A stretch of DNA of 64,000 nucleotides from Hysterangium stoloniferum. Lineage: Eukaryota; Basidiomycota; Agaricomycetes; Hysterangiales; Hysterangiaceae. How positions within the stretch are numbered: the first letter of the stretch is position 1; the number at the start of each line of letters is the position of its first letter. A program made the translations under genes and the position numbers. This document shows, piece after piece, positions 1 to 64,000 of this stretch. Where the stretch lies: positions 1-64,000 of the forward strand of contig WHVD01000039.1 in NCBI GenBank assembly GCA_015178975.1, written 5' to 3'. A model generated the notes under the pieces. That model did no database searches. It was not told the DNA's origin and was given only the letters and a program-made list of their open reading frames with translations.

Positions 1-120
1 GGTAGGAGTGAGACCTTATTGTCTCTGAAAGCATACTCCCAGTTAATGTACAGTACTTGCTGAGAAAGATAAAGATAGACGATCAAGACGCTCACTAAAT
101 TTGCCGACTGCGAAAGATGG

Positions 121-560
121 GGGGTGTCGCCCATATAATATAATAATGGGCAATTCGTAATAACGTACGACGGTAGATAAAAAAAATGACTAATCTTCGC
201 AATGAAAAAGTATTGATTGAAATGATCCAACGCGTAAAGGCCAAAGTACAAGGAACAGATCTACTAATTATTAGTATGTCATTTAGCGTGGGGAATGTAG
301 TTTATGTAAAAATTACATGAACGCAGGATGAGACGTGGGTGAATACTCCTTTGGCACGATCCATCTGACAAAGTATTATTATTGGTGGTCCCTTCCCATA
401 CAAGTGTACGTTGTTCCTCTCTCAGTAACCGGGAGTTGTTTGGGTGATGGTGGGATGGATACACTTAGTTCTTAATGCATTTCTATAATGTTTCGCAGCC
501 CGCACAGGGAAGCCTAATAAGTAGAGATTTGGTTCCCATGGATTATCCGGAACCTTTGGA
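121..560 (-). pseudogene. Decayed second copy of an ACS-family MFS transporter
   Basis: On the minus strand this stretch repeats parts of the transporter that follows at 634-2262. The clearest match is the cytoplasmic-loop segment: here RLLREEQRTLVWE, there WLLTEDERILVEE, both followed by the same HPRLILRS / NPRLILRS tail and a similar intron start. Further left (121-240) the DNA matches the TM7 exon of the other copy (LQGFVIFLPTII) in broken frames. The piece between the first membrane segment (LYLLGF near 520) and the loop is only about 90 nt, far too short for TM2-TM6, so most of the N-terminal half is missing. The C-terminal half would lie off the left edge. I infer a tandem gene duplication followed by decay. 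Confidence 0.55.
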
Positions 561-633
561 GCAGAAAGATACAAATAAGGTTGCGGAGAAGGAGTTACAT
601 ACACTATAATTTTACAACGATACGACATGTGAG

Positions 634-2262
634 TTATGGTTGAAACCGATATTCAGGATGCTGTGAGCCAAGCTCGTCGAGCTCAGTCTGCGATTTCCCA
701 ATTAATCGATCATCGCGCTCGCCGCGCTCTCTTTTCGCATTCTCCCAGTGAACGTACAGCACTCCAATGATGGCCAGAATAAAAGAAATACACGCCCACG
801 CCAGATTCAGGGAAAAGCCATGACGACTAGCAAATTGTTAGATAATGCAAGGTCGCAAAGAACAGACGGCATACTATTTTGGAGCATCACTTGGCAAATA
901 CGCCCAAACACTGGCGCATATAACGTTCTTTCAGCGAAAATAAAGCCAAGGATACGAACACGTTACCTTATAAGAGAACCGATACCACCTGCTCCAGCTA
1001 CGATAGCGATGTTCGCGCCACGCACTGGCTCTGGAGCTGAATTTTCAACAGCCCAAGAGAGGAAAAATGGGACAGTTGACGCGGTTCCCCCAAAAGCCAG
1101 GAAGCATGCTCCGTATCTGGGATGGTTCAATCTCGAACTTCAGAACTTGAAGCAGATAGCGAGAGACGTACCGGGTATGAGAGTTATCTGACACAACAAG
1201 AATTCCATAGCCAACGATGGTCACTCTATGGCCGCGGATAGCAATAAAAATTCCGCGTTGTCGTAGCCGGTATGACATACGCGTTCCCAACGGCACAAGC
1301 ACCTTGTACGAGTTGCGGTGGGGACTGTCCGTAGTTGTGCTTCAACGGTCGCTAATAAAATTAATCATTGAGCAAGAGCAAGACAAAATCTAGAAAAGCC
1401 CACTGAATTTTCCAACTGCAAAGGACAGAAGAGTGTCGGCCATATAATATAATATTTGTAACTGGGGACAACTTACGGCTTGCGATGATAGTAGGCAAAA
1501 ATATAACAAATCCTTGCAATGAAATATTGGCTATTCCGAAACCCAAAGCGCAAATGCCAGCCTACAGTAGATAATTATAAATTAGGACACGCCATATAGG
1601 ATGAAAAAAAGAAGTTTACGTGAAAGGTAAATGAACGCAGGATGAGACGTGGGTTAATTCTCCTGTAGGACAATGCATCTATTAAATTACTATTTGTTGC
1701 GGTCTCTTCCACAAGTATGCGTTCATCCTCTGTCAATAGCCAGAAATTCTCAGGGCGATTTGGAATGTAGAACACGCAGAGTATCCCAATCGAGATTGGT
1801 AATGATCCCCTCCACTAGAAAAATCTTCCGCCAAGAGGTAACTGACCTTATTGAATCAATAGGAAATTACTCTACAAAGTCAAATATACATATAAATGGT
1901 ATCTGTTTGCGTTGTTTTAGCAATCAATCAAAAGTAATCAATGCTTTCCACATGTCTAATATCACGTAACACCTCTTGGGTTCAGATCCATTGTACCTTG
2001 AGTTGACATAATTGACATATTTATAAAAGTTCGCGACATCTGAACGGCAGCAATAACGAAAAGTACGTAGCTGGTCTTCGACATGCGTATAGAGTGAGGT
2101 AATATTTACCGAGCTGCGGAACTCGCTGAAGTGGTCAATCCGCTAAGAAATAATTGAAGTTAGTCCTTGAAAGGAGATGCTGTTAAATACGTATCCTAGC
2201 CCGTATATGGAAGCCTAATAGGTAGACAATTAGTTCCTGTAGTTTGTCTGATTCCTGCCTAG
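634..2262 (-). pseudogene. ACS-family MFS transporter (Dal5/Tna1-like), probably frameshifted
   Basis: Minus-strand exons in order: LYLLGF near 2210 (likely TM1); SWRKIFLVEGII (about 1835-1800); the central loop PNRPENFWLLTEDERIL (about 1760-1700); TM7 exon ISLQGFVIFLPTII (about 1540-1500); YRLRQRGIF (near 1270); RYGACFLAFGGTASTVPFF with AVENSAPEPVRGANIA (about 1110-980); and a last exon with SLNLAWACISFILA, the tail WENAKRERGERDDRL and ELGSQHPEYRFQP, stop at 634-636. The loop and the GERDxRL...LGxxHPxFR tail are typical of fungal anion:cation symporters such as allantoate and nicotinate permeases. Between LVEGII and ILCVFYIPNRPEN the frame changes by one base with no plausible intron, so I read this as a recent pseudogene. 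TM2-TM5 are poorly recognisable. Substrate unknown. Confidence 0.65.
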
Positions 2263-2562
2263 GATGAGAAAGATGTGCAATGGAGTTGAAATTCGAAGGA
2301 CCGTGTCATGACGCGCTTTATATCTCCACATGTTCGCTGCGTCATCAGCTTCAATTGGTTTGAGCAGAGTGAGTTCCCTCTATGACAATATCTTGGAAGT
2401 TTCTATCATCAGGGGAAAACGAGCAGAATCACTTCCCTTGAATTCCCCGATACAGTAGTAATTATCCTCTTCACAACGACAATCTTCCGCCGTGATAAGA
2501 CGGATCGCATGGAAACAAACTGTAACCCATGCGATCAGACCCTCAACTCTGAGGAAAACATA

Positions 2563-3274
2563 TCATTGAAGGTATCTTATCGATGACGTAACGCAGCCCT
2601 CCGATCTTCGGTGAGGCAGGCTTGGGTTGAGAGGGTGAAAGCTATTTGTTCGTCTTCGGGATGACTTTGGCGATACTGGAGGCGGAGCCTGGTGTGATAA
2701 GGGAAAGTGGAGATCATCTTTGGTTAAAGGAAACTCTGGGAGGACAATGTGGGCGACGTCGGCGACGTCGGCGTCGGCCTCGAAAAGAGTAGAATAGCAG
2801 GCAGCGGTGTGACAAGGAACATCCATGCCAAGTCACATTCTTATTAAGATATACGTATGGAATCCATTGTTTCGGGTCTTTCAATTTGACCATTCGCAGA
2901 GTGCCTTGGTATGCCGTGCGCATGTGGAGGGTAACGATGGTGGAAAACATGATATTAGTAGATAGTAGATACCAGGCATAGATATATGGCAGGTACCCAA
3001 TCCGTAGCTTGGCAGATCCATCTTCTAATGGATTGGTATGATGGAGTTGCCTGACAGCCTGTTGGGAGCTGCCGTTGCGTTGGAAAGTCGAGATCCCGGA
3101 GTTTCCTGTAGTTGTGCCGCGGTTATACGCATAACGTTGAATATTAAAAATAGCATGCTTGATGCAAACTACGTCGCCGGATATTAAAAGCTCATTACCG
3201 GTGAGTGATGGGACATAAAAATCACGTCTGAGGAGAATGTGCAACAGCAACGTCCCAAGTAATGCGTAAAGCAA
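2563..3274 (-). CDS. Unrecognised minus-strand gene, two or more exons
   Basis: An open frame runs from 3274 to about 2837 (LPYIYAWYLLSTNIM, HMRTAYQGTLRMVKLKDPKQ). Just after PYVYLNKN a 58-nt intron fits well on the minus strand (2836 to 2779, starting GTGACT and ending TTTTCGAG). Splicing joins to ADADVADVAHIVLPEFPLTK and a Ser/Pro/Arg-rich tail ending SSIRYLQ at 2563. Without splicing the frame runs into an arginine run, which argues for the intron. The true start is unresolved: an upstream frame at 3378-3184 (MCIPASAHMRTLQGG) could be a first exon. I do not recognise the family. It lies head-to-head with the NRAMP gene, so the two may share a promoter region near 3400-3640. Confidence 0.45.
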
Positions 3275-3378
3275 TGACGATGTTCAGTGATCACGTGAGT
3301 GTGTAACAGTTCTTCTGCAGACGCACCGGTTGCCCCTCCTTGTAGAGTCCGCATGTGAGCTGAGGCTGGTATGCACAT

Positions 3379-3640
3379 TCCGGAGCTGTCGCGTATGTCG
3401 GAATTTCATAAAACCTATATAGGCGTCTTCCGCCGGGTCTTATAATCCCGATAAGGTCCTTATGAGAATCAGAAGTCGCATATAAAGCCTACTGTAACTG
3501 TAAGGCTTACATACCTTATAAATATTTTTTAAGGGCTCATAAGGGGTACATGATAGTCTTGGAGTTTCGTAATTGATTCCGCGCAGCGCGGCGGGCGGTC
3601 AATTCTCGTGTTGCAAACCCAAGGGAGCGGGTTCCGTCGA
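3379..3640. promoter_or_regulatory. Likely divergent promoter region
   Basis: Non-coding as far as I can see. It separates the start region of the minus-strand gene from the NRAMP gene on the plus strand and contains several TATA-like patches (TATATAGG near 3415, CATATAAAG near 3478, TATAAATA near 3517). Assignment as a shared promoter rests only on gene orientation. Confidence 0.3.
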
Positions 3641-3737
3641 AAGTTATGGATTCTATTCGCCCGACAGTGTGGAAAACAATTTTCCTCTGTGCTGGGTCGT
3701 CCATTCTCCAGCTCATAAAAGCGCCATCACCACCATG

Positions 3738-5922
3738 TCTATTAGAGATATGCCCAGCATGGACCACGGCAAAGGCTTGTCAAGCATACAGATTCCCCCC
3801 TTCTCAGGATTTTTCATCCGCCGCCCTCTCGTCGACGGAGATTGGTTTCAACTGCATCTACTGCATGGCGCACAGTGTCACACCATTTCACTAGACATGC
3901 TGGGGCAGGCGTTATGGCCAGCGTCGCATACTTCGACCCGTTAGTCCATGGCCGGTCTGCAGGCTCCCTGACACTTACAATTTCTTCACTGTTAATTCAG
4001 AGGCAATTGGAGCGTTGACCTGCAAGCAGGATCAGAATACGGATATAAACTGTTATTTGTCATTCTCCTAGCTGGGTTGGGCGCGATTGTCCTCCAGGTC
4101 TGCGTTTTCTTGCTGCTTCTTATTCCATCCACTTAGTGCCGCGTTTAGGTCTTAGCATGTAGATTAGGAAGCGTTACTGGACTAGGTGTGTGGCCTTCAT
4201 CTTCATTGATATCATTGGTTTTTTTTAATGTGCTTCAGATTTGGCGTCCCATTGCCGCATCCTCCTACACGACCATCCCCGACACCCTCGTCTAGTGAGG
4301 CGACTTCTTTTATACCCTCTCTACGCACTATGTGAGTAACTCTGTATGGTGTTGGACTGTAAATCTAAATGCCCCTTGCAAGGTGAGATTGCCATCATAT
4401 CGACCGACCTAGCAGAACTACTAGGCAGCGCAATCGCGTTGACGATGATTTTTCCTAAATTGCCACTATGGGTCGGTGTCATTCTGACATCTCTGGATGT
4501 GCTCGTTATCCTAGCCGTTAGTGATGGAAAGGGGCGCCCGGCACGACTGTTCGAAGGTATCATTGTATTACTAGTACGGGATGGCCTTACAGTTACGGTG
4601 AACAACCATTGATATGTTTGCCTTTTCAGGTATTGACGGTCTTGATATGCTTTATCGTCCTTATTGTGAAGGTCGATCCACAATGGCCAGCCGTATTCCA
4701 TGGCTTTCTGCCTTCCAAAACGCTCATCCGACCTGGAGCATTATATATATGTGAGCTACATTTCAGGAAATATCGGACTTTCATGCTTATTTTTCGCCGT
4801 AGCCATAGGAATATTAGGCGCCACTGTCATGCCTCATGCCTTATTCTTAGGTTCCTCGCTTGCGACCCTTGACCGTATTTCCACTGCACAACCTACGCTT
4901 CCCAGTCCATCTATCTCAGGATTATCTAGATTCCAGAAAGTGTCAACTTATATTCGATCCCTGTTGACTCCTGTGCCTGGAGGGGAAGATGGCCCTGATC
5001 GACAGACACGTCACGAATACCGCCAAAACAACACACTCTCTTTTGTGCGTTCGCACCTGGGACATGGAATGACAGACATCAGTAGGTCAAAAGTGCGTTG
5101 ACTGTTCTTCAACTGATCGCCATATCTAGCTATGAGTCTGCTGGGTATAGCAGTTCCTATAAATTCGGCGTGGGTTATTTGCATCCACAGAGCGTATCAG
5201 TATTGACATCGTTTTAGAATTCTGGTTTTGGCTGGCACTGTATTCTTTGAAGCTGGGGATGGATCGTCCGATGCAGGTCTCTTTGAAGTACATGATTTAA
5301 TCGGCGCCAAGTTAGGAAAAGGTCCGGCAGCGTGTTAGTTTTTGTCATCCGTCACTCATGTATCTTGCATTTTGTAGGTGCTGCATTTATGTTCGCCCTC
5401 TCACTGCTTGCAGCCGGTCAGAGTGCGAGCATCACTGCAACGCTCTCCGGACAAATCGTTTCGGAAGGTTTCCTAGAATGGAAGGTTTCGGTAAGAATAC
5501 AGTTATATCCGCAGGTACGCTGGCCTGATATTTTTTATCGTAGCCTTTCGTCCGTCGCCTGGTGACCCGTCTAATTGGTTTAATCCCATCGGCACTTGTT
5601 GCTGCGTTAGTAGGTCGATCTGGCATCGATGCACTTCTAATTGCATCTCAAGTTGTCCTTTCGATCGTCCTGCCATTTGTTATCTTTCCGCTCGTATATC
5701 TTACGTCAAGCCATGTGGTTATGCGTGTCAAAGTCCCCATTCCCAACACTGCGACAGACTTGTCAGATGTAGTAAAGGAAAAGACACCCGATTTTTCAAG
5801 GGGAGGAAGAGGAGATCAATTACCGCAATAACAAATTCGTGATGGGCTTGGGGTACATGATTTTTAGTCTTGTCGTGGTTGCTAACTCATATGTACTTGT
5901 GACACTGATGCGGGGGAATTAA
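3738..5922 (+). CDS. NRAMP-family divalent metal transporter (Smf-like)
   Basis: Membrane importer of Mn2+/Fe2+-type ions by proton symport. Spliced reading: HAGAGVMASVAYFDP | GNWSVDLQAGSEYGYKLLF | VLACRLGSVTGL | DLASHCRILL | EIAIISTDLAELLGSAIAL | VLTVLICFIVL | ISIGILGATVMPHALFLGS | MSLLGIAVPINSA | ILVLAGTVFFEAGDGSSDAG | AAFMFALSLLAAGQS | PFVRRLVTRLIGLIPSALVA. Both family metal sites are present: DPGN in TM1 (the codon for P is split by the intron 3940-4000) and MPH in TM6. Introns are 51-61 nt where I fixed them (4332-4382, 4574-4629, 4751-4802). The start is unresolved: no ATG lies in frame with the first clear exon, so a small upstream exon is needed; 3738 is one candidate. Near 5770-5810 the frame changes by +1 before NNKFVMGLGYMIFSLVVVAN and stop 5920-5922, which is either a very short intron or a frameshift. 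About 500 residues, normal for the family. Confidence 0.85.
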
Positions 5923-6257
5923 GTTCCATACAATCGCCTACTATAATTCACCAATCTCGTAGCTTTACATTTGAATATTATTTATCAAAACTGTTGAAAT
6001 TAGCTGCCGAATTCTCGCCGACGCTCCTCTACGGACTGTTTCAGCTTGACAGTGCATCAATATTCCTTCAAGTAAAAGTTATTAAACCTATAAGAGGGCT
6101 GATACCATCATCTTCACAATACTCCAATATAAATTCCAGTGATAACCAATACCCAAATCCCGCACAATAAGCTCTCTGTTTTTGAGTGTCGAATCACTGA
6201 GGTTTCTCGGCGCACCTCTCCCCACACTGACATTTCCTAAAGAAGTAATGATGACAA
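5923..6257. other. Intergenic, 3' flank of the NRAMP gene
   Basis: No gene or repeat recognised. It ends at the left target duplication of the LINE (ATATTGATCATGTGA at 6258-6272). Confidence 0.5.
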
Positions 6258-6272
6258 ATATTGATCATGTGA

Positions 6273-8250
6273 TGCTACGCAAGATGTCTGCCAATGCCGC
6301 CATCCGCTTCAGACGCCTCCCCGCCTCATCCCAAGTCCTAGCGACGGCCCCCCCTAGCTGGGAAGGCCACCTCCTAGGTGGCTTCCTCCCCCCCACCCCC
6401 CCAATTCGCCCATGCAAGCAAGCCACCATCATCCTCCACCTCGCCTCGCTGTCTAGCCCCAGGGCTGAGCAAATCTTCCCATATTTTGCCCCCCCCCCAC
6501 ACACACACACCGGCCCACATGGGGTGCCCGCTTGTCAAAGAGCATCCTAACTGTGCCCTTTACCCCTGAAGAACGCACCGAATTCATTGAGGAACTCCAC
6601 CTCACCATTCACACTGCCAGCCAGGACCTGTTGACCCTTGTCATCTACACTGATGGCTCCCATTGCAAGGGTCAAGGTAACCGCCGCTGCACAGGTGCCG
6701 GCTACTCCATCCACCACCTTGGCTCCTCCATCCGCAGAGGGCGCTTCGGTCTTGGCAGGCATGCAGGCATCTATGATGCCGAGATGTTTGCCCTGGCAAG
6801 TGCCAGTGCTGCGCTGACAAAACTCCTTGCCGACATACCTGACGCTAAGCACCTCCTCTTCCTCTCTGACAACCAAGCTGCGCTAAAATCCATTGATGAC
6901 ATTTCAGACCACCCCAGCCAGTGCACCTCCATCATCTTTCAAAAGCATATTGACAATTTCCTAACCAACCCCTCCCATGATGTCTCCCTCTCCTGGGTCC
7001 CAGGCCACAATGGCTTCCAAGGCAATGAGGAGGCCGACTCCCTTGCAAAGGAAGCTGTCAACCTGCACCCCCCCATCCTGCACTCCACAGTCTCCTGGGC
7101 CTTGGAACGTGCAAAAGCGTGCTCCCTAAAACTCTGGTGCCAGGATTGGCTCCACCTCCCCCACACCAACCTCGCTGCCGTTGGACTCCACAAACCCCCT
7201 GCCCTCAAACTGGCCAAGTTCCACAAAGAATACAGGGGCCCCTGCCACGTCCACACACGCATCATCCAAACCATCACTGGCCACGGATTCCTCGGCGCCT
7301 ACTACAACTGCTTCCTCCCCAACCACCTGCCCCTGTGGCGAAACCGACATGCAATCTCACCTCCACATCCTTTCCGAGTGCCCCCTTTACGAGGAGCACT
7401 GCCATCTCCTCCAGGCTGCCTCTCAAGACCTGTCACTCCCCATCATCCTCGGCACACACAAGGGCCTTGAAGCCCTAGCCGAGTTCATTGCCGCTGTTAA
7501 GAACTGAAAACTGACTAATGTCGGTGGCTGACAGGGACCGATCGGAAGGACTTGGCTTCAGCTTATGTGCTGCGCCCTCGCAAATATCCGTAGGGTGTCC
7601 TTAAATTTTGGGCAGGCGAAGACTAATCCTAAAGAGCTCCTCTCGGTGAGATACCGATCGGAACCGAAGGACAAGTCGAGCATTGGGCCAAGGGGGTCGG
7701 GGCCGGAAGTGGGCAAGCGCATGTGAAGGTGGATGGGGGAATTCTTAGTATGAGACTGTTACAGACGTATGAGGGTATTCTGAGTTGATATTCTGATTGC
7801 CTAGTAATTACAACTACAGCGGGTTCATATACAAGTAACAGGCATCTAGAAAATACTAATGGGGAGAAGGGTGGAAAACGGTATTAACAATAAGCTTGAC
7901 TAGGAATGGGAGGTTTATGATTAGTTCGGAGGCCGATGATAACTGAGAGCGGAATTACGATAAAAGGAAATAGTTCAAGGACTACAAATATAGATAGACA
8001 TAGGTGAAACATAGGATTGAACGGATCAACATAATAAAAGGGACGTATCAAAAGTTTAACCAGACAATACAAGTTATTTTGATGTGGGCGTAAACAGAGT
8101 TTGATCATCGCGAAAACATACGTCAGCTTCGGGGGCCGATGGTTTCCGAAGTGGTAACTTGAAAACGTTGATAAGTGATGATAACCTCGGGACCGATAGG
8201 GTTGCGACACAGTCATAACAGCCACCTCAGACGCTTTCCGGAAGACCTAA
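6273..8250 (+). pseudogene. LINE ORF2 C-terminus: RNase H and CCHC-type zinc knuckle
   Basis: From about 6540 the frame gives an RNase H fold: YTDGSHCKG (first Asp), YDAEMFAL (Glu), LFLSDNQAALKSI (Asp), and LSWVPGHNGFQGNEEADSLA (His and last Asp), so the catalytic set is visible. A conserved linker GHGFLGAYY follows. Near 7320 the frame shifts and the zinc knuckle continues in another frame as CPCGETDMQSHLHILSECPL. The end was ...EFIAA; after the LTR that interrupts it, reading resumes as TSDAFRKT and stops near 8252. The protein is therefore a dead copy: truncated, frameshifted once, and split by an insertion. Confidence 0.85.
7495..8220 (-). mobile_element. Solo LTR related to the Ty3 element's LTR, inside the LINE
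   Basis: The 726-bp segment runs from TGTTAAG to ...CATAACA, flanked by GCCGC (7490-7494) and GCCAC (8221-8225), a 5-bp duplication with one transition. It matches, in reverse, the LTRs at 14,016 and 22,817: CTTGGCTTCAGCTTATGTGCTGCG near the left, a TTCTGATTGCCTAGTAATTAC block in the middle, and GTCATAACA at the right. Removing it rejoins the LINE reading frame. It is clearly diverged from the other copies. Confidence 0.75.
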
Positions 8251-8479
8251 TCAACCCCACCCTGCATTAGACCTCCCACGTATCCCAACCCGCTGCATTC
8301 ACATCCCACCTTTTCTCCACCGACCGTTAGGGTAGTTCTCTCCCCAACCGCTATGTATCTTCATTATGCGATGCAGTATATAAATGTATTAAAAAATATA
8401 TATATATATATTGATCATGTGACAAGTTCATTAAGTACTTTGCGTTTACATGCCAGCAAACTGAACTATCTAATGCACA

Positions 8480-8834
8480 ATGGACAACACCAATTCTCTG
8501 GCTACTCAACAATGCTCAAAGGCTTGGTGTAAACAACAATTGCTCCCTGATGCTAAATACAGGATTTGTGACCATTGACGTGAGTATGATTGATGAACAA
8601 AGAGAGCACAAAGGGCATGCAATGCAGAAATGAAGGACAGGGACATGTGGGCGATAGGAAAGAAGAGTAAGAGGCCACAAGAAGATGTTGTGGGGGATGA
8701 AAGGACCAATATTCACCAAAGGATAGAGGGTGAGGAGCCATATAACCCAGTCTTGAGTGAGGATGAGGATGATTCTTCTGACTCAATTGAGGTAAAGAAC
8801 TGCAGGAGAAGTGGTCAGGAACACTATCAATTGA
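8480..8834 (+). pseudogene. Fragment of a small Cys-rich (zinc-ribbon-like) basidiomycete ORF
   Basis: Reading from 8480 gives MDNTNSLATQQCSKAWCKQQ followed by LLPDAKYRICDH and then, after frame changes, MKDRDMWAIGKKSKRPQEDV and an acidic stretch SEDEDDSSDS. The pattern C-x4-C ... C-x2-C/H followed by a basic stretch and an acidic stretch resembles short N-terminal zinc-binding domains I remember from transposon-linked mushroom proteins, without a named family. The frame is interrupted by stops and then by the solo LTR at 8835. Confidence 0.35.
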
Positions 8835-9277
8835 TGTCACAAATTGAATATTCTTCAATAAAGTTGAATAAACAATTGAAGAATATTCAACAATATTGAA
8901 TACAGATGCCTTGTTTGATGAAGTATTAATTTGTCCTGTTGATAAAGTGTGAGGCAAATATAGGACACAGAGGCTCATGAATAATTAAGTTGGAGAAAAT
9001 CTCGGAGAAGTTCATTGATTATATAGTACAGTAAATAATATAATATAGTACAGGTTTCTGACTGACTTCCTTTGTTCCTATCATTGCCCCTTTATACTAT
9101 ATATTATTTACCTATGATGATAATATGATATGAAAGTTAAATCATCAATAACATCAAACTGAGATGAGTCAGAAGTCCAGTCAGAAGTTGAGTCAGAAAG
9201 TCGAAGGAATGTCGAATAAATGTCAAAGAAATATTAAATTGAATATTATCAAAATTTGAGTTTGTACATTTGTGACA
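8835..9277 (-). mobile_element. Solo LTR, family W copy 1
   Basis: 443 bp from TGTCACAAAT to ...TTTGTGACA, flanked on both sides by ATTGA (8830-8834 and 9278-9282). Its sequence is the reverse complement of the LTR at 27,104-27,594, including the block with TTAATTTGTCCTGTTGAT and the block GATGATAATATGATAT. Inserted in the Cys-rich ORF fragment. No internal element sequence remains. Confidence 0.9.
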
Positions 9278-9739
9278 ATTGACAAGCTGATGCTTGTTTG
9301 AACAAAGAGAGATGAATGCAATCAACAAGGGGGGAATCACCAATGATGTGGGAGCAACAAATGAGTGCTGCCATTTTTTACCGTTCAAGGCCCACACATT
9401 CCAATATAAGCACATGACAAACCACAAGGAGCAGTTATTTATTCAGGATAATAATGTTTATACATTACATATATGATACCCATCCATACTTTCACTTTAT
9501 AATGACTCCTCAACAAGTAGCACATTATCACTGATTTTATCTTACATTTGTCACCTTACTATATTTTGATGAGTCATCACATGATCAATATTTGTCATCA
9601 TTACTTGTTTTGGAAATGTCAGTGTGGGGGAGAGTAAGGTTACTTGGTTATTACAGCTGTTCCAAGTTACTACTCACCTAAGGCAGGGTTCAAAATTTAA
9701 AAAAATTCTGCCACAGACAAATTGTGCCATATCTCCAGA
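9278..9739. other. AT-rich stretch without a recognisable gene
   Basis: Continuation of the locus interrupted by the W-family solo LTR. Only short frames (for example MFEQREMNAINKGGITND at 9294) with no domain I know. Confidence 0.4.
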
Positions 9740-10300
9740 ATGAGTGGCAATTAAGACATATTGCCGTAAGTTTTGTCACTGGCCAGACAGAGGTGGTTGC
9801 GATTAACTTGGAACAGGCAGTTCCGAAAGAATTCAAGTTTAAGCTCTATAAGTTTTGCCATAAATTTTGTCCCAGAAATTACCTAGTTCCTATTGAGGAG
9901 TGGTTGCGGTAGACTTTGGAACAGGTGGTTCCAAGAAAATATAGCCGACAAAAAAATGACGGCAAAAATTGTGCTCAGAGGCGATAGTAAGATGATGGTA
10001 CCTAATGGCACAAAAATTTTGCTCAAAGGCAATAGTAAGACAGTGCATAGTGGCACACTAAAAATTCGCACATAGGCGATAGATGACGGTGCGGATTGGC
10101 ACATAAAAAGGTTTCACTCAGAGGCGATCATAGGATGGCGGTGTAGAATAGCGCCAAAAACAATTTTGTGCAGAGGCGATAGTGGGATGGTGGTGTAAAG
10201 TAGCACCAGAAAAATTCCTCATGTTAGTGGTGAGGTAAAAATGTGCCCAGAGGCGATAATGAGACGATGTTAATGCATCACAACAGAATTCTGAAATCAA
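9740..10300. repeat. Diverged minisatellite, about 46-50 bp period
   Basis: From about 9976 to 10,295 a unit containing (A)GAGGCGATAGTRRGATG, then GTGYRGARTRGCACC and AAAAATT, recurs about six times (near 9979, 10,025, 10,072, 10,120, 10,172 and 10,249) with many substitutions. The part before it (9790-9940) holds two copies of a longer unit beginning GAGGTGGTTGCG / GAGTGGTTGCGG ... GGAACAGGYRGTTCC. No coding function seen. Confidence 0.7.
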
Positions 10301-11348
10301 TGCCACCAGAAATTGATAGCAGGTGAGATTGCATCGCTGATGGATGGGGCTGATTAGACGACAATGCCAATGATGTTGAGCATAGATGTGACAGATGTGG
10401 TGGCAATGAGACAATGAAGTGGGCAGTTATGCGCCAAAGTAAGTCGAAAGAGATGTTGAAGGATGATGGATATGATGCACATGCGACGAGTGTGGTTAGA
10501 ATAGACAGACACCATTATGCAGCAAGCCTAATCAAAGGAGGGCCACTTCCTTCCATGGTACGGTGTTCTCTTCTCAATGCTCCTCCTCACCCCTCTCCTT
10601 CCTATTGTGCTGTATCTTAACGCTCCTCCTCACCCCTCTGAAGAATGGAAGATATGAGGGTGGCCGTGATCGGTACATCAAACATAAACATAGGGAGCAC
10701 CGCCTTCCTATTGTGTGGTATCTTAACTCTCAATGCTCCTCCTCACTGCTCTACTACTCCTGTTACGTAGTTCCCTGCGGGAGACCTAAAGGATATGATC
10801 GGTTCGTTGGCTATGGAAAAGGAGGGATGGATGAGATAGGAGTGATAGAATGGCGATGAGTGATGTTATTTGAGTTGTCGATTGTAGAACGGTTGTAAAG
10901 TCTTGTGGACGAAATAGAATTATGGTAGATGTGATAAATGGGTTTTCGAATGGTTATTGTTGGGATTAGTCCTGAATAATAAGCCCTAAAGAAAATATTG
11001 CGAAGAGTATTTCAAAGATGAATACAACCTGTGCAGAAAGTGGAAGGTGGGTCTTGAGACTTGAAAACACAATTGGACAGTGTTTCGAGACTTGGTTATA
11101 TGGCATGAGCTGGGGCCCATAACCTGTTAAAATTCAAGACCCATATTATTAGGGAGTCAAGGATAAGTATAACCGACTATTTGTAACTATACAGTAGTTG
11201 CCTCATTTATATACATTTTCTCAATTATGTAGGTGCTGGGGGAGTCGGGGTGATATGCCCGAGAACAAAGGGTGGAAGAACCTTTATGTCTCAGGTCATA
11301 TTGCCCCTGATCGGGAAAAGCAGAACGGTGTTTTCTTCACCTTCCAAC
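10300..11348. other. Gene-poor stretch with short direct repeats
   Basis: No convincing gene. Between 10,560 and 10,760 the phrases CAATGCTCCTCCTCAC and CTTCCTATTGTG recur two or three times, a small local duplication. Confidence 0.4.
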
Positions 11349-11542
11349 AGGTGGGACTAATACTACATATTGTGTATGAATATACCCTGAGCTGTGAGGC
11401 TTAGTACCACCCTTTGAACAAGTTGTGCCACTTACTGTATGCACACTTGATAGTGAGTAGTATAACTTGTTCAAAAGGTAGTGTTAGGCCTCACAACTCA
11501 GGTGATGTTTAGATACAATACATAGTATTAATTCTACCACCT
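11349..11542. repeat. Foldback (hairpin) element of about 194 bp
   Basis: The left arm (from 11,349: GGTGGGACTAATACTAC ... CTGAGCTGTGAGG ... TTTGAACAAGTTGT) pairs with the right arm ending near 11,542 (AACTTGTTCAAA ... CCTCACAACTCAGG ... TACCACC). Both arms together span nearly the whole segment, leaving a loop of about 15 bp around 11,445. This is the shape of a foldback MITE or a long hairpin. I cannot fix a target duplication. Confidence 0.75.
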
Positions 11543-11734
11543 TATATGAAAATATAGAGAGAACTGAATGAAGAGGAACCATTGCAATGATATTTCACTG
11601 AATATGAAATAGCCTCTCATAAGGCCAAGTATATACATAAATATATAGATCCATACAATATCATCCACGTAGCTTGTCGTCGTCCTGAGGTGGTAACGGG
11701 GAGAGAGTGATGGTCCCTTACTGTGTGATATGTG

Positions 11735-13680
11735 TGATATGCTGCCAGTGGGTGTTGTTACTTTGGTCCCAGTATTTTTCTAGGCCAATATTGAGTGGTA
11801 GTGACCTTACTGATTGCTTGGCCATTGGGGGTAGTAGGAATCCACTTCATTCCCCCCAGTTCAAACCCCTAAAAGAATGTTAGGATTCAGTTTCACTCAG
11901 TAGCTGGTATAGTTTCAATTGTCTGTCCTCGGTCTACTGGAGCGACTCAAAGTTTGGTTTCAGGTCAGAGTTTGACACGTATTGTGCAATCTTACTAAGA
12001 ATCATGCGGCACAGCCTTGTCCATCAAGCCTCATCTATTGGTCAAGGTCCCAGTTCGAACGTATATCTGTTGGATGAGCAGAGGAGAACGCAAAAACGCA
12101 GTGGGTGAGGAATACCACACCAGACGATCAGGAATGATGCAAAATGCTCCCCCCGTCGACCTATGCTCCAAGCTCTATGTGGTGACGTGAGAGTGTATAA
12201 GCAGTACTTCAAGTTTGTTTAATTAGCACTCATACTATCCAAATTACAATGCGTTAATGCGCGTTTTTAATATATATATATATATATTGTCTATCGTGAG
12301 CAATCTCCAGAAGCATTATTATATTCATAAGTATAAAGGTTTGACAGAGACGTCACAGCAGGACAATTAACAAGGCAGAAAAGAAAGGTACAAGATGGTA
12401 TTATTCTTTGCTTTATTCTTTGAGATGGCATTTTAGTCATAATTGGATAATCGATTTTTATCGCCCTTCAGAGTCACACCGTTTACAAGGTTCCACAGTT
12501 ACTAATGACGGTTGTTTCCTTGGGGGGCGCCATATCCAGATCCAAGTGCCTTTATTTGCTTCACGAGCTGTAAATCGACTTAATATGTCGGCTGATATTG
12601 AGAATGAATATACCTCTCGGCCCTCAACGACTTCTCCAAACACACAGTGCTTCCCGTCGAGCCACTAAAAATATTAGAGATTGGTTCTACTACTGAAGAT
12701 ACAGCAGTGTAGGTGAGCTACACTGGTAGCAATGGTGGTAATGAAAAACTGGTTGGTGTGTGACATTGCGAGGCATGCGGTGGCCCGATGACGCACCTGA
12801 GAACCGTTGGTGTTAGCGCCCGAATTAGCCATGGAGAGGAGGAAAGGCCTTTCGTGTTTGAGCGTAAAGTTCTCGTCTAAAAAGGGAATGATTGATATAT
12901 AGATCGATATTTCCACAACATGAACGACATTAACCTAAAAAGCTCTGGCCATATATTGATCTGCCATCGGTTGCGTTGTGTTTGGCAAAGTCACCGCCTA
13001 CAATAATTGTCAGCTGTGATTATACTTAGAAATGGCGTAACAAAATACCTTGAATCGTGAACTCGCAGGATGCATGAGCTCTAATATAAATCACAAGATA
13101 AAAAATCAATCACCTGGGGGATAATAACGGCTTCCTGTATAGCCATAGCCGTTTTGACCAGTGCTTAACTCACGGAAATTTCGGGCAGTCTTGGGTACGA
13201 CATCATCGAAGAGTCTGAAGGTAATACGACCCCTGAAGCCATATCACCAAGCGAGTTTAATACAGTAAGCGTCGACTTACGCTGGCTTGCTGGCAACAGT
13301 AATTTCAAAGTACACATTGGGAGTCGCCATAATGAATGAGGAGTGGTTGCCTCAGCTAAATGTCTGGAAGTTCTCTGAGATGGAGGTTCAAAGCTACGGG
13401 GGTTGATCGAAGTTATAAGCTAGACGGAGTTTGGATTTTTGAACCGCCAGTTAGAAGCAGTTTGAAAAAGTAAGAATAACGCCTTTTATGGACCCCAATT
13501 ACACGTCTCTTCACCATATAAATCCAACCGCGATGGTTCCTGCCCAAGCGTGGCCCGGACCCAAGGCTACCATCCGCGTCAAGTACACGGTCAATCTTTA
13601 TTCGCGTAGTATTCCATCGAGTCTCCGAGAACTTGGTTGGGAGGAATGGAATGAATGTTCAGAGTTCTGATCTGCGCAAG
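11735..13680. repeat. Segmental duplication, copy 1 (cyclophilin segment)
   Basis: Almost the whole stretch matches 56,090-58,310 in the same orientation, from GTTGTTACTTTGGTCCCAGT to CGCGATGGTTCCTGCCCAA. It covers a non-coding downstream part and the cyclophilin gene with its 5' flank. Copy 2 carries about 450 bp near 56,195-56,640 that copy 1 lacks. By eye identity is above 90%. Downstream of the gene I see no second coding sequence. Confidence 0.9.
12483..13330 (-). pseudogene. Cyclophilin A pseudogene (copy 1)
   Basis: All eight exons of the intact gene at 57,217-58,072 can be followed: [36 protein letters not shown], a 13-nt micro-exon, [64 protein letters not shown] and the last exon. 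Compared with copy 2 it has an 8-bp deletion that removes the active-site FHR tripeptide, a Met-to-Thr change in the micro-exon, and one extra C in a C run in the last exon (six against five) that shifts the frame before the conserved ITNCGTL end. Two frameshifts and loss of the catalytic arginine make it a pseudogene. Confidence 0.85.
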
Positions 13681-13903
13681 TATGTGCCCTCAAAATTTCA
13701 TGTAGATATGACGGGAATTAACCGGGAAAAGCCTTAGCTCCAAAAATTTTTAGGATCCTCAGTAAAGACTTATTTTATATAAACTTTGCCAATCACTCAT
13801 CAAATCCTTAATGGATTCAATTAGTAAAAGTATTGGGATGGAATGGTTCTAACATTCAAATGTGAAATATGGGATGAATTCCTTTGAGATGATTTGGAAG
13901 TGA

Positions 13904-14015
13904 TGTTAAGTTCCATGTTGGGACTTATTCCATAACTATTGGGAAATAACCAGGAACTCAGATACTTCTGGGTAGGGTCAGGACTTGACTTTAGTGCTGC
14001 ACTACTACACAAATG
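13904..14015. mobile_element. Left part of an older LTR (family X) split by the Ty3 element
   Basis: Begins TGTTAAG and matches the solo LTR at 41,921-42,464 (ACTTATTCC, ACTATTGG, TAGGGTCAGGAC). The match stops exactly at the Ty3 insertion site and continues at 23,642. Nearly every CG of the 41.9-kb copy is TG or CA here. Confidence 0.8.
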
Positions 14016-14821
14016 TGTTATGACTGGAATTCCCCCCGACTCCAGGCACTAACTTATATGCACCAATTGTCAGTTTACCAGAATTCCTGCCGGACTCTGT
14101 ATGTCAGACTTGTCTATGTTCAACTTCATTACATTGTGTTTCAGTCACTGGAATACCCACTGGACTCTGTCCCTGTCTATGTCTGACCTCATCCCACACA
14201 TCAATCACTGGACCCCGCCCAGAAAACCCGTCATCCCTCTAACAGAGCCCCGTTCCCATTTTAGTCAAATGACCTGTCACGATTTGGACTCCGCTCCCAC
14301 TCCGTTTCCTGTTATGGTTTATGATTTGTCACAATTCGGACTCCACCCTGTTCTGTTCCATTCCTAACACCAAATTTGGTGTTTACTATTCTCGTTTTAT
14401 GTTTTGCTAGTTTCATTTCATTATTACTGGATTTAGTATGTCATTCATTCCACAGTCTATATAGTCTGGCAGATGTTGTACTTACAATCCAGTCAGAAAA
14501 TCAGCTTAGATTCCCCCCAGTAATCTAATACATTTTCCGCTCTAAACTCCTACTTGAATCACATCACTCATACTAGTCGGAGCCCACAGGCTCCGGCACA
14601 TCTATCTCTCTTACCTATCTCGACTCATGACCTCTTGACCCATGACCTCCAACCTACGACCCCTTGACCCATGAACCCTGCCTGGACTCCTTAGGATTCC
14701 CATCCACTTGTCTGAAATTGGACAACATGATCTTGCGAGGGTGCAGCCTATAAGCTGAAGCCAAGTCCTACTGGATATTCTGTGGGTTTCTCCGGAGACC
14801 TGCCGTATACGTACCCTAACA
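14016..14821 (+). repeat. 5' LTR of the Ty3/Gypsy element
   Basis: 806 bp, TGTTATGACT ... GTACCCTAACA. It pairs with the 3' LTR. It contains a TATA-like TCTATATAGT near 14,455 and, near its right end, the conserved block GCAGCCTATAAGCTGAAGCC shared with other LTR families in this window. Confidence 0.93.
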
Positions 14822-14839
14822 GTATTTTCTGACTAAGAC

Positions 14840-15766
14840 TTGCAGATTGTTTTCAATATGCCACCAAGAAGAAAAGCACACACACAGGCATCATTACCTG
14901 GACTGTCGGCTCTTCATTCCCTGTTAACTTTGTATACCAGTCAGACACTCTTGGACCAGCCAGAACCCATGGAAGAAGCCTGTATCAAAGAAGTCCTGGA
15001 AAACCAGGATGAATCTGAGCATGAGGACGAATCCGTGGCACAACAAGGGAAAAGGTGTTGAAAATCCTCTGTCCAGCGATCGACCACTGCTTTTGGATCC
15101 CGCCTCTGAGTATTTAGCAATCACTTTAGAAAGGTTGATAAATCATATGCTCGGAGAAGGCAAAAAGAAAGATCTGGAACCCCTGCGGTCAAAAGTCAAT
15201 GCTCCGGAACCCTTCATGGGTTCCAACCCAAACAAACTCTCTACTTTCCTCATGCAATGTCACTTCAATTTCCGCAATCAATCCACCGCATTCTCCACAG
15301 ACTCCCAAAAAGTCAACTACACACTTTTGTACTTGTCGGGATCCACATTGAAATGGTTTGAACTGGCTTTTAGTGGACTTTCTGAGGAAGAGCCACTTTG
15401 GCTCAAAGATTGGGATGCTTTTGTTGAGGAGCTTGAAACCAACTTTGGCCTGTATGACCCAACAGGAGAAGCCAAGAACAGTCTCACAAATCTTCATATG
15501 AAGGACATGCAGCACATCATGGACTACATTGTCCAATTCAATAATCTTGCAGCTTGTTGTCAGTGGGGCGATCCCACTCTCTGCCACCAATTCCATGCTG
15601 GTCTGCCATCCCACCTTAAAGATGATGTCTCAAAAGGAGAAGATGGCAAGCCAAAAACCCTGTCCTGTATGCACCTCAAAGCTCAAAATGCAGATGCACG
15701 TTATTGGGAACATCACATGGAAGTTGCCCGTGGGACCTCCACAGACAAAGTAAACAAGTCCACGGC
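14840..15766 (+). pseudogene. Ty3/Gypsy gag-like region (fossil)
   Basis: Encodes a retrotransposon capsid-like segment: PEPFMGSNPNKLSTFLMQC, FNFRNQSTAFSTDSQKV, LSGSTLKWFELAF and NFGLYDPTGEAKNSLTNL are the usual Ty3 gag landmarks. It stops being recognisable at 15,766 where the AT-rich insert begins. A zinc-knuckle region belonging to it is visible after the insert near 17,200. Broken; part of the element described above. Confidence 0.85.
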
Positions 15767-17000
15767 TGTGAGGTATCAACCTCATCTCATAATATTCTCT
15801 TAATTTTCTGTGAATTATTTAATATTTTTTCAAATTTATTGTATTTTTATTATATTTTTATTGTGAAATATAAGGCCTTATTCCTTTTAACTTCACATAA
15901 TAATAGCATATATGAGCTCATATAATGCTATTATATCTTATTTATTTTAATATAATTTCTAACTAATTATTTATATTTTATTTACTTGGTTATTGCTTTT
16001 CAGCACCTTGCTGTCTGCGCATTTTTGGAGTCACATGACCTATTAGATAAGCCTCCGGTGTCGGGATATCACACAAGTCATGAATGTGACTGTAATGACT
16101 TACTCAAGTCATTAATTGATTCCGCCGACTCATCGTTTGCTTCCATCCTGGGACTGTGGCCTTGAACCTTCATGTTCAAGCCAAAGGTTGAAACCCTTGT
16201 CTCAGAGAGGGGAATCATATGGTGAATAAAGGGTAAAAAATAAGTAGAATATGAGGTCATTATGACCTAAATAATGACCTCATAAAGTAAATAAATGATT
16301 TAATATTTAGTTATCAAAATGTATATAAGGAGGGCCAAGTGTCCAATAAAATCATCTATCACACACATATTTTACTGCACAGCTCAGAAGCTTATCTAAT
16401 CATCCTAAGGACAATAATAGCCTTAGTCTGATACACTAACTGCAAGCACTTACACTTGCAGAATCTTGAATCTTTGTCAGCAACTCTTGAACTTAGCCAA
16501 TCAATTAAGTTCCCCCAGCCTCACAGCTACCCTTTAGGCTTATTAATTACATAATAAACCTAATAAGTATCTAAGTATCCTTACTGGAATTCCCTGCCAA
16601 TACTAGATTATTCAAGGCCCAGCCCTAAGTTTATTGAATTAATCAAGTACAAGCACTCAAATAATCCAACACATATTATTTTCTCTATTAATAAATTATT
16701 TAACACCTTTTTAAATAACTATTAATAGTTACAAATAGGCATACAAGAATCCAAAGCTTTATATCAAGTCTCTGCTAAGTTACTGCGCATATATTCAGCT
16801 TCTAGCCCCTATTCTCAAGGAATAATTATTTTATTTGCTAAAAGAGTCATATATTGTTCTTTTGAACCTTTCAATAATCAAAATAAGCATTGATTTGAGT
16901 TGTTTAAGCTTCATAGTGCAGCTCATTAATCTATCAGTATTTAAATTACTGGACCTTTGCTTATTTTATTGCTGAAGCTCTGTGACACTATAGCATATAT
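15767..17000. mobile_element. AT-rich insert with copia-like LTR inside gag
   Basis: About 1.2 kb of AT-rich DNA separates the two parts of gag. Its first 759 bp (15,767-16,525) begin TGTGAGG and end CCTCACA, the inverted-end form of an LTR, and include TATATAAGG near 16,323. Beyond it the sequence is AT-rich without clear coding until an Asn/Ser/Lys-rich frame starting near 17,036 that merges with the gag tail. I see no clean target duplication, so the right boundary is approximate. I read it as an old copia-like fragment. Confidence 0.5.
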
Positions 17001-17229
17001 TGAGCTATCTAAGAGAATCCCCTGAATACATTACAATGGCCAATAAAACCAATAACAACAACTCATCAACCAGTGACCAGAACTCCACGCAATCTGACAA
17101 GAAGAATGATAAAAAGTCTTCTAACAACAACAACAACAACAAAGGTCAACAGTCTGGGCAAACTCAGACCCGATGGCAAATTGACCCCACAGGAAAGACA
17201 ACATCGTATGGACAATAACCTCTGTCTCT

Positions 17230-19420
17230 TGTGAGGGAAACCCGGTCATCGAGTCCCAGAATGTCTGCTGGCAAAAGCAAACTCTGCAAACGGTCGAACA
17301 GCCAAGACCTCCACGGAAGCCCCATCAAAGGACAAACTGGCTTCCGACTCAAAAAAAGAGTGAGCAACCCCATGGACTCCACATGGGTTGGGGGTTGCAT
17401 TCCCTCTCCACACATTCAAGAGTTTACCCACTTCAATGCATCCGCTCTTTCACATCCTGATTCATTTTTCATTAAACTTATGTCTAATGTGATTCCAAAA
17501 TTCATTTTTTCAGCTCTTATAGATTCTGGCTTGACTCATTGTTTTTTAGATACAAAATTCATACAAAAAAAATCTTTGTCAACTTATCCGATAAATACCA
17601 TTCGGCCTCCACCTCTTCGATGGCACAAGTAATTCGGTTGTCACCCAAGCTTGTGATTTATCCATCTGTTTCCCATGTGGAACATCTCAGTTGGTCACTT
17701 TCTATGTGACCTAGTTAGACTTAAGTTGCTTGGTGGTCCTAGGACTCAACTGGCTTACCCGCTACAATCTGTTGATTGACTGGATAGCTAACAGTATAAC
17801 ATTCTGGACTCCCGTGGCAGCCAAGGAAACTGCACCTGACCCAGCCTCCATGGCACCCATGGCCTTCCTGCCACCTGCAGTCTTGAGGATTCCTGTGATC
17901 CCTATGGCATCCATGGCTTCCCCGGAACCCATGGCACCTCCATCTATTTCTCTGATTAATGCTACAGCTTTTATTAGGGCTACAAAAATGGATGGGTCCC
18001 AGGTGTTCACTATCAACCTAAAAATTGATGAAGCAACTGGACATTTTTCAACCCCAGTATCCGCATCTGAGCAAGCCACTGACCTAGAAGGTGTCCTGGA
18101 GAAATATCATGACTTCGCAGATGTTTTTAGCAAGTGAAAAGCTGACCGGCCTCCACCCCACAGAGAATACAACTTAAAAATTGATCTCAAAGATGGCACC
18201 CAGCCACCCCTAGGACATATTTACCCACTCTCATCCACGGAACTCTCCCCAATCCACAATTTCCTGGATGAACATTTGTCCATAGGTTTTATCAGACCCT
18301 CAAAGTCTCCTTTTGGAGCACCTGTTCTGTTTGTCAGAAAAAAGGATGGATCCCTTAGATTATGTGTTGATTTTAGAGGACTCAATGCTGTCACCAAAAA
18401 GGATAAGTATCCACTTCCACTTATATCTGATCTGCTTGATGCTCTGTGGAATGCCCAGATTTACACCAAAATAGATCTCAAACACGCCTATTGTTTGGTC
18501 CAGATCACCGCAGGTGACGAATGGAAAACCACTTTTAGAACCCATTATGGGGCCTTTGAGTGGCTAGTGATGCCCTTTGGACTCACCAATGCTCCATCTG
18601 TTTTTCAACGTTTTATCAACAACATTTTCTCCAACATGCTCAATGTATGCATTATTGTTTACTTGGACGACATTCTTATCTACTCCGAGGATCCAGTGGG
18701 ACATGACAAACAAGTCCATGAAGTTCTCCAGAGACTCAGACAACATGGTTTATTCGTGAATGGTAAAAAATGTACTTTTGACACAGACACTGTGGAATAC
18801 CTGGGTTTCATAATGGGACCTGACGGACTCTGCATGGATGAAACTAAAGTGCAAGTCATCAAAGATTGGCCTGAACCCCAAAAAGTTAAAGATATACAAT
18901 CCTTCCTTGGCTTTGCCAATTTTTCCAGACGGTTTTACAGACAGTTTATCCACAGATATTCTGACATCATGGTTCCCCTTACCCATCTTACATGTAAGGA
19001 TACTCTGTGGAATTTTAACGATAAGTGTCAAAAAGCTTTCAATCTTTTAAAAATTCTTTTTCTTCAGCTCCTATTCTGTCACATTGGAAACCAGAATTCC
19101 CGCTCATTGTTGAAACGGATGCCTCAGACTATGCACTTGGAGCCATTCTCTCTATCCAGGACTCTGATGGAGAAGTCCACTCCGTGGCTTTTCTGTCCCA
19201 GACTTTTACTGGAGCAGAGCTCAATTACAATTTCATGATAAGGAACTCCTGGCAATTGTTTCAGCTTTCAAAGCATGGCAACACTACTTGGAAGGCTCGG
19301 GAACTCCAATTGACGTTGTAACAGATCACAAAAACCTGGAATACTTTTCTACTATAACAATTTTGACCTGTCGGCAGGCCCACTGGTCTGAATATCTATA
19401 TGCTTTCAATATGATTATCC
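17230..19420 (+). pseudogene. Ty3/Gypsy protease, reverse transcriptase and RNase H (fossil)
   Basis: Protease motif ALIDSGLTHCF near 17,520. Reverse transcriptase from about 18,140: [57 protein letters not shown] and the active-site [11 protein letters not shown], followed by the thumb and connection. RNase H with [13 protein letters not shown] from about 19,100. Family assignment to Ty3/Gypsy is secure from the YLDD context and domain order. Broken and spread over frames. Confidence 0.92.
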
Positions 19421-19542
19421 ATTTTTGACCTGGCCATATCGGCAGCAAACCTGACACTTTAACTAGACGATGGGACATCTATCCTAAAGAGGGGAGCAAT
19501 GACTATGCCACAGTAAACCTGCACAACCTGAAACCTATTTTC

Positions 19543-21060
19543 ATGAATCAGCAACTTACCGCATCAGTCTGCACAACTTTCCTCGTCAACTCTATTGTCT
19601 GTGGAATTATCATCATGGATATTGAGAAGTTACATCAAGATATTCTATTGGCAATTCTGCTAGACCCGATTACTGAAGCTCACCTTGACAATCCTGTGGA
19701 CCCCGATCAACCCCGGTGGTCTCTTGATCAGCATGGTTTCATTAGACTTGACGATCAGATCTATGTACCAGACTCCAATGGCCTCCGCCTCAGGATCCTT
19801 CAGTACAAACATGACCATCCACTTTCAGGACATTTTGGATACAACAAAACTCTATCATTAATAAGAAGAGAATATACTTGGCCCAGACTCCGTGGATTCA
19901 TTAAGCACTATTGTAAATCTTGCATAACTTGTCCCCACTTGAAATCTCAACGATACAAGCCATATGGCCTTTTGAAACAACTCCCAGTACTGGAACACCT
20001 GTGGAATTCTATCTCAATGGATTTCATTGAACACCTACTGGACTCTGAAGGCTTTTCCGCCATTCTAGCCATTGTTGACAGATTCTCAAAACAAGGTATA
20101 TTCATCCCTACACATGATACAATTACATCCCTGCAGTTAGTGGAACTTTTCATTGTCCACATATTTTCCAAGCACAGAGTTCCATCCCATGTAACTTCCA
20201 ATCGAGGATCAGAGTTCGTGTCTCACTTCTTTAGATCCCTCAGGAAATCCTTGGACATGAAACTACATTTCACATCCAGACATCACCTGGAAGGTGACAG
20301 ACAAACTGAACCCGTCAATCAGACATTGGAACCATATCTCCATGTGTATTGCAACTATCAACAGAACAATTGGAAATCCTTGTTACCACTTTCAGAATTT
20401 GCTTACAACAATGCACCCTCGGCCACTACTGGCATTTCCTCATTCTTTGCAAATAAAGGATACAATCCAAATATTACAGTACATCCAGAACAAAATCTCA
20501 CCTCTGCTCACACTCGAGAGTTCACCACGGACCTCCACAAGCTCCACGAGGAACTCCAGAATGCAATAAAGTCCACCCAAGAGCAATATCAACATTCAGT
20601 GGACAAACACTGGATTCTGCCACCAAACTTCAAGATTGGCGACTGGGTTTTTGTCAAAGCTCAATTCTTTCATACTACATCCATCAAAAAAGCTTGCTGA
20701 AAAATATTTAGGTCCATTTGAAATTATCACACAAGTAGGTTCAGTCTCTTGGACCCTACGGCTTCCAGATAGTATGCATGCGGTACACCTGGTATTTCAT
20801 GTTTCTATGCTAGAACCTTGTACTGCTAACACTATACCGGATCATGTGCAATCTCCACCCCCTCCAGTCATTAATTGATGGAGAATTCAAGTTTGAAATC
20901 TCACAAATTTTAGATTCAAAAATTGACATGCATTGATGCACTTGTAAACTGCTTTACTTGGTCAAGTGGGCAGGTTACAAAGGCACCGATGAAGAAACCT
21001 CATGGATTTTGGCCACGGAACTCGGTAATGCCATGGAAATCATTACTGACTTTCATACAG
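19543..21060 (+). pseudogene. Ty3/Gypsy integrase and chromodomain (fossil)
   Basis: The integrase has an HHCC zinc domain (HDHPLSGHFGYNKT, then CKSCITCPHLK), the core SMDFIEHL ... AIVDRFSKQ ... TSNRGSEFVS, and a C-terminal domain with NFKIGDWVFVKA. After it (about 20,936-21,060) a chromodomain-like reading LVKWAGYKGTDEETSW marks the element as a chromovirus, a lineage that targets heterochromatin through this domain. Broken like the rest of the element. Confidence 0.9.
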
Positions 21061-21330
21061 CTTACCCACTCAAACCTGGACCACTATCTTCTCTCTGACT
21101 GCACTCCGTGGACCCCATGTTATGTTTGGACTTATTTTCATTATTCCCTGTCGCCCTATGTCTCTCTTTGCTTTTACAGGTTCTGACATGTCTTTCAAGT
21201 CCCTAAGTGGATTCTCTGCAGACTTTGATTTTGACTTTGACTTTGATCTTATGTTTTTCACACTTTACTTTTACTTTCAAAAATTATTACTATTAAACTT
21301 TTATTTTATTTCCTCAATCTACATTTATGG

Positions 21331-21704
21331 CACTGGAGGCACCCCAATGTTTTGGGAGTTTAAAAACCTTCCAAAAATCCTAATATTTGGCCAACTTTTC
21401 TAAGAATTCTTTGAACTAATAAATTGTTTAAAATTTTTAAGTTTTAGTAGGATTTTCCAAAGTGAAAATCATATCTGAAAACCTTGAAAATTTGTATCAA
21501 GAAACTCTGACTGATGATATTTCCTCAGATTTTCTAATACAAATATTTAAAGTTTTCAGATATGATTTTCCAGTGTGGAAAATCCTGCTAAAACTTAAAA
21601 TTTTCAATAAATTTATCAGTTCAAAGAATTCTCAGAAAATTTGGCCACATAGTAGGATTTTCAGAAGGTTTTTTAACTCCAAAAACATTGGGGTGCCTCC
21701 AGTG
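21331..21704. mobile_element. Foldback CACTA-type MITE, 374 bp
   Basis: Ends CACTGGAGGCACCCC and its reverse complement, with the inverted arms extending over most of the length (the TTTTGGGAGTTTAAAAACCTT and GGATTTTCC blocks pair with their mirror on the right). Flanked by TGG (21,328-21,330 and 21,705-21,707). A CACT start with a 3-bp duplication is the CACTA/CMC signature. It contains no gene, so it is non-autonomous. It sits between the chromodomain and the antisense ORF of the Ty3 element. Confidence 0.85.
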
Positions 21705-22620
21705 TGGGGCTATGTTCCTGCCCAACCTCAGCCATCTCCTGAGGAAGCTCCACTACCTCTGCAGGCACCCCATCCTCATCCGATCCAGTGTCCTCGGAAC
21801 TCCTGGCTTGCACCTCCTCATAAATATACCCACCGAACTCCATGAGGAACTTCCAAAACTCTGAGCAGAGTCCATGGAGCTCATTCACCACTACAATTTG
21901 GACCTTGTTGCTTTTTCGGAGCAACTCGTTCTGGGCCTCAATGCCCTCGGCAATCTGCCCCAACACGTCATCCAACCCGGACATCCCATCTGTCCCGCTA
22001 ACATCCCACACCCTGGATCCCATGGGTTGCTTGTGGAAGAATGAGCACCTCACCTTGAGGTGTGCACACTGGTAGCATCCCAGTCCCCACCTGGACTTTC
22101 GATTGCACTCCATGTTCCAGTCATTGCAACCAGAACACTGGATCGTTCTGTGTCGGTAGGCGGACTGGTGCCATCTTCCTTGCCTTCTGTTAATGTGGTT
22201 AGTTCCCTGGACACTCCCATGGACCTCAGACTTGCCATTTGGGGGCTCTCCAGCTTCCCCTCAGACTCTGATTCAACCTCTGTCACTTTGCACTGAAAAT
22301 ACTAAGTCAGTTAAACTCAACAAGTTGAAACATTGGGACTTACTTTGCCTGCGGCAACTGCGGCCCTGTCCGCAGCTGCCCGGGCTTTTTCTGCGGCCAC
22401 CCACGCAGCCTCCTCCTCATCTCTCTTCTTCTGCCTCTCCACCTCTTCCTCCACCTCCCTTGCCTCCTTTTCTGCCTCTTCACGTTGTCAGTGCTGTTCC
22501 TCTCACTGCACCAGTATTTGGGCTGCGCTGAGTGGCACCCGATATGGAGTGGTCGTGGAAGGCCCAGTGGTCAGCATGGGATGTCTTGGCATTGGCTTGG
22601 GTCCCATTGTGGCAAGATGG
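21705..22620 (-). pseudogene. Antisense accessory ORF of the Ty3 element
   Basis: Opposite to the element's own genes. It reads MGPKPMPRHPML near 22,605, a long Glu/Ala/Arg coiled-coil stretch (REEAEKEAREVEEEVERQ), a likely intron with GTAAGT ... TTTTCAG near 22,345-22,290, then a cysteine array of form C-x2-C-x6-C-x9-C-x2-C-x6-C (CNDWNMEC, CYQCAHLKVRC) and an acidic tail. This layout recurs in mushroom hypothetical proteins. Its role is unknown. It may be an acquired gene or an antisense regulator. It belongs to the fossil and is broken. Confidence 0.55.
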
Positions 22621-22800
22621 GGGTAATAAAGAAGAAGAAACTTTCATTTTTTCAAAATTTTATATAGGCTCGTCGCGTCTGAACCTTACCTTCCAGATCA
22701 CTTGACTCTTTGACACATACGTGTAACTGACATGACCTTTGACACATGCGTGTAGCCGACAAGAACCTTATTGAGGTCTAGAGCCTCTTTGGGACTTCGG

Positions 22801-22816
22801 CATAAAGGGAGGGTAC
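22801..22816 (+). other. Polypurine tract
   Basis: ATAAAGGGAGGGTAC directly precedes the 3' LTR, the expected site and composition for priming plus-strand DNA synthesis. Confidence 0.7.
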
Positions 22817-23641
22817 TGTTATGACTGGAATTCCCGCCAGACTCCGGGCACTAACTTATATGCAACCACACCCTATATACACCAATTGTCAGTTTACTGG
22901 AATTCCTGCTGGACTCTGCACGTCAGACCTGTCTATGTTCAACTTCATTACATTGTGTTTCAGTCACTGGAATACCTGCTGGACTCCATCCCTGTCTATG
23001 CCCGACCTCGTCCCATGCATCAGTCACTGGACCCCGCTCAGAAAACCCATCATCCCTCTGACAGAGCCCCATTCCCATTTTAGTCAAATGACCTGTCACA
23101 ATTGGGACTCCACTCCCCCTCCATTTCCCATTATGGTTTTTATATTTGTCACAATTCAGACTCCGCTCCGTTCTGTCCTGTTCCTAACACCAAATTTGGT
23201 GTTTACTATTCTCGTTTTATGTTTTGCTAGTTTCGTTTCATTATTACTGGATTTAGTATGTCATTCATTCCACAGTCTATATAGTCTGGCAGATGTTATA
23301 CATACAATCCAGTCAGAAAATCAGCTTAGATTCCCCCCAGTAATTTAATACATTTTCCACTCTAAACTCCTACCTGAATCACACCACTCACGCTAGTCAG
23401 AGCCCATGGGCTCTGGCATGTCTATCTCTCCCACCTATCTCAACTCACAACCTCTTGACCCACGACCTCTGACCTACGACCCCTCGACCCACGAACCCCG
23501 CAGAGACTCCCCTGGATTCCTGTCCACCTGTCTGAAATTGGACAACACAATCTCGCGAGGATGCAGCCTATAAGCTGAAGCCAAGCCCTACCAGATATTC
23601 CATGGGTTTCTCCAGAGACCCACTGTGTACGTACCCTAACA
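22817..23641 (+). repeat. 3' LTR of the Ty3/Gypsy element
   Basis: 825 bp, TGTTATGACT ... GTACCCTAACA, followed by the AAATG target duplication. Compared with the 5' LTR it has a ~17-bp extra segment near 22,863 and many transition differences. Confidence 0.93.
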
Positions 23642-23895
23642 AAATGCTTGGATGTCCTTAATTTCAGAGGACTGATAAGTGTCAGAGACCTTATGGATAT
23701 TCAGAGTTCTGAATATTGAGTATACAGAAAGAGAAGAGGAATAAGCTAATTAAGTTGATATCAGAGCTAAGGTGTAAGTGCAAATGCATGGAAACTAATA
23801 TAGGTTCTCTGGCTATTGTACTACAAATTGAGATCACAATAAGAATGGATTAGGAAGAATTCTGAATCTGGAACATAGGAGTCATAATTCATTGA
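23642..23895. mobile_element. Right part of the older family-X LTR
   Basis: Resumes the match to the 41.9-kb solo LTR exactly after the Ty3 element (TGTCCTTAATTTCAGAGG, GGATATTCAGAGTT, TATTGTACTACAAA). The right limit is uncertain because similarity fades near 23,895. Confidence 0.75.
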
Positions 23896-25039
23896 ATATA
23901 CAAAATTTTATGGAAAAGTCCTCATATTTTTAAGTAAGACTATTTCCTTTGGCTATGACTATATGTTTTAGGAGTTTATATTTCATTATCCCAAAATTTC
24001 ATCTTTAAGGCTTGTATGCTCTTTGAAAATACAGTGACCCAAAAAAGCATCTGGATGTCTGGTGAAATTGGAAAGAGGGGTTCACAGCTCCAGAAATAAA
24101 ATAGATAAAAATCTGAAAAAATCTGAAGTAAGAGGTATACATCTGACCTATATGATGACATAAGCATGACACCATAGCTTTCCTTATCAGGAGAGTAATA
24201 AATGAACAATGGACATGGCACATCCAGACACTTTTTTGCTCTGTCAACTGAAACATAAAACTCAACTAAGGTTCATATGACTGTGGGAATTTCTGGTTAG
24301 GTTCAACAAGGTCATGTGACCATATGTTTAAATAACACATTTATATGAATCTTTGCCCCATTTCACCCTCCCACCACATTATGAAGAAGCACTCTGCTGA
24401 AACAAACTCTCTGTTATTTCTCTTCTCCAGGAGAGTCACTCCTGCAGAACAATTGCTTCCAAACTCCATATTGGGCACTCTAGAGTATTAGAAATTCACT
24501 TCCAACTCCATGGTCCACTTCCAACACATTCCAGAGGTTGTCCTCCCAAGCTCTTTCCCAGGGATTATTACCACCTGGCTTGTTCTATCACCTCTGGACA
24601 GGTTGATAATGTTAATAATACAAGTCTTTGCATAAACTGAGACCAGGATTGAATCTGCAATGATGAGTGTATGTGCATATACTATGGTACCATAAGGGGG
24701 AACTAACTCCTTTGATTATATATTTCTCCTTTAATGATGCAATTAGCTAGAAACTTTGAGTATCTAACTTTCTCCTTTTTTACTCTCCTAAATACAATCA
24801 CAAAGTAAATAAAAGGACACAAAATTCACCATATACCTCAGTGAAAGTTATTTACTCACTGAGGTATGTGTGCAATCATTTACTATTATTCTATTACTTA
24901 TAAAACACCTTGTAGCTGCATATACAGGTACTATAATGTACAATGAAAGTTATTCACTCACTGAGCTGCATATACAGACTCAATCCTTTCATATTCTTGT
25001 CTCAAAACTTTACAGATACTGCCCCCCAGGCCAAATCCC
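23896..25039. other. Unassigned AT-rich repeat sequence
   Basis: No gene. The start (ATTGAATATACAAAATTTTA through TTTCATCTTTAA) recurs at 35,212-35,330, so a dispersed repeat is present. Around 24,839-24,982 two short phrases, GTGAAAGTTATT and AGCTGCATATACAG, each occur twice, a ~112-bp local duplication. Confidence 0.45.
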
Positions 25040-25160
25040 ACCTCCTTCAATGTCTTCACACAGACAATTCACAATGCATTGAAGAAGGAGAATTTGAAGG
25101 CTGTGGTGAAGACCAAAAGACCCCTTCTTGTCTCTCAACACATCAAGACTTGATATGAGT
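25040..25160 (+). pseudogene. Tc1/mariner transposase fragment, N-terminal half
   Basis: Reads TQTIHNALKKENLKAVVKTK then RPLLVSQHIKT, the end of the second helix-turn-helix and linker of Tc1-type transposases (compare GMKPVVKKKSPLLSKKHR in the copy near 29,220). It is cut off by the LTR fragment that starts at 25,164, and no catalytic part follows on this strand. Confidence 0.7.
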
Positions 25161-25163
25161 TTG

Positions 25164-25460
25164 TGTTAAGAGTGTGTACATGGAGGGTTTCCAGAGAAAC
25201 CCATGGGAAAGCCGGTAGGACTTGGCTTCAGCTTATAGGCTGCACCCTTGTGAGATCATGTTGTCCAATTTCAGACAGGCGGAGGGGAATCCTGGGGAGT
25301 CCAGGCAGGGTTCATGGGTTGAGGGGTCATGGGTTGGAGGTCGTGGGTCGAGAGGTCGTGAGTCGAGATAGATAATAAGAGAGATAGATGTGCCAGAGCC
25401 CGTGGGCTCTGACTAGCATGAGCGGTGTAATTCAAGTAGGAGTTTAGAGCGGAAAATGTA
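25164..25460 (-). mobile_element. LTR fragment, Ty3-element family, reversed
   Basis: Reverse-complement match to the right part of the 14,016 LTR: TGTTAAG start, CTTGGCTTCAGCTTATAGGC, repeated GGTCGTGGGTCGAG-type phrases, GGAGTTTAGAGCGGAAAATG. Its end overlaps in sequence with the second fragment starting near 26,945, so these are two pieces rather than one interrupted copy with a simple duplication. Confidence 0.75.
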
Positions 25461-25672
25461 CAGTAGGCAACAAAACCATTCAGATGTTTCTTTGTTTTGA
25501 AAAGACTCTTTAGCATTAGCCCAAAATAAATTCTAAAAATTCTGAATAAATTATGATAGATGCTCTAATATCACAAAATGTTGATTACATAACCATTATG
25601 TCATATGTCCATTTATGGCAATGTAATAATAGGATTAATGAAGCTTGTACATCCGAACAGTTTTGTTGCCTG
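25461..25672. mobile_element. Tc1/mariner-type MITE, 212 bp
   Basis: Inverted ends CAGTAGGCAACAAAACCATT and the reverse of CAGGCAACAAAACTGTTCGG, with TA on both sides (25,459-25,460 and 25,673-25,674). AT-rich centre, no coding. TA target and CAG ends fit the Tc1/mariner group. It lies directly beside a Tc1 transposase fragment, so it could instead be the terminal part of that element. Confidence 0.65.
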
Positions 25673-25697
25673 TATTTTATAAACCCTATATACTAAA

Positions 25698-25985
25698 CTA
25701 GTACTTGGTATACCCTCTCTTGGCCTTAATTACAGCTTCAACTCTTCTAGGAATACTTTTTATCAAGTTCTGACATACCTCTTTTGGTATCTTCTCCCAT
25801 TCCGCTTGACAGTGTTCCCAAAGCTCCTCCACTCCACTAGGTAGTGTGTTGTACTCAGTTAGCCTCCTTTTCAAGGGTTTAGATCTGGAGACTGTGCTGG
25901 TCATTGCATAACAGTATAGCCATGGTCATCAAACCACTTTTGAGCAGTTTCTGGTATGCTTTGGCCCACTGCAGCAAGCAGTTTA
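25698..25985 (-). pseudogene. Tc1/mariner transposase fragment, C-terminal end
   Basis: Minus-strand reading AQKWFDDHGYTVMQ near 25,940, then RLTEYNTLPSGVEELWEHC, PKEVCQNLIKSIPRRVEAVI and KAKRGYTKY with stop at 25,698. This is the usual C-terminus of fungal Tc1 transposases. The catalytic aspartates upstream are missing, and the reading breaks down beyond about 25,985. Confidence 0.85.
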
Positions 25986-26029
25986 TTCCACCCCTAGTTG
26001 GCCTGTTGGACAAATAAATACAAATACTT

Positions 26030-26420
26030 AGTCACCTCTAGTTGAGCTGCTGACCTAAGTTAACTCAGGATCCCTTTGTCACCTTGGGTTGAGCTTCTGA
26101 CAATAGTCCTACCCCTGGTCACTCTTCTGACCAATCAGGATTCCCTGCCACCTCTGGTTGAGCTTCTGGTATTAATCATTTATACTATAGTCACCTCTTA
26201 ATTGAGTATTGATTATTAGTTTTCTTTACATTGTTATTTGTAGTCTAAAACCTCAGTCACCTCTAGTTGAGTAATCTGACTGTTTATTACATTACAAATA
26301 ATCCCTGTTCCATTGCCTGTTATTTGTAGTCCAAGACTTCAGTCACCTCTAGTTGAGTAATTTGACTGTTTATTACATTACAAATAATCCCTGTTTCATT
26401 GCTCATTTATTGTGAATCAG
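26030..26420 (+). repeat. Array of a TCACCTCTAGTTGAG motif
   Basis: The phrase TCACCTCTAGTTGAG with small changes occurs at about 26,032, 26,081, 26,150, 26,192, 26,255 and 26,342, usually followed by CTTCTGAC or TAATYTGAC. The last two lie in an 87-bp tandem unit beginning TGTTATTTGTAGTC (26,232 and 26,319). It may be the repeated part of an LTR or of a foldback element; no ends found. Confidence 0.7.
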
Positions 26421-26944
26421 TAAAGCATATTCAGAAAACATCTTAAGTGTTGAGCATCAATAAATACTGAGAATATCCTTGCAAGATCCTTAAGACTACA
26501 TTAAGATCCTGATAAGTTAGTATTACAGTGGACCTTGTAGGTTAGCATAAATAAAGCATATATTAGGCAAATAGTGTTTTATTCTATATCTAATCTTTTG
26601 ACCTGTTTATAAATATTTTTACTGTTTGATAAATAGTATAAAATATATATAAACTAGCTAGAATTGAAGTTGAATCTAGTTTCAGAATCAGTTAATTGTT
26701 ATTCATATTTTAGTAGTTGTTTTCACAGAAAAAGAACAAACTTGCACAAGCAGCTCTCAAAACCTTCTTTGTGAAGTAGGGTGCATATATTCAAGTAAAC
26801 TCTTGACTTCAGGGGTTCTAAGTCTATTTAGGCTGCCATTGATTAATATCAAATACTTGAATTATTTTACCTTGCAGTGAATTGAGTATTCGCACATTTT
26901 GATAGAGCATTGGACTCCTTTTTCAGAAAATAGTATTAAAATAA
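26421..26944. other. AT-rich sequence without a recognisable gene
   Basis: Very AT-rich with many TATA-like runs and no frame worth reporting. Probably the continuation of the repeat that contains the motif array. Confidence 0.4.
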
Positions 26945-27902
26945 GGCTAATACATCACAGCTCTGACAAGGTAAGCAGTGTGTTTCAAAGAGGAGATTAG
27001 AGCGGAAAATGTACTTGAGATTACTGGGGGAATCTAAGCTGATTTTCTGACTGGATTGTATGTACAACATCTGCCAGACTATATAGACTGTGGAATGAAT
27101 AACTGTCATGAAGGTACAAACTCAAATTTCGATAATATTCAATTTAATATTTCTTCGACATTTCTTTGACATTTCTTTGACTTTCTGACTCAATTTCTGA
27201 CTTGACTTCTGACTCAACTATTCTTCGACAATATCTTCGACAATATCAAATATCTTCGACTTGTCTCAGTTTGATGTCATTGATGATTTCACTTTGATAT
27301 CATATTATCATCATAGGTAAATGATATATAGTATATAAGGACGATGATAGAAACAAAGGAAGTCAGTCAGAAAACCTTTATTATATTATATTATTACTGT
27401 ATTATATAATCATCAAAATTTCTCCGAGATTTTCTTTGACTTAATTATTCATACACCTCTGTGTCCTATCTTTGCCTCATGCTTTATCAACAGGACAAAT
27501 TAATACTTCATCGAATGAGGCATCTTTATTCGATATTGTTGAATATTCTTCGATTGTTTATTTGACTTTATTGAGTAAAATTTGATTTGTGACAATAACA
27601 TACCAAATCCAGTAATAATGAAAACTAAAACTAGCAAACATAAAATGAGATAAATAAACACCAAACTTGGTGTTAGGAATGGAACAGAGCAGAGCGGAGT
27701 CCAAAATGTGACAGGTCATAGAACCATAATGGGAATGGGTGGGAGCAGAGTCCGAATTGTGACAGGTCATTTAACCATAACGGGAACGGGGCTCAGTTAG
27801 AGAGCTGTTGGGTTTTCCAAGTGGGGTTCGGTGACTGATATGTGGGATAATGTCAGAGATAGACAGGAGTGGGTTCTGGCAGGCATTCCGGTGACTAATA
27901 CA
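26945..27902 (-). mobile_element. Second reversed LTR fragment of the Ty3-element family, split by a W LTR
   Basis: Matches in reverse the left two-thirds of the 14,016 LTR (GAGATTACTGGGGGAATC, ACATCTGCCAGACTATATAG, then ACACCAAACTTGGTGTTAGG, GACAGGTCAT). It is interrupted by the W solo LTR at 27,104-27,594 and ends near ...GTGACTAATACA. Confidence 0.75.
27104..27594 (+). mobile_element. Solo LTR, family W copy 2
   Basis: 491 bp, TGTCATGAAGG ... GATTTGTGACA, with ATAAC on both sides (27,099-27,103 and 27,595-27,599). It keeps TTCGAC-type CpGs that copy 1 has mostly lost, so it is probably the younger copy. Inserted into an LTR of another family. Confidence 0.92.
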
Positions 27903-27989
27903 GTGACTTACAAAACATATCCAATGCTTTTCAGTTTCAACTTGTATAGCTTATACCCCAGTAGATAAAATTGTAAAAATCACTGAAAT

Positions 27990-28113
27990 AGTTTCCAACA
28001 TACTTTATCATGTCTAGTCCAAGCCACCATAATGTCTTTATGTGATATCCATATATGGTAACAATATGAATATTTTAATAGAGAGGGGTCATTGGATACC
28101 TTTTGTCACTGAC
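27990..28113 (-). repeat. One arm of an inverted ~125-bp repeat pair
   Basis: The reverse complement of this stretch (CAGTGACAAAAGGTATCCAA ... GATATCACATAA) recurs in forward orientation at 30,325-30,470. The ends resemble Tc1-type termini (CAGTGACAAAAGG). The two arms bracket the Tc1 copy between them, so they may be its terminal repeats or separate MITE copies. Confidence 0.65.
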
Positions 28114-28281
28114 AGACTTTTGGCAAGAAATTACTTATATTTAGTACTTGGTATAGCCACCCTTTGCCTTTAATACATCTTCAACCCTCCTAGGCATACT
28201 TTCAATCAAATCCTGGCACACCTTTGTATCAATCTTGTACCATTCCTCCACCACCCTCTCCCAGAGCTCTTCCATCCCCTG

Positions 28282-28682
28282 TGTGAAGAGTGGTGGAAGT
28301 TCTGACCATTCTATATACAAAGGAATGAGTAGAAGGGGAAGAATGATTTGAGTGGAGGCCTTGACTGTTATAGTTTGAGGCCAGAAGTGTTTGTTAGCTC
28401 AGATTAATGCTATCTATGTGGTAGCTGGCACATTACCCTGATCACCACTCGCTGTAGACCTAGTTTATGTCTTACGAGTGGTGGTGCTTGGGTAAAAGTG
28501 TGTCTGTTTCTATTTGGCGCTGAGAGCACCCACAAGTATACACAGAGCTTCAAACTAATGAAATGGTGCAACAGTTGAAGAATGTAAAGGATAGGAAAAT
28601 GTGAGTAAAATATGTAAAATATAAATGAAAGAAAAGGAGTGTTTTACTACAATGAAACTGTGGTAAAAGCATACTCCTCACA
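28282..28682 (+). mobile_element. Solo LTR, family Z copy 1
   Basis: 401 bp, TGTGAAGAGTGG ... GTGGTAAAAGCATACTCCTCACA, with CCCTG on both sides (28,277-28,281 and 28,683-28,687). Inserted in the Tc1 transposase: removing it restores TCTTCCATCCCCTGGGGTG as in the copy at 59.9 kb. Same family as 61,748-62,221, but nearly all CG sites there are TG or CA here. Confidence 0.93.
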
Positions 28683-29393
28683 CCCTGGGGTGTATTCTCA
28701 TACCCTGCCAACCTCCACTTCAGGTGATTCCATAAGTGTTCAATGGGATTCAGGTCAGGAGACTGTACTGGCCATGAGAGAACCCTGAAACCATTTTCTT
28801 GGAACCAATTCTGGGCCTTCTTGCAGGTATGCTTGGGGTCATTATCCTGCTGGAAGATGACATCATGCAGATTTACCATAATCCCTGAGGCTGGCTTGCA
28901 GGTCATCCTCCAGAATCTGTATGTAGAGATCCCCATCCATCCATCCATCAATCTTGCATGCATAACCAACCCCCCCACAGCATCCACCCCCACATCATCA
29001 AAGATCCACCACCAAACTTCAGGGTTCCCTCAACCAGCCTGTCACTCAAGCCCTCCCCTGCCTTTTTCCATACCCACTTCCTACCATCTGACCCCAGCCT
29101 ATTGATTTTTGTCTCATCAGACCACACCACCTTCTTCCAGTTCTCCACAGTCCAATCCTGATGTGCCAAAGCAAAGTCCATCCTCTCCTTCCTATGCTTC
29201 TTAGAAAGAAGAGGACTTTTCTTCTTTACCACAGGCTTCATCCCAGCTGCCTTGAGTCCACAACATGCTGTTTGAGGATTGAGTGACTGGTTGGTGATAG
29301 TGCTGTTTGAGTATTTGAGGTAATCTACAAGCCTGGAGATCACAGTGCGAGGACTCTCTACACTGGGGAGCATAGTCACTAAGAGTAGAGTGG

Positions 29394-29629
29394 TGTAGGT
29401 ATTAAACTGGGGATATTGCTAGGCTTCTAGATGAGGATCCTACTCCTCAGCTAGACTAACTATATAGTATGTACATGGTCTGTGCAATGGTCTGTGCATG
29501 ATGGTGTGCTCTGGATCTAGTGAACACTAAACTAAATATACAGTATCACATGTTATGAACCGGTCAGATCTATAAAGTTACAAGATGAGATATGAGATTA
29601 GACTTAGATGCATATCACATATTCTAACA
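29394..29629 (-). mobile_element. Short LTR-like insertion in the Tc1 copy
   Basis: 236 bp, TGTAGGTATTAAAC ... ATATTCTAACA (TG...CA ends), flanked by AGTGG and AGTGC, a 5-bp duplication with one difference. It separates the N-terminal and catalytic parts of the transposase. I see no second copy in the window. Confidence 0.55.
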
Positions 29630-29814
29630 AGTGCAAAGTGCCTTTGTTGCATCTACAGCTGTATCAGCCTTCCCAGAGCTGATAAGACATTGTGCAAAAC
29701 AGATATTGGCTGTAGAGAGTTTGGAAGGATGACCACCAGAAGTGAAGTCTAGAGACAGTAGCAAAGCCATATCTAGTGGAAACTGAAATATGTTTGGCAG
29801 AATGGCCAGCACAA

Positions 29815-30190
29815 TATCGAATAAAGATGCCTCATTCGATGAAGTATTAATTTGTCCTGTTGATAAAGCATGAGGCAAAGATAGGACACAGAGGTGTATG
29901 AATAATTAAGTCAAAGAAAATCTCGGAGAAATTTTGATGATTATATAATACAGTAATAATATAATATAATAAAGGTTTTCTGACTGACTTCCTTTGTTTC
30001 TATCATCGTCCTTATATACTATATATCATTTACCTATGATGATAATATGATATCAAAGTGAAATCATCAATGACATCAAACTGAGACAAGTCGAAGATAT
30101 TTGATATTGTCGAAGATATTGTCGAAGAATAGTTGAGTCAGAAGTCAAGTCAGAAATTGAGTCAGAAAGTCAAAGAAATGTCAAAGAAGA
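29815..30190 (-). mobile_element. LTR fragment, family W copy 3
   Basis: Same orientation as copy 1 and close to copy 2 in reverse (GATGCCTCATTCGATGAAG, GAAAATCTCGGAGAAATTTT, GATATTGTCGAAG). Both ends are missing, so it is a fragment rather than a clean solo LTR. Confidence 0.8.
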
Positions 30191-30324
30191 GAGGATGCAT
30201 AATTGAAATTAGAAGAATCTTAGCTGTGAGAGTCCTTCTACTTATACTTTAGCACAGCATGATCACATGACATGTTGAAAAATATAAACAAGTGCAAACA
30301 ATCAACATTGTCATATGATTTTCA

Positions 30325-30470
30325 TGCAAAAGCCTGTCAGTTACAAAAGGTATCCAATGACCCCTCTCTATTAAAATATTCATATTGTTACCATATATGG
30401 ATATCACATAATGACCTTATGGTGCCTTGGACTATACATGATAGAGCATGTTGGCAAATATTGCTCATAT
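30325..30470 (+). repeat. Other arm of the inverted ~125-bp repeat pair
   Basis: Forward copy of the reverse complement of 27,990-28,113 (ACAAAAGGTATCCAATGACC ... GGATATCACATAATGAC). Confidence 0.65.
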
Positions 30471-31093
30471 TAGTTGGAAAACAAAGGCCAACTGGTTGTT
30501 TTCTCAAAAATTTGGATCATGTTTACCATTTCCACTCAATGGGATCATAAGCCTCTGCAACAGAATCCTGCACCCTCTCCTCAAACACCAAAACACTGAG
30601 TCCCATTGGAATTCAAGGTTGGAACCACCTTTTTGGAACCCCACTTGTAGAATTCACCTTCCTGGGAACCTACCCTTGGGTGCCTCTGACACTGGTGTCC
30701 ACAATGATAGTGACCTGACAACTCATTTTTAAGTGTTTTCTTTCATTAGCCATGCTCTTCCATTTCCATCCCAATGGCTTTCCATTATTCCTTGTATCTG
30801 TCCATTGTCTTATTTGCATTTCCTAATTCTTATTGTTTTATGTTTACCTTGTATATTCATCATTTTGATCCATTACTTGTTTTCTCCACTTCACTCTTCT
30901 TTCACTGTTCATGATCCCATCTTCAGAGCTCTGTCTCATTCCAAACCATTCTATTTTTTGTTTCCAACTTAGTATGCAGACTCCTCCTTGTATTGTTCTA
31001 TATTTCAAATATCAACTTAATTTACCACTGTCCCACTCTTAGTATTATCCCTACCCTTGTACCTTAGTCTTCAAGTTTGAGACTTAGACCATC
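30471..31093. other. No gene recognised
   Basis: Short plus-strand frames only (for example SHWNSRLEPPFWNPT near 30,600). T-rich from 30,730 to 31,030. No repeat of this stretch found in the window. Confidence 0.35.
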
Positions 31094-31809
31094 CTACAAC
31101 TTAGACTTCTTCCTGTGGCCTGCCAGGAACTCCTCAGAAACCCAGTCATTAACACAACCTATTCTTGCTCCAGAGCCTGAAGCGATTCCAAAAAAATGCT
31201 TGCAAGAGGCCCAGGTGAAACTGCGATCTTTCACCTGGTTTTTTTTTCCTCTCCATTTATGTTTTGGGGCTGTATCCATTGAGAAAATCCCACATCGGAT
31301 GGCAAAGAGACCCCCGAAGGATAACATAGGGGCTCTGCCTCCTCTCTAGGCTTGGACGAGCAGGATATGTGGAGTAAATGTGAGGATACGAGTGGTCGTG
31401 ATCGTGTAAGACTGGATCTTGTGGGACAGCAGCGGGTTTTACAGATGCTTCTCCGTCCGGTTGACTATTACCTTTTCTCCCACTTCCACTGCTATTGCTT
31501 AATTGCTGTTCTAGCGAGGCTCCGAGATGTTCTATGGAAAATTGTTGGCAGGCGGATGGATCGCTGTTCGAGACATTGAGTGAATACTGGTTATGAGACA
31601 TTTTGTACTCAAAATAAAATACATGCAATACTCCATTGACGAGAATAGTACCAATTTTCATAGTTGATTTCACTGAAGTTGGCATTTTTAGAGGTTGGAG
31701 AGCCCAATCGCCAGTCCATTGGTCTGCAAAAAATGGCTCCGGAGGTCTGGATGTCCAGGCAATAGTGATTGAAGCTCATGCAGATCTGCAGTTCATGGCC
31801 CAGCATCTC
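31094..31809 (-). CDS. Hypothetical minus-strand coding segment beside the giant transposon
   Basis: A 142-residue frame at 31,685-31,257 (MSHNQYSLNVSNSDPSACQQ, E-Q-Q-L-S-N-S-S-G-S-G-R, PDGEASVKPAAVPQDP) has ordinary soluble-protein composition, rich in Ser, Pro, Gln and His, as seen in disordered parts of fungal regulators. A second frame (31,327-31,094: APKHKWRGKKNQVKDRSFTW) may be a following exon. I do not recognise the family and exon joins are unresolved. The giant transposon inserted just upstream at TAA (31,810-31,812), so a longer gene may have been cut here. Confidence 0.3.
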
Positions 31810-31812
31810 TAA

Positions 31813-32720
31813 CACTGCTGTGGTGAACCCCTTTTGGAGCACCGCAAAATCCTTCCCAAGGAGATGAACTTTAATAAATGAATTTTATTGTGCACTAAAT
31901 CTTACTTAAAATAGACATTTTGAGTCACACAAGAGTGGAACTAAAGGTGACTATTAGGTTGAATTTAGTTTGTAAGTAAATATCACATCTAGTATTAATA
32001 TTGAACATGTCAAAATATACCCAAAAAATGACCTTTTATCAGCATTTTATGGTGGCATAAATGAGTCATTTTGAGACAACATTAAAGAGAAATAATAGTT
32101 GAAAATTAGATAGACTTTTGCAAGTTAATAAAGATAACATTTTGTACTTGTTTTATGGAGTATTTAAATCCTATTCCTAAATGTGTCCTTTAGTGAAGTG
32201 TTAAAAAAATAAATTTAGTAATCAGATTTTAGAATACATCAAAATGAGCTATTTAGTACATGGATTTAAAACAGTACAAGATGTTTCCCAAATTTAGAAT
32301 TTTGTGCAATCCAAAATTCATCGCATTCTGTGCGTGTCGCTTTGGAGACGATCTTCGCATGAACTCACACAATAAAAGTTGCTTGTTACCAATTGGGCGG
32401 CAAGATGTGAGTGTGAATATAACAAAAGAATTACTGGCAGGTGACACTGTTTGTTGATTGTACCGATGTATCAAATATGCAGTGTGACGATTCACCGCAA
32501 CATACCAATTGTACATGACAAATCGTCATACTTATCACGATATGCAATTAATATTCGTGTGTCACAGGTGATGAATTGCGTGTCACAGGTGATGAATTGC
32601 GTGTCACAGGTGACAAATCACATGTCACAGGGATGCATCGTGTGTCACAGGGTGACACATTGCATGTCATGGGGTGATGAATTGCATGTCACAGGTGATG
32701 AATCATGTGTCATGGGGGTG
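31813..32720 (+). repeat. Left terminal inverted repeat with subterminal array
   Basis: Matches 50,683-51,525 in reverse. At about 32,447-32,515 it has some 65 bp (GATTGTACCGATGTATCAAA ...) absent from the right copy but found again near 45,730. From 32,560 to 32,720 a ~21-bp unit, GTGTCACAGGTGATGAATTGC and variants, repeats about eight times. Confidence 0.93.
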
Positions 32721-32892
32721 ACACTTCATCACATGCAACATACATATCATCGTCATGACCCTTGCTCAAATGCACCAGTTATCAGGAGGCACGCTCCCAA
32801 TGGGGTGTAGTACCTCACTGGTTGAAACACAAGGATGTGAGGCTCAACACCATAAAAGTGTGAGCTGAGAATTTCATCAAATTGGCCAGCAT

Positions 32893-33465
32893 ATGGAGCA
32901 ATATGAAGGCAAAAAACGATGTGTCGTCATTTGTGATGGGTCAGTTCATCCATACCCGTCCTGCCAGAGACTGATCCAAGCTTACATCATTAGCTATTTT
33001 GAGCAGTTGAAGAAGGCCCAAGAGTATTTACCACATTTCATTCGCTGCAAGGACAACAGACTTATGATTATGGCTGGTCTATATGATTCAACTCTGTATT
33101 ATCATATTGTCAGGTTGGTGTTCACCTTTTAAATTATTCTTTAGGCACTACTAATGAACTGTGGACCTTCACCGTCGTTACAACTGATGCTTCAGAAGCA
33201 TTTTCCTGGTTGCATGACAGACAACCTGTGATTTTATCTTCCACTGGACAGCTAGAAGCTTGGCTGGACACAGATAAGGGCTGGCACTCGGGTCTAATTG
33301 GAATTTTGAAGCCAGGACATGGGAAAGACCTGGAATTGTATGTAATACATATTTCAGTGCCCTGTTCTATCCAAATCTGACCAGAACTCTTTCTTCTTCC
33401 AAAGTTACTCAGTGTCAAAAGAAGTTGGGCACGTAGGAACGAATTCTCCAGTGGGGACGGTGTAA
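32893..33465 (+). pseudogene. SRAP-domain (HMCES/YedK-type) gene fragment, 5'-truncated
   Basis: SRAP proteins crosslink to abasic sites in single-stranded DNA through the N-terminal cysteine. Here the reading begins mid-domain: KRCVVICDG, then LPHFIRCKDNRLMIMAGLYD, then after a short gap ELWTFTVVTTDASEAFSWLH, DRQPVILSS, GQLEAWLDTDKGW, GLIGILKPGHGKDLEL, and finally SVSKEVGHVGTNSP with stop at 33,463-33,465. The LHDRQPVIL histidine motif is kept; the first ~80 residues with the catalytic Cys2 are absent, and the ExW part (normally GYYEW) is not visible. The gaps fit introns (one only ~31 nt, unusually short). It lies 170 bp inside the left repeat. Captured host gene copy, probably non-functional. 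Confidence 0.8.
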
Positions 33466-33656
33466 GTTGGTGTGCGGAGTCGGATGTAGCTACATGTGTC
33501 CTCCCACCAAAATTCCTCATACCCATGTAGCTCACTTGGCACTTCATAATTCCATAGCATAGTTTAGTGGGGACACCATGCCCCTGGCCACAGTTAGTCC
33601 TTGTCACTTGAAGCAGGATACAAATATATTATTAAAAAAAAGTAGCTGCATGTGAT

Positions 33657-33986
33657 GCAGAACGTCACTGGCACCTAACCATGACCGCAGCCTGGCAATG
33701 GTCTATTCTTCCTACCCACCCCCGACTCCAGCATTCACTTATGCACTGGCAATGTAAGGCTTCAGTGTGCCTGCAGCTGTCGTCAACTGCTAGCAGGATC
33801 TCGGGCTCTTCCTCGGGCTTCGGCCCAAATTTCCACTCTTCATTCGACCATCATACCAACCACCATCTGGCCTGCTCCCTCTCAATTCTCTCGTAGATAC
33901 TATAGCAGCTATGCTCTATACGATGCTACGGAACCACTATGTATCTTAGTTATGCGATGTGGTATATAAATGTATTAAAAATAAAT
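33657..33986 (+). mobile_element. Short non-LTR element (SINE or truncated LINE) with long target duplication
   Basis: Flanked by AAGTAGCTGCATGTGAT (ending 33,656) and AAGTAGCTGCACGTGAT (ending 34,008), one transition apart and preceded by A runs, a duplication of about 20 bp. The 330-bp body is C/T-rich with no frame. Its 3' end CACTATGTATCTTAGTTATG, then CGATGTGGTATATAAATG and an A-rich tail matches the 3' end of the LINE at 6,273-8,407, so the LINE machinery probably mobilised it. Confidence 0.85.
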
Positions 33987-34161
33987 AAAAAAAGTAGCTG
34001 CACGTGATCTATTTTTTGTATGATGTTTCGGGATGTATGACCTATTGTGCTTTCTTTTTTTTTTGGCCTACATTAGGATCTATTGTCTACTGCTATTATT
34101 CCTTTACAGATAAATACCATATGCAGCAAGCTTGTAGCTCTCCAGAAACAATTACCTTTTC

Positions 34162-37100
34162 ATGCCTGCCTGTAATTGTGAATCACATGGCTGTAAGGGA
34201 AAAAATTTCACTCTTTGCACCTTCAACAACCACGAGCGTGAAGATAAGAGGCAAAATTTCCAGCAGGCCTTTACTAAGGCCACCCAAGTTTGTGACAAGC
34301 ACGATGACGACATTGCAGCCTATATCTCCTCCCTGACACTATCTGATAATGTGACTGGAAGCAATGCCACCCCAGGGGGTCACCTCTGGTCCCTTTCAGA
34401 TCAAGATGTCACACTATTGGAAAATGGGATGGGAAACAACACTGCCCCAGGTGGTCATCTCTGTTCCCGTTCAATGGACTCAACTTGCAGATCTGATCCT
34501 GTTCAAACATTGTCCCACCATTCACCACTCAGTGACACACTCTCCAAACTTCGCAGTATTGAGAAGGACCTCAAATCATTGACTTCAGTTGTCAGGCCTC
34601 AAAACAAATCTTTTTTTCCCCTCATTGCGGGACGATATATTCCCATTGAAGTCTGCAATATTGGCTGTTCGCGTACTCCACACTCACCTCTCCTTAGTCA
34701 CCAATCAAGTGACTTCTGTTTGTGAAACCAAGGCCACTATCAATGACCATCTAACCCCCTTCCTTCAAGAGCTCATGGATGGCAACGCATCATGGAACAA
34801 GAAAATGAAACTGTTACCTGAGGTCAAGGAAACCATCTCTACTTACGACACAAGTGAGCTTCTTCCACCAGCATGCTATTCAAATATACTAATCCAGTCC
34901 TCTAGCTCACCATTTTGAGGATACCTTACCCAATGTCGACCCGATCATTCAAGTCTCCTTGTTTACTATGGTTGCCCTCCAAGTAGTCCTCCATGTCAGT
35001 CGTCGTGGTTGCCATTTCCTTCTCTTGATGATTCGGTACATCATTCAACTCTCCATGACTCATAACAAATGTAACATTTCCCCACAAAATGAAGAGTTTG
35101 TTGCCCACTTCCCTGCTGATCCAGACTCAGCCTCAAAGAAGTTTGCTCTAGATGGAAAGGAAACAATATATGCTGTCTGCCCACAGACCCAAGGAGGATG
35201 GTCACACTTTATTGAATATACAAAATTTTACTGAATAATCCTCATATTTTCTAAGTGAGTCTATTCCTTCTGGCCATGACAACTTATTCTACGAGTTTAT
35301 ATTTAATTACCTGAAATTTCATCTTTAAAATATGCATGTCCTTTTAAAATATACACAAATGATATAGTTACACAAGATTATTTGGGTCAACCTAGATTAT
35401 TTGGGTTAACCTAGATCATTTGGGTTAAACAAGATCATTTGGGTTAAACAAGATCATTTGGGTTATGACTTAATCTTTGGGTTATGATGTATTCTGTTGT
35501 ATACAAGCAAACTTTCAAATATATTTCATATAATTTAAATTTAGTTGGTTTAGAGAGTTAACCAGAACTATCTGGGGTACCAATCCCCATTGTGCAATTT
35601 ATTCCAAAAGAACAATCTACAGACAATTGTTTGACTAAATTTTGTCAGATATAGGATAAATATAAATATTTTTGCATTCTTCAGAGTGATACCTAATCAA
35701 CTGAATTTGATTAAATATTAATTTTACAACAATTAATATAAATATATATACTTTAGTGGATAAATAATTTTTAAAGTTTTGGGTTATCCTCCCAATGTCA
35801 CAAAACTTATCCACCAATTTTCTACAAGGACTCTTCCATCCCAGTTTACCCCAAATACTGTATCTACACAGAGTTTTCAGGAGGTCCTGAGTGTGGAACA
35901 CATCTGACTCGCCCTTGTGTATTTGGCAATATTAGTGTGGAGGTCCCCATCAAGTGATTCATATTCTTCAGTTTTAAGGACTTCGTATCTGGACTTCTTT
36001 CACGTCCTGGGTTTGAAGACCAGATGGATAATCCACAGACATTATTTGAAGGACAATTTCTTCGAAGTTTCAAGGACCCTAATGGACAACCCTTCCACTC
36101 GACCATCCAAGTAGGGCACTATTCATTCAGCCTTTGCGTCAACTTCTTTAATCCTTTTATGAACAAGCAAGCTGGAAAAAAGAGTTCCATTGGCATCATA
36201 TCTGTTGTATGCGTCAATATTCCTCCTTCACTGCAATATAAAGCAGAAAACATGTTCCTTGCGGGTGTTATTCCTGGTCCGAATGAGCCTCCCCTCACAG
36301 CAATTAATCATTACCTCACACCTAATTTGCGAATTCCAGTCCTTTTGGGATACCAGCATTCGATTTTCACAAACATACAACTATCCTGAAGGACGTCTAG
36401 TACAATGTGCCCTCATTTCGGTCATATGTGACCTTCTTGCCACACGAAAGACTGCAGGCTTTGCTGCATGCAGCCACAAGCACTTCTGCTTGGTTTTCCA
36501 CTGTACACAATCACACCAAGGGTATGGTGATACTAATTACCATAGCTGGAAGCGTAGGACTGATGCTGATTGTCAGAGTGCTGCTGAGTCATATTGCCAA
36601 GTGGCTACCCCGGAATCCAGGTTGAATGAGTTCAATAAAACAGGTGTTCGATGGTCTGAGCTTCTCCGTCTTCCATACTTTGATATTGCACACTGTGTTG
36701 TAGTTGATTTGATGCACAACCTATTCCTTGGGCTTATCAAGGAACATTTTAGTGGCATTCTCGGGATTGCACCTATGTGTTACTGTGAGAGCACAGTAAT
36801 CTCACTGGCCCTTGGTGCTCTACCTCCGGATCTATCTGAAAGTGACAGAAAGGGAGTGGATAAGCTTAAAAGGTGGCTTGAAGCACCAGCTGCAAAGGTT
36901 TTCTCACCTGACCAGGTAAAGGCGGTGGAAAAACTGAAGAGTGCCAACCTTAAGTCACTCAACTTCATCTGTAAACATGTTCAGTGTCCTCTCCCGACCA
37001 GGACGAGGAATTACATTAAGACGGACTATCCGAGTGCCATTCTTGATTGGGTGAGCCTTCAATTCTTTATATCTGGCTGACATCCTAAGTCCTTGATAGC

Positions 37101-38010
37101 GTCTCAAGCAAGTGGAAGACCATGAAACTGGTGTGGATACCTCTACACAGCTTGGTCACGTTCTCTCCCCCAAAGACATGAACAGAGATATGGGCTGACC
37201 TGGAGCATATAGTCATGCCTGCATGGATGACTTCCATTCCTCACAACCTCGGAAATGCTGCTCATGGCAAACTCAAAGCTGATCAGTGGTGTGCCCTCAG
37301 TACTATTCACCTTCCCTTGTCACTCATTCGTCTGTGGGGCTATGTCAACAGCGATGATCCTCGTTCAGTTCATTGCCAGAAAATCCTCAAAGTGACAATG
37401 TCATTGACCTCAGCAGTTGTCATTGCTACATTTCACACTATTTCCGCCACCCACGCCAATGCCTACTTACAGTACATGATTGACTACCTCAATGGCATCA
37501 AAGAACTTTTCCCCAAATACAAGCTTTGTCCTAACCATCACATGGCCCTTCACATTCATGAATACCTCCTGTTATTTGGTCCAGTCCATTGCTGGTGGAC
37601 ATTCCCCTTTGAGTGGATGATTGGAGTGTCTGGTTACTTCGAATTTTCCCATCTGTTGCCTCACATATTCGACATTTTCCAAGCACCATGGCAATGCGTG
37701 CATTATGATAAAGGTGGCAAATGATGCAAAACCCGTTCCTGCTAAAGTTGCACACATCATTAAATTTTCAATAGAAGGAACGAACAAGACTTATCTTGCC
37801 ATTCAATGTCACAAACCAGCGACACTCCATCACGATCCATTCTCCTGATATCCCATTCTTCAGGCTCAGCTATGGGAAATGCAGCTATCTAATCTCGAAA
37901 TCGTGATGCTGGGTCAGATATCATCACACTGTGCACAACTCCCAGTTGAAATCGGACATGAGAAGTATGTTGCTGTTCTTTCACTTTGTCGTATATGTGC
38001 CCCACCCACC
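34162..38010 (+). pseudogene. Tnp2-like (Plavaka/CACTA) transposase, decayed
   Basis: N-terminus MPACNCESHGCKGKNFT, the C-x-C-x3-C zinc start seen in these proteins. Later pieces: AVCP near 35,185; YCIYTEFSGGPECG (35,850); GLKTRWII/FEDQMDNPQTLFEGQFLRSF (36,015); EGRLVQCALISVICDLLATR and AGFAACSHKHFC (36,400-36,490); VRWSELLRLPYFDIAHCVVV then DLMHNLFLGLIKEHF (36,640-36,750); NLGNAAHGKLKADQWCALS (37,240-37,300); KLCPNHHMALHIHEYLLLFG then PVHCWWTFPFEWMIG (37,520-37,625); VPAKVAHIIKFSIEG ... CHKPATLHHDPF and ...VEIGHEKYVAVLSLCR (to about 38,000). Order and motifs are those of mushroom Tnp2-like transposases with the C-terminal DUF4218-type region. Several frame changes and a 0.66-kb insertion (35,190-35,848) disable it. 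Confidence 0.85.
35190..35848. mobile_element. AT-rich insertion in the transposase, with a 22-bp minisatellite
   Basis: Interrupts the transposase between AVCP and its continuation CPKYCIYTEF. The first ~120 bp (ATTGAATATACAAAATTTTA onward) recur at 23,893-24,010, so this is a dispersed repeat. From 35,375 to 35,482 a unit AGATCATTTGGGTTAAACA and variants repeats about five times. Ends not determined. Confidence 0.6.
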
Positions 38011-39272
38011 TGCCAATCACTGGACTAACAAATCAAAAATCTTCGGTATGTCTAGCCTCATGTTTGGCCACTGTAAAGTAATCACCCTTTCAATAAAATT
38101 GTTGCAATATGTCTCATTTAACCCCACCATCACACTTACCATCACTAAGCTTAAGGTCACCTATCTGAGATCTCATAGTTGATATTCTGGGACTGAACAG
38201 TACGGTTTTGACTCCGTCAGAGGACCCAAGGACTTTTGTTGCAAGTGCAGACTAGACGATTACTAGAAAGCATCACATTCTAAGTAATATATATCATGAT
38301 CACTCCGATAGTTAGTAGCTCCCCATACAGTACTCTTGTGGATGCGCTTGAGCACTAATACATGAGATCTCATGTTTCAACTACTCATCACATATGGTAA
38401 TGCATCGGATGGTGAAAAAGTATCTTTCTGGTTTTCAGGCTGTGGGAGACATATCTGGGCATCACCGCCCTCACTCAGTTTCCATTGCCGCACGATGAGC
38501 TCACATTCTAACCTTCCTAGCCACTCTAGAATGGTGCACTCAGCACAAATTATGATTTAATACAACTCTTAATTACTTAATAAGTTCGAGGTAGCATACT
38601 ATCTACAAGGCTATCTCACTATCATATTAGATGCCTTGGGTCTCTTGAGGCACGCAATGCCCCAGGGTAACCACTGTAATATTCTCATGCAGCTGAGCCT
38701 GTCTGGGGTTTACCTTGGCACGCTTATCTGGTGACATCCCATACTGCATGAAGATTGGCCATCTCCACCCTGCAAATTTCCGACTGACTTGAAAGTAGGG
38801 TATATAATAGAAGTCTGCACAAGTCCATCCAACTACTATAATATACATAAAGGGTATCACGATTACCAGCTAATTAGCATTCTCTGCAATGTCCCGTGAG
38901 TACGTCTCTGTCAATTGTGGACCCATTTCCATCTTGAATACCCTATGCAGGGTGTTATTGTCCATCAAATGGATCAGTTCCATAAAATTCACGGAGGGCT
39001 CGCTGTGTCGTGGCATCAATGCCTGAATAGTCTCAATATAACTTGGGTTATTGGTGGAAATGCATGAAGTGAATGTCTCATATTGCTAGTATCTATAACT
39101 ACAATCCATTCAGTGGAGTTTAATGTAAGCTTACTTCTTTTATAGGTGGAAGCCATGCATTTGAAGTCCAGATTGCGAGGAGTAATATTACAACAATGTT
39201 CATGAGGAACTGGAAGTTGGAACATTGGGGACATCTGTGTTCCACCCGAACAGGTTGAGTCTGATGGTAGAA
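38011..39272. other. Between transposase and WD40 gene: no gene recognised
   Basis: Only short frames without known motifs (for example 38,860-38,627 minus, MIPFMYIIVVGWTCADFYYI). It may contain the transposase 3' end and decayed cargo. Confidence 0.35.
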
Positions 39273-40630
39273 TTAATTTTCATAATGTGATGGCCTTTGA
39301 AGATTTACCAGTACCCTTTTTTTCCAGATACAAATATTGTATTTGCCTGTGGAGGCACCTGTTACAATAATTTGGCTACTCTGGGAGGATGTTGCCTAGT
39401 GCATTTGGTGAATAAACCTTTTGTGATCTCGTCAACATAGTCTCTTACCCCTACTGCTTGAATCATCTGTTCAGCACCCCCATGCCTCAGAATTTGTCGC
39501 AGTTTTCTGTTGTCAATACCAAAGACATATGCCTTTCCATGGTCACTCCCACAGACAACAGCTGTTCCCCTTTCAGCAAATACACCAGCTTTCACAAACT
39601 TCTTCTGCATGTGGACTTTGAATGTCCTCATCGGTGTGGTATGGTTGGCAGGGTAGAGGTCAAACCCATTACCCATATTATTGATTAAAACATTTCCACT
39701 CGAAGCACAAATATCAACATTTCCGCTGAGAAAGTTTCAAAAACACGATGGAAGATAAGAGTGAAATGGCAACTCACATTGCTGATTTAAGTGGACGATT
39801 GTACTTCTCGGTTGCTGTTTCAGTGTCTTTACAAGAACTATAATTCTGCTGTTGGTATTATTGATAGATACTAAGGTATACACTTACATCATCCCTGTTT
39901 CCATCACATATTCAATCACTGAAGCTCCTTCATCAGCAAAAGAGACAGCTTGGGGAATCACATCAGGGAGTGTATCCTCCCACAGTTTAGTGAGATGGGC
40001 ATGATCAACTTGAAAGACTTTGAGTTGCCCATAGTGGCTGGTGATGGCCAAATGTTGAGCTGAGGGATCAAAGGCAAAACTTTCTATACTATCATTAAGG
40101 GGAAAGATTTCTTGATGAATATACTCAGTGAAGTCTGACTGCACGGCATTAGACAACACAATAATTAGAATAGTTATCCACTTACTGCCTTGCGATTGTG
40201 ATGATACACCAAAAACTGTCCACAACCAGTTCCGAAACAAAGCCACTCTATTCCAGAAGGTGTGGCATCTCAGTTGATAAAGTTGATAGTTGTGATCTGT
40301 CCCCAATGCTGATTATTGTTGGCAAGTGTCTGAAAAAGGGTGTGTGTCTTCAAGTCCCATATTCGAACTTCTTCGTCGTCTCCTGATGTCATTTCATTTT
40401 TCAGTTAATTATATGAAACTAGGATATACAAACCTCCGCTGGCCAGCAGGGTAGAGCCGGTGTTGAATGCAAAGGCATTCACAGGTCTTCCATGTCCATC
40501 GAGAGAGGCAACTAACCGATAGCGCTGGCTGGCTTAGTTAAAATGAGGAAACCCTAACATGGCATAAGGTGCTCACATCCTCCGACTCAGGCAAGAAGGA
40601 ATCTATGAATGTTTCTAAGGCAGACACCAT
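39273..40630 (-). CDS. WD40-repeat protein gene carried inside the transposon
   Basis: Start ATG 40,630 (MVSALETFIDSFLPESEDVS). Then LVASLDGHGRPVNAFAFNTG, STLLASGGDDEEVRIWDLKT, TLANNNQHWGQITTINF, GIEWLCFGTGCGQFLVYH, DFTEYIHQEIFPLNDSIESF, AFDPSAQHLAITSHYGQLKV, LWEDTLPDVIPQAVSF, GNGFDLYPANHTTPMRTF, GTAVVCGSDHGKAYVFGIDN, and a last exon IIVTGASTGKYNICIWKK ending at 39,273-39,275. These are WD40 blades (GH...WD and SGxxDG/SDHGK forms). Similar proteins exist in mushrooms; function unknown, presumably protein binding. Introns start GTTTGT, GTAAGT and GTAAGA. I read one in-frame stop near 40,275, so the copy may be damaged or the exon join there is different. Confidence 0.65.
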
Positions 40631-40711
40631 CGATGAGTATCTTGAGTTTCTGATATGTTCTCTAGGTCTTTGCCTTCGCCTTTAAATCAGCTTTAAACCA
40701 TTATATGGTTA

Positions 40712-40913
40712 TTGTTCCATATTACTCAATATTGGTGCAGCATGTTAATTGTACTCATCGTGTATGCAACTAACTCAAGATGAATCAGAAATGGAACAAA
40801 ACACTCTTGTCCTTGTTCCATATTACTCAATATTGGTGCAGCATGTTAATTGTACTCATTGTGTATGCAACTAACTCAAGATGAACCAGAAATGGAACAA
40901 AACACTCTTGTCC
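40712..40913 (+). repeat. Tandem duplication, 101 bp x 2
   Basis: TTGTTCCATATTACTCAATA ... AACACTCTTGTCC occurs twice in a row (40,712-40,812 and 40,813-40,913) with two transition differences. It covers the start region of the following ORF. Confidence 0.95.
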
Positions 40914-41697
40914 CTTTAAGTGTTGCTGATATATTGACATTCAGGCCAATCCCACCATTCATGCAGCACACAATCACTCGACATCTACCACTCATCACCT
41001 CCTGGATCGAGTTCCAACTGTTGAAGGCTTCAGGTCGCCGACCAATAATTACACCTCGCATGGATTTTGCTGAAGAATGGGGCCACAATGAGGGAATGCT
41101 GACATCAATTGAATTGGATATGCATTCAGATATAGATTCACAAAACAAAGAATTAGATGATGTGATAGAAAATGATGATCGAGATAATGAAGACAATGGA
41201 ACCCTTGGAATCCTTGGAAAATGCAACAATAACAAGATTCCCAAACCACAGGGTGAACCTGGATGTCCTAACTCTGGTGGGTACAGTGTTGAGAGTGAGC
41301 TGCGTGGCTGGAGTCCTGATCTACTAGAGAATGTCACTGTGAGTTTCAGCATGCATTGTACACTTACTTCCTGTCTCTTAGCCCTCCCTAGCGATTTGTG
41401 AAGAATAAAGCAAATGATACACTGGATACCATGCAAAGTTACAAGAAACAGAAACCTGCTGACATTAATGCAATTTGTGCCTTGGTAAGTGTTAGATAAT
41501 CTATCATCATCCACTCATGATCCTCATGCCTGTATTGGAAGGCAAAAAAGCATTATCCAGTTGTCAATAAGTACGACAACTATTGGCCAATACGAGATAT
41601 GATCAAGTTGCATTTGAAGTATACATTAGGAATCTATCGGAAGCAAGGGGAAACCTTTCGCAAGGCAGTTCGGAATCATGGAACTCTAGTAAATTAG
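40874..41697 (+). CDS. Conserved basidiomycete hypothetical gene, first part
   Basis: Reads MEQNTLVPLSVADILTFRPI, PLITSWIEFQLLKASGRRPI, an acidic stretch (DVIENDDRDNEDNG), RGWSPDLLENV, then after an intron (GTGAGT ... TCTTAG) FVKNKANDTLDTMQSYKKQK, and after a second (41,486-41,541) AKKHYPVVNKYDNYWPIRDM, IKLHLKYTLGIYRKQGETFR to a stop near 41,697. The GW-P ... YP-x-x-x-YDNYWP-x-x-D-x-x-x-x-x-LKY pattern resembles mushroom proteins of unknown function often found near transposons. A 1.5-kb satellite starts 50 bp further on, and a matching partner ORF lies beyond it, so 40,874-45,616 may once have been one gene. Confidence 0.5.
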
Positions 41698-41749
41698 TAT
41701 CAAGCCATGTATAGTACACTGAATAGACAATCCAAGAAACAGGCAATAG

Positions 41750-43240
41750 AGACAGTTAAAATGACGAATAATATAAAAATGTGGCTAAACTACCAAATAT
41801 AGATACAATAAAGGTATAACGAAGGAGCATGCCAAATTTATTGTATTTCTAAAATGGGGACAAATAGGAACAGTAGGCAACTGACAGAACACATTGCATG
41901 GAAAGACGAAATGTGCAAACTGTTAAGTACCGTGTCAGGAACTTATTCCGGAACTATTGGAAAGTCACCGGGAAGTCGGGAACTGTCGGATAGGGTCAGG
42001 ACGTTGGCTTCAGCTTATGTGCTGCGCCTCTACGCAAACGCTCAAAGTCCTTAATTTCAGAGGTGAGACTTACAATGGAAGATACGGATATTCAGAGTTC
42101 CAAAGAGTTCCGAATATTGAGCGTACAGAAAGACGGAACAAGGAATAAGAAACTAAGTCAATATCAGATCTAAGGTAAAGTACAAATTCGCAGAAACTAA
42201 CATAAGTCTTCTCATTATTGTACTACAAACTGAGACCATAATAAGACGGAAACGGAAATATTCTTAAAACGGGAATACAATAAGACATATCGGGGAGACA
42301 ATATTCCGAAACAGGAATACAATAGACAAACGAGTGAATATTTGTCAACGGACAAATTACCAAATGTGGAACAAGGGGAGAATGCAGATGATATGGTAAC
42401 TATGATGTTCCGTAGTCGGAGATCAGAAGTTGGATATTGAAACATCCAGGAACAGGTCGTAACACAAACAGACAACAGAGACAAAAGCAATGAATAATAT
42501 AACAAGTGTGGCTAGACTACCAAACATAGATATAATAAAGATACAATAAAGAGGCACACTAGATTCTTTCCATTTCCAAAATAGGGACAAATAGGAGCAA
42601 CAGGCGACTGGGAGAATACATGGTACATAGAAATACAGAGAATGTGCAAACAGGCAGGGAATACAAATGTGATGAATAATATAAAAAGTGTGGCTAGACT
42701 ATCAAATGTAGATACAATAAAGATACAATAACAGGGCATACTAGATTCTTTCCATTTCCAAATTGGGGACACATAGGAACAGTAGGCAACTGGCAGAACA
42801 CATTGCATGGAAATATGAAATGTGCAAATGGGCAGCAGAGACAAAAGCAATGAATAATATAAAAAGTGTGGCTAGACTACCAAATGTAGATACAATAAAG
42901 ATACAATAAAGAGGCACACTATATTCTTTCCATTTCCAAAATGGGGACAAATAGGAGCAATAGGCGACTGGGAGAATACATGGTACATAGAAATACAGAG
43001 AATGTGCAAACAGACAGTGAAGACAAACATGATGAATAATATAAAAAGTGCAGCTAGACTACCAAATGTAGATACAATAAAGATACAATAATGGACACTA
43101 TATTCTTTCCACTTCCAAATTGGAACAAATAGGAGCAACTGTGACTGGCAATGCATATGCACAGAAATACGGAGAAATGTGCAAACCAGAGACAAAGTGA
43201 TAAATAGTATAAAAAATGTAGCTCAACAACAAAGTTGACT
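41750..43240. repeat. Satellite array, about 180-bp unit with alternating types
   Basis: The unit start TGAATAATATAAAAAGTGTG recurs near 41,772, 42,491, 42,673, 42,851, 43,032 and 43,204 (spacing 182, 178, 181, ~172 after removing the LTR). Two variants alternate: one with GGAGCAAYAGGCGACTGGGA, one with GGAACAGTAGGCAACTGRCA, giving a dimer-like order B-A-B-A-A'. A solo LTR (41,921-42,464) sits inside the first unit. The long hydrophobic minus-strand frames over this array are by-products of the repeat. Confidence 0.92.
41921..42464. mobile_element. Solo LTR, family X, in the satellite
   Basis: 544 bp, TGTTAAGTACCGTG ... GAACAGGTCGTAACA, with CAAAC on both sides (41,916-41,920 and 42,465-42,469). 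It is the CpG-rich relative of the decayed copy at 13,904/23,642. It contains GACGTTGGCTTCAGCTTATG near 42,000, the block shared between LTR families. Inserted after the satellite had formed. Confidence 0.93.
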
Positions 43241-43344
43241 CCTCCCCTAAGCACTAAGTCCTATAATTGACTTTAGAACAATTCTTCTTACAATGTTTTT
43301 ATTCACACGACTTTCTTCAAATGCAAAGTTAAACAGCAATATGG

Positions 43345-45616
43345 ATGTCGAGATGGGTTATGCAGGAGAGGTGGATAATGTTTGCTTCACTTGTTTCCAT
43401 GCCCTGCTATCAGTTACTGACCTGGTCAAAGGCACTTCCTGGCAACTCTGAAGGTCATCAGGAGATCAATGTTGAACAGAATATTGGAAATGCTGGCTTG
43501 ATAGCTCAGCCGCTTGTTCAGCCTTCTCATGCTACACTGACAGTGTCTCCAACTTATCTTCCAGCCCTGAGCCAACCATCCGAAGAAGCTATATCTTCTG
43601 CACCACAGAACATGTCACTTTTCATTGCAGGATATAATGTCGAATCAAATAGATTGCCTTCTAAACATCAACGGTTGGAATCGGCACCTATAGAAAATAA
43701 TAAGTCTTCACAGGTGAGACTACTTTCTGAAAACTTTTAATATATCTAAACACTAATGTTTGCAGGTGGTGGCAGCACAGAAGGTGCGACTAGTGATGCA
43801 AAATGATTGGCAAGATCGGCAACAACATGAAAAGTTTGAGCAGATGAAGAAAAGTGTAAGATTTGTCAATTTCCAATGTTCAAAGCTGACGAATAGCAGG
43901 TTGCTTGGCAATCCAAAACATTGAAGGAACTTCAAGCTCAATTAAATGACTTCAAGAAGCATGCAGAGAATGCAGAGAAGGTTGGTGAAGAGGCAACAGG
44001 GCAAGCCACTGAGGTGGAGCAGCAGGTGAGTGCCAGAAAGAAAAGCATTGCAAAGGTAATAGCTAACCTTTATTGCCATGACCACTAGGACAAAACAGCC
44101 AATCTGTCTGTGCCTGTGAATCAACACAGAGATCACATTAATCCACAAACTCTGGGTCTCTCTCAAAGACAATAGTTTATTAAAATAGGTAATGAGGAAG
44201 CCAGTGATAGTGATTTTGATATGTTCATCTATCAAGTAGCTACTAATACAGGGGCTAAACCAATGTCTCATGCAGGTTCCCTCTCTGGCTTTTATCCTCT
44301 ACGCTGATATTCATAGCATCTAGTCATCTGCTATTCTGAAGCCAATCCCACCCACAAGCTCAAAGGGATCCACAAGAAAACTTCCACCTCCACCTCCATC
44401 TATTGGCAACAGGCAAAAAAGTGGCACACAGCCTGGTCAAGGGAATACCCAACAAAGCTACTTAAACATGAGTGTTGAAGAGAAGTTAAACATCATACTA
44501 GAAAGCCTTCAGAAGGCACCAAGGATGGTCCCTAGACACAGAGCCAGATCGAGTGGATTCAAGGATCCTGTGGTAAGAGTGGAGAAAGGTGAAGGAAGGA
44601 ATAAAAGATTGGTTTGGGCTTTCCGTCTTCTCTAAAATGCATGCATTGACCAGTCGCAGGCATGGGTACGAAATCATATGCATAGCTTGATTGGTATTCG
44701 AACAACAAATGAGATACTCCTATTCAAAGATGAGCTATATGCTATTGACACAGAATTGCAGAAGGAGATGGCACTTTATGAAGATCATAAAAAAGATGAA
44801 GGCCCACAGCTCAAACAGATGAGGATAAATTGGAAGGTGGTCAATGGAAGATGGAACAAAGAGTTGTTCCTGCAGTTTCTTTCATATGCTGAAGAACAGG
44901 GTTATGCTGAAGGATGCATTCAAGATGCTGATGAGGATGAGCTGAGGGATATGTTTTATGCTCGAATCAATCGAATGGTGGGTGCCATCCACCTGAACCA
45001 GCCAAAGCCAAAGGAGGGACCTCAGCAAACTGAGAAGAGAATTCAAGGTCGCCATAAAGAGATGCTAGGTATGAATAGGATAAATGCTCAATGAAAAGAG
45101 GTAGGCATACTGATTGTGATGTGTCCAGCATGCTGACATTAAAGACAGCTCTTTCATACATGACTTGACACCATTACGGAGAGATTGCCTGATCCAGAAT
45201 TTCTGATTGAAGAGCTAAATGACGAGTCGAAAGCCTGGATCGATAACCACATGATTGTTGATAACCTTGGTGTTGAGGGACAAAGTTCTGATGAGACTGA
45301 TGAGGACAGTGATGGGGTGTACACTGTAAAGCGACTCAACTGGAGGAATAGGGAATTGATCAAAAGGTTAAATGGGGTGGATGCAGTGAGAAGGACTACG
45401 AACAAGTATGGCAATCGTCGACCAGGGACTGCACCAAGGACTTGCAAGAGAAATTCAGCAAGGGATTCACACCCAACAGCAAGGGCACCACCAACTGGAA
45501 AGCCAATCAACTTTTACAGTGAAGATTGGTATGTGGGGTTGACACAACAGGAGAAGATCGCACTCAAGGCAAAACCTGCATTGGAATTCTTGACATCACT
45601 AGATGATGATTATTAA
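43345..45616 (+). CDS. Conserved basidiomycete hypothetical gene, second part (coiled coil and SSDE box)
   Basis: Exons by eye: a Ser/Pro-rich first part (SRWVMQ ... PIENNKSSQ); coiled-coil VAAQKVRLVMQNDWQDRQQH and VAWQSKTLKELQAQLNDFKK after introns GTGAGA...TTTGCAG and GTAAGA...ATAGCAG; a Pro-rich part with SVEEKLNIILESLQKAPRM; then NHMHSLIGIRTTNEIL, MRINWKVVNGRWNKELFLQF, YARINRMVGAIHLNQPKPKE, KRIQGRHKEMLG; last exon LPDPEFLIEELNDESKAWID, QSSDETDEDSDGVYTVKRLN, KPINFYSEDWYVGLTQQEKI and stop 45,614-45,616. The SSDE-TD ... RLNWRN and NFY-x-x-x-W boxes recur in mushroom proteins of unknown function. Near 45,180 the reading seems to need a small frame change. No catalytic motif seen; likely nuclear or DNA-associated is only a guess. 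Confidence 0.55.
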
Positions 45617-45719
45617 TGGAGACATGCTAAGATACCAACTAGATGTTAGTAATCAAGATACCCTCTGTAGCATAGTAGTTGTATGGACTTACATGGAATT
45701 GCAATTACTGTCTGTTGTG

Positions 45720-46040
45720 CTACATTGATTGTACCGATGGATTGAATATGCAGCATGACAATTCACTACAACATACCAAGGTATTTTCTATGATGTACCA
45801 TGGTCTGAATGACAGGCTCACTATCATTGGGAGTGCACCTCCTGATAACTGGTGTGTTTGAGCGAGGGTTGTGATGACAATATATTGCTTGTGATGAAGT
45901 GTCACCCCATGACACATGATGCATCGCCCTGTGACACACGATTCATCGCCCTGTGACACGTGATTCACCACCCTGTGACAGGCGATTCATCACCCCATGA
46001 CACATGAATTGCATATCATGGTAAGTATGACCCATTTTCA
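45720..46040 (-). repeat. Internal remnant of a transposon end with subterminal array
   Basis: 45,725-45,780 matches 32,451-32,512 in the same direction, then 45,815-46,035 is the reverse complement of 32,535-32,800: CTCCTGATAACTGGTG, GATGAAGTGTCACCCC, five or six array units (CCCTGTGACACACGATTCAT) and GAATTGCATATCATGGTAAG. It is the inner part of a right terminal repeat lying 4.6 kb inside the present right end; the outermost ~600 bp are absent. Confidence 0.85.
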
Positions 46041-47265
46041 CCGATCGGGTGCCATCCAAGGTAAATGTCCCTCATAGCATTTCAGCTACTTCATACAAAT
46101 GCTATCTTTAGCAACATATCTAGGATTGGCTTTATATGCTGTATTACAACGCAGGCAATCACTCAACCTTTCTAACATGCCAATGCTCAAAGTATTCTTC
46201 AGGTTTGCTCCTCTAGTACTTTAATTATCACCCATTCAGTTGACCTGAATTTAGCCAGAGACAGGACAGCATATTTCTTCTGGTATAATAATCTCTTCCT
46301 TGTTTCCGTGTTACTGGCTAATAAACCATTCTTAAAGTATTTTGGGTTTGCCACTGCCATTATTTGGGAATACTCTAGGTGCTGATATCTCTCCCAAAGC
46401 ATTGTATGTCTTCAATCTACTCCTGATTAGATTTGGACAAACTTTGCCTCTACAGATCGCCGGGAGCTTGTGAATGTATCATCAACCACAAACAAACAGG
46501 ACATCTAGATAACTAATCATTATGACTAGATGGATCATATCCATCGTATCTGTTTTCGTATGTAATGTCATTTACTGAGAATGTCCATTTGACACTCGCA
46601 GCAGGCCAGTCGTATGATGCTTAACCTTAGGATGATGAATGACCCATCAGATGACTTGACATTGCGCGAGACATCTGGCAGTGATGATAATCGTTGTGAA
46701 TTCTCCACTATTCCCCCTGCTGGGTTAGTCTCAATACACCAAACCATCTGAACCAAGTCAGACAGGCTTTTGAGAGAGAAAAGACAGAAAAGATATAGCT
46801 CAAGCTTCATACTTGCATTGTTGTATCTATGCCACTTATGCCTCGTTTCACTTAACAAGCTGCTCCTAACAAGTGCACCACCCAACCGTATACTACCCAC
46901 CATTGGGTCTCAAGATTCTCGGGATTGCATTGCACGCATAGACGGCACGAGTCCATTATCTTATCACTCCCTTTGGTTCTCAGGCTCAGTAGTAGACTCC
47001 TAAACAGTAACTCTGGAAGGGAAAAACAGTAGGGGTAGCGGTATCCCCCTGATGAGAGCTTTCGTCGGCTCGAAACTGTTACAGTCCATTTCCCCTAACC
47101 ACCCTCTACCTTAGCTGACAAAGTTTGATCTTCAGAGACAACTGATTGTGGCGAGTGATAAGGTGGTGGTCTGCCCAGAGGTGCTCTGGTGGATGCTGGT
47201 GACCTTGCATTGCCATGGTCACCTGGCTAATGTCTGATTTGTGGTTACTGGCAGACTCAGTTAAC
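46041..47265. other. Cargo region, no gene recognised
   Basis: A minus-strand frame at 46,903-46,568 (LKSLSDLVQMVWCIETNPAG then GIVENSQRLSSLPDVSRNVK) has natural-looking composition and may be an exon of a captured gene I cannot name. Another at 46,402-46,199 (NPKYFKNGLLASNTETRKRL) is less clear. Confidence 0.35.
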
Positions 47266-47269
47266 AAAT

Positions 47270-47884
47270 TATCAAACACAGGTCTTCATGTCCTTCTGAA
47301 TCCGAGTCTGAATCATCAGGATCCAGCTCTTCCGATTCCGAATCAGAATCAGAATAAAATTCAAATTCAGGATCATCATCTGGTTCAGCCACACGATAAT
47401 CCCACTGCCAGGTGTATAAATCCTGCATAGAATGACTGTATACTGACTACTGGTCACATCAATCATGCATTTTTTTTGGCATATATTCTTTTTGTAATGA
47501 ATCCCGCTGCCAGGTGTATAAATCCTGCATAGAGTGAGTCATCTTTTGCCAGATCCACTGTAGGGAGGTTATGATTCATGGTGAACACTGGCTTATAGGG
47601 ATGGAATACACATGTCCACCAGTGATTAACACTGACACTACAAGCCCTAAACAGCAATGATACCACATAACCACTGGAACTAAACTCTGTGGAAAGAACA
47701 ACTGAATAAGCAGGCAGCTGACATGAAGTGCTAAATGTACCCTCCTGATCAACTCTGGCTTAAATTGTGCCACTCCTGCAATACCAATGCCAATTTTTGA
47801 GGTTCCGTATGCTGCACCAACCGCTATGATTTGATTCTCATCGGTCAGTAACTCAAGCTCAGTTTGACTTGGTGGCAATGACAT
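47270..47884 (-). pseudogene. Captured V-ATPase proteolipid (subunit c) fragment plus acidic tail
   Basis: Minus-strand exon [20 protein letters not shown] followed by KPELIRR, an intron GTACAT...CCACAG, SLVPVVM and [10 protein letters not shown], then DDSLYAGFIHLAAGF. These are the hallmarks of the V-ATPase c-ring subunit (VMA3/VMA11 type): the glycine-rich first half, PELI-x-x-SLIPVVM, and the FAGFVHLAAGL segment that precedes the proton-binding helix. Small indels break VVM...GLV, the N-terminal helix and the Glu-bearing last helix are missing, and the YAGFIHLA exon is present twice (47,530 and 47,425). Beyond it comes an acidic frame EPDDDPEFEFYSDSDSESEE of other origin. A transposon-borne partial copy of a host gene. 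Confidence 0.8.
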
Positions 47885-50682
47885 ACTGCCCTATAATCTT
47901 GCACAGCATCAGAAATTTGAGTGTTGGTGTGGGCTGTTAACTGTGATGAAGATGTTTATGGAGATGAAAACCTTTGGTGGACTAACCCATGCGTACTGCC
48001 AGGACTGTGGCTTGGATAGTGAGTTGATCTGCTCTCGAGCGTGACTTCCTGTCTGATAAATTTTCTTCATTAATAATCAGTGATTCTTGATGAAAAATAT
48101 TGAGGAGAGGAAAGTGGTCCTGATGCTTGGAGACGACCGCACCGATAGCTTCCAGGAGCTTCCTTAAGCTCGCTTGAACACTTGTTTACAAAATATCTTG
48201 TCATTCATTACCTTGATCAGTATTTGAAAGAAGTTCACCATTTTCATCATTTATGTGCTCCCAACCACCGGGTGGTTGAGGATAACTAGATAGATTGTTT
48301 CTGGTTATTTAGTCTCATGATCAAGCGCAATGGGGATTTCAGGCCACCCTCCTATTATAACCCAAATCTGGATTGGGCGCCACATGGTTTCAGTCTCTTT
48401 AAAGTAAACGCATATTTCTCACCTGGTCCTGGGTAATTGTTCTCACTAGCATGATGCCCATATGTATTAGTTAAGATGATGAAATGGCTTGGGCATGTCA
48501 TCAAATTTGAATATAGTCTGGCTATTTTTACCTTACAAACAAAATGAACCCGAGAGCGTGAATTCTGTAGATTTGCGCTGTATCCCTTTCTTTTTCTTCA
48601 ACTATTGGAGCTGATTGCTTCAGATATCTCAGCATAATGAAGTATGGTGCATTGTATTTTCTTGCAAGTAGTGTAACTCATGTCGCAAACTGTGGTAAAT
48701 ATGGGCTTGCAGCTGATCAGATTTTGACTACGTGGGATATTACTGAGAAATTGGACTCCAGCAGCCTAACGCTGCATGTATATTGTAAGAACCATTCATG
48801 AAGACCTGGCTAGATAAACAAGAAGTGTGACTACCTATCATCCTCCATTTGACCCAAATAGTTAATGGCAAATATAGATGAGAGGAAGGCAGTAATCTCA
48901 TATCAAGACCCTCACATGGTTCTGATTTTTTTTTTTTGTTATATTTGTATCCCACTTCAAGCAACAATGGCTAACTGTGGCTAGGGGGTGGAAAGGCCCC
49001 CAGAGAAACTATGCTACGGTGGTAAGAAGTTCCAAGTGAGCTTTGTGTCTATGATGGATTTTAGAGGGCTCAAGTCAGGGTGGGGACAGTGAAAGTTGGC
49101 ATACGGAGTCAGATGTAGCTAGAAGGAGAAAAAGAAAAAGAAGACCAAGAGAGGGATATGTACATCGGCCATGACGTTCAGGGATGATCTGTTGTGGAGG
49201 GATTGTGGGAGAGGTGTGGGGCGAGCGGGGAAGTCGGCTTCGCAATGGAGCCAGGTGGCTCTAAGGAGGTTCGTAAGGGCTCACGTGGTTCTGATACCTG
49301 GAGATGACTGGCGACTCCTGGGAATTGCCAGAATACTAAAACCACATACTCTCCCCATTCGTCTCTCATGAGTTGTCAAGGACATAAATTGAATGCTTTT
49401 GGATACCCAATTTCATGGTCAACGTAGTTAAATTTTCAGGGGAGCATTCTATATATTAACACACCTCTCTAGTTGCCTCTCCTGGTCTTTGCAACACAGA
49501 GATAACCAGATGACTCGAGCCTCTTTGAACTAAACATTAAAGTTGTGGGCAATCATTAGGAATCCTTTGCATAATGGAGCTTCCACCAGTACTGTTGAAG
49601 AAGACGGAATGGTATTTTGAGTTGTGAGTATGTTCAGAACATGTTATTGTTAGTTGCGTGGTTCAGACCCACTCATATGTACCCACCAGTACTTATCTGC
49701 ATGTTGGCAATCTACCACCGCCAGTCATTTGAGTTTAAGTCAGAGTCAGAGTTTGGTCACTCCTGTGTCTTTATATATATCTTCTATTCTAACAATTATC
49801 TATGTGAATAAATCTAGACTACAATGTGGCCCGACAGTGAGGGAGGCTTCAACCCATGATCAGTGATCGCCGAAGCTGACAGGTCGTGGAGCAGGCCAGC
49901 AGGTTTCCCTGCTGGGTCAACTGTTGATGTCCATGCAGCAAGACAATGGTGGATACTTCTGAGCCCCTTTTTTAGGCAGTTTGCCCTTCTCATTTTCCCG
50001 TTTGTGCTCTTTATCCTCCAAAATCTTATTGGCAGTTTGATGTCCAGTGGGCAGAATGTGATTTTGTTGAATATTTTTAGGAGTCTTAAAAGTATAAGGG
50101 CAACACACATTGTTGTACAACACTCACTACATGACCTTTATATACCAAATACCAAATTCAATCTCAGAATCAAACATCTGAGACAACATCGGAGTCTCGC
50201 AACTTCCATGGCTCGCAGTCTCTCAATAGATTTGGACATAGGATGTGCTCGTCATGGGTGTGTGTGGTAATGATATCATATAATGTGTTGTCTGTAACTT
50301 TTCATTACAAAAAGAACATATGCCAAAAAAACGCACAATCGATGTGACCAGTAGTCAGTATTCAGCCATTCTCATATCTCTTCAACTCTGATACCATTAT
50401 AAGTTAGATGCTATGGACAGACAAGTGGAAGGTATGGGACTGCACTTACAAAGGATTGAGTACTGAGAAGTAACAGTTCAACACACCGACATCTTGATCT
50501 GTGGACCAGGACCCACAACAACAAAATTGGGAGATTTAAAGTCACTCCTAAGAGCATGCATGCATTATGACTGACCCACCTGCAAGAGTGTCTGGGTACT
50601 TTTGTTGTGTAAGTCTTCTGAAGTTGTCATGTTGCCTGTGAACATTCAGATCTGACAGCCAACTTACCAATCGACTCCACCC
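47885..50682. other. Cargo region, mostly unassigned
   Basis: No confident gene. At 49,577 a plus-strand start MELPPVLLKKTEWYFEL followed by GTGAGT looks like a captured first exon. At 50,123-49,917 a minus-strand frame (HILPTGHQTANKILEDKEHK) is charged and may be another exon. 49,080-49,125 shares a ~45-nt block (GTGGGGACAGTGAAAGTTGG) with 33,452-33,498 just behind the SRAP fragment. Confidence 0.35.
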
Positions 50683-51525
50683 TCTCATGACACACGATTC
50701 GTCACTGTGACACGTGATTCATCACCCTGTGACACATGATTCATCACCCTGTGACACACGATTCGTCACCCTGTGACACGTGATTCGTCCCCATGACACA
50801 CGATTCGTCACCCTGTGACACGCGATTCATCACCCCGTGACACACAAATATTAATTGCATATCGTGGTATGACGATTTGTCACAATTGGTACCTGCCAGT
50901 AATTTTTTTGTTAATTCACGCTCACATCTTGCCGCCCAATTGGTAACAAGCAACTTTTATTGTGTGAGTTCGTGCGAAGATCGTCTCCAAAGTGACACGC
51001 ACAGAGTGCGATGAATTTTGGATTGCACAGAATTCTAAATTTGGGAAACATCTTGTACTGTTTTAAATCCATGTACTAAATACTATTTAGCTCATTTTGA
51101 TGTATTCTAAAATCTGATTACTAAATTTATTTTTTAACACTTCACTAAAGGACACATTTAGGAATAGGATTTAAATACTCCATAAAACAAGTACAAAATG
51201 TTATCTTTATTAACTTGCAAAAGTCTATCTAATTTTCAACTATTATTTCTCTTTAATGTTGTCTCAAAATGACTCATTTATGCCTCCATAAAATGCTGAT
51301 AAAAGATCATTTTTTGGGTATATTTTGACATGCTCAATATTAACACTAGATGTGATATACACTTACAAACTAAATTCAACCTAATAGTCACCTTTAGTTC
51401 CACTCTTGCGTGACCCAAAATATCTATTTTAAGTAAGATTTAGTGCACAATAAAATTCATTTCTTAAAGTTCATCTCCTTGGGAAGGATTTTGCAGTGCT
51501 CCAAAAGGGGTTCACCGCAGCAGTG
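50683..51525 (-). repeat. Right terminal inverted repeat with subterminal array
   Basis: Reverse complement of 31,813-32,720 with few differences. The array (CCCTGTGACACGTGATTCRT, about eight units) lies at 50,683-50,852, then the unique part, ending ...GGTTCACCGCAGCAGTG before the TAA duplication. Confidence 0.93.
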
Positions 51526-51528
51526 TAA

Positions 51529-52510
51529 GCTAAGCCCGACAGCCATAGTTGCCAGGCCTACACGAATTACCCATGCATACCACCCCACTACTAATACTAT
51601 TACTCCAGAATAGTGTACAAAAAATGCTTTTCGACATGGTTACCACATTGATGCCCGCCGGCACAAGATGATACACCTACAATTCGACTGCACACTGTTC
51701 TTTAACTTACCATTTGCAACATACTTCCAGCTGATGAATAGCTTACATTTTATATACCGTTAGCCTTTCTTTTTGTTAGGACCTGATATTGACCTTGACT
51801 CTGGACCACTTGGATCCAATCCTTATCCATCATATAGTACTCTCAATTGGCACGAGTTTGCCTTGTTGCTGCTGTATCTGTTAAACTTCTTGGGACATCA
51901 TTTGGACAAGAGAGAGTAGCAATGGTTCTTTGCTAGTCGTGGAGATAGGGATAGTATCCTCACATTGAACTGGATTTCGTTTCACTATATACTCTCTCGA
52001 AGATCTAAGTATTAATCACTGAGCAGCCGGAATTTAAAGATGAAACTTCAGGAGTTATACTTGAAGAACTTCAGTGATAAATTGACGCGTAGCTCGCCGA
52101 TTTGCCTTCAAATAAGAAAAGGCAAAGCAACATATTTTTGTGTATTTTACTAGATGATCCATGAATTTAATTTGTTGATTTCGGTACACGGATTTCGAAA
52201 GGTTGCTCAGCATACGTCAACACATTAAGTACATGGGTAAATTAAGAACAACATGGCTTGACATGTGTAACACGGGCTGGTATTTGACGAAAAGCAATAG
52301 GATATCTGACAACGAGAGGTGAAGACGAGGACGAGCATACTGGGGTCAGAGACAAATATCATAGCACTGAGAAGATGAGCTCCGACGGGTGCGTGATGGC
52401 TTTCGACAATTTCGAAGTCGTGGTATTGGGCTGAAATAATACCTAAGTGTATCAGGCAACAATGTGACAAGGAGAAGAAAAAACATACAGAAAGGCCATG
52501 AACACTGACG
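51529..52510. other. Host flank, no gene assigned
   Basis: First part carries no frame of interest. A minus-strand frame at 52,470-52,225 (AQYHDFEIVESHHAPVGAHL) has natural composition and may be a 3' exon of an unknown gene. CpG content is back to host level from about 51,530. Confidence 0.4.
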
Positions 52511-53417
52511 TTACTTCATCTGATTAGCCCTCTGTAATTCCTCTATCTTGGCCTGCAGTTGTCGTCTTTCTTCCCTACCCTCTTCCCTACCCTCTTCCCT
52601 ACCCTCTTCCCTAACTTCTCTACGTTCATCCTCGCGGCGCTCCTGTGCTTCGCGGATCTGTCACCAGCTATAAGCCTCCAAAGCAAATCCCCATATCCAC
52701 GACACGCACCTGATGATGAACTCTTTCATATTCCTCCTGAAATTTCTTCGCGAGAGCGTCAACATGGTCCTTTCTTCGTTGGTGCAGGGGAAACCCGGCC
52801 CACGTCCCACCGGGACTGAATTGTTGGCTGAGCCAGGCATTGTCCTCCTCGACAGCCTTAGACGAAGACCTGTTCACGTCAAATTTGTGTGCCTTCTCTA
52901 ACACTCTCAAGACCATGTCAGAGAACCAATAGCATTGTCTCTTGAGGAGCTGATAGTCTTCATTATTCAGCCTGACTACCAATGCAGCTATACCGAGGTC
53001 GAGGATGGTTATGTTCGCCTTGCTGATGTCTACTCTTTCGAGGACGATGTCGCGACCTGGCCACCCGTCGGCCGTGAATACCATGTCTGCAGCTGGACGC
53101 GTCTTGAATGAATCTATCGACGGCGAGACGTGATGCCTGAATTGTTGGCCGGCAGTGGCGGGATTGTAGCCCTCCGCAAATCGCTCGATGCGAAGATAGC
53201 GAGTGTTGCCGTCAGCATGGGAAAGTTTAGCAACCAGGTATTCATGCTCCGAGGACGTATTCTTTTCCTTCATCCGCCGTAGCTCTACTACTCTCGTACC
53301 AGCTATCACATGGCCGTCGTCTGCTGAAGCGGCAGAATCGCAGAGATGTTTATACCAAAACTCGACGTCCGCTTCGCCGGGGCACCCTATGGATATTTCG
53401 GCTGTAGATCTAGACAT
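52511..53417 (-). CDS. Conserved basidiomycete protein with C-terminal coiled coil
   Basis: Start chosen at MSRSTAEISIGCPGEADVEF (53,417) because related mushroom proteins begin shortly before the EVEFWYKH block; a longer frame begins at 53,516. Blocks: VEFWYKHLC, VIAGTRVVELRRM, HEYLVAKLSHADG, RYLRIERF, WPGRDIVLERVDISKANITI, LVVRLNNEDYQLLKRQCYWF. A 52-nt intron (52,709 to 52,658, GTGCGT...TGACAG) joins to IREAQERREDERREVREEGR, three EGRE repeats from a 12-bp tandem repeat, and ELQRANQMK with stop 52,511-52,513. About 284 residues in total. Looks intact. Function unknown; family members often occur in multigene groups in Agaricomycetes. Confidence 0.75.
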
Positions 53418-55224
53418 GTGAAAGAGCCGTAAAAGGACGGGGATAAAAGAATAGGTAAAGGACGACAGTGAGAATGGCACGATTCGCTGGACTTTTAACG
53501 ACCTCATTATCATCAACTGGGAACGAGTTAGTAATGCGATTGATGGATACGAAACTGACTTGCCTGTGTGTGCAAGGACAATTCAATGTTTTTTTGGCAA
53601 CAGGCGGGGAGCAACTGAATCGGGGTTGAATTAGGTTATGAAAAGACACCAGGGTGTCATTATCCCGATGACGTTACGCAAGGTGACACAAACGAGGAGG
53701 TGAAAATGAAAAGGTCGTTTTTCAACTGGCGCCCAACTATAAAGTTTTTCTTTCTACCACAAAGACCTTGAACGTGAACCCTAACCATAAACTCGGACAT
53801 TGGGAACTAACAATATAAAGACTAGTAGGAAAGTGGGAGATTCGTACACTTTCACCAATTCCGAGTACGCAGCACTGACATGGACTGCCCTTGTACAAAT
53901 CCTACCACGCCTTATACACGCAGCTTTGCTTAGTAATGACCAGGTCGTGCGTTGGGGCGGCACTCGGACCGCTTGTGATTATGAATTGGAGCACCACACT
54001 TCGAACATAATTAATTTAAGAGTACCACGGTTCTCACCGTTGACATCGATGGTGAAGCACAACTTCAAACCAACTCTGACAGTCACGTTCAAAACTCACT
54101 CCCATCTATGCACTGGAGGCTCTATCTTTGGAATGATTCCATGCTTAGACCTCATGTTTTGAACGTTCTGGGTCAATTTTAAAGGGGACCTCTCAATCCC
54201 GTGGTGCAGCCGACTCTTCTCCCTATGAAGGCTCGGGTTTTGCCTTATTAGGACTCTTTCTTCCCTTAAAGGGAAGTCCCCTTATCCAAAGGTATTATAT
54301 GACAGGTTGGATGTTAGGGCACCTCACAATGGGAGGGGTTCCAAATGAAATTCCTACATTTGTCAACAAAGCCCAGACAATAAAACTGGTGCGATTTGTT
54401 GACATGGACTATCAGAGTAAGATGTTTAAATATGAATTTTTTTCCGAACGCGTGAGCCTTACATAACAATCCTAGTTTCTCACGCTGTCTCAAAGTTTTC
54501 AGCGACTTTTATGTTTTGACTCGCTATATCTGTAGACAGCGCAATTTTTGGTCGGTATTCATTTCCGTCTAAAATCAACCCACCCATTTACTCTTCTGAC
54601 TGTAGGGGATCCGTGGTCATGGCCGTTCCAGGGCTAACTGCAGTACTAAGTAGGTATCCCAATCCATCATTTCTTGGTCGCCATGGCTTTGGATGCACCC
54701 AGCCGGCATAATTTCGAGAGGCTTATAATCATATGGCAATTGATCAGGCCCACACATCCCATTTATTCTTCGTGCATTTCTGCTTTGCTCAACAGGGTGT
54801 TGTACGTTTAGATCCTGCTTTCTTCAAGCGAGTAAGAGGTCGCTGCTTGGAAACCTCCTGGCAGTTTCTAAAACCAATGATCACCGCAAGATCACGCATT
54901 CATGAACCCGATTATCCCTATCCAATCCAGCTTATGTCTCAAAGGGCGCGAAAGCTAAATCCTGACACCATTCATTGACTACGCGATTTCATATCTTGTT
55001 TGGGTTGCAAATTGTTCGCGGACCAGCCGACATTTCTATTTGACATTGATCTGACCTTGTTGAGTATGGTGCATAGCCCTTACCGAGGTAATCTCAAGAT
55101 TCCTACAATAGGTTGCGGCAGATTCGCAGCCAGGGACATATACTCGGCTTCATAGCGGTACATGCAATGTCAATGTCCCTACACCGTCATCCATGCCTGA
55201 CTTTTACAATTGTAATTAGTTCAA
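53418..55224. other. Host region with unassigned frames
   Basis: A 120-residue plus frame at 53,800-54,162 (VGDSYTFTNSEYAALTWTAL ...) and a plus frame at 54,733-54,978 (GVVRLDPAFFKRVRGRCLET then SWQFLKP) look more like coding than chance, but I recognise neither, and no convincing splice joins connect them. Confidence 0.3.
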
Positions 55225-55868
55225 CCCCACTTTTCGACAAATAAGCGCTCTACCTTACTGTGTCATTTCCATCCTTCCATCAAGATTATCACCCATCTAC
55301 AGTGTAGCGTGGGGCACTTAATACCGCTATAGTTCCGTCGCTGTTCTGTTTGACTATGGATACGACGAGGAAACTTGTGTATAGGCAGATAGGTGACCAG
55401 GCGCTTGGTACGACTTTTCGGTTTTCTCACCGTTTATGACTCTCATCTCCTTTTGAATATGCATTATCGCCTGAATTACACTCTATAGATGGCCTTGAGA
55501 CAAACTGGCCTAGTTTTCCACTTCTTTCATCAAGCCCTGGTAGAATCCCCACTTTTCGATACAAGCGCCGACGTCGTCTCCCATCATTCCGTCAAGACTT
55601 TTGCCCATATATTGTGTAGGGTGCGGCGCCCATTACTGATCGCAAATACGTCGCTGTGACACACTGTTCTGTTGGGCTGCAGACGAGACAAAGAAGCCTG
55701 TATAGACAGATACGTACCCGGGCGCTTAGTACGAGTTTTCGATTTTCTCAACGCTTATGACTCTCATCTCCTTTTGATTATGCATTTTTACCTGTAGCAT
55801 GCTACTATGGATGCCCTTGAGACAAACTGGACCGGTCTGTGCTGCTTCTTTCATCGAACCACTGTAAC
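55225..55868. repeat. Tandem duplication, about 320 bp x 2
   Basis: The first copy starts CCCCACTTTTCGACAAATAA and the second CCCCACTTTTCGATACAAGC at about 55,547. Shared blocks include CATCTCCTTTTGAWTATGCA and CCTTGAGACAAACTGG. Diverged by eye about 20%, so not recent. No coding assigned. Confidence 0.85.
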
Positions 55869-56089
55869 GACCTTCCCTTCATACATGGCTTACTTATCCG
55901 AGCTGGCTTCTCGAACGTAATGAGCGTAATGTTGTTTATGCGTGCCTGATTAATCCAAAATGTGACGTAACAATCTGTCCTTCAGATTTTCTAATCTCGG
56001 AGGTCCTCACGCTTTTCTGCCTTGTAGAGATAGTCTATACGGTGACGCTCATGTCTTCAGGTAGTGAAGGGGTGAGAGTGATGTTGGGT

Positions 56090-58310
56090 GTTGTTACTTT
56101 GGTCCCAGTGTTTTTCTAGGCCAGTATTGAGTGGTAGTAACCTTACTACTTACTTGGCTATTGGGGATAGTAGGAATCCACTTCATTCCCCCAGTGCGAA
56201 GTCATCAGGAGCGGAGGGCGGGGATCTAGATGTTGGTTATTGATCATTCTGTCTGTCTTGGTGCTTTCTTCAACTTCAGTGCTGCTTATGGCCTCCTTTG
56301 GTTCGGTTTCACGTCTCGCCCGTCCTTTCCACCTCCTCTATGTCCCTTGAATCAACCCGGACAATTTCCAAGAATCTTACGAGGTGTATCTGTGTACAGA
56401 CCTTTGCTTTTATGTCATCTGGGTCTTCCCATTCGGTGACCTCTCCCCTTTGCAGACCAGGATGGGTATACTCTTTGTCATCACTTCTCCATCATACAAG
56501 TAGTTTTCGTGTGAAGAAATGACTACACAGTTGAGGTGGGGTGTCGCTAATGTCTTAAGTGTATTGTTCGTCTCAGCTGTAGCGTTGGCCTCTTTATCAT
56601 GTATCACACTGTGTTATTTTTGGGGCGACACACCCCCACAAGAATGTCGGGATTCGGTTTCATTCGGTAGCTGGTGTAGTTTCAGCTGTCTGTGCTCGGT
56701 CTACTGTAGCCACTAAAATTTTAGTTTCAGGTCAGAATTTGACACGTATTGTGCAATGGTACTCAGAATCATACGGCACAGCCTTGTCCATCAAGCTTCA
56801 TCTATTGGTCACAGACCCAGTTCGAACATATTTCTGTTGGATGAGCAGAGGAGAACCCACAAACGCAGTGGGTGAGAAATGCCACACACTAGAGGATTAG
56901 GAATGATGCAGAATGCTCCCCCCGTCGACCTATACTCCAAACTCTATGTGCAGGTGACGTGAGGGTGTATAAACAGTACTTCAAGTTTGTTTAATTAGCA
57001 CTCATACTATCTAAGCCACAATGGGTTAATGCGTTTTTGATATATATATATCGTGAGCAATCACCACAAACATTATTATATTAATACGTATAAAAAGTTT
57101 GACAGACACGTCACAGCAGGACAATTAATAAGACAGAATAAGAAAGGTACAAGATGGTATTATCCTTTGTTTTATTCCTTGAGATGGCATTTTAGTCATA
57201 ATCGGATAATCAGCTGTTACAAGGTTCCACAGTTGGTAATGACTACTGTTTCCTTGGGGGCGCCATGTCCAGATCCAAGTGCCTCTATTTGCTTCACGAG
57301 CTGTAAAACGACTTAATATCTCGCGTGATATTGAGAATGAATATACCTCTCGGCCTTCAACAACTTCTCCGAACACACAGTGCTTCCCGTCGAGCCACTA
57401 AAAATATTAGAGGTTGGTTCTACTAATGAAGATACAGCAGTGTGGGTAAACTACACTGGTAGCAATGGTGGTAATGAAAAACTGGATGGTGTGTGACATT
57501 GCGAGGCATGCGACGGCCGGATGACGCACCTGAGAACCGTTCGTGTTAGGGCCCGAATTAGCCATGGAGAGGAGGAAAGGCCTTTCGTGCTTGAGCGTGA
57601 AGTTCTCGTCTAAAAAGGACGTGATTGATATATAGATCGATATTTCCACAACATGAGTGACATTAACCTAAAAAGCTCTGGCCATAGATTGATCTGCCGC
57701 CAGTTCCGTTGTGTTTGTCAAAATCACCGCCTACAATAATTGTCAGCTGTGTTTATACTTAAAAAATGGGGTAACAAAATACCTTGAATCATGAACTAGC
57801 AGAGTGTATGAGCTTTAATATAAATCACAAGATTAAAAATTAATCACCTGGGGGATAATACGATGGAAAAGGCTGCCCTTATAGCCATAGCCGTTTTGAC
57901 CAGTGCTTAACTCACGGAAATTTCGGGCAGTCTTGGGTACGACATCATCGAAGAGTCTGAAGGTAATACGACCCCTAAAGCCATATCACCAACCGAGTTT
58001 GATACGGTAAGCGTCGACTTACGCTGGCTTGCCGGCAACATTAATTTCAAAATACACATTGGGAGTCGCCATAATGAATGAGGAGTGATTGACTCAGCTA
58101 AATGTCTGGAAATTCTCTGAGATGGAGAGTTCAAAGCTGCGGGGTTGATTGAAGTTATTAGCTAAACGGAGTTTGGATTTTTGAACCGCCAGTTAGAAGC
58201 AGTTTGAAAAAGTAAGAATAACACCTTTTATGGACCCACCGCGCCATCTCGAACTACACGTCTTTTCACCATATAAATGCAACCGCGATGGTTCCTGCCC
58301 AAACGTGGCC
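56090..58310. repeat. Segmental duplication, copy 2 (cyclophilin segment)
   Basis: Same order and orientation as 11,735-13,680. It carries an extra ~450 bp at 56,195-56,640 that interrupts the matching sequence (AATCCACTTCATTCCCCC ... AGAATGTYRGGATTC). In the extra part a minus frame HLNCVVISSHENYLYDGEVM looks like a small exon of an unknown gene. Confidence 0.9.
57217..58072 (-). CDS. Cyclophilin A-type peptidyl-prolyl isomerase, intact
   Basis: Catalyses proline cis-trans isomerisation; the cytosolic target of cyclosporin A. Eight exons on the minus strand give 164 residues, beginning [17 protein letters not shown] and ending VVITNCGTL (stop 57,217-57,219). Exon 3 is only 13 nt and encodes FMIQ plus the first base of Gly; it fits between CAG|GTGATT...TGCTAG and CAAG|GTATTT...TTGTAG. 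Active-site residues align with human CypA by number: Arg55 (LFHRIIPQ), Phe60, Gln63, Phe113, Trp121 (SWLDGKH) and His126. Introns are about 45-70 nt. No signal peptide, so cytosolic. A decayed twin lies at 12,483-13,330. Confidence 0.92.
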
Positions 58311-58319
58311 CGGACCGGG

Positions 58320-58610
58320 CCATGGGAATGTGCCAAAATGCCTTCAAAAACACATTTGACTAGCATAAATAGATATAACTTTCCATCTATTCTTCATAAT
58401 ATATCAATATGTGTACTGGAGGCCTGTTAATTTACTTTAAGACTTAGTTTTAATGTTTAAAATGGTGTATTAGGCCCTTTTCTAATAGCATATATCATTT
58501 AACATGACATTTTAAGTATTACCTTTCAAAATATGACTCTGTTTTAGTTTGAAACCAAAATGAGTGTTCACGGCAATTGCCCACTTTTCGCAACGCCCCT
58601 CGCAGCAGTG
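58320..58610. mobile_element. Possible CACTA-type terminus or MITE
   Basis: AT-rich DNA that ends ...TTTTCGCAACGCCCCTCGCAGCAGTG. The last ten bases equal the right end of the giant transposon (CGCAGCAGTG). It begins where the segmental duplication ends. A matching left end is not visible, so this is a suggestion only. Confidence 0.35.
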
Positions 58611-58911
58611 TGTGGCATCCATTGCTGTGTTGGAGTTTGAAGTCTTTTGAGCCTCTGGCAGTCAACTTCTGCAATTCCTGACCCAAATCACATTATATTC
58701 CTTGTTGAGACCCTGATTAGCCTTTCTACTAATTCATTGCTATTTGGAATTTTTTTCTTTTCAGTTATTCTACACTTCTGTAAGAGTTGTGAGAATTTCT
58801 TGCTTTGGAGGAGTAGTATCTGTGTTACAACCAGAAAGCCCACTGGGACCTGGACCACATCCTACATATATGTACCTAACTCTCTGTATCGTAAGAATGA
58901 CGCACCAGACT
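58611..58911 (+). other. Unassigned; short frame with a GPGPHPTY motif
   Basis: A plus-strand frame gives CFGGVVSVLQPESPLGPGPH then PTYMYLTLCIVRMTHQ. I do not recognise it. It is cut by the LTR that follows. Confidence 0.25.
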
Positions 58912-59656
58912 GTTAAGGGATGGGCAGGCTCATGGAGGGTTTTTGGAGAAACCCACAGATAATCTGGTAGGACTTGGCTTCAGCTTATAAGCTGCACCCT
59001 TGTGAGATCATGGTGTCCAATTTCAAACAGGTGGATGGGAAACCTGGGGAGTCCAGGAGTAGTTGATAAGTTGAGAGGTCAGACAGTAAATAGGTCAGAA
59101 GGCTAGTCAGAAGGCCTGCAGAGGGCAGTAGGTAGGAAGATGAGTCGGAAGGCCCACAGGCTCTGATGAGGGTCAATAGCATTGTGTTTTAAAGATGAGA
59201 GATGGTAATTGATTGGGGTATATGCTCAGTTACTGGGGGAGAACTAAGTCAAATTTCTGACCGGATTGTATACATATACAAACATTAGTTAGACTATATA
59301 CATAGACTCTGGAATGTATGCAATACCAAATCCAGTAATAATAAGGATCAAAACAAGTAATCATGAAATGAGATGAGTAAACACCAAACTAGGTGTTAGG
59401 GACAGAATGGAATGAAGGTGGGGTGCAAAACATGACAGGTCACTTGACCATAACAGGAACGGGGCTCAGTTAGAGAGCTGACAGGTTGTCCAGGTGGAGT
59501 CCAGTGACTGGTGTGTGAGACAGAGTTGGATATAGACAGGTTTGATGTGTGTGGGTCCTGGTGGGCACTCCAGTTGTGACTGTACTTTGGGTGCCATATA
59601 GAGAGTCGGGTGCATATAAGGTGGGGTCTGGATGCTGGCAGGTTTTCCAGTTAAGG
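58912..59656 (-). mobile_element. Reversed LTR, diverged member of the Ty3-element family
   Basis: Begins TGTTAAGGGATGGG and follows the reverse of the 14,016 LTR: CTTGGCTTCAGCTTATAAGC, TTACTGGGGGAGAA, ACACCAAACTAGGTGTTAGG, GACAGGTCACTTGACC, GTGCATATAAGG. The right end near ...TTTTCCAGTT is approximate; no duplication found. Confidence 0.75.
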
Positions 59657-59872
59657 AGGATATCTGAAAACTATTAAATATACCAAATTCTAATATACTC
59701 TAAAGGTCATTTAAACATCTGGGATGTGATTCAAACATAATTTGGTTTTTAAAACTTTCAAAAAGTTTTAAACTCTCTTGTACATTACAAACTAAGGAAT
59801 CTTTCCAGACACGAGTAGACAATAAAAAAAATTAGTAGTTTGAAACACTAATACTTTTAAAAATAGATACTT

Positions 59873-60445
59873 TTAGAAAAGTATTAGTAGGCATTCATCC
59901 ACCACCCTCTCCCACAACTCTTCCATCCCCTGGGGTGCATTCTCATACCCTGCCAACCTCCTCTTCAGGTGATTCCATAGGTGTTCAATGGGATTCAAGT
60001 CAGGAGACTGTGCTGGCAATGAGAGAACCCTGAAACCATTTTCTTGGAACCAATTCTGGGCCTTCTTACAGGTATGCTTGGGGTCATTGTCCTGCTGGAA
60101 GATGATACCATTGGCAGATTTACCATAGTCCTTAAGACTGGCTTGCAGGTCATCCTCCAGAATCTGGATGTAGAGATCCCCATCCATCCTTCCATCAATC
60201 TTGCATGCATACCCAACCCCCTCCCACAGCATGCACCCCCAAACCATTAAAGATCCACCACCAAACTTCAGGGTTCCCTCAACCAGCCTGTCACTCAAGC
60301 CCTCCCCTGCCTTTTTCCACACCCACTTCCTGCCATCTGACCCCAGCCTATTAATTTTGGTCTCATCAGACCACACCACGTTCTTCCAATCCTCCACAGT
60401 CCAATCCTGATATGCCAAAGCAAAATCCATTCTCTCCTTTTTATG
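59873..60445 (-). pseudogene. Tc1/mariner transposase, catalytic part in one open frame
   Basis: Continuous reading KERMDFALAYQDWTVEDWKN, WSDETKINRLGSDGRKWVWK, GGGSLMVWGCMLWEGVGYAC, KIDGRMDGDLYIQILEDDLQ, FQQDNDPKHTCKKAQNWFQE, SPDLNPIEHLWNHLKRRLAG and GMEELWERVVDE. The catalytic triad Asp (SDETK), Asp (QQDND) and Glu (NPIEH) is intact with DD34E spacing. The DNA-binding N-terminus is missing, replaced at about 60,445 by unrelated sequence, and the C-terminus stops early at 59,873, so it is a fragment. It is the cleaner relative of the copy at 28-29.8 kb. Confidence 0.85.
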
Positions 60446-60960
60446 GACAAGTGCCAATGGTGGGGTTGCCTGGGCAGGTGTGACATTGATGAGGGACCCA
60501 ACCTAGGTCTGTTGGTTTGCCACGACAATTCCAACACCCTTGAATGGCTGTGAGTGCAGCCTTCTCCTCCTCTGTGACGAAGGAATTTTGGAGGAGTGAC
60601 AAGACTGGTGGGGCTAGTGGCATTGCCAGTTGATGATGTGAGGAGTGGAACACCAGTGGAGCTAGTATGATTTATGTGAGCCAAAGAATGGCCTGACCGA
60701 GCCGCATTGTCAGCAACAAGGTTGTCCCATTGTGATCCCATAAGGGCAATCAGTTTGTCAGGCATCTGAGATGAATTGTGAATTGTCAATGTCAAAGGCC
60801 TGGAGTGCACACATATGAAGGTATAGGAGGGGGTGAGAGTAAAAGAGAATATGGTGTTTGTAAATGGCTGTAGATATTGTTGCAGAAGGAAGGGTGCCAC
60901 ATCAGTAAAATGAGCATGTGCTCTGGAGCCTCCAGGGGGCTCCAGTGGCACTGGAGTATT
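60446..60960 (-). pseudogene. Cys/His-rich ORF fragment fused to the Tc1 piece
   Basis: Minus-strand reading MPDKLIALMGSQWDNLVADN then TSLVTPPKFLR, and in another frame EEEKAALTAIQGCWNCRGKP and PHQCHTCPGNP (C-x2-C ... C-x2-C). The cysteine pairs resemble the zinc-binding region of gag-like transposon proteins. Family not certain. The junction with the Tc1 fragment at 60,445 is abrupt. Confidence 0.4.
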
Positions 60961-61747
60961 CAGAGAACATCACCCAGTTTCAAATGCTCTCAGAGCACTA
61001 TAAAGATGACAATATCTCTTGCAAATATTTTTCTCTCACTACTCTCACTACTCTAGTTACTCTAGCTATATTTATAATATTTACAATAAATATTCATTTA
61101 GAAAAATAAATTTAAAAATTCAAATACAATTGTGATGTGGAAAGTGATTATTATTATTATCAAACATTAGTATCACTAGTCACACAATTACAAAACACAA
61201 TAAAAAATATAAGAAAAAATGATCCAAAATACATAAATAAATAAAAACACACCACAAACAATGTTCACACTACAAGCAATGAAACAACCAGTATAGTTGG
61301 CTGTCATAAAGACATGTAGAGCTTGTTGTTATAAAAAATATAACCCAGTGAGAAAGACAACAGTAACAATACTGCATCTTCCAGCACAGCAGGGACAGTA
61401 ATGTGACAAGCAAAAAAACAAGAAAGAAAAGGAGAAACAGTATATTCCAGGCAGAAGTAAGGACAAGTGTGGGGGTGAGGGCCAAGATAAATCCAAAGTG
61501 TTGAGGCAGAGACAATGATGTGAAGGTGAAGGAAGAGATGCATGAGATGAAGGCGGAGATGAGGAAACAAGTGTGGATAGTGGTGGATAGTGCTAGATAC
61601 ATATGCAGGCAGAGAAAGGATAAGGTCACAAAGAGGAAGGTGATGAGAGCACAAAGGGAAACTATGCAGGGCCACACCACTATGAGTATGTCATGGAATG
61701 TTTGAACCGTGACTGGTATGCTACTGTGACTGACACATGTTTATCAT
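60961..61747. other. No gene recognised
   Basis: AT-rich to 61,260, then a strongly purine-rich plus strand to about 61,680, which makes long hydrophobic minus-strand frames by composition alone. Confidence 0.4.
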
Positions 61748-62221
61748 TGTGAAGAGTGGTAGAAGTTCTGACCGTTCTATATACGAAGAAATGAGTAGAA
61801 AGGAAGGATATTGACCTATTCGGTGCAATATAAGAGAAAGTGAGAGAAAGAGCATGAGATGACGAAGGAGTCAACAAGTGCGATGGTTCGAGTGGAGGCC
61901 TCGACTATTACAGTTCGAGGCCAGAAGTGTTTAGCAGTTCAGATATTGCTACTTATGTAGTAGCTGACACGTTACCCTGATCACCGCTCGTAGTAGACCT
62001 AGTTTGTGTCTTACGAGTGGTGGTTCTTGGGTTAAAGTGTGTCTGAGTTCTAATTGGTGCTGAGTGCACCCACAAGTATACACAATGCTTCGAACTAATG
62101 AAATATGCAATATTCGAAGAATATGAAAGATAGAAAAATATGAATAGAATATGTAAAATATAAATAAAATAAAAGGAGTGTTTTACCACAATGAAACTGT
62201 GGTAAAAGCATACCCTTCACA
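61748..62221 (+). mobile_element. Solo LTR, family Z copy 2
   Basis: 474 bp, TGTGAAGAGTGG ... GTGGTAAAAGCATACCCTTCACA, with ATCAT on both sides (61,743-61,747 and 62,222-62,226). It retains many CG sites (GGTTCGAGTGG, CCTCGAC, ACCGCTCG) that are TG or CA in copy 1, and about 70 bp missing from copy 1. Confidence 0.93.
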
Positions 62222-62312
62222 ATCATGTTATGTCACATTATTTCCCAGCAATATAGTGGCTCGGGGTTCTAGCTGGCTGTATCTAAATCTATGTGAATGT
62301 ATTTACTCTTTC

Positions 62313-62530
62313 TCAAAGCCTCTGGGAGCTAGTGCCTATCCTCTATAGCCTATTGAATAAGACAAATAAGGAAGAGATCTCAGGTTCCAAGTAATGAAAC
62401 TCTGTTATATTTCTGCTTTAAATACTCTAGAAGTGATATTGGTACATTATCTGTTGTAAAATAATACATATTATTTATGTTTTGTACTTTAAGCACTCTG
62501 AGAGCCTCTGGGAGTCAGCCCCTATCCTCT
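62313..62530 (+). repeat. Direct repeat of ~40 bp, 186 bp apart
   Basis: AGCCTCTGGGAG followed by TATCCTCTATAGCC near 62,317 recurs as AGCCTCTGGGAG and TATCCTCTACAGCC near 62,503. No gene in this stretch. Confidence 0.75.
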
Positions 62531-62562
62531 ACAGCCAAAAACAGGGATGGGAGCAAACCAGA

Positions 62563-63140
62563 TCATGGCCAGCAGCTCCAGCGGCTAAACCACTTTACTG
62601 ATGCAAGACACTGGGCGAGGTCCATTGCAAATGTGCAAAAATCACACTTGCCTTGAGAACAGGAATAGAACTGTTCCAACACATCAATTTTCCAATTGAC
62701 TGGCAAGAAACAATCTTTTACCTTTTTGACAAATGACTCCCAGGAAGGCAGTGCTAAAAACTCCACCTTCCCCAATGCCCACCATTCCACCATCTGAGGT
62801 TTGGTGAGAATGGCACCAGTAAGGCAGATGTGAGTCTTGGGCACAAGCTTCTTGTCATGTGTGTCTTCATAATTTTCGAACCCATCTTCACAGGATCCAA
62901 GCCAAACTTTCAAGCTGTTGGCTGTCAGGGGGCCAGCAAAAGGTGAAACAATTTTGCTTAACATTTTGGACACTGATGGAGAAGTCAGATGATGAATGTG
63001 CTGAGGTGAGAGTCATGAGATAAGTGGAAGATGAGGGATTCAGTGATAGGATGGCCACAGGAATGTGGATGAGTTGAAGGGCTTCGGCCTGATGAGTCCA
63101 AATCTGAGTCCAAGACAGTGGATGTCCGTTGATCACAATG
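62563..63140 (-). pseudogene. Gag-like ORF of an LTR element, partial (fossil)
   Basis: Minus-strand MSKMLSKIVSPFAGPLTANS, LKVWLGSCEDGFENYEDTHD, ICLTGAILTKPQMVEWWALG, KVEFLALPSWESFVKKVKDC, FLPVNWKIDVLEQFYSCSQG. This W-L-G-C-E-D / L-T-G / WW / F-x-P-x-NW pattern is the gag-like protein common in mushroom LTR elements. Upstream sequence to about 63,140 is probably its N-terminal part. No pol region is seen nearby and it looks broken. Confidence 0.7.
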
Positions 63141-63429
63141 TCAGTGATGTGGTTCTATATAAGGGCCCAAGAATTGGGAACTTGAATTGAGTCGTGGTGT
63201 TCCTTGTGAAGTGAACAGTTGATGGATCCAGTGCAAAGCAGGAAGGTGACGAGCTGGTAGCAAAAATAAGAAAAGTCGGTATCAAAAAAAAAAGTGTAAG
63301 GCTGCTGTCAATTGCAGCCTCACTGAGTCTCAGTCCAACATTGATAGGACTTGAGTATATTTGTCTAAGAACAGTGACAGCAGGTAAAAATGATAATGAA
63401 AAAACTACTATGTGCATTTATCCTAATTA

Positions 63430-64000
63430 TCTAAGGAAGCGGATACTAAATATTAAAGGTCCGTTATGGTAAGCTTCACCAGGCTTACAACTGCAATGGA
63501 TGTTCCTCCCCCAGAGGTGACAACACTCAGCATAACTTGCACTATCAAATTTGCTAAGGAGGGGAGCATAATTATAGTGAGAAGAACATATTGACCAAAG
63601 GTCTTTAGTTTCCAATAGATCAGCTTCTCGAACTAGACTACTTTGAATATTGAGAACTGGAGTTTCTGATCATTGATACGGAAAACCTCTTCAACCAGGC
63701 AGGTAAAAGGGCTTGTTAGAATTGCTCTCGCTGGTCTGCTCAGACTCCTGACTCCATTCAATGCAAACCTTTTTGGATATTGGTGATCAGCAGCCAATCC
63801 AGCTTCATTATAGGAGGACATCCAGCTTCATTATAGGAGGACATCCATCTTCATAGTATACTCCAAATTCTTCAAAGTAGGCTGCTCCAACCATGCTATA
63901 GAAGTGCCTAGCAGCCTCGTCACATCACTAACTGGGAAGCCATAGATATGAGAGTCATATGTACAGAATCCATCCAATGGAACAGTGACCACTGTCGTAT
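63430..64000 (-). other. Unassigned minus-strand frames at the window edge
   Basis: Reading from the right edge: VTVPLDGFCTYDSHIYGFPV, SDVTRLLGTSIAWLEQPTLK, then AGLAADHQYPKRFALNGVRS and LVEEVFRINDQKLQFS. Natural composition, but I do not recognise it. A 24-bp direct repeat (ATCCAGCTTCATTATAGGAG, twice at about 63,795-63,845) interrupts the frame. The gene would continue beyond 64,000. Confidence 0.3.

Follow-up and report, generated by a model that had tools for sequence, protein, structure and literature searches.

A 19.7-kb CACTG-ended element in Hysterangium stoloniferum, probably a decayed CACTA/EnSpm-like transposon with unusually long inverted ends

Is a 19.7-kb stretch of Hysterangium stoloniferum DNA that lies between long inverted repeats a single mobile element and, if so, to which class does it belong and how did it acquire its ends and its contents? 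We examined this within a window of 64,000 nucleotides (contig WHVD01000039.1, positions 1 to 64,000), the whole stretch of DNA that was analysed. The interval 31813-51525 is probably a single decayed CACTA/EnSpm-like cut-and-paste element, and it can probably no longer move by its own means. Its appearance is that of related elements patched together, not of a giant cargo carrier of a new class.

The interval measures 19,713 bp, its first bases being CACTG and its last CAGTG. The left tip at 31813 reads CACTGCTGTGGTG and the right tip, with its last base at 51525, reads CACCGCAGCAGTG. An initial annotation had described CACTG-type ends with a TAA duplication on both sides, which is confirmed at these two positions, the copies lying directly outside the element:

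31810-31812, unstranded: target-site duplication, left copy TAA
51526-51528, unstranded: target-site duplication, right copy TAA

By itself the TAA duplication carries little weight, because 1.75% of random place pairs in the 64-kb window (200,000 draws) show a three-base match in this arrangement. An end scan of every CACT[A/G]..[C/T]AGTG pair 80-25,000 bp apart in the window (n=6,523), with a threshold of at least 20 matching bases among the 30 at the ends, was passed by five pairs:

31813-51525: 29/30, with 3-bp duplication TAA
31893-51445: 29/30, within the arms of the 31813-51525 element, without duplication
21331-21704: 29/30, with 3-bp duplication TGG
21331-40036: 20/30, without duplication
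6225-9624: 28/30, without duplication

Both end identity and a 3-bp duplication were thus found in 2 of the 6,523 pairs, 31813-51525 and 21331-21704; the latter is a 374-bp foldback element with an identical CACTG terminal motif. The pattern CACTGCTGYGGTGAACCCC, with up to three mismatches, occurs in the window solely at the two ends of the large element (2 found versus 0.03 expected). We rejected a chance inverted duplication as the main reading, since ends, motif and triplets coincide. The unoccupied target would read ...CATCTCTAAGCTAAGCCC, and when the flanks were joined in silico a 104-codon open frame on the minus strand spanned the join, together with five shorter frames, a pattern that speaks neither for nor against an insertion.

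The terminal regions are organized as follows:

31813-32443, plus strand: left outer terminal inverted repeat, starting CACTGCTGTGGTGAACCCC, 97.1% identical to the right arm over 628 aligned bases
50891-51525, minus strand: right outer terminal inverted repeat, pairing with the left arm
32443-32502, plus strand: approximately 60 bp present in the left arm only and missing from the right
32555-32712, plus strand: left subterminal array of 21-22-bp units
50688-50845, minus strand: right subterminal array with a 22-bp unit, in a stretch 87% identical to its left counterpart

Global alignment of the outer arms gave 18 mismatches (15 of them transitions) and 10 gap columns, while BLAST aligned 641 columns at 95.6%. 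Identity in the inner 0.2 kb or so of the arms, the array stretch, was 87.1% over 202 columns, and part of this drop is attributable to CpG-type changes (11 of 26 mismatches). The ratio of observed to expected CpG was 0.39 in the element versus 0.52 and 0.57 in the flanks; this low ratio and the preponderance of transitions in the arms fit the expectation for methylated DNA. Inverted repeats of 0.84-0.89 kb had been described as almost identical, which holds for about 0.63 kb but not for the looser inner array stretch; the subterminal arrays reported with them were detected near both ends. Part of the left terminal region, 32454-32508, recurs at 45725-45779 (85%, direct orientation). Such arms depart from the inverted repeats of tens of bases that are usual, although not strictly defining, for CACTA/EnSpm elements, and the earlier view that they are unusually long is borne out by comparison with the 13 bp of soybean Tgmt* (PMC2613891) and the 24 and 33 bp of two Cryptococcus elements (PMC12810828), as given in the available portions of those papers. 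Our search of the open-access literature found no paper combining CACTA, long terminal inverted repeats and fungi. Another long inverted repeat (378 bp, 100%) is present in the window at 27162-27539/29811-30188.

Between the arms lie remnants of a transposase gene:

34138-35957, plus strand: short scattered frames without a Pfam match, which may encode the N-terminal region of the transposase
35958-37721, plus strand: transposase core, tnp2-like at 36126-36323 and, in a different frame, Plavaka-like at 36460-36750

Twelve six-frame stretches were searched against Pfam at E 0.01 and four families were found; two plus-strand frames over 15 kb had no match in the first scan, the weak matches being visible only with shorter search stretches. 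Both transposase matches fall under the curated cut-offs (PF02992, tnp2-like, E 0.0015, 18.2 bits versus 28.6; PF18759, Plavaka-like, E 0.0026, 17.5 bits versus 26.3), and one of the three transposase frames, compared with solved structures, had no match. There is a frame change near 36.33 kb and a second break, possibly an intron, near 37.08-37.18 kb. In what is presumably the catalytic D-D-E triad, the first D appears to be N at approximately 36.14 kb and the second D and the E look present. Judging by the frame change, and by motifs set against known homologues, the element's own transposase gene appears broken. The last move would thus have taken place before this decay or through a transposase supplied in trans by another copy. 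In such a move, the ends and the 22-bp subterminal arrays would be bound by a DDE transposase of tnp2 type, which would cut beside CACTG/CAGTG; insertion would then duplicate 3 bp, here TAA.

Classification as a CACTA-type transposon, already proposed in the initial annotation, is supported by termini of the form CACT[A/G]..[C/T]AGTG (CAC..GTG), by a 3-bp target-site duplication (TAA/TAA at one locus, at the chance level given above), by 21-22-bp subterminal repeat arrays beside both ends and by the internal tnp2/Plavaka-like remnant. In the available text of one survey (PMC12730594), EnSpm elements have CAC..GTG ends and 3-bp duplications, and the published Plavaka termini are CATCA..TGATG or TGT..ACA. 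EnSpm therefore fits better than Plavaka, as its ends and duplication agree with ours and the Plavaka termini do not. As for the term Plavaka-like, the transposase matches the Plavaka model only below the Pfam cut-off; this weak match and the 2-3-bp duplications are points of resemblance to Plavaka (PMC12730594), but the CACTG..CAGTG ends led us to reject Plavaka proper. Kyakuja-Dileera-Zisupton elements, with duplications of 7-8 bp (PMC12730594) or, in Cryptococcus, 4-8 bp (PMC12810828) in the portions available, were also rejected, the flanks here agreeing over TAA alone.

The closest known systems, as described in the accessible parts of the cited papers, compare with this element as follows. 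CNIRT6 of Cryptococcus neoformans (PMC12810828) is a fungal CMC/CACTA element with CACTG ends and 3-bp target duplications; it is approximately 7.5 kb long and active, with 24-bp inverted repeats and one transposase gene of about 6.9 kb, whereas the present element is 19.7 kb long with 0.63-kb repeats and is apparently broken. Rust EnSpm families (PMC12730594) share CAC..GTG ends, 3-bp duplications, a transposase similar to Plavaka and an additional non-transposase gene. Their additional gene is TET/JBP; here there is an SRAP remnant, and we rejected a TET/JBP-carrying element because the six-frame Pfam search (E 0.01) returned no such domain. Tgmt*, a 20.5-kb soybean CACTA element (PMC2613891), is alike in size, subterminal repeats, 3-bp duplication and tnp2 transposase but differs in its 13-bp inverted repeats and its plant host; a size of 19.7 kb is therefore not unique. 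Among plant CACTA elements there are precedents for captured gene fragments and for subterminal repeats that extend over several hundred bases (PMC8978399). The decayed CACTA/EnSpm-like reading is thus supported by the ends, the flanking TAA copies, the end scan, the 97.1% arms, the arrays, the internal transposase matches, the low CpG ratio with the transition-rich arm mismatches, and the CNIRT6 precedent. Against it stand the sub-threshold transposase matches, the empty first scan of two plus-strand frames and the lack of relatives in viral or prokaryotic contigs, neither of which is a fungal collection: the 30-base end pattern had no exact match in viral contigs, two transposase pieces gave 2 and 6 pattern-matching stretches there with none confirmed, and one piece gave 19 in prokaryotic genome contigs, again with none confirmed.

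The remaining content of the element is as follows:

32780-33353, plus strand: SRAP (HMCES/YedK-type) pseudogene, whose three frames cover positions 53-96, 105-138 and 143-209 of the 214-position profile
39365-40515, minus strand: WD40-like gene remnant, one frame of which holds WD40 at 40354-40515 and a WDR3 propeller at 40306-40392
42465-43138, unstranded: tandem array of a 182-bp unit, 3.7 copies
44324-45613, plus strand: three adjacent open frames of 103, 152 and 150 codons, none of them matched by Pfam

One SRAP match (PF02586) exceeds the cut-off (E 2.8e-13) and two lie under it (E 4.8e-4 and 0.021). The start of the domain is missing and an in-frame stop lies inside the first matched stretch. 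When two of the three SRAP frames were compared with solved structures, one matched nothing and the other matched chains of HMCES at E 0.2 and of dehydroascorbate reductase at E 0.05-0.06. All WD40-like matches are under the cut-off (PF00400 E 3.3e-4, PF25173 E 5.1e-5, others E 0.003-0.04), with weaker propeller matches in another frame at 39374-40099, and this gene too appears broken, in part by comparison with known homologues. The initial mention of several host-derived genes was thus overstated. An SRAP gene next to a transposon end merits attention because TET/JBP genes occur in fungal transposons of the EnSpm group (PMC12730594) and a link between SRAP and oxidised methylcytosine has been reported (PMC3765255), according to the available text of both papers. 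As a truncated relic in one copy it provides a lead only, and we found no open-access paper combining SRAP domain, transposon, fungi and Tet.

How the element was assembled turns on an internal copy of the end, which the initial annotation had missed, and on the segment beyond it:

45820-46067, minus strand: degenerate internal copy of sequence from the left subterminal region, 84.3% identical across 242 aligned columns, with 117 gap columns
46068-50687, unstranded: 4.6-kb segment separating the right array from the internal end remnant

The copy is inverted relative to the left end, lies 5 kb inward of the right end and comprises the array plus a neighbouring piece legible as SRAP gene sequence; no counterpart of the outer 0.63 kb lies next to it. 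The 4.6-kb segment had no Pfam match (six frames, E 0.01; minus strand from 46.5 kb, E 0.1) and no similarity to the flanks. This internal inverted copy raises the possibility that what is now the right end belongs to a related second element, in line with the Pack-CACTA fusion model (PMC13317346). An older element would have lost the tip of its right subterminal region, whose remains lie at 45.82-46.07 kb; the end of a relative, 5 kb farther outward, would have taken its place, leaving the 4.6 kb between as internal sequence. The available text of that paper describes two neighbouring related elements, complementary end losses and trapping of the DNA between them in Arabidopsis, whereas here the process is deduced from one locus at which a single lost tip is visible. 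Pack-CACTA elements hold captured host gene fragments between CACTA ends and have no transposase of their own; the interior here holds a truncated SRAP gene, of possible host origin, and an apparently broken transposase remnant.

We suggest only tentatively that the present unit is a fusion of two related elements. In favour are the lower identity of the inner copy to the left end (84.3%, versus 97.1% for the outer arms) and its 92% identity to the right array stretch over 125 aligned columns, albeit with 76 gap columns. Against are a 4-bp insertion common to the inner copy and the left end but missing from the right end, the opposite sense of a 55-bp piece beside the inner copy, and the finding that just one 158-column repeat at 74% and one 42-bp repeat link 46.07-50.69 kb to other parts of the element. 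That a fungal CACTA element grew by end-swapping, losing its right tip, adopting a neighbour's end and internalizing 4.6 kb, and that this hybrid then moved as a unit, is rather unlikely.

A variant of the favoured reading, possible but uncertain, is that one CACTA element had one end copied onto the other, whether through gap repair or through terminal inverted duplication; the inner copy would then have arisen by local duplication, without any fusion. Arms do not become alike through transposition by itself, and an identity of 97.1% would need a copying event; the same kind of array in the left arm, inner copy and right arm, the 374-bp foldback element and the shared 4-bp insertion are consistent with this account. 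The fall in identity from the outer 0.63 kb to the adjoining array stretch argues against it, although CpG-type changes account for part of that fall.

An improbable explanation is that two separate insertions, or truncated ends, of one CACTG-ended family lie in opposite orientations around unrelated DNA, so that the 19.7 kb was never mobile as a whole. The third, inner end copy, the chance rate of triplet matches and the other long inverted repeats in the window, such as that of 378 bp, are compatible with this, but the arms stop together at CACTG/CAGTG where the adjacent triplets agree, and a tnp2/Plavaka-like remnant lies between them. A giant gene carrier comparable to Starships and maintained for its cargo is scarcely credible despite the size, the SRAP and WD40-like remnants and the Starships reported in the basidiomycete Tremella fuciformis (PMC13066641, in the part available), as no tyrosine-recombinase captain was among the four Pfam families found (twelve six-frame stretches, E 0.01), in agreement with the initial annotation, and the extra genes look broken; the annotation's picture of a giant gene-carrying element was overstated, given the 20.5-kb soybean CACTA.

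For the decayed CACTA/EnSpm-like element favoured here, fusion, if true, would bring the capture route of Arabidopsis Pack-CACTA elements to fungi and make the inner end remnant a fossil of that capture, in a lineage whose CACTG elements also make long, foldback-like inverted repeats. The long arms would offer a test case for the copying of CACTA ends. Finally, fusion would mean that a fungal cut-and-paste transposon can acquire kilobases of DNA without a dedicated cargo enzyme.

The 19.7-kb element has its left end at 31813, reading CACTGCTGTGGTG, and its right end at 51525, reading CACCGCAGCAGTG, with TAA directly outside both. Its outer terminal inverted repeats (the arms, 31813-32443 and 50891-51525) share 95.6% identity over 641 columns by BLAST, while global alignment of the pair gives 18 mismatches, 15 of which are transitions, and 10 gap columns with 628 aligned bases. 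A tandem array of 21-22-bp units occupies the 0.2 kb inward of each arm, with approximately 60 bp separating arm from array on the left side only. The structure put forward in the initial annotation, with these ends, TAA on both sides and paired arms, is thereby borne out. That observation is confirmed with corrections: the repeats, described as 0.84-0.89 kb and almost identical, are about right in length, but their identity was overstated, as the array stretches match at 87.1% (26 of 202 columns mismatched, 11 of these being CpG-decay changes).

Random position pairs in the window share a 3-base duplication in 1.75% of cases, so that TAA on both sides is weak evidence alone. We therefore scanned every CACT[A/G] and [C/T]AGTG pair lying 80-25,000 bp apart in the window (n=6,523), five of which had at least 20 of 30 end bases matching.

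Pairs matching at 20 or more of 30 end bases
31813-51525, the element: 29/30, duplication present
Pair inside the arms of the element: 29/30, no duplication
21331-21704: 29/30, duplication TGG
6225-9624: 28/30, no duplication
21331-40036: 20/30, no duplication

The pair at 21331-21704 delimits a 374-bp near-palindrome with CACTG..CAGTG ends, TGG on both sides and arms identical at 160 of 188 columns: a short CACTG-ended foldback element sharing the window with the 19.7-kb one. A 60-bp inverted repeat of 95% identity (6216-6274/9575-9634, about 3.3 kb apart) is possibly another transposon. A long inverted repeat is not in itself exceptional in the window, which also holds a perfect 378-bp inverted repeat (27162-27539/29811-30188, copies 2.3 kb apart); the stretch 28683-29196 between its copies is 93% identical to 59928-60445, and the Tc1-type transposase domains DDE_3 and HTH_Tnp_Tc3_2 were matched within the flanking regions scanned at 24.0-31.8 or 51.5-64.0 kb.

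At E 0.01, an initial scan of two plus-strand frames (31813-46813) returned no Pfam match. A second, covering all six frames of the element in twelve shorter segments with stops written as X, identified four families at the same threshold: SRAP, WDR3 propeller, WD40 and Transposase_21.

Protein-domain matches in the element
32780-33353: SRAP in three frames, profile positions 53-96, 105-138 and 143-209 of 214; best frame E 2.8e-13, above cut-off, the others 4.8e-4 and 0.021, below cut-off
36126-36323: tnp2, 18.2 bits against a cut-off of 28.6
36460-36750: Plavaka, 17.5 bits against a cut-off of 26.3
39374-40099, minus strand: weaker propeller matches, below cut-off
40306-40392, minus strand: WDR3 propeller, below cut-off
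40354-40515, minus strand: WD40, below cut-off

No Pfam match at E 0.1 was found at 33.9-36.1 or 43.2-46.2 kb on the plus strand or at 46.5-51.0 kb on the minus strand. Outside the element, 1-24000 has reverse transcriptase, integrase and chromo Pfam matches to a chromodomain-type Gypsy retrotransposon, and a match to an Nramp transporter. Cyclophilin-type domains occur in both scanned flank sets, possibly corresponding to the two copies of a 1.7-kb duplication (11862-13561/56629-58316, 88% identity) with one copy either side of the element.

The genes in the element appear disrupted. The SRAP match is missing the first part of its domain, where a conserved second-residue cysteine sits according to PMC3765255; array and arm take its place. 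An in-frame stop falls inside the first matched SRAP stretch. The tnp2 match stops at 36323 and the Plavaka match begins at 36460 in a different frame; the transposase appears to change frame near 36.33 kb, and there is a second interruption, possibly an intron, at 37.08-37.18 kb. Judged by the motifs known for such transposases, the first catalytic aspartate appears to be replaced by an asparagine, while the second aspartate and the glutamate look present; short introns may also occur. The WD40-like frames also appear interrupted; in one of them a stop separates blocks that, by comparison with known relatives, seem to continue one another. The CpG observed/expected ratio is 0.39 within the element versus 0.52 and 0.57 in the left and right flanks, a depletion that fits a methylated, decaying element.

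By its ends and duplication the element belongs to EnSpm/CACTA, and its transposase could be either EnSpm or Plavaka. The Plavaka-like transposase and the gene families present would point to a mushroom-type basidiomycete as host. Rust EnSpm families are described with CAC..GTG ends, 3-bp duplications and Plavaka-like transposases, whereas Plavaka termini differ from these (PMC12730594) and are unlike the CACTG..CAGTG of the element. CNIRT6 of Cryptococcus neoformans (7.5 kb) shares the CACTG ends and 3-bp duplications, but its repeats are 24 bp against approximately 0.63 kb here; in the same account CNEST has 33-bp repeats and KDZ elements 139-241 bp (PMC12810828). Soybean Tgmt* is near the element in size (20.5 kb) but has far shorter, 13-bp repeats (PMC2613891). 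Captured gene fragments are also described in plant CACTA elements, along with subterminal repeats several hundred bases long (PMC8978399), and PMC6431247 cites CACTA families of red algae that measure 16-20 kb and have 4-5 frames. Precedents exist for size and extra genes; among the published elements compared, what stands out is repeat length. Searches of viral and prokaryotic DNA collections, neither of them fungal, yielded no relatives.

The element also contains a third, inner end. At 45820-46067 the left subterminal region recurs as a diverged, inverted copy comprising array edge, array and a neighbouring piece readable as part of SRAP (84.3% identity, 242 aligned columns, 117 gap columns from 14 events); the outer 0.63 kb of the arm is absent beside it. 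Judged by identity, the arms appear recent as a pair (97.1%), and the inner pair appears old (84.3%). Since moving would leave the arms no more alike, a copying or swapping event would be needed. The inner remnant could once have closed an older element on the right, the present right end having come from a neighbouring related element, which is the fusion route reported for Pack-CACTA elements of Arabidopsis (PMC13317346). In its favour, the right array stretch aligns to the inner one with 92% identity over 125 columns, but at the cost of 76 gap columns. Against it, a 4-bp insertion is common to the inner copy and the left end but missing from the right, a 55-bp piece beside the inner copy lies in the opposite sense, and no clear body of a second element was seen. 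We rate such a fusion as less likely than not, and slightly less likely still its bolder form, in which the hybrid subsequently transposed as a single unit. Between inner copy and right array (46.07-50.69 kb), no Pfam match was placed and no similarity to the flanks of the element was found; against the rest of the element there is only one 158-column repeat at 74% (33503-33655/48912-49068, about 155 bp, inverted) and an adjoining 42-bp piece in direct orientation (33451-33492/49080-49121). This unexplained right part also carries a 73-bp inverted repeat (47429-47501/50301-50372, 89%, about 2.8 kb apart), with no obvious target duplication in its flanks by eye.

The initial interpretation, a cargo-carrying CACTA/Plavaka-like transposon, is partly supported; a Starship-like carrier, or a chance duplication as the origin of the structure, is far less likely. 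Our verdict is a decayed CACTA/EnSpm-like element with long inverted repeats, possibly a patchwork of related ends.
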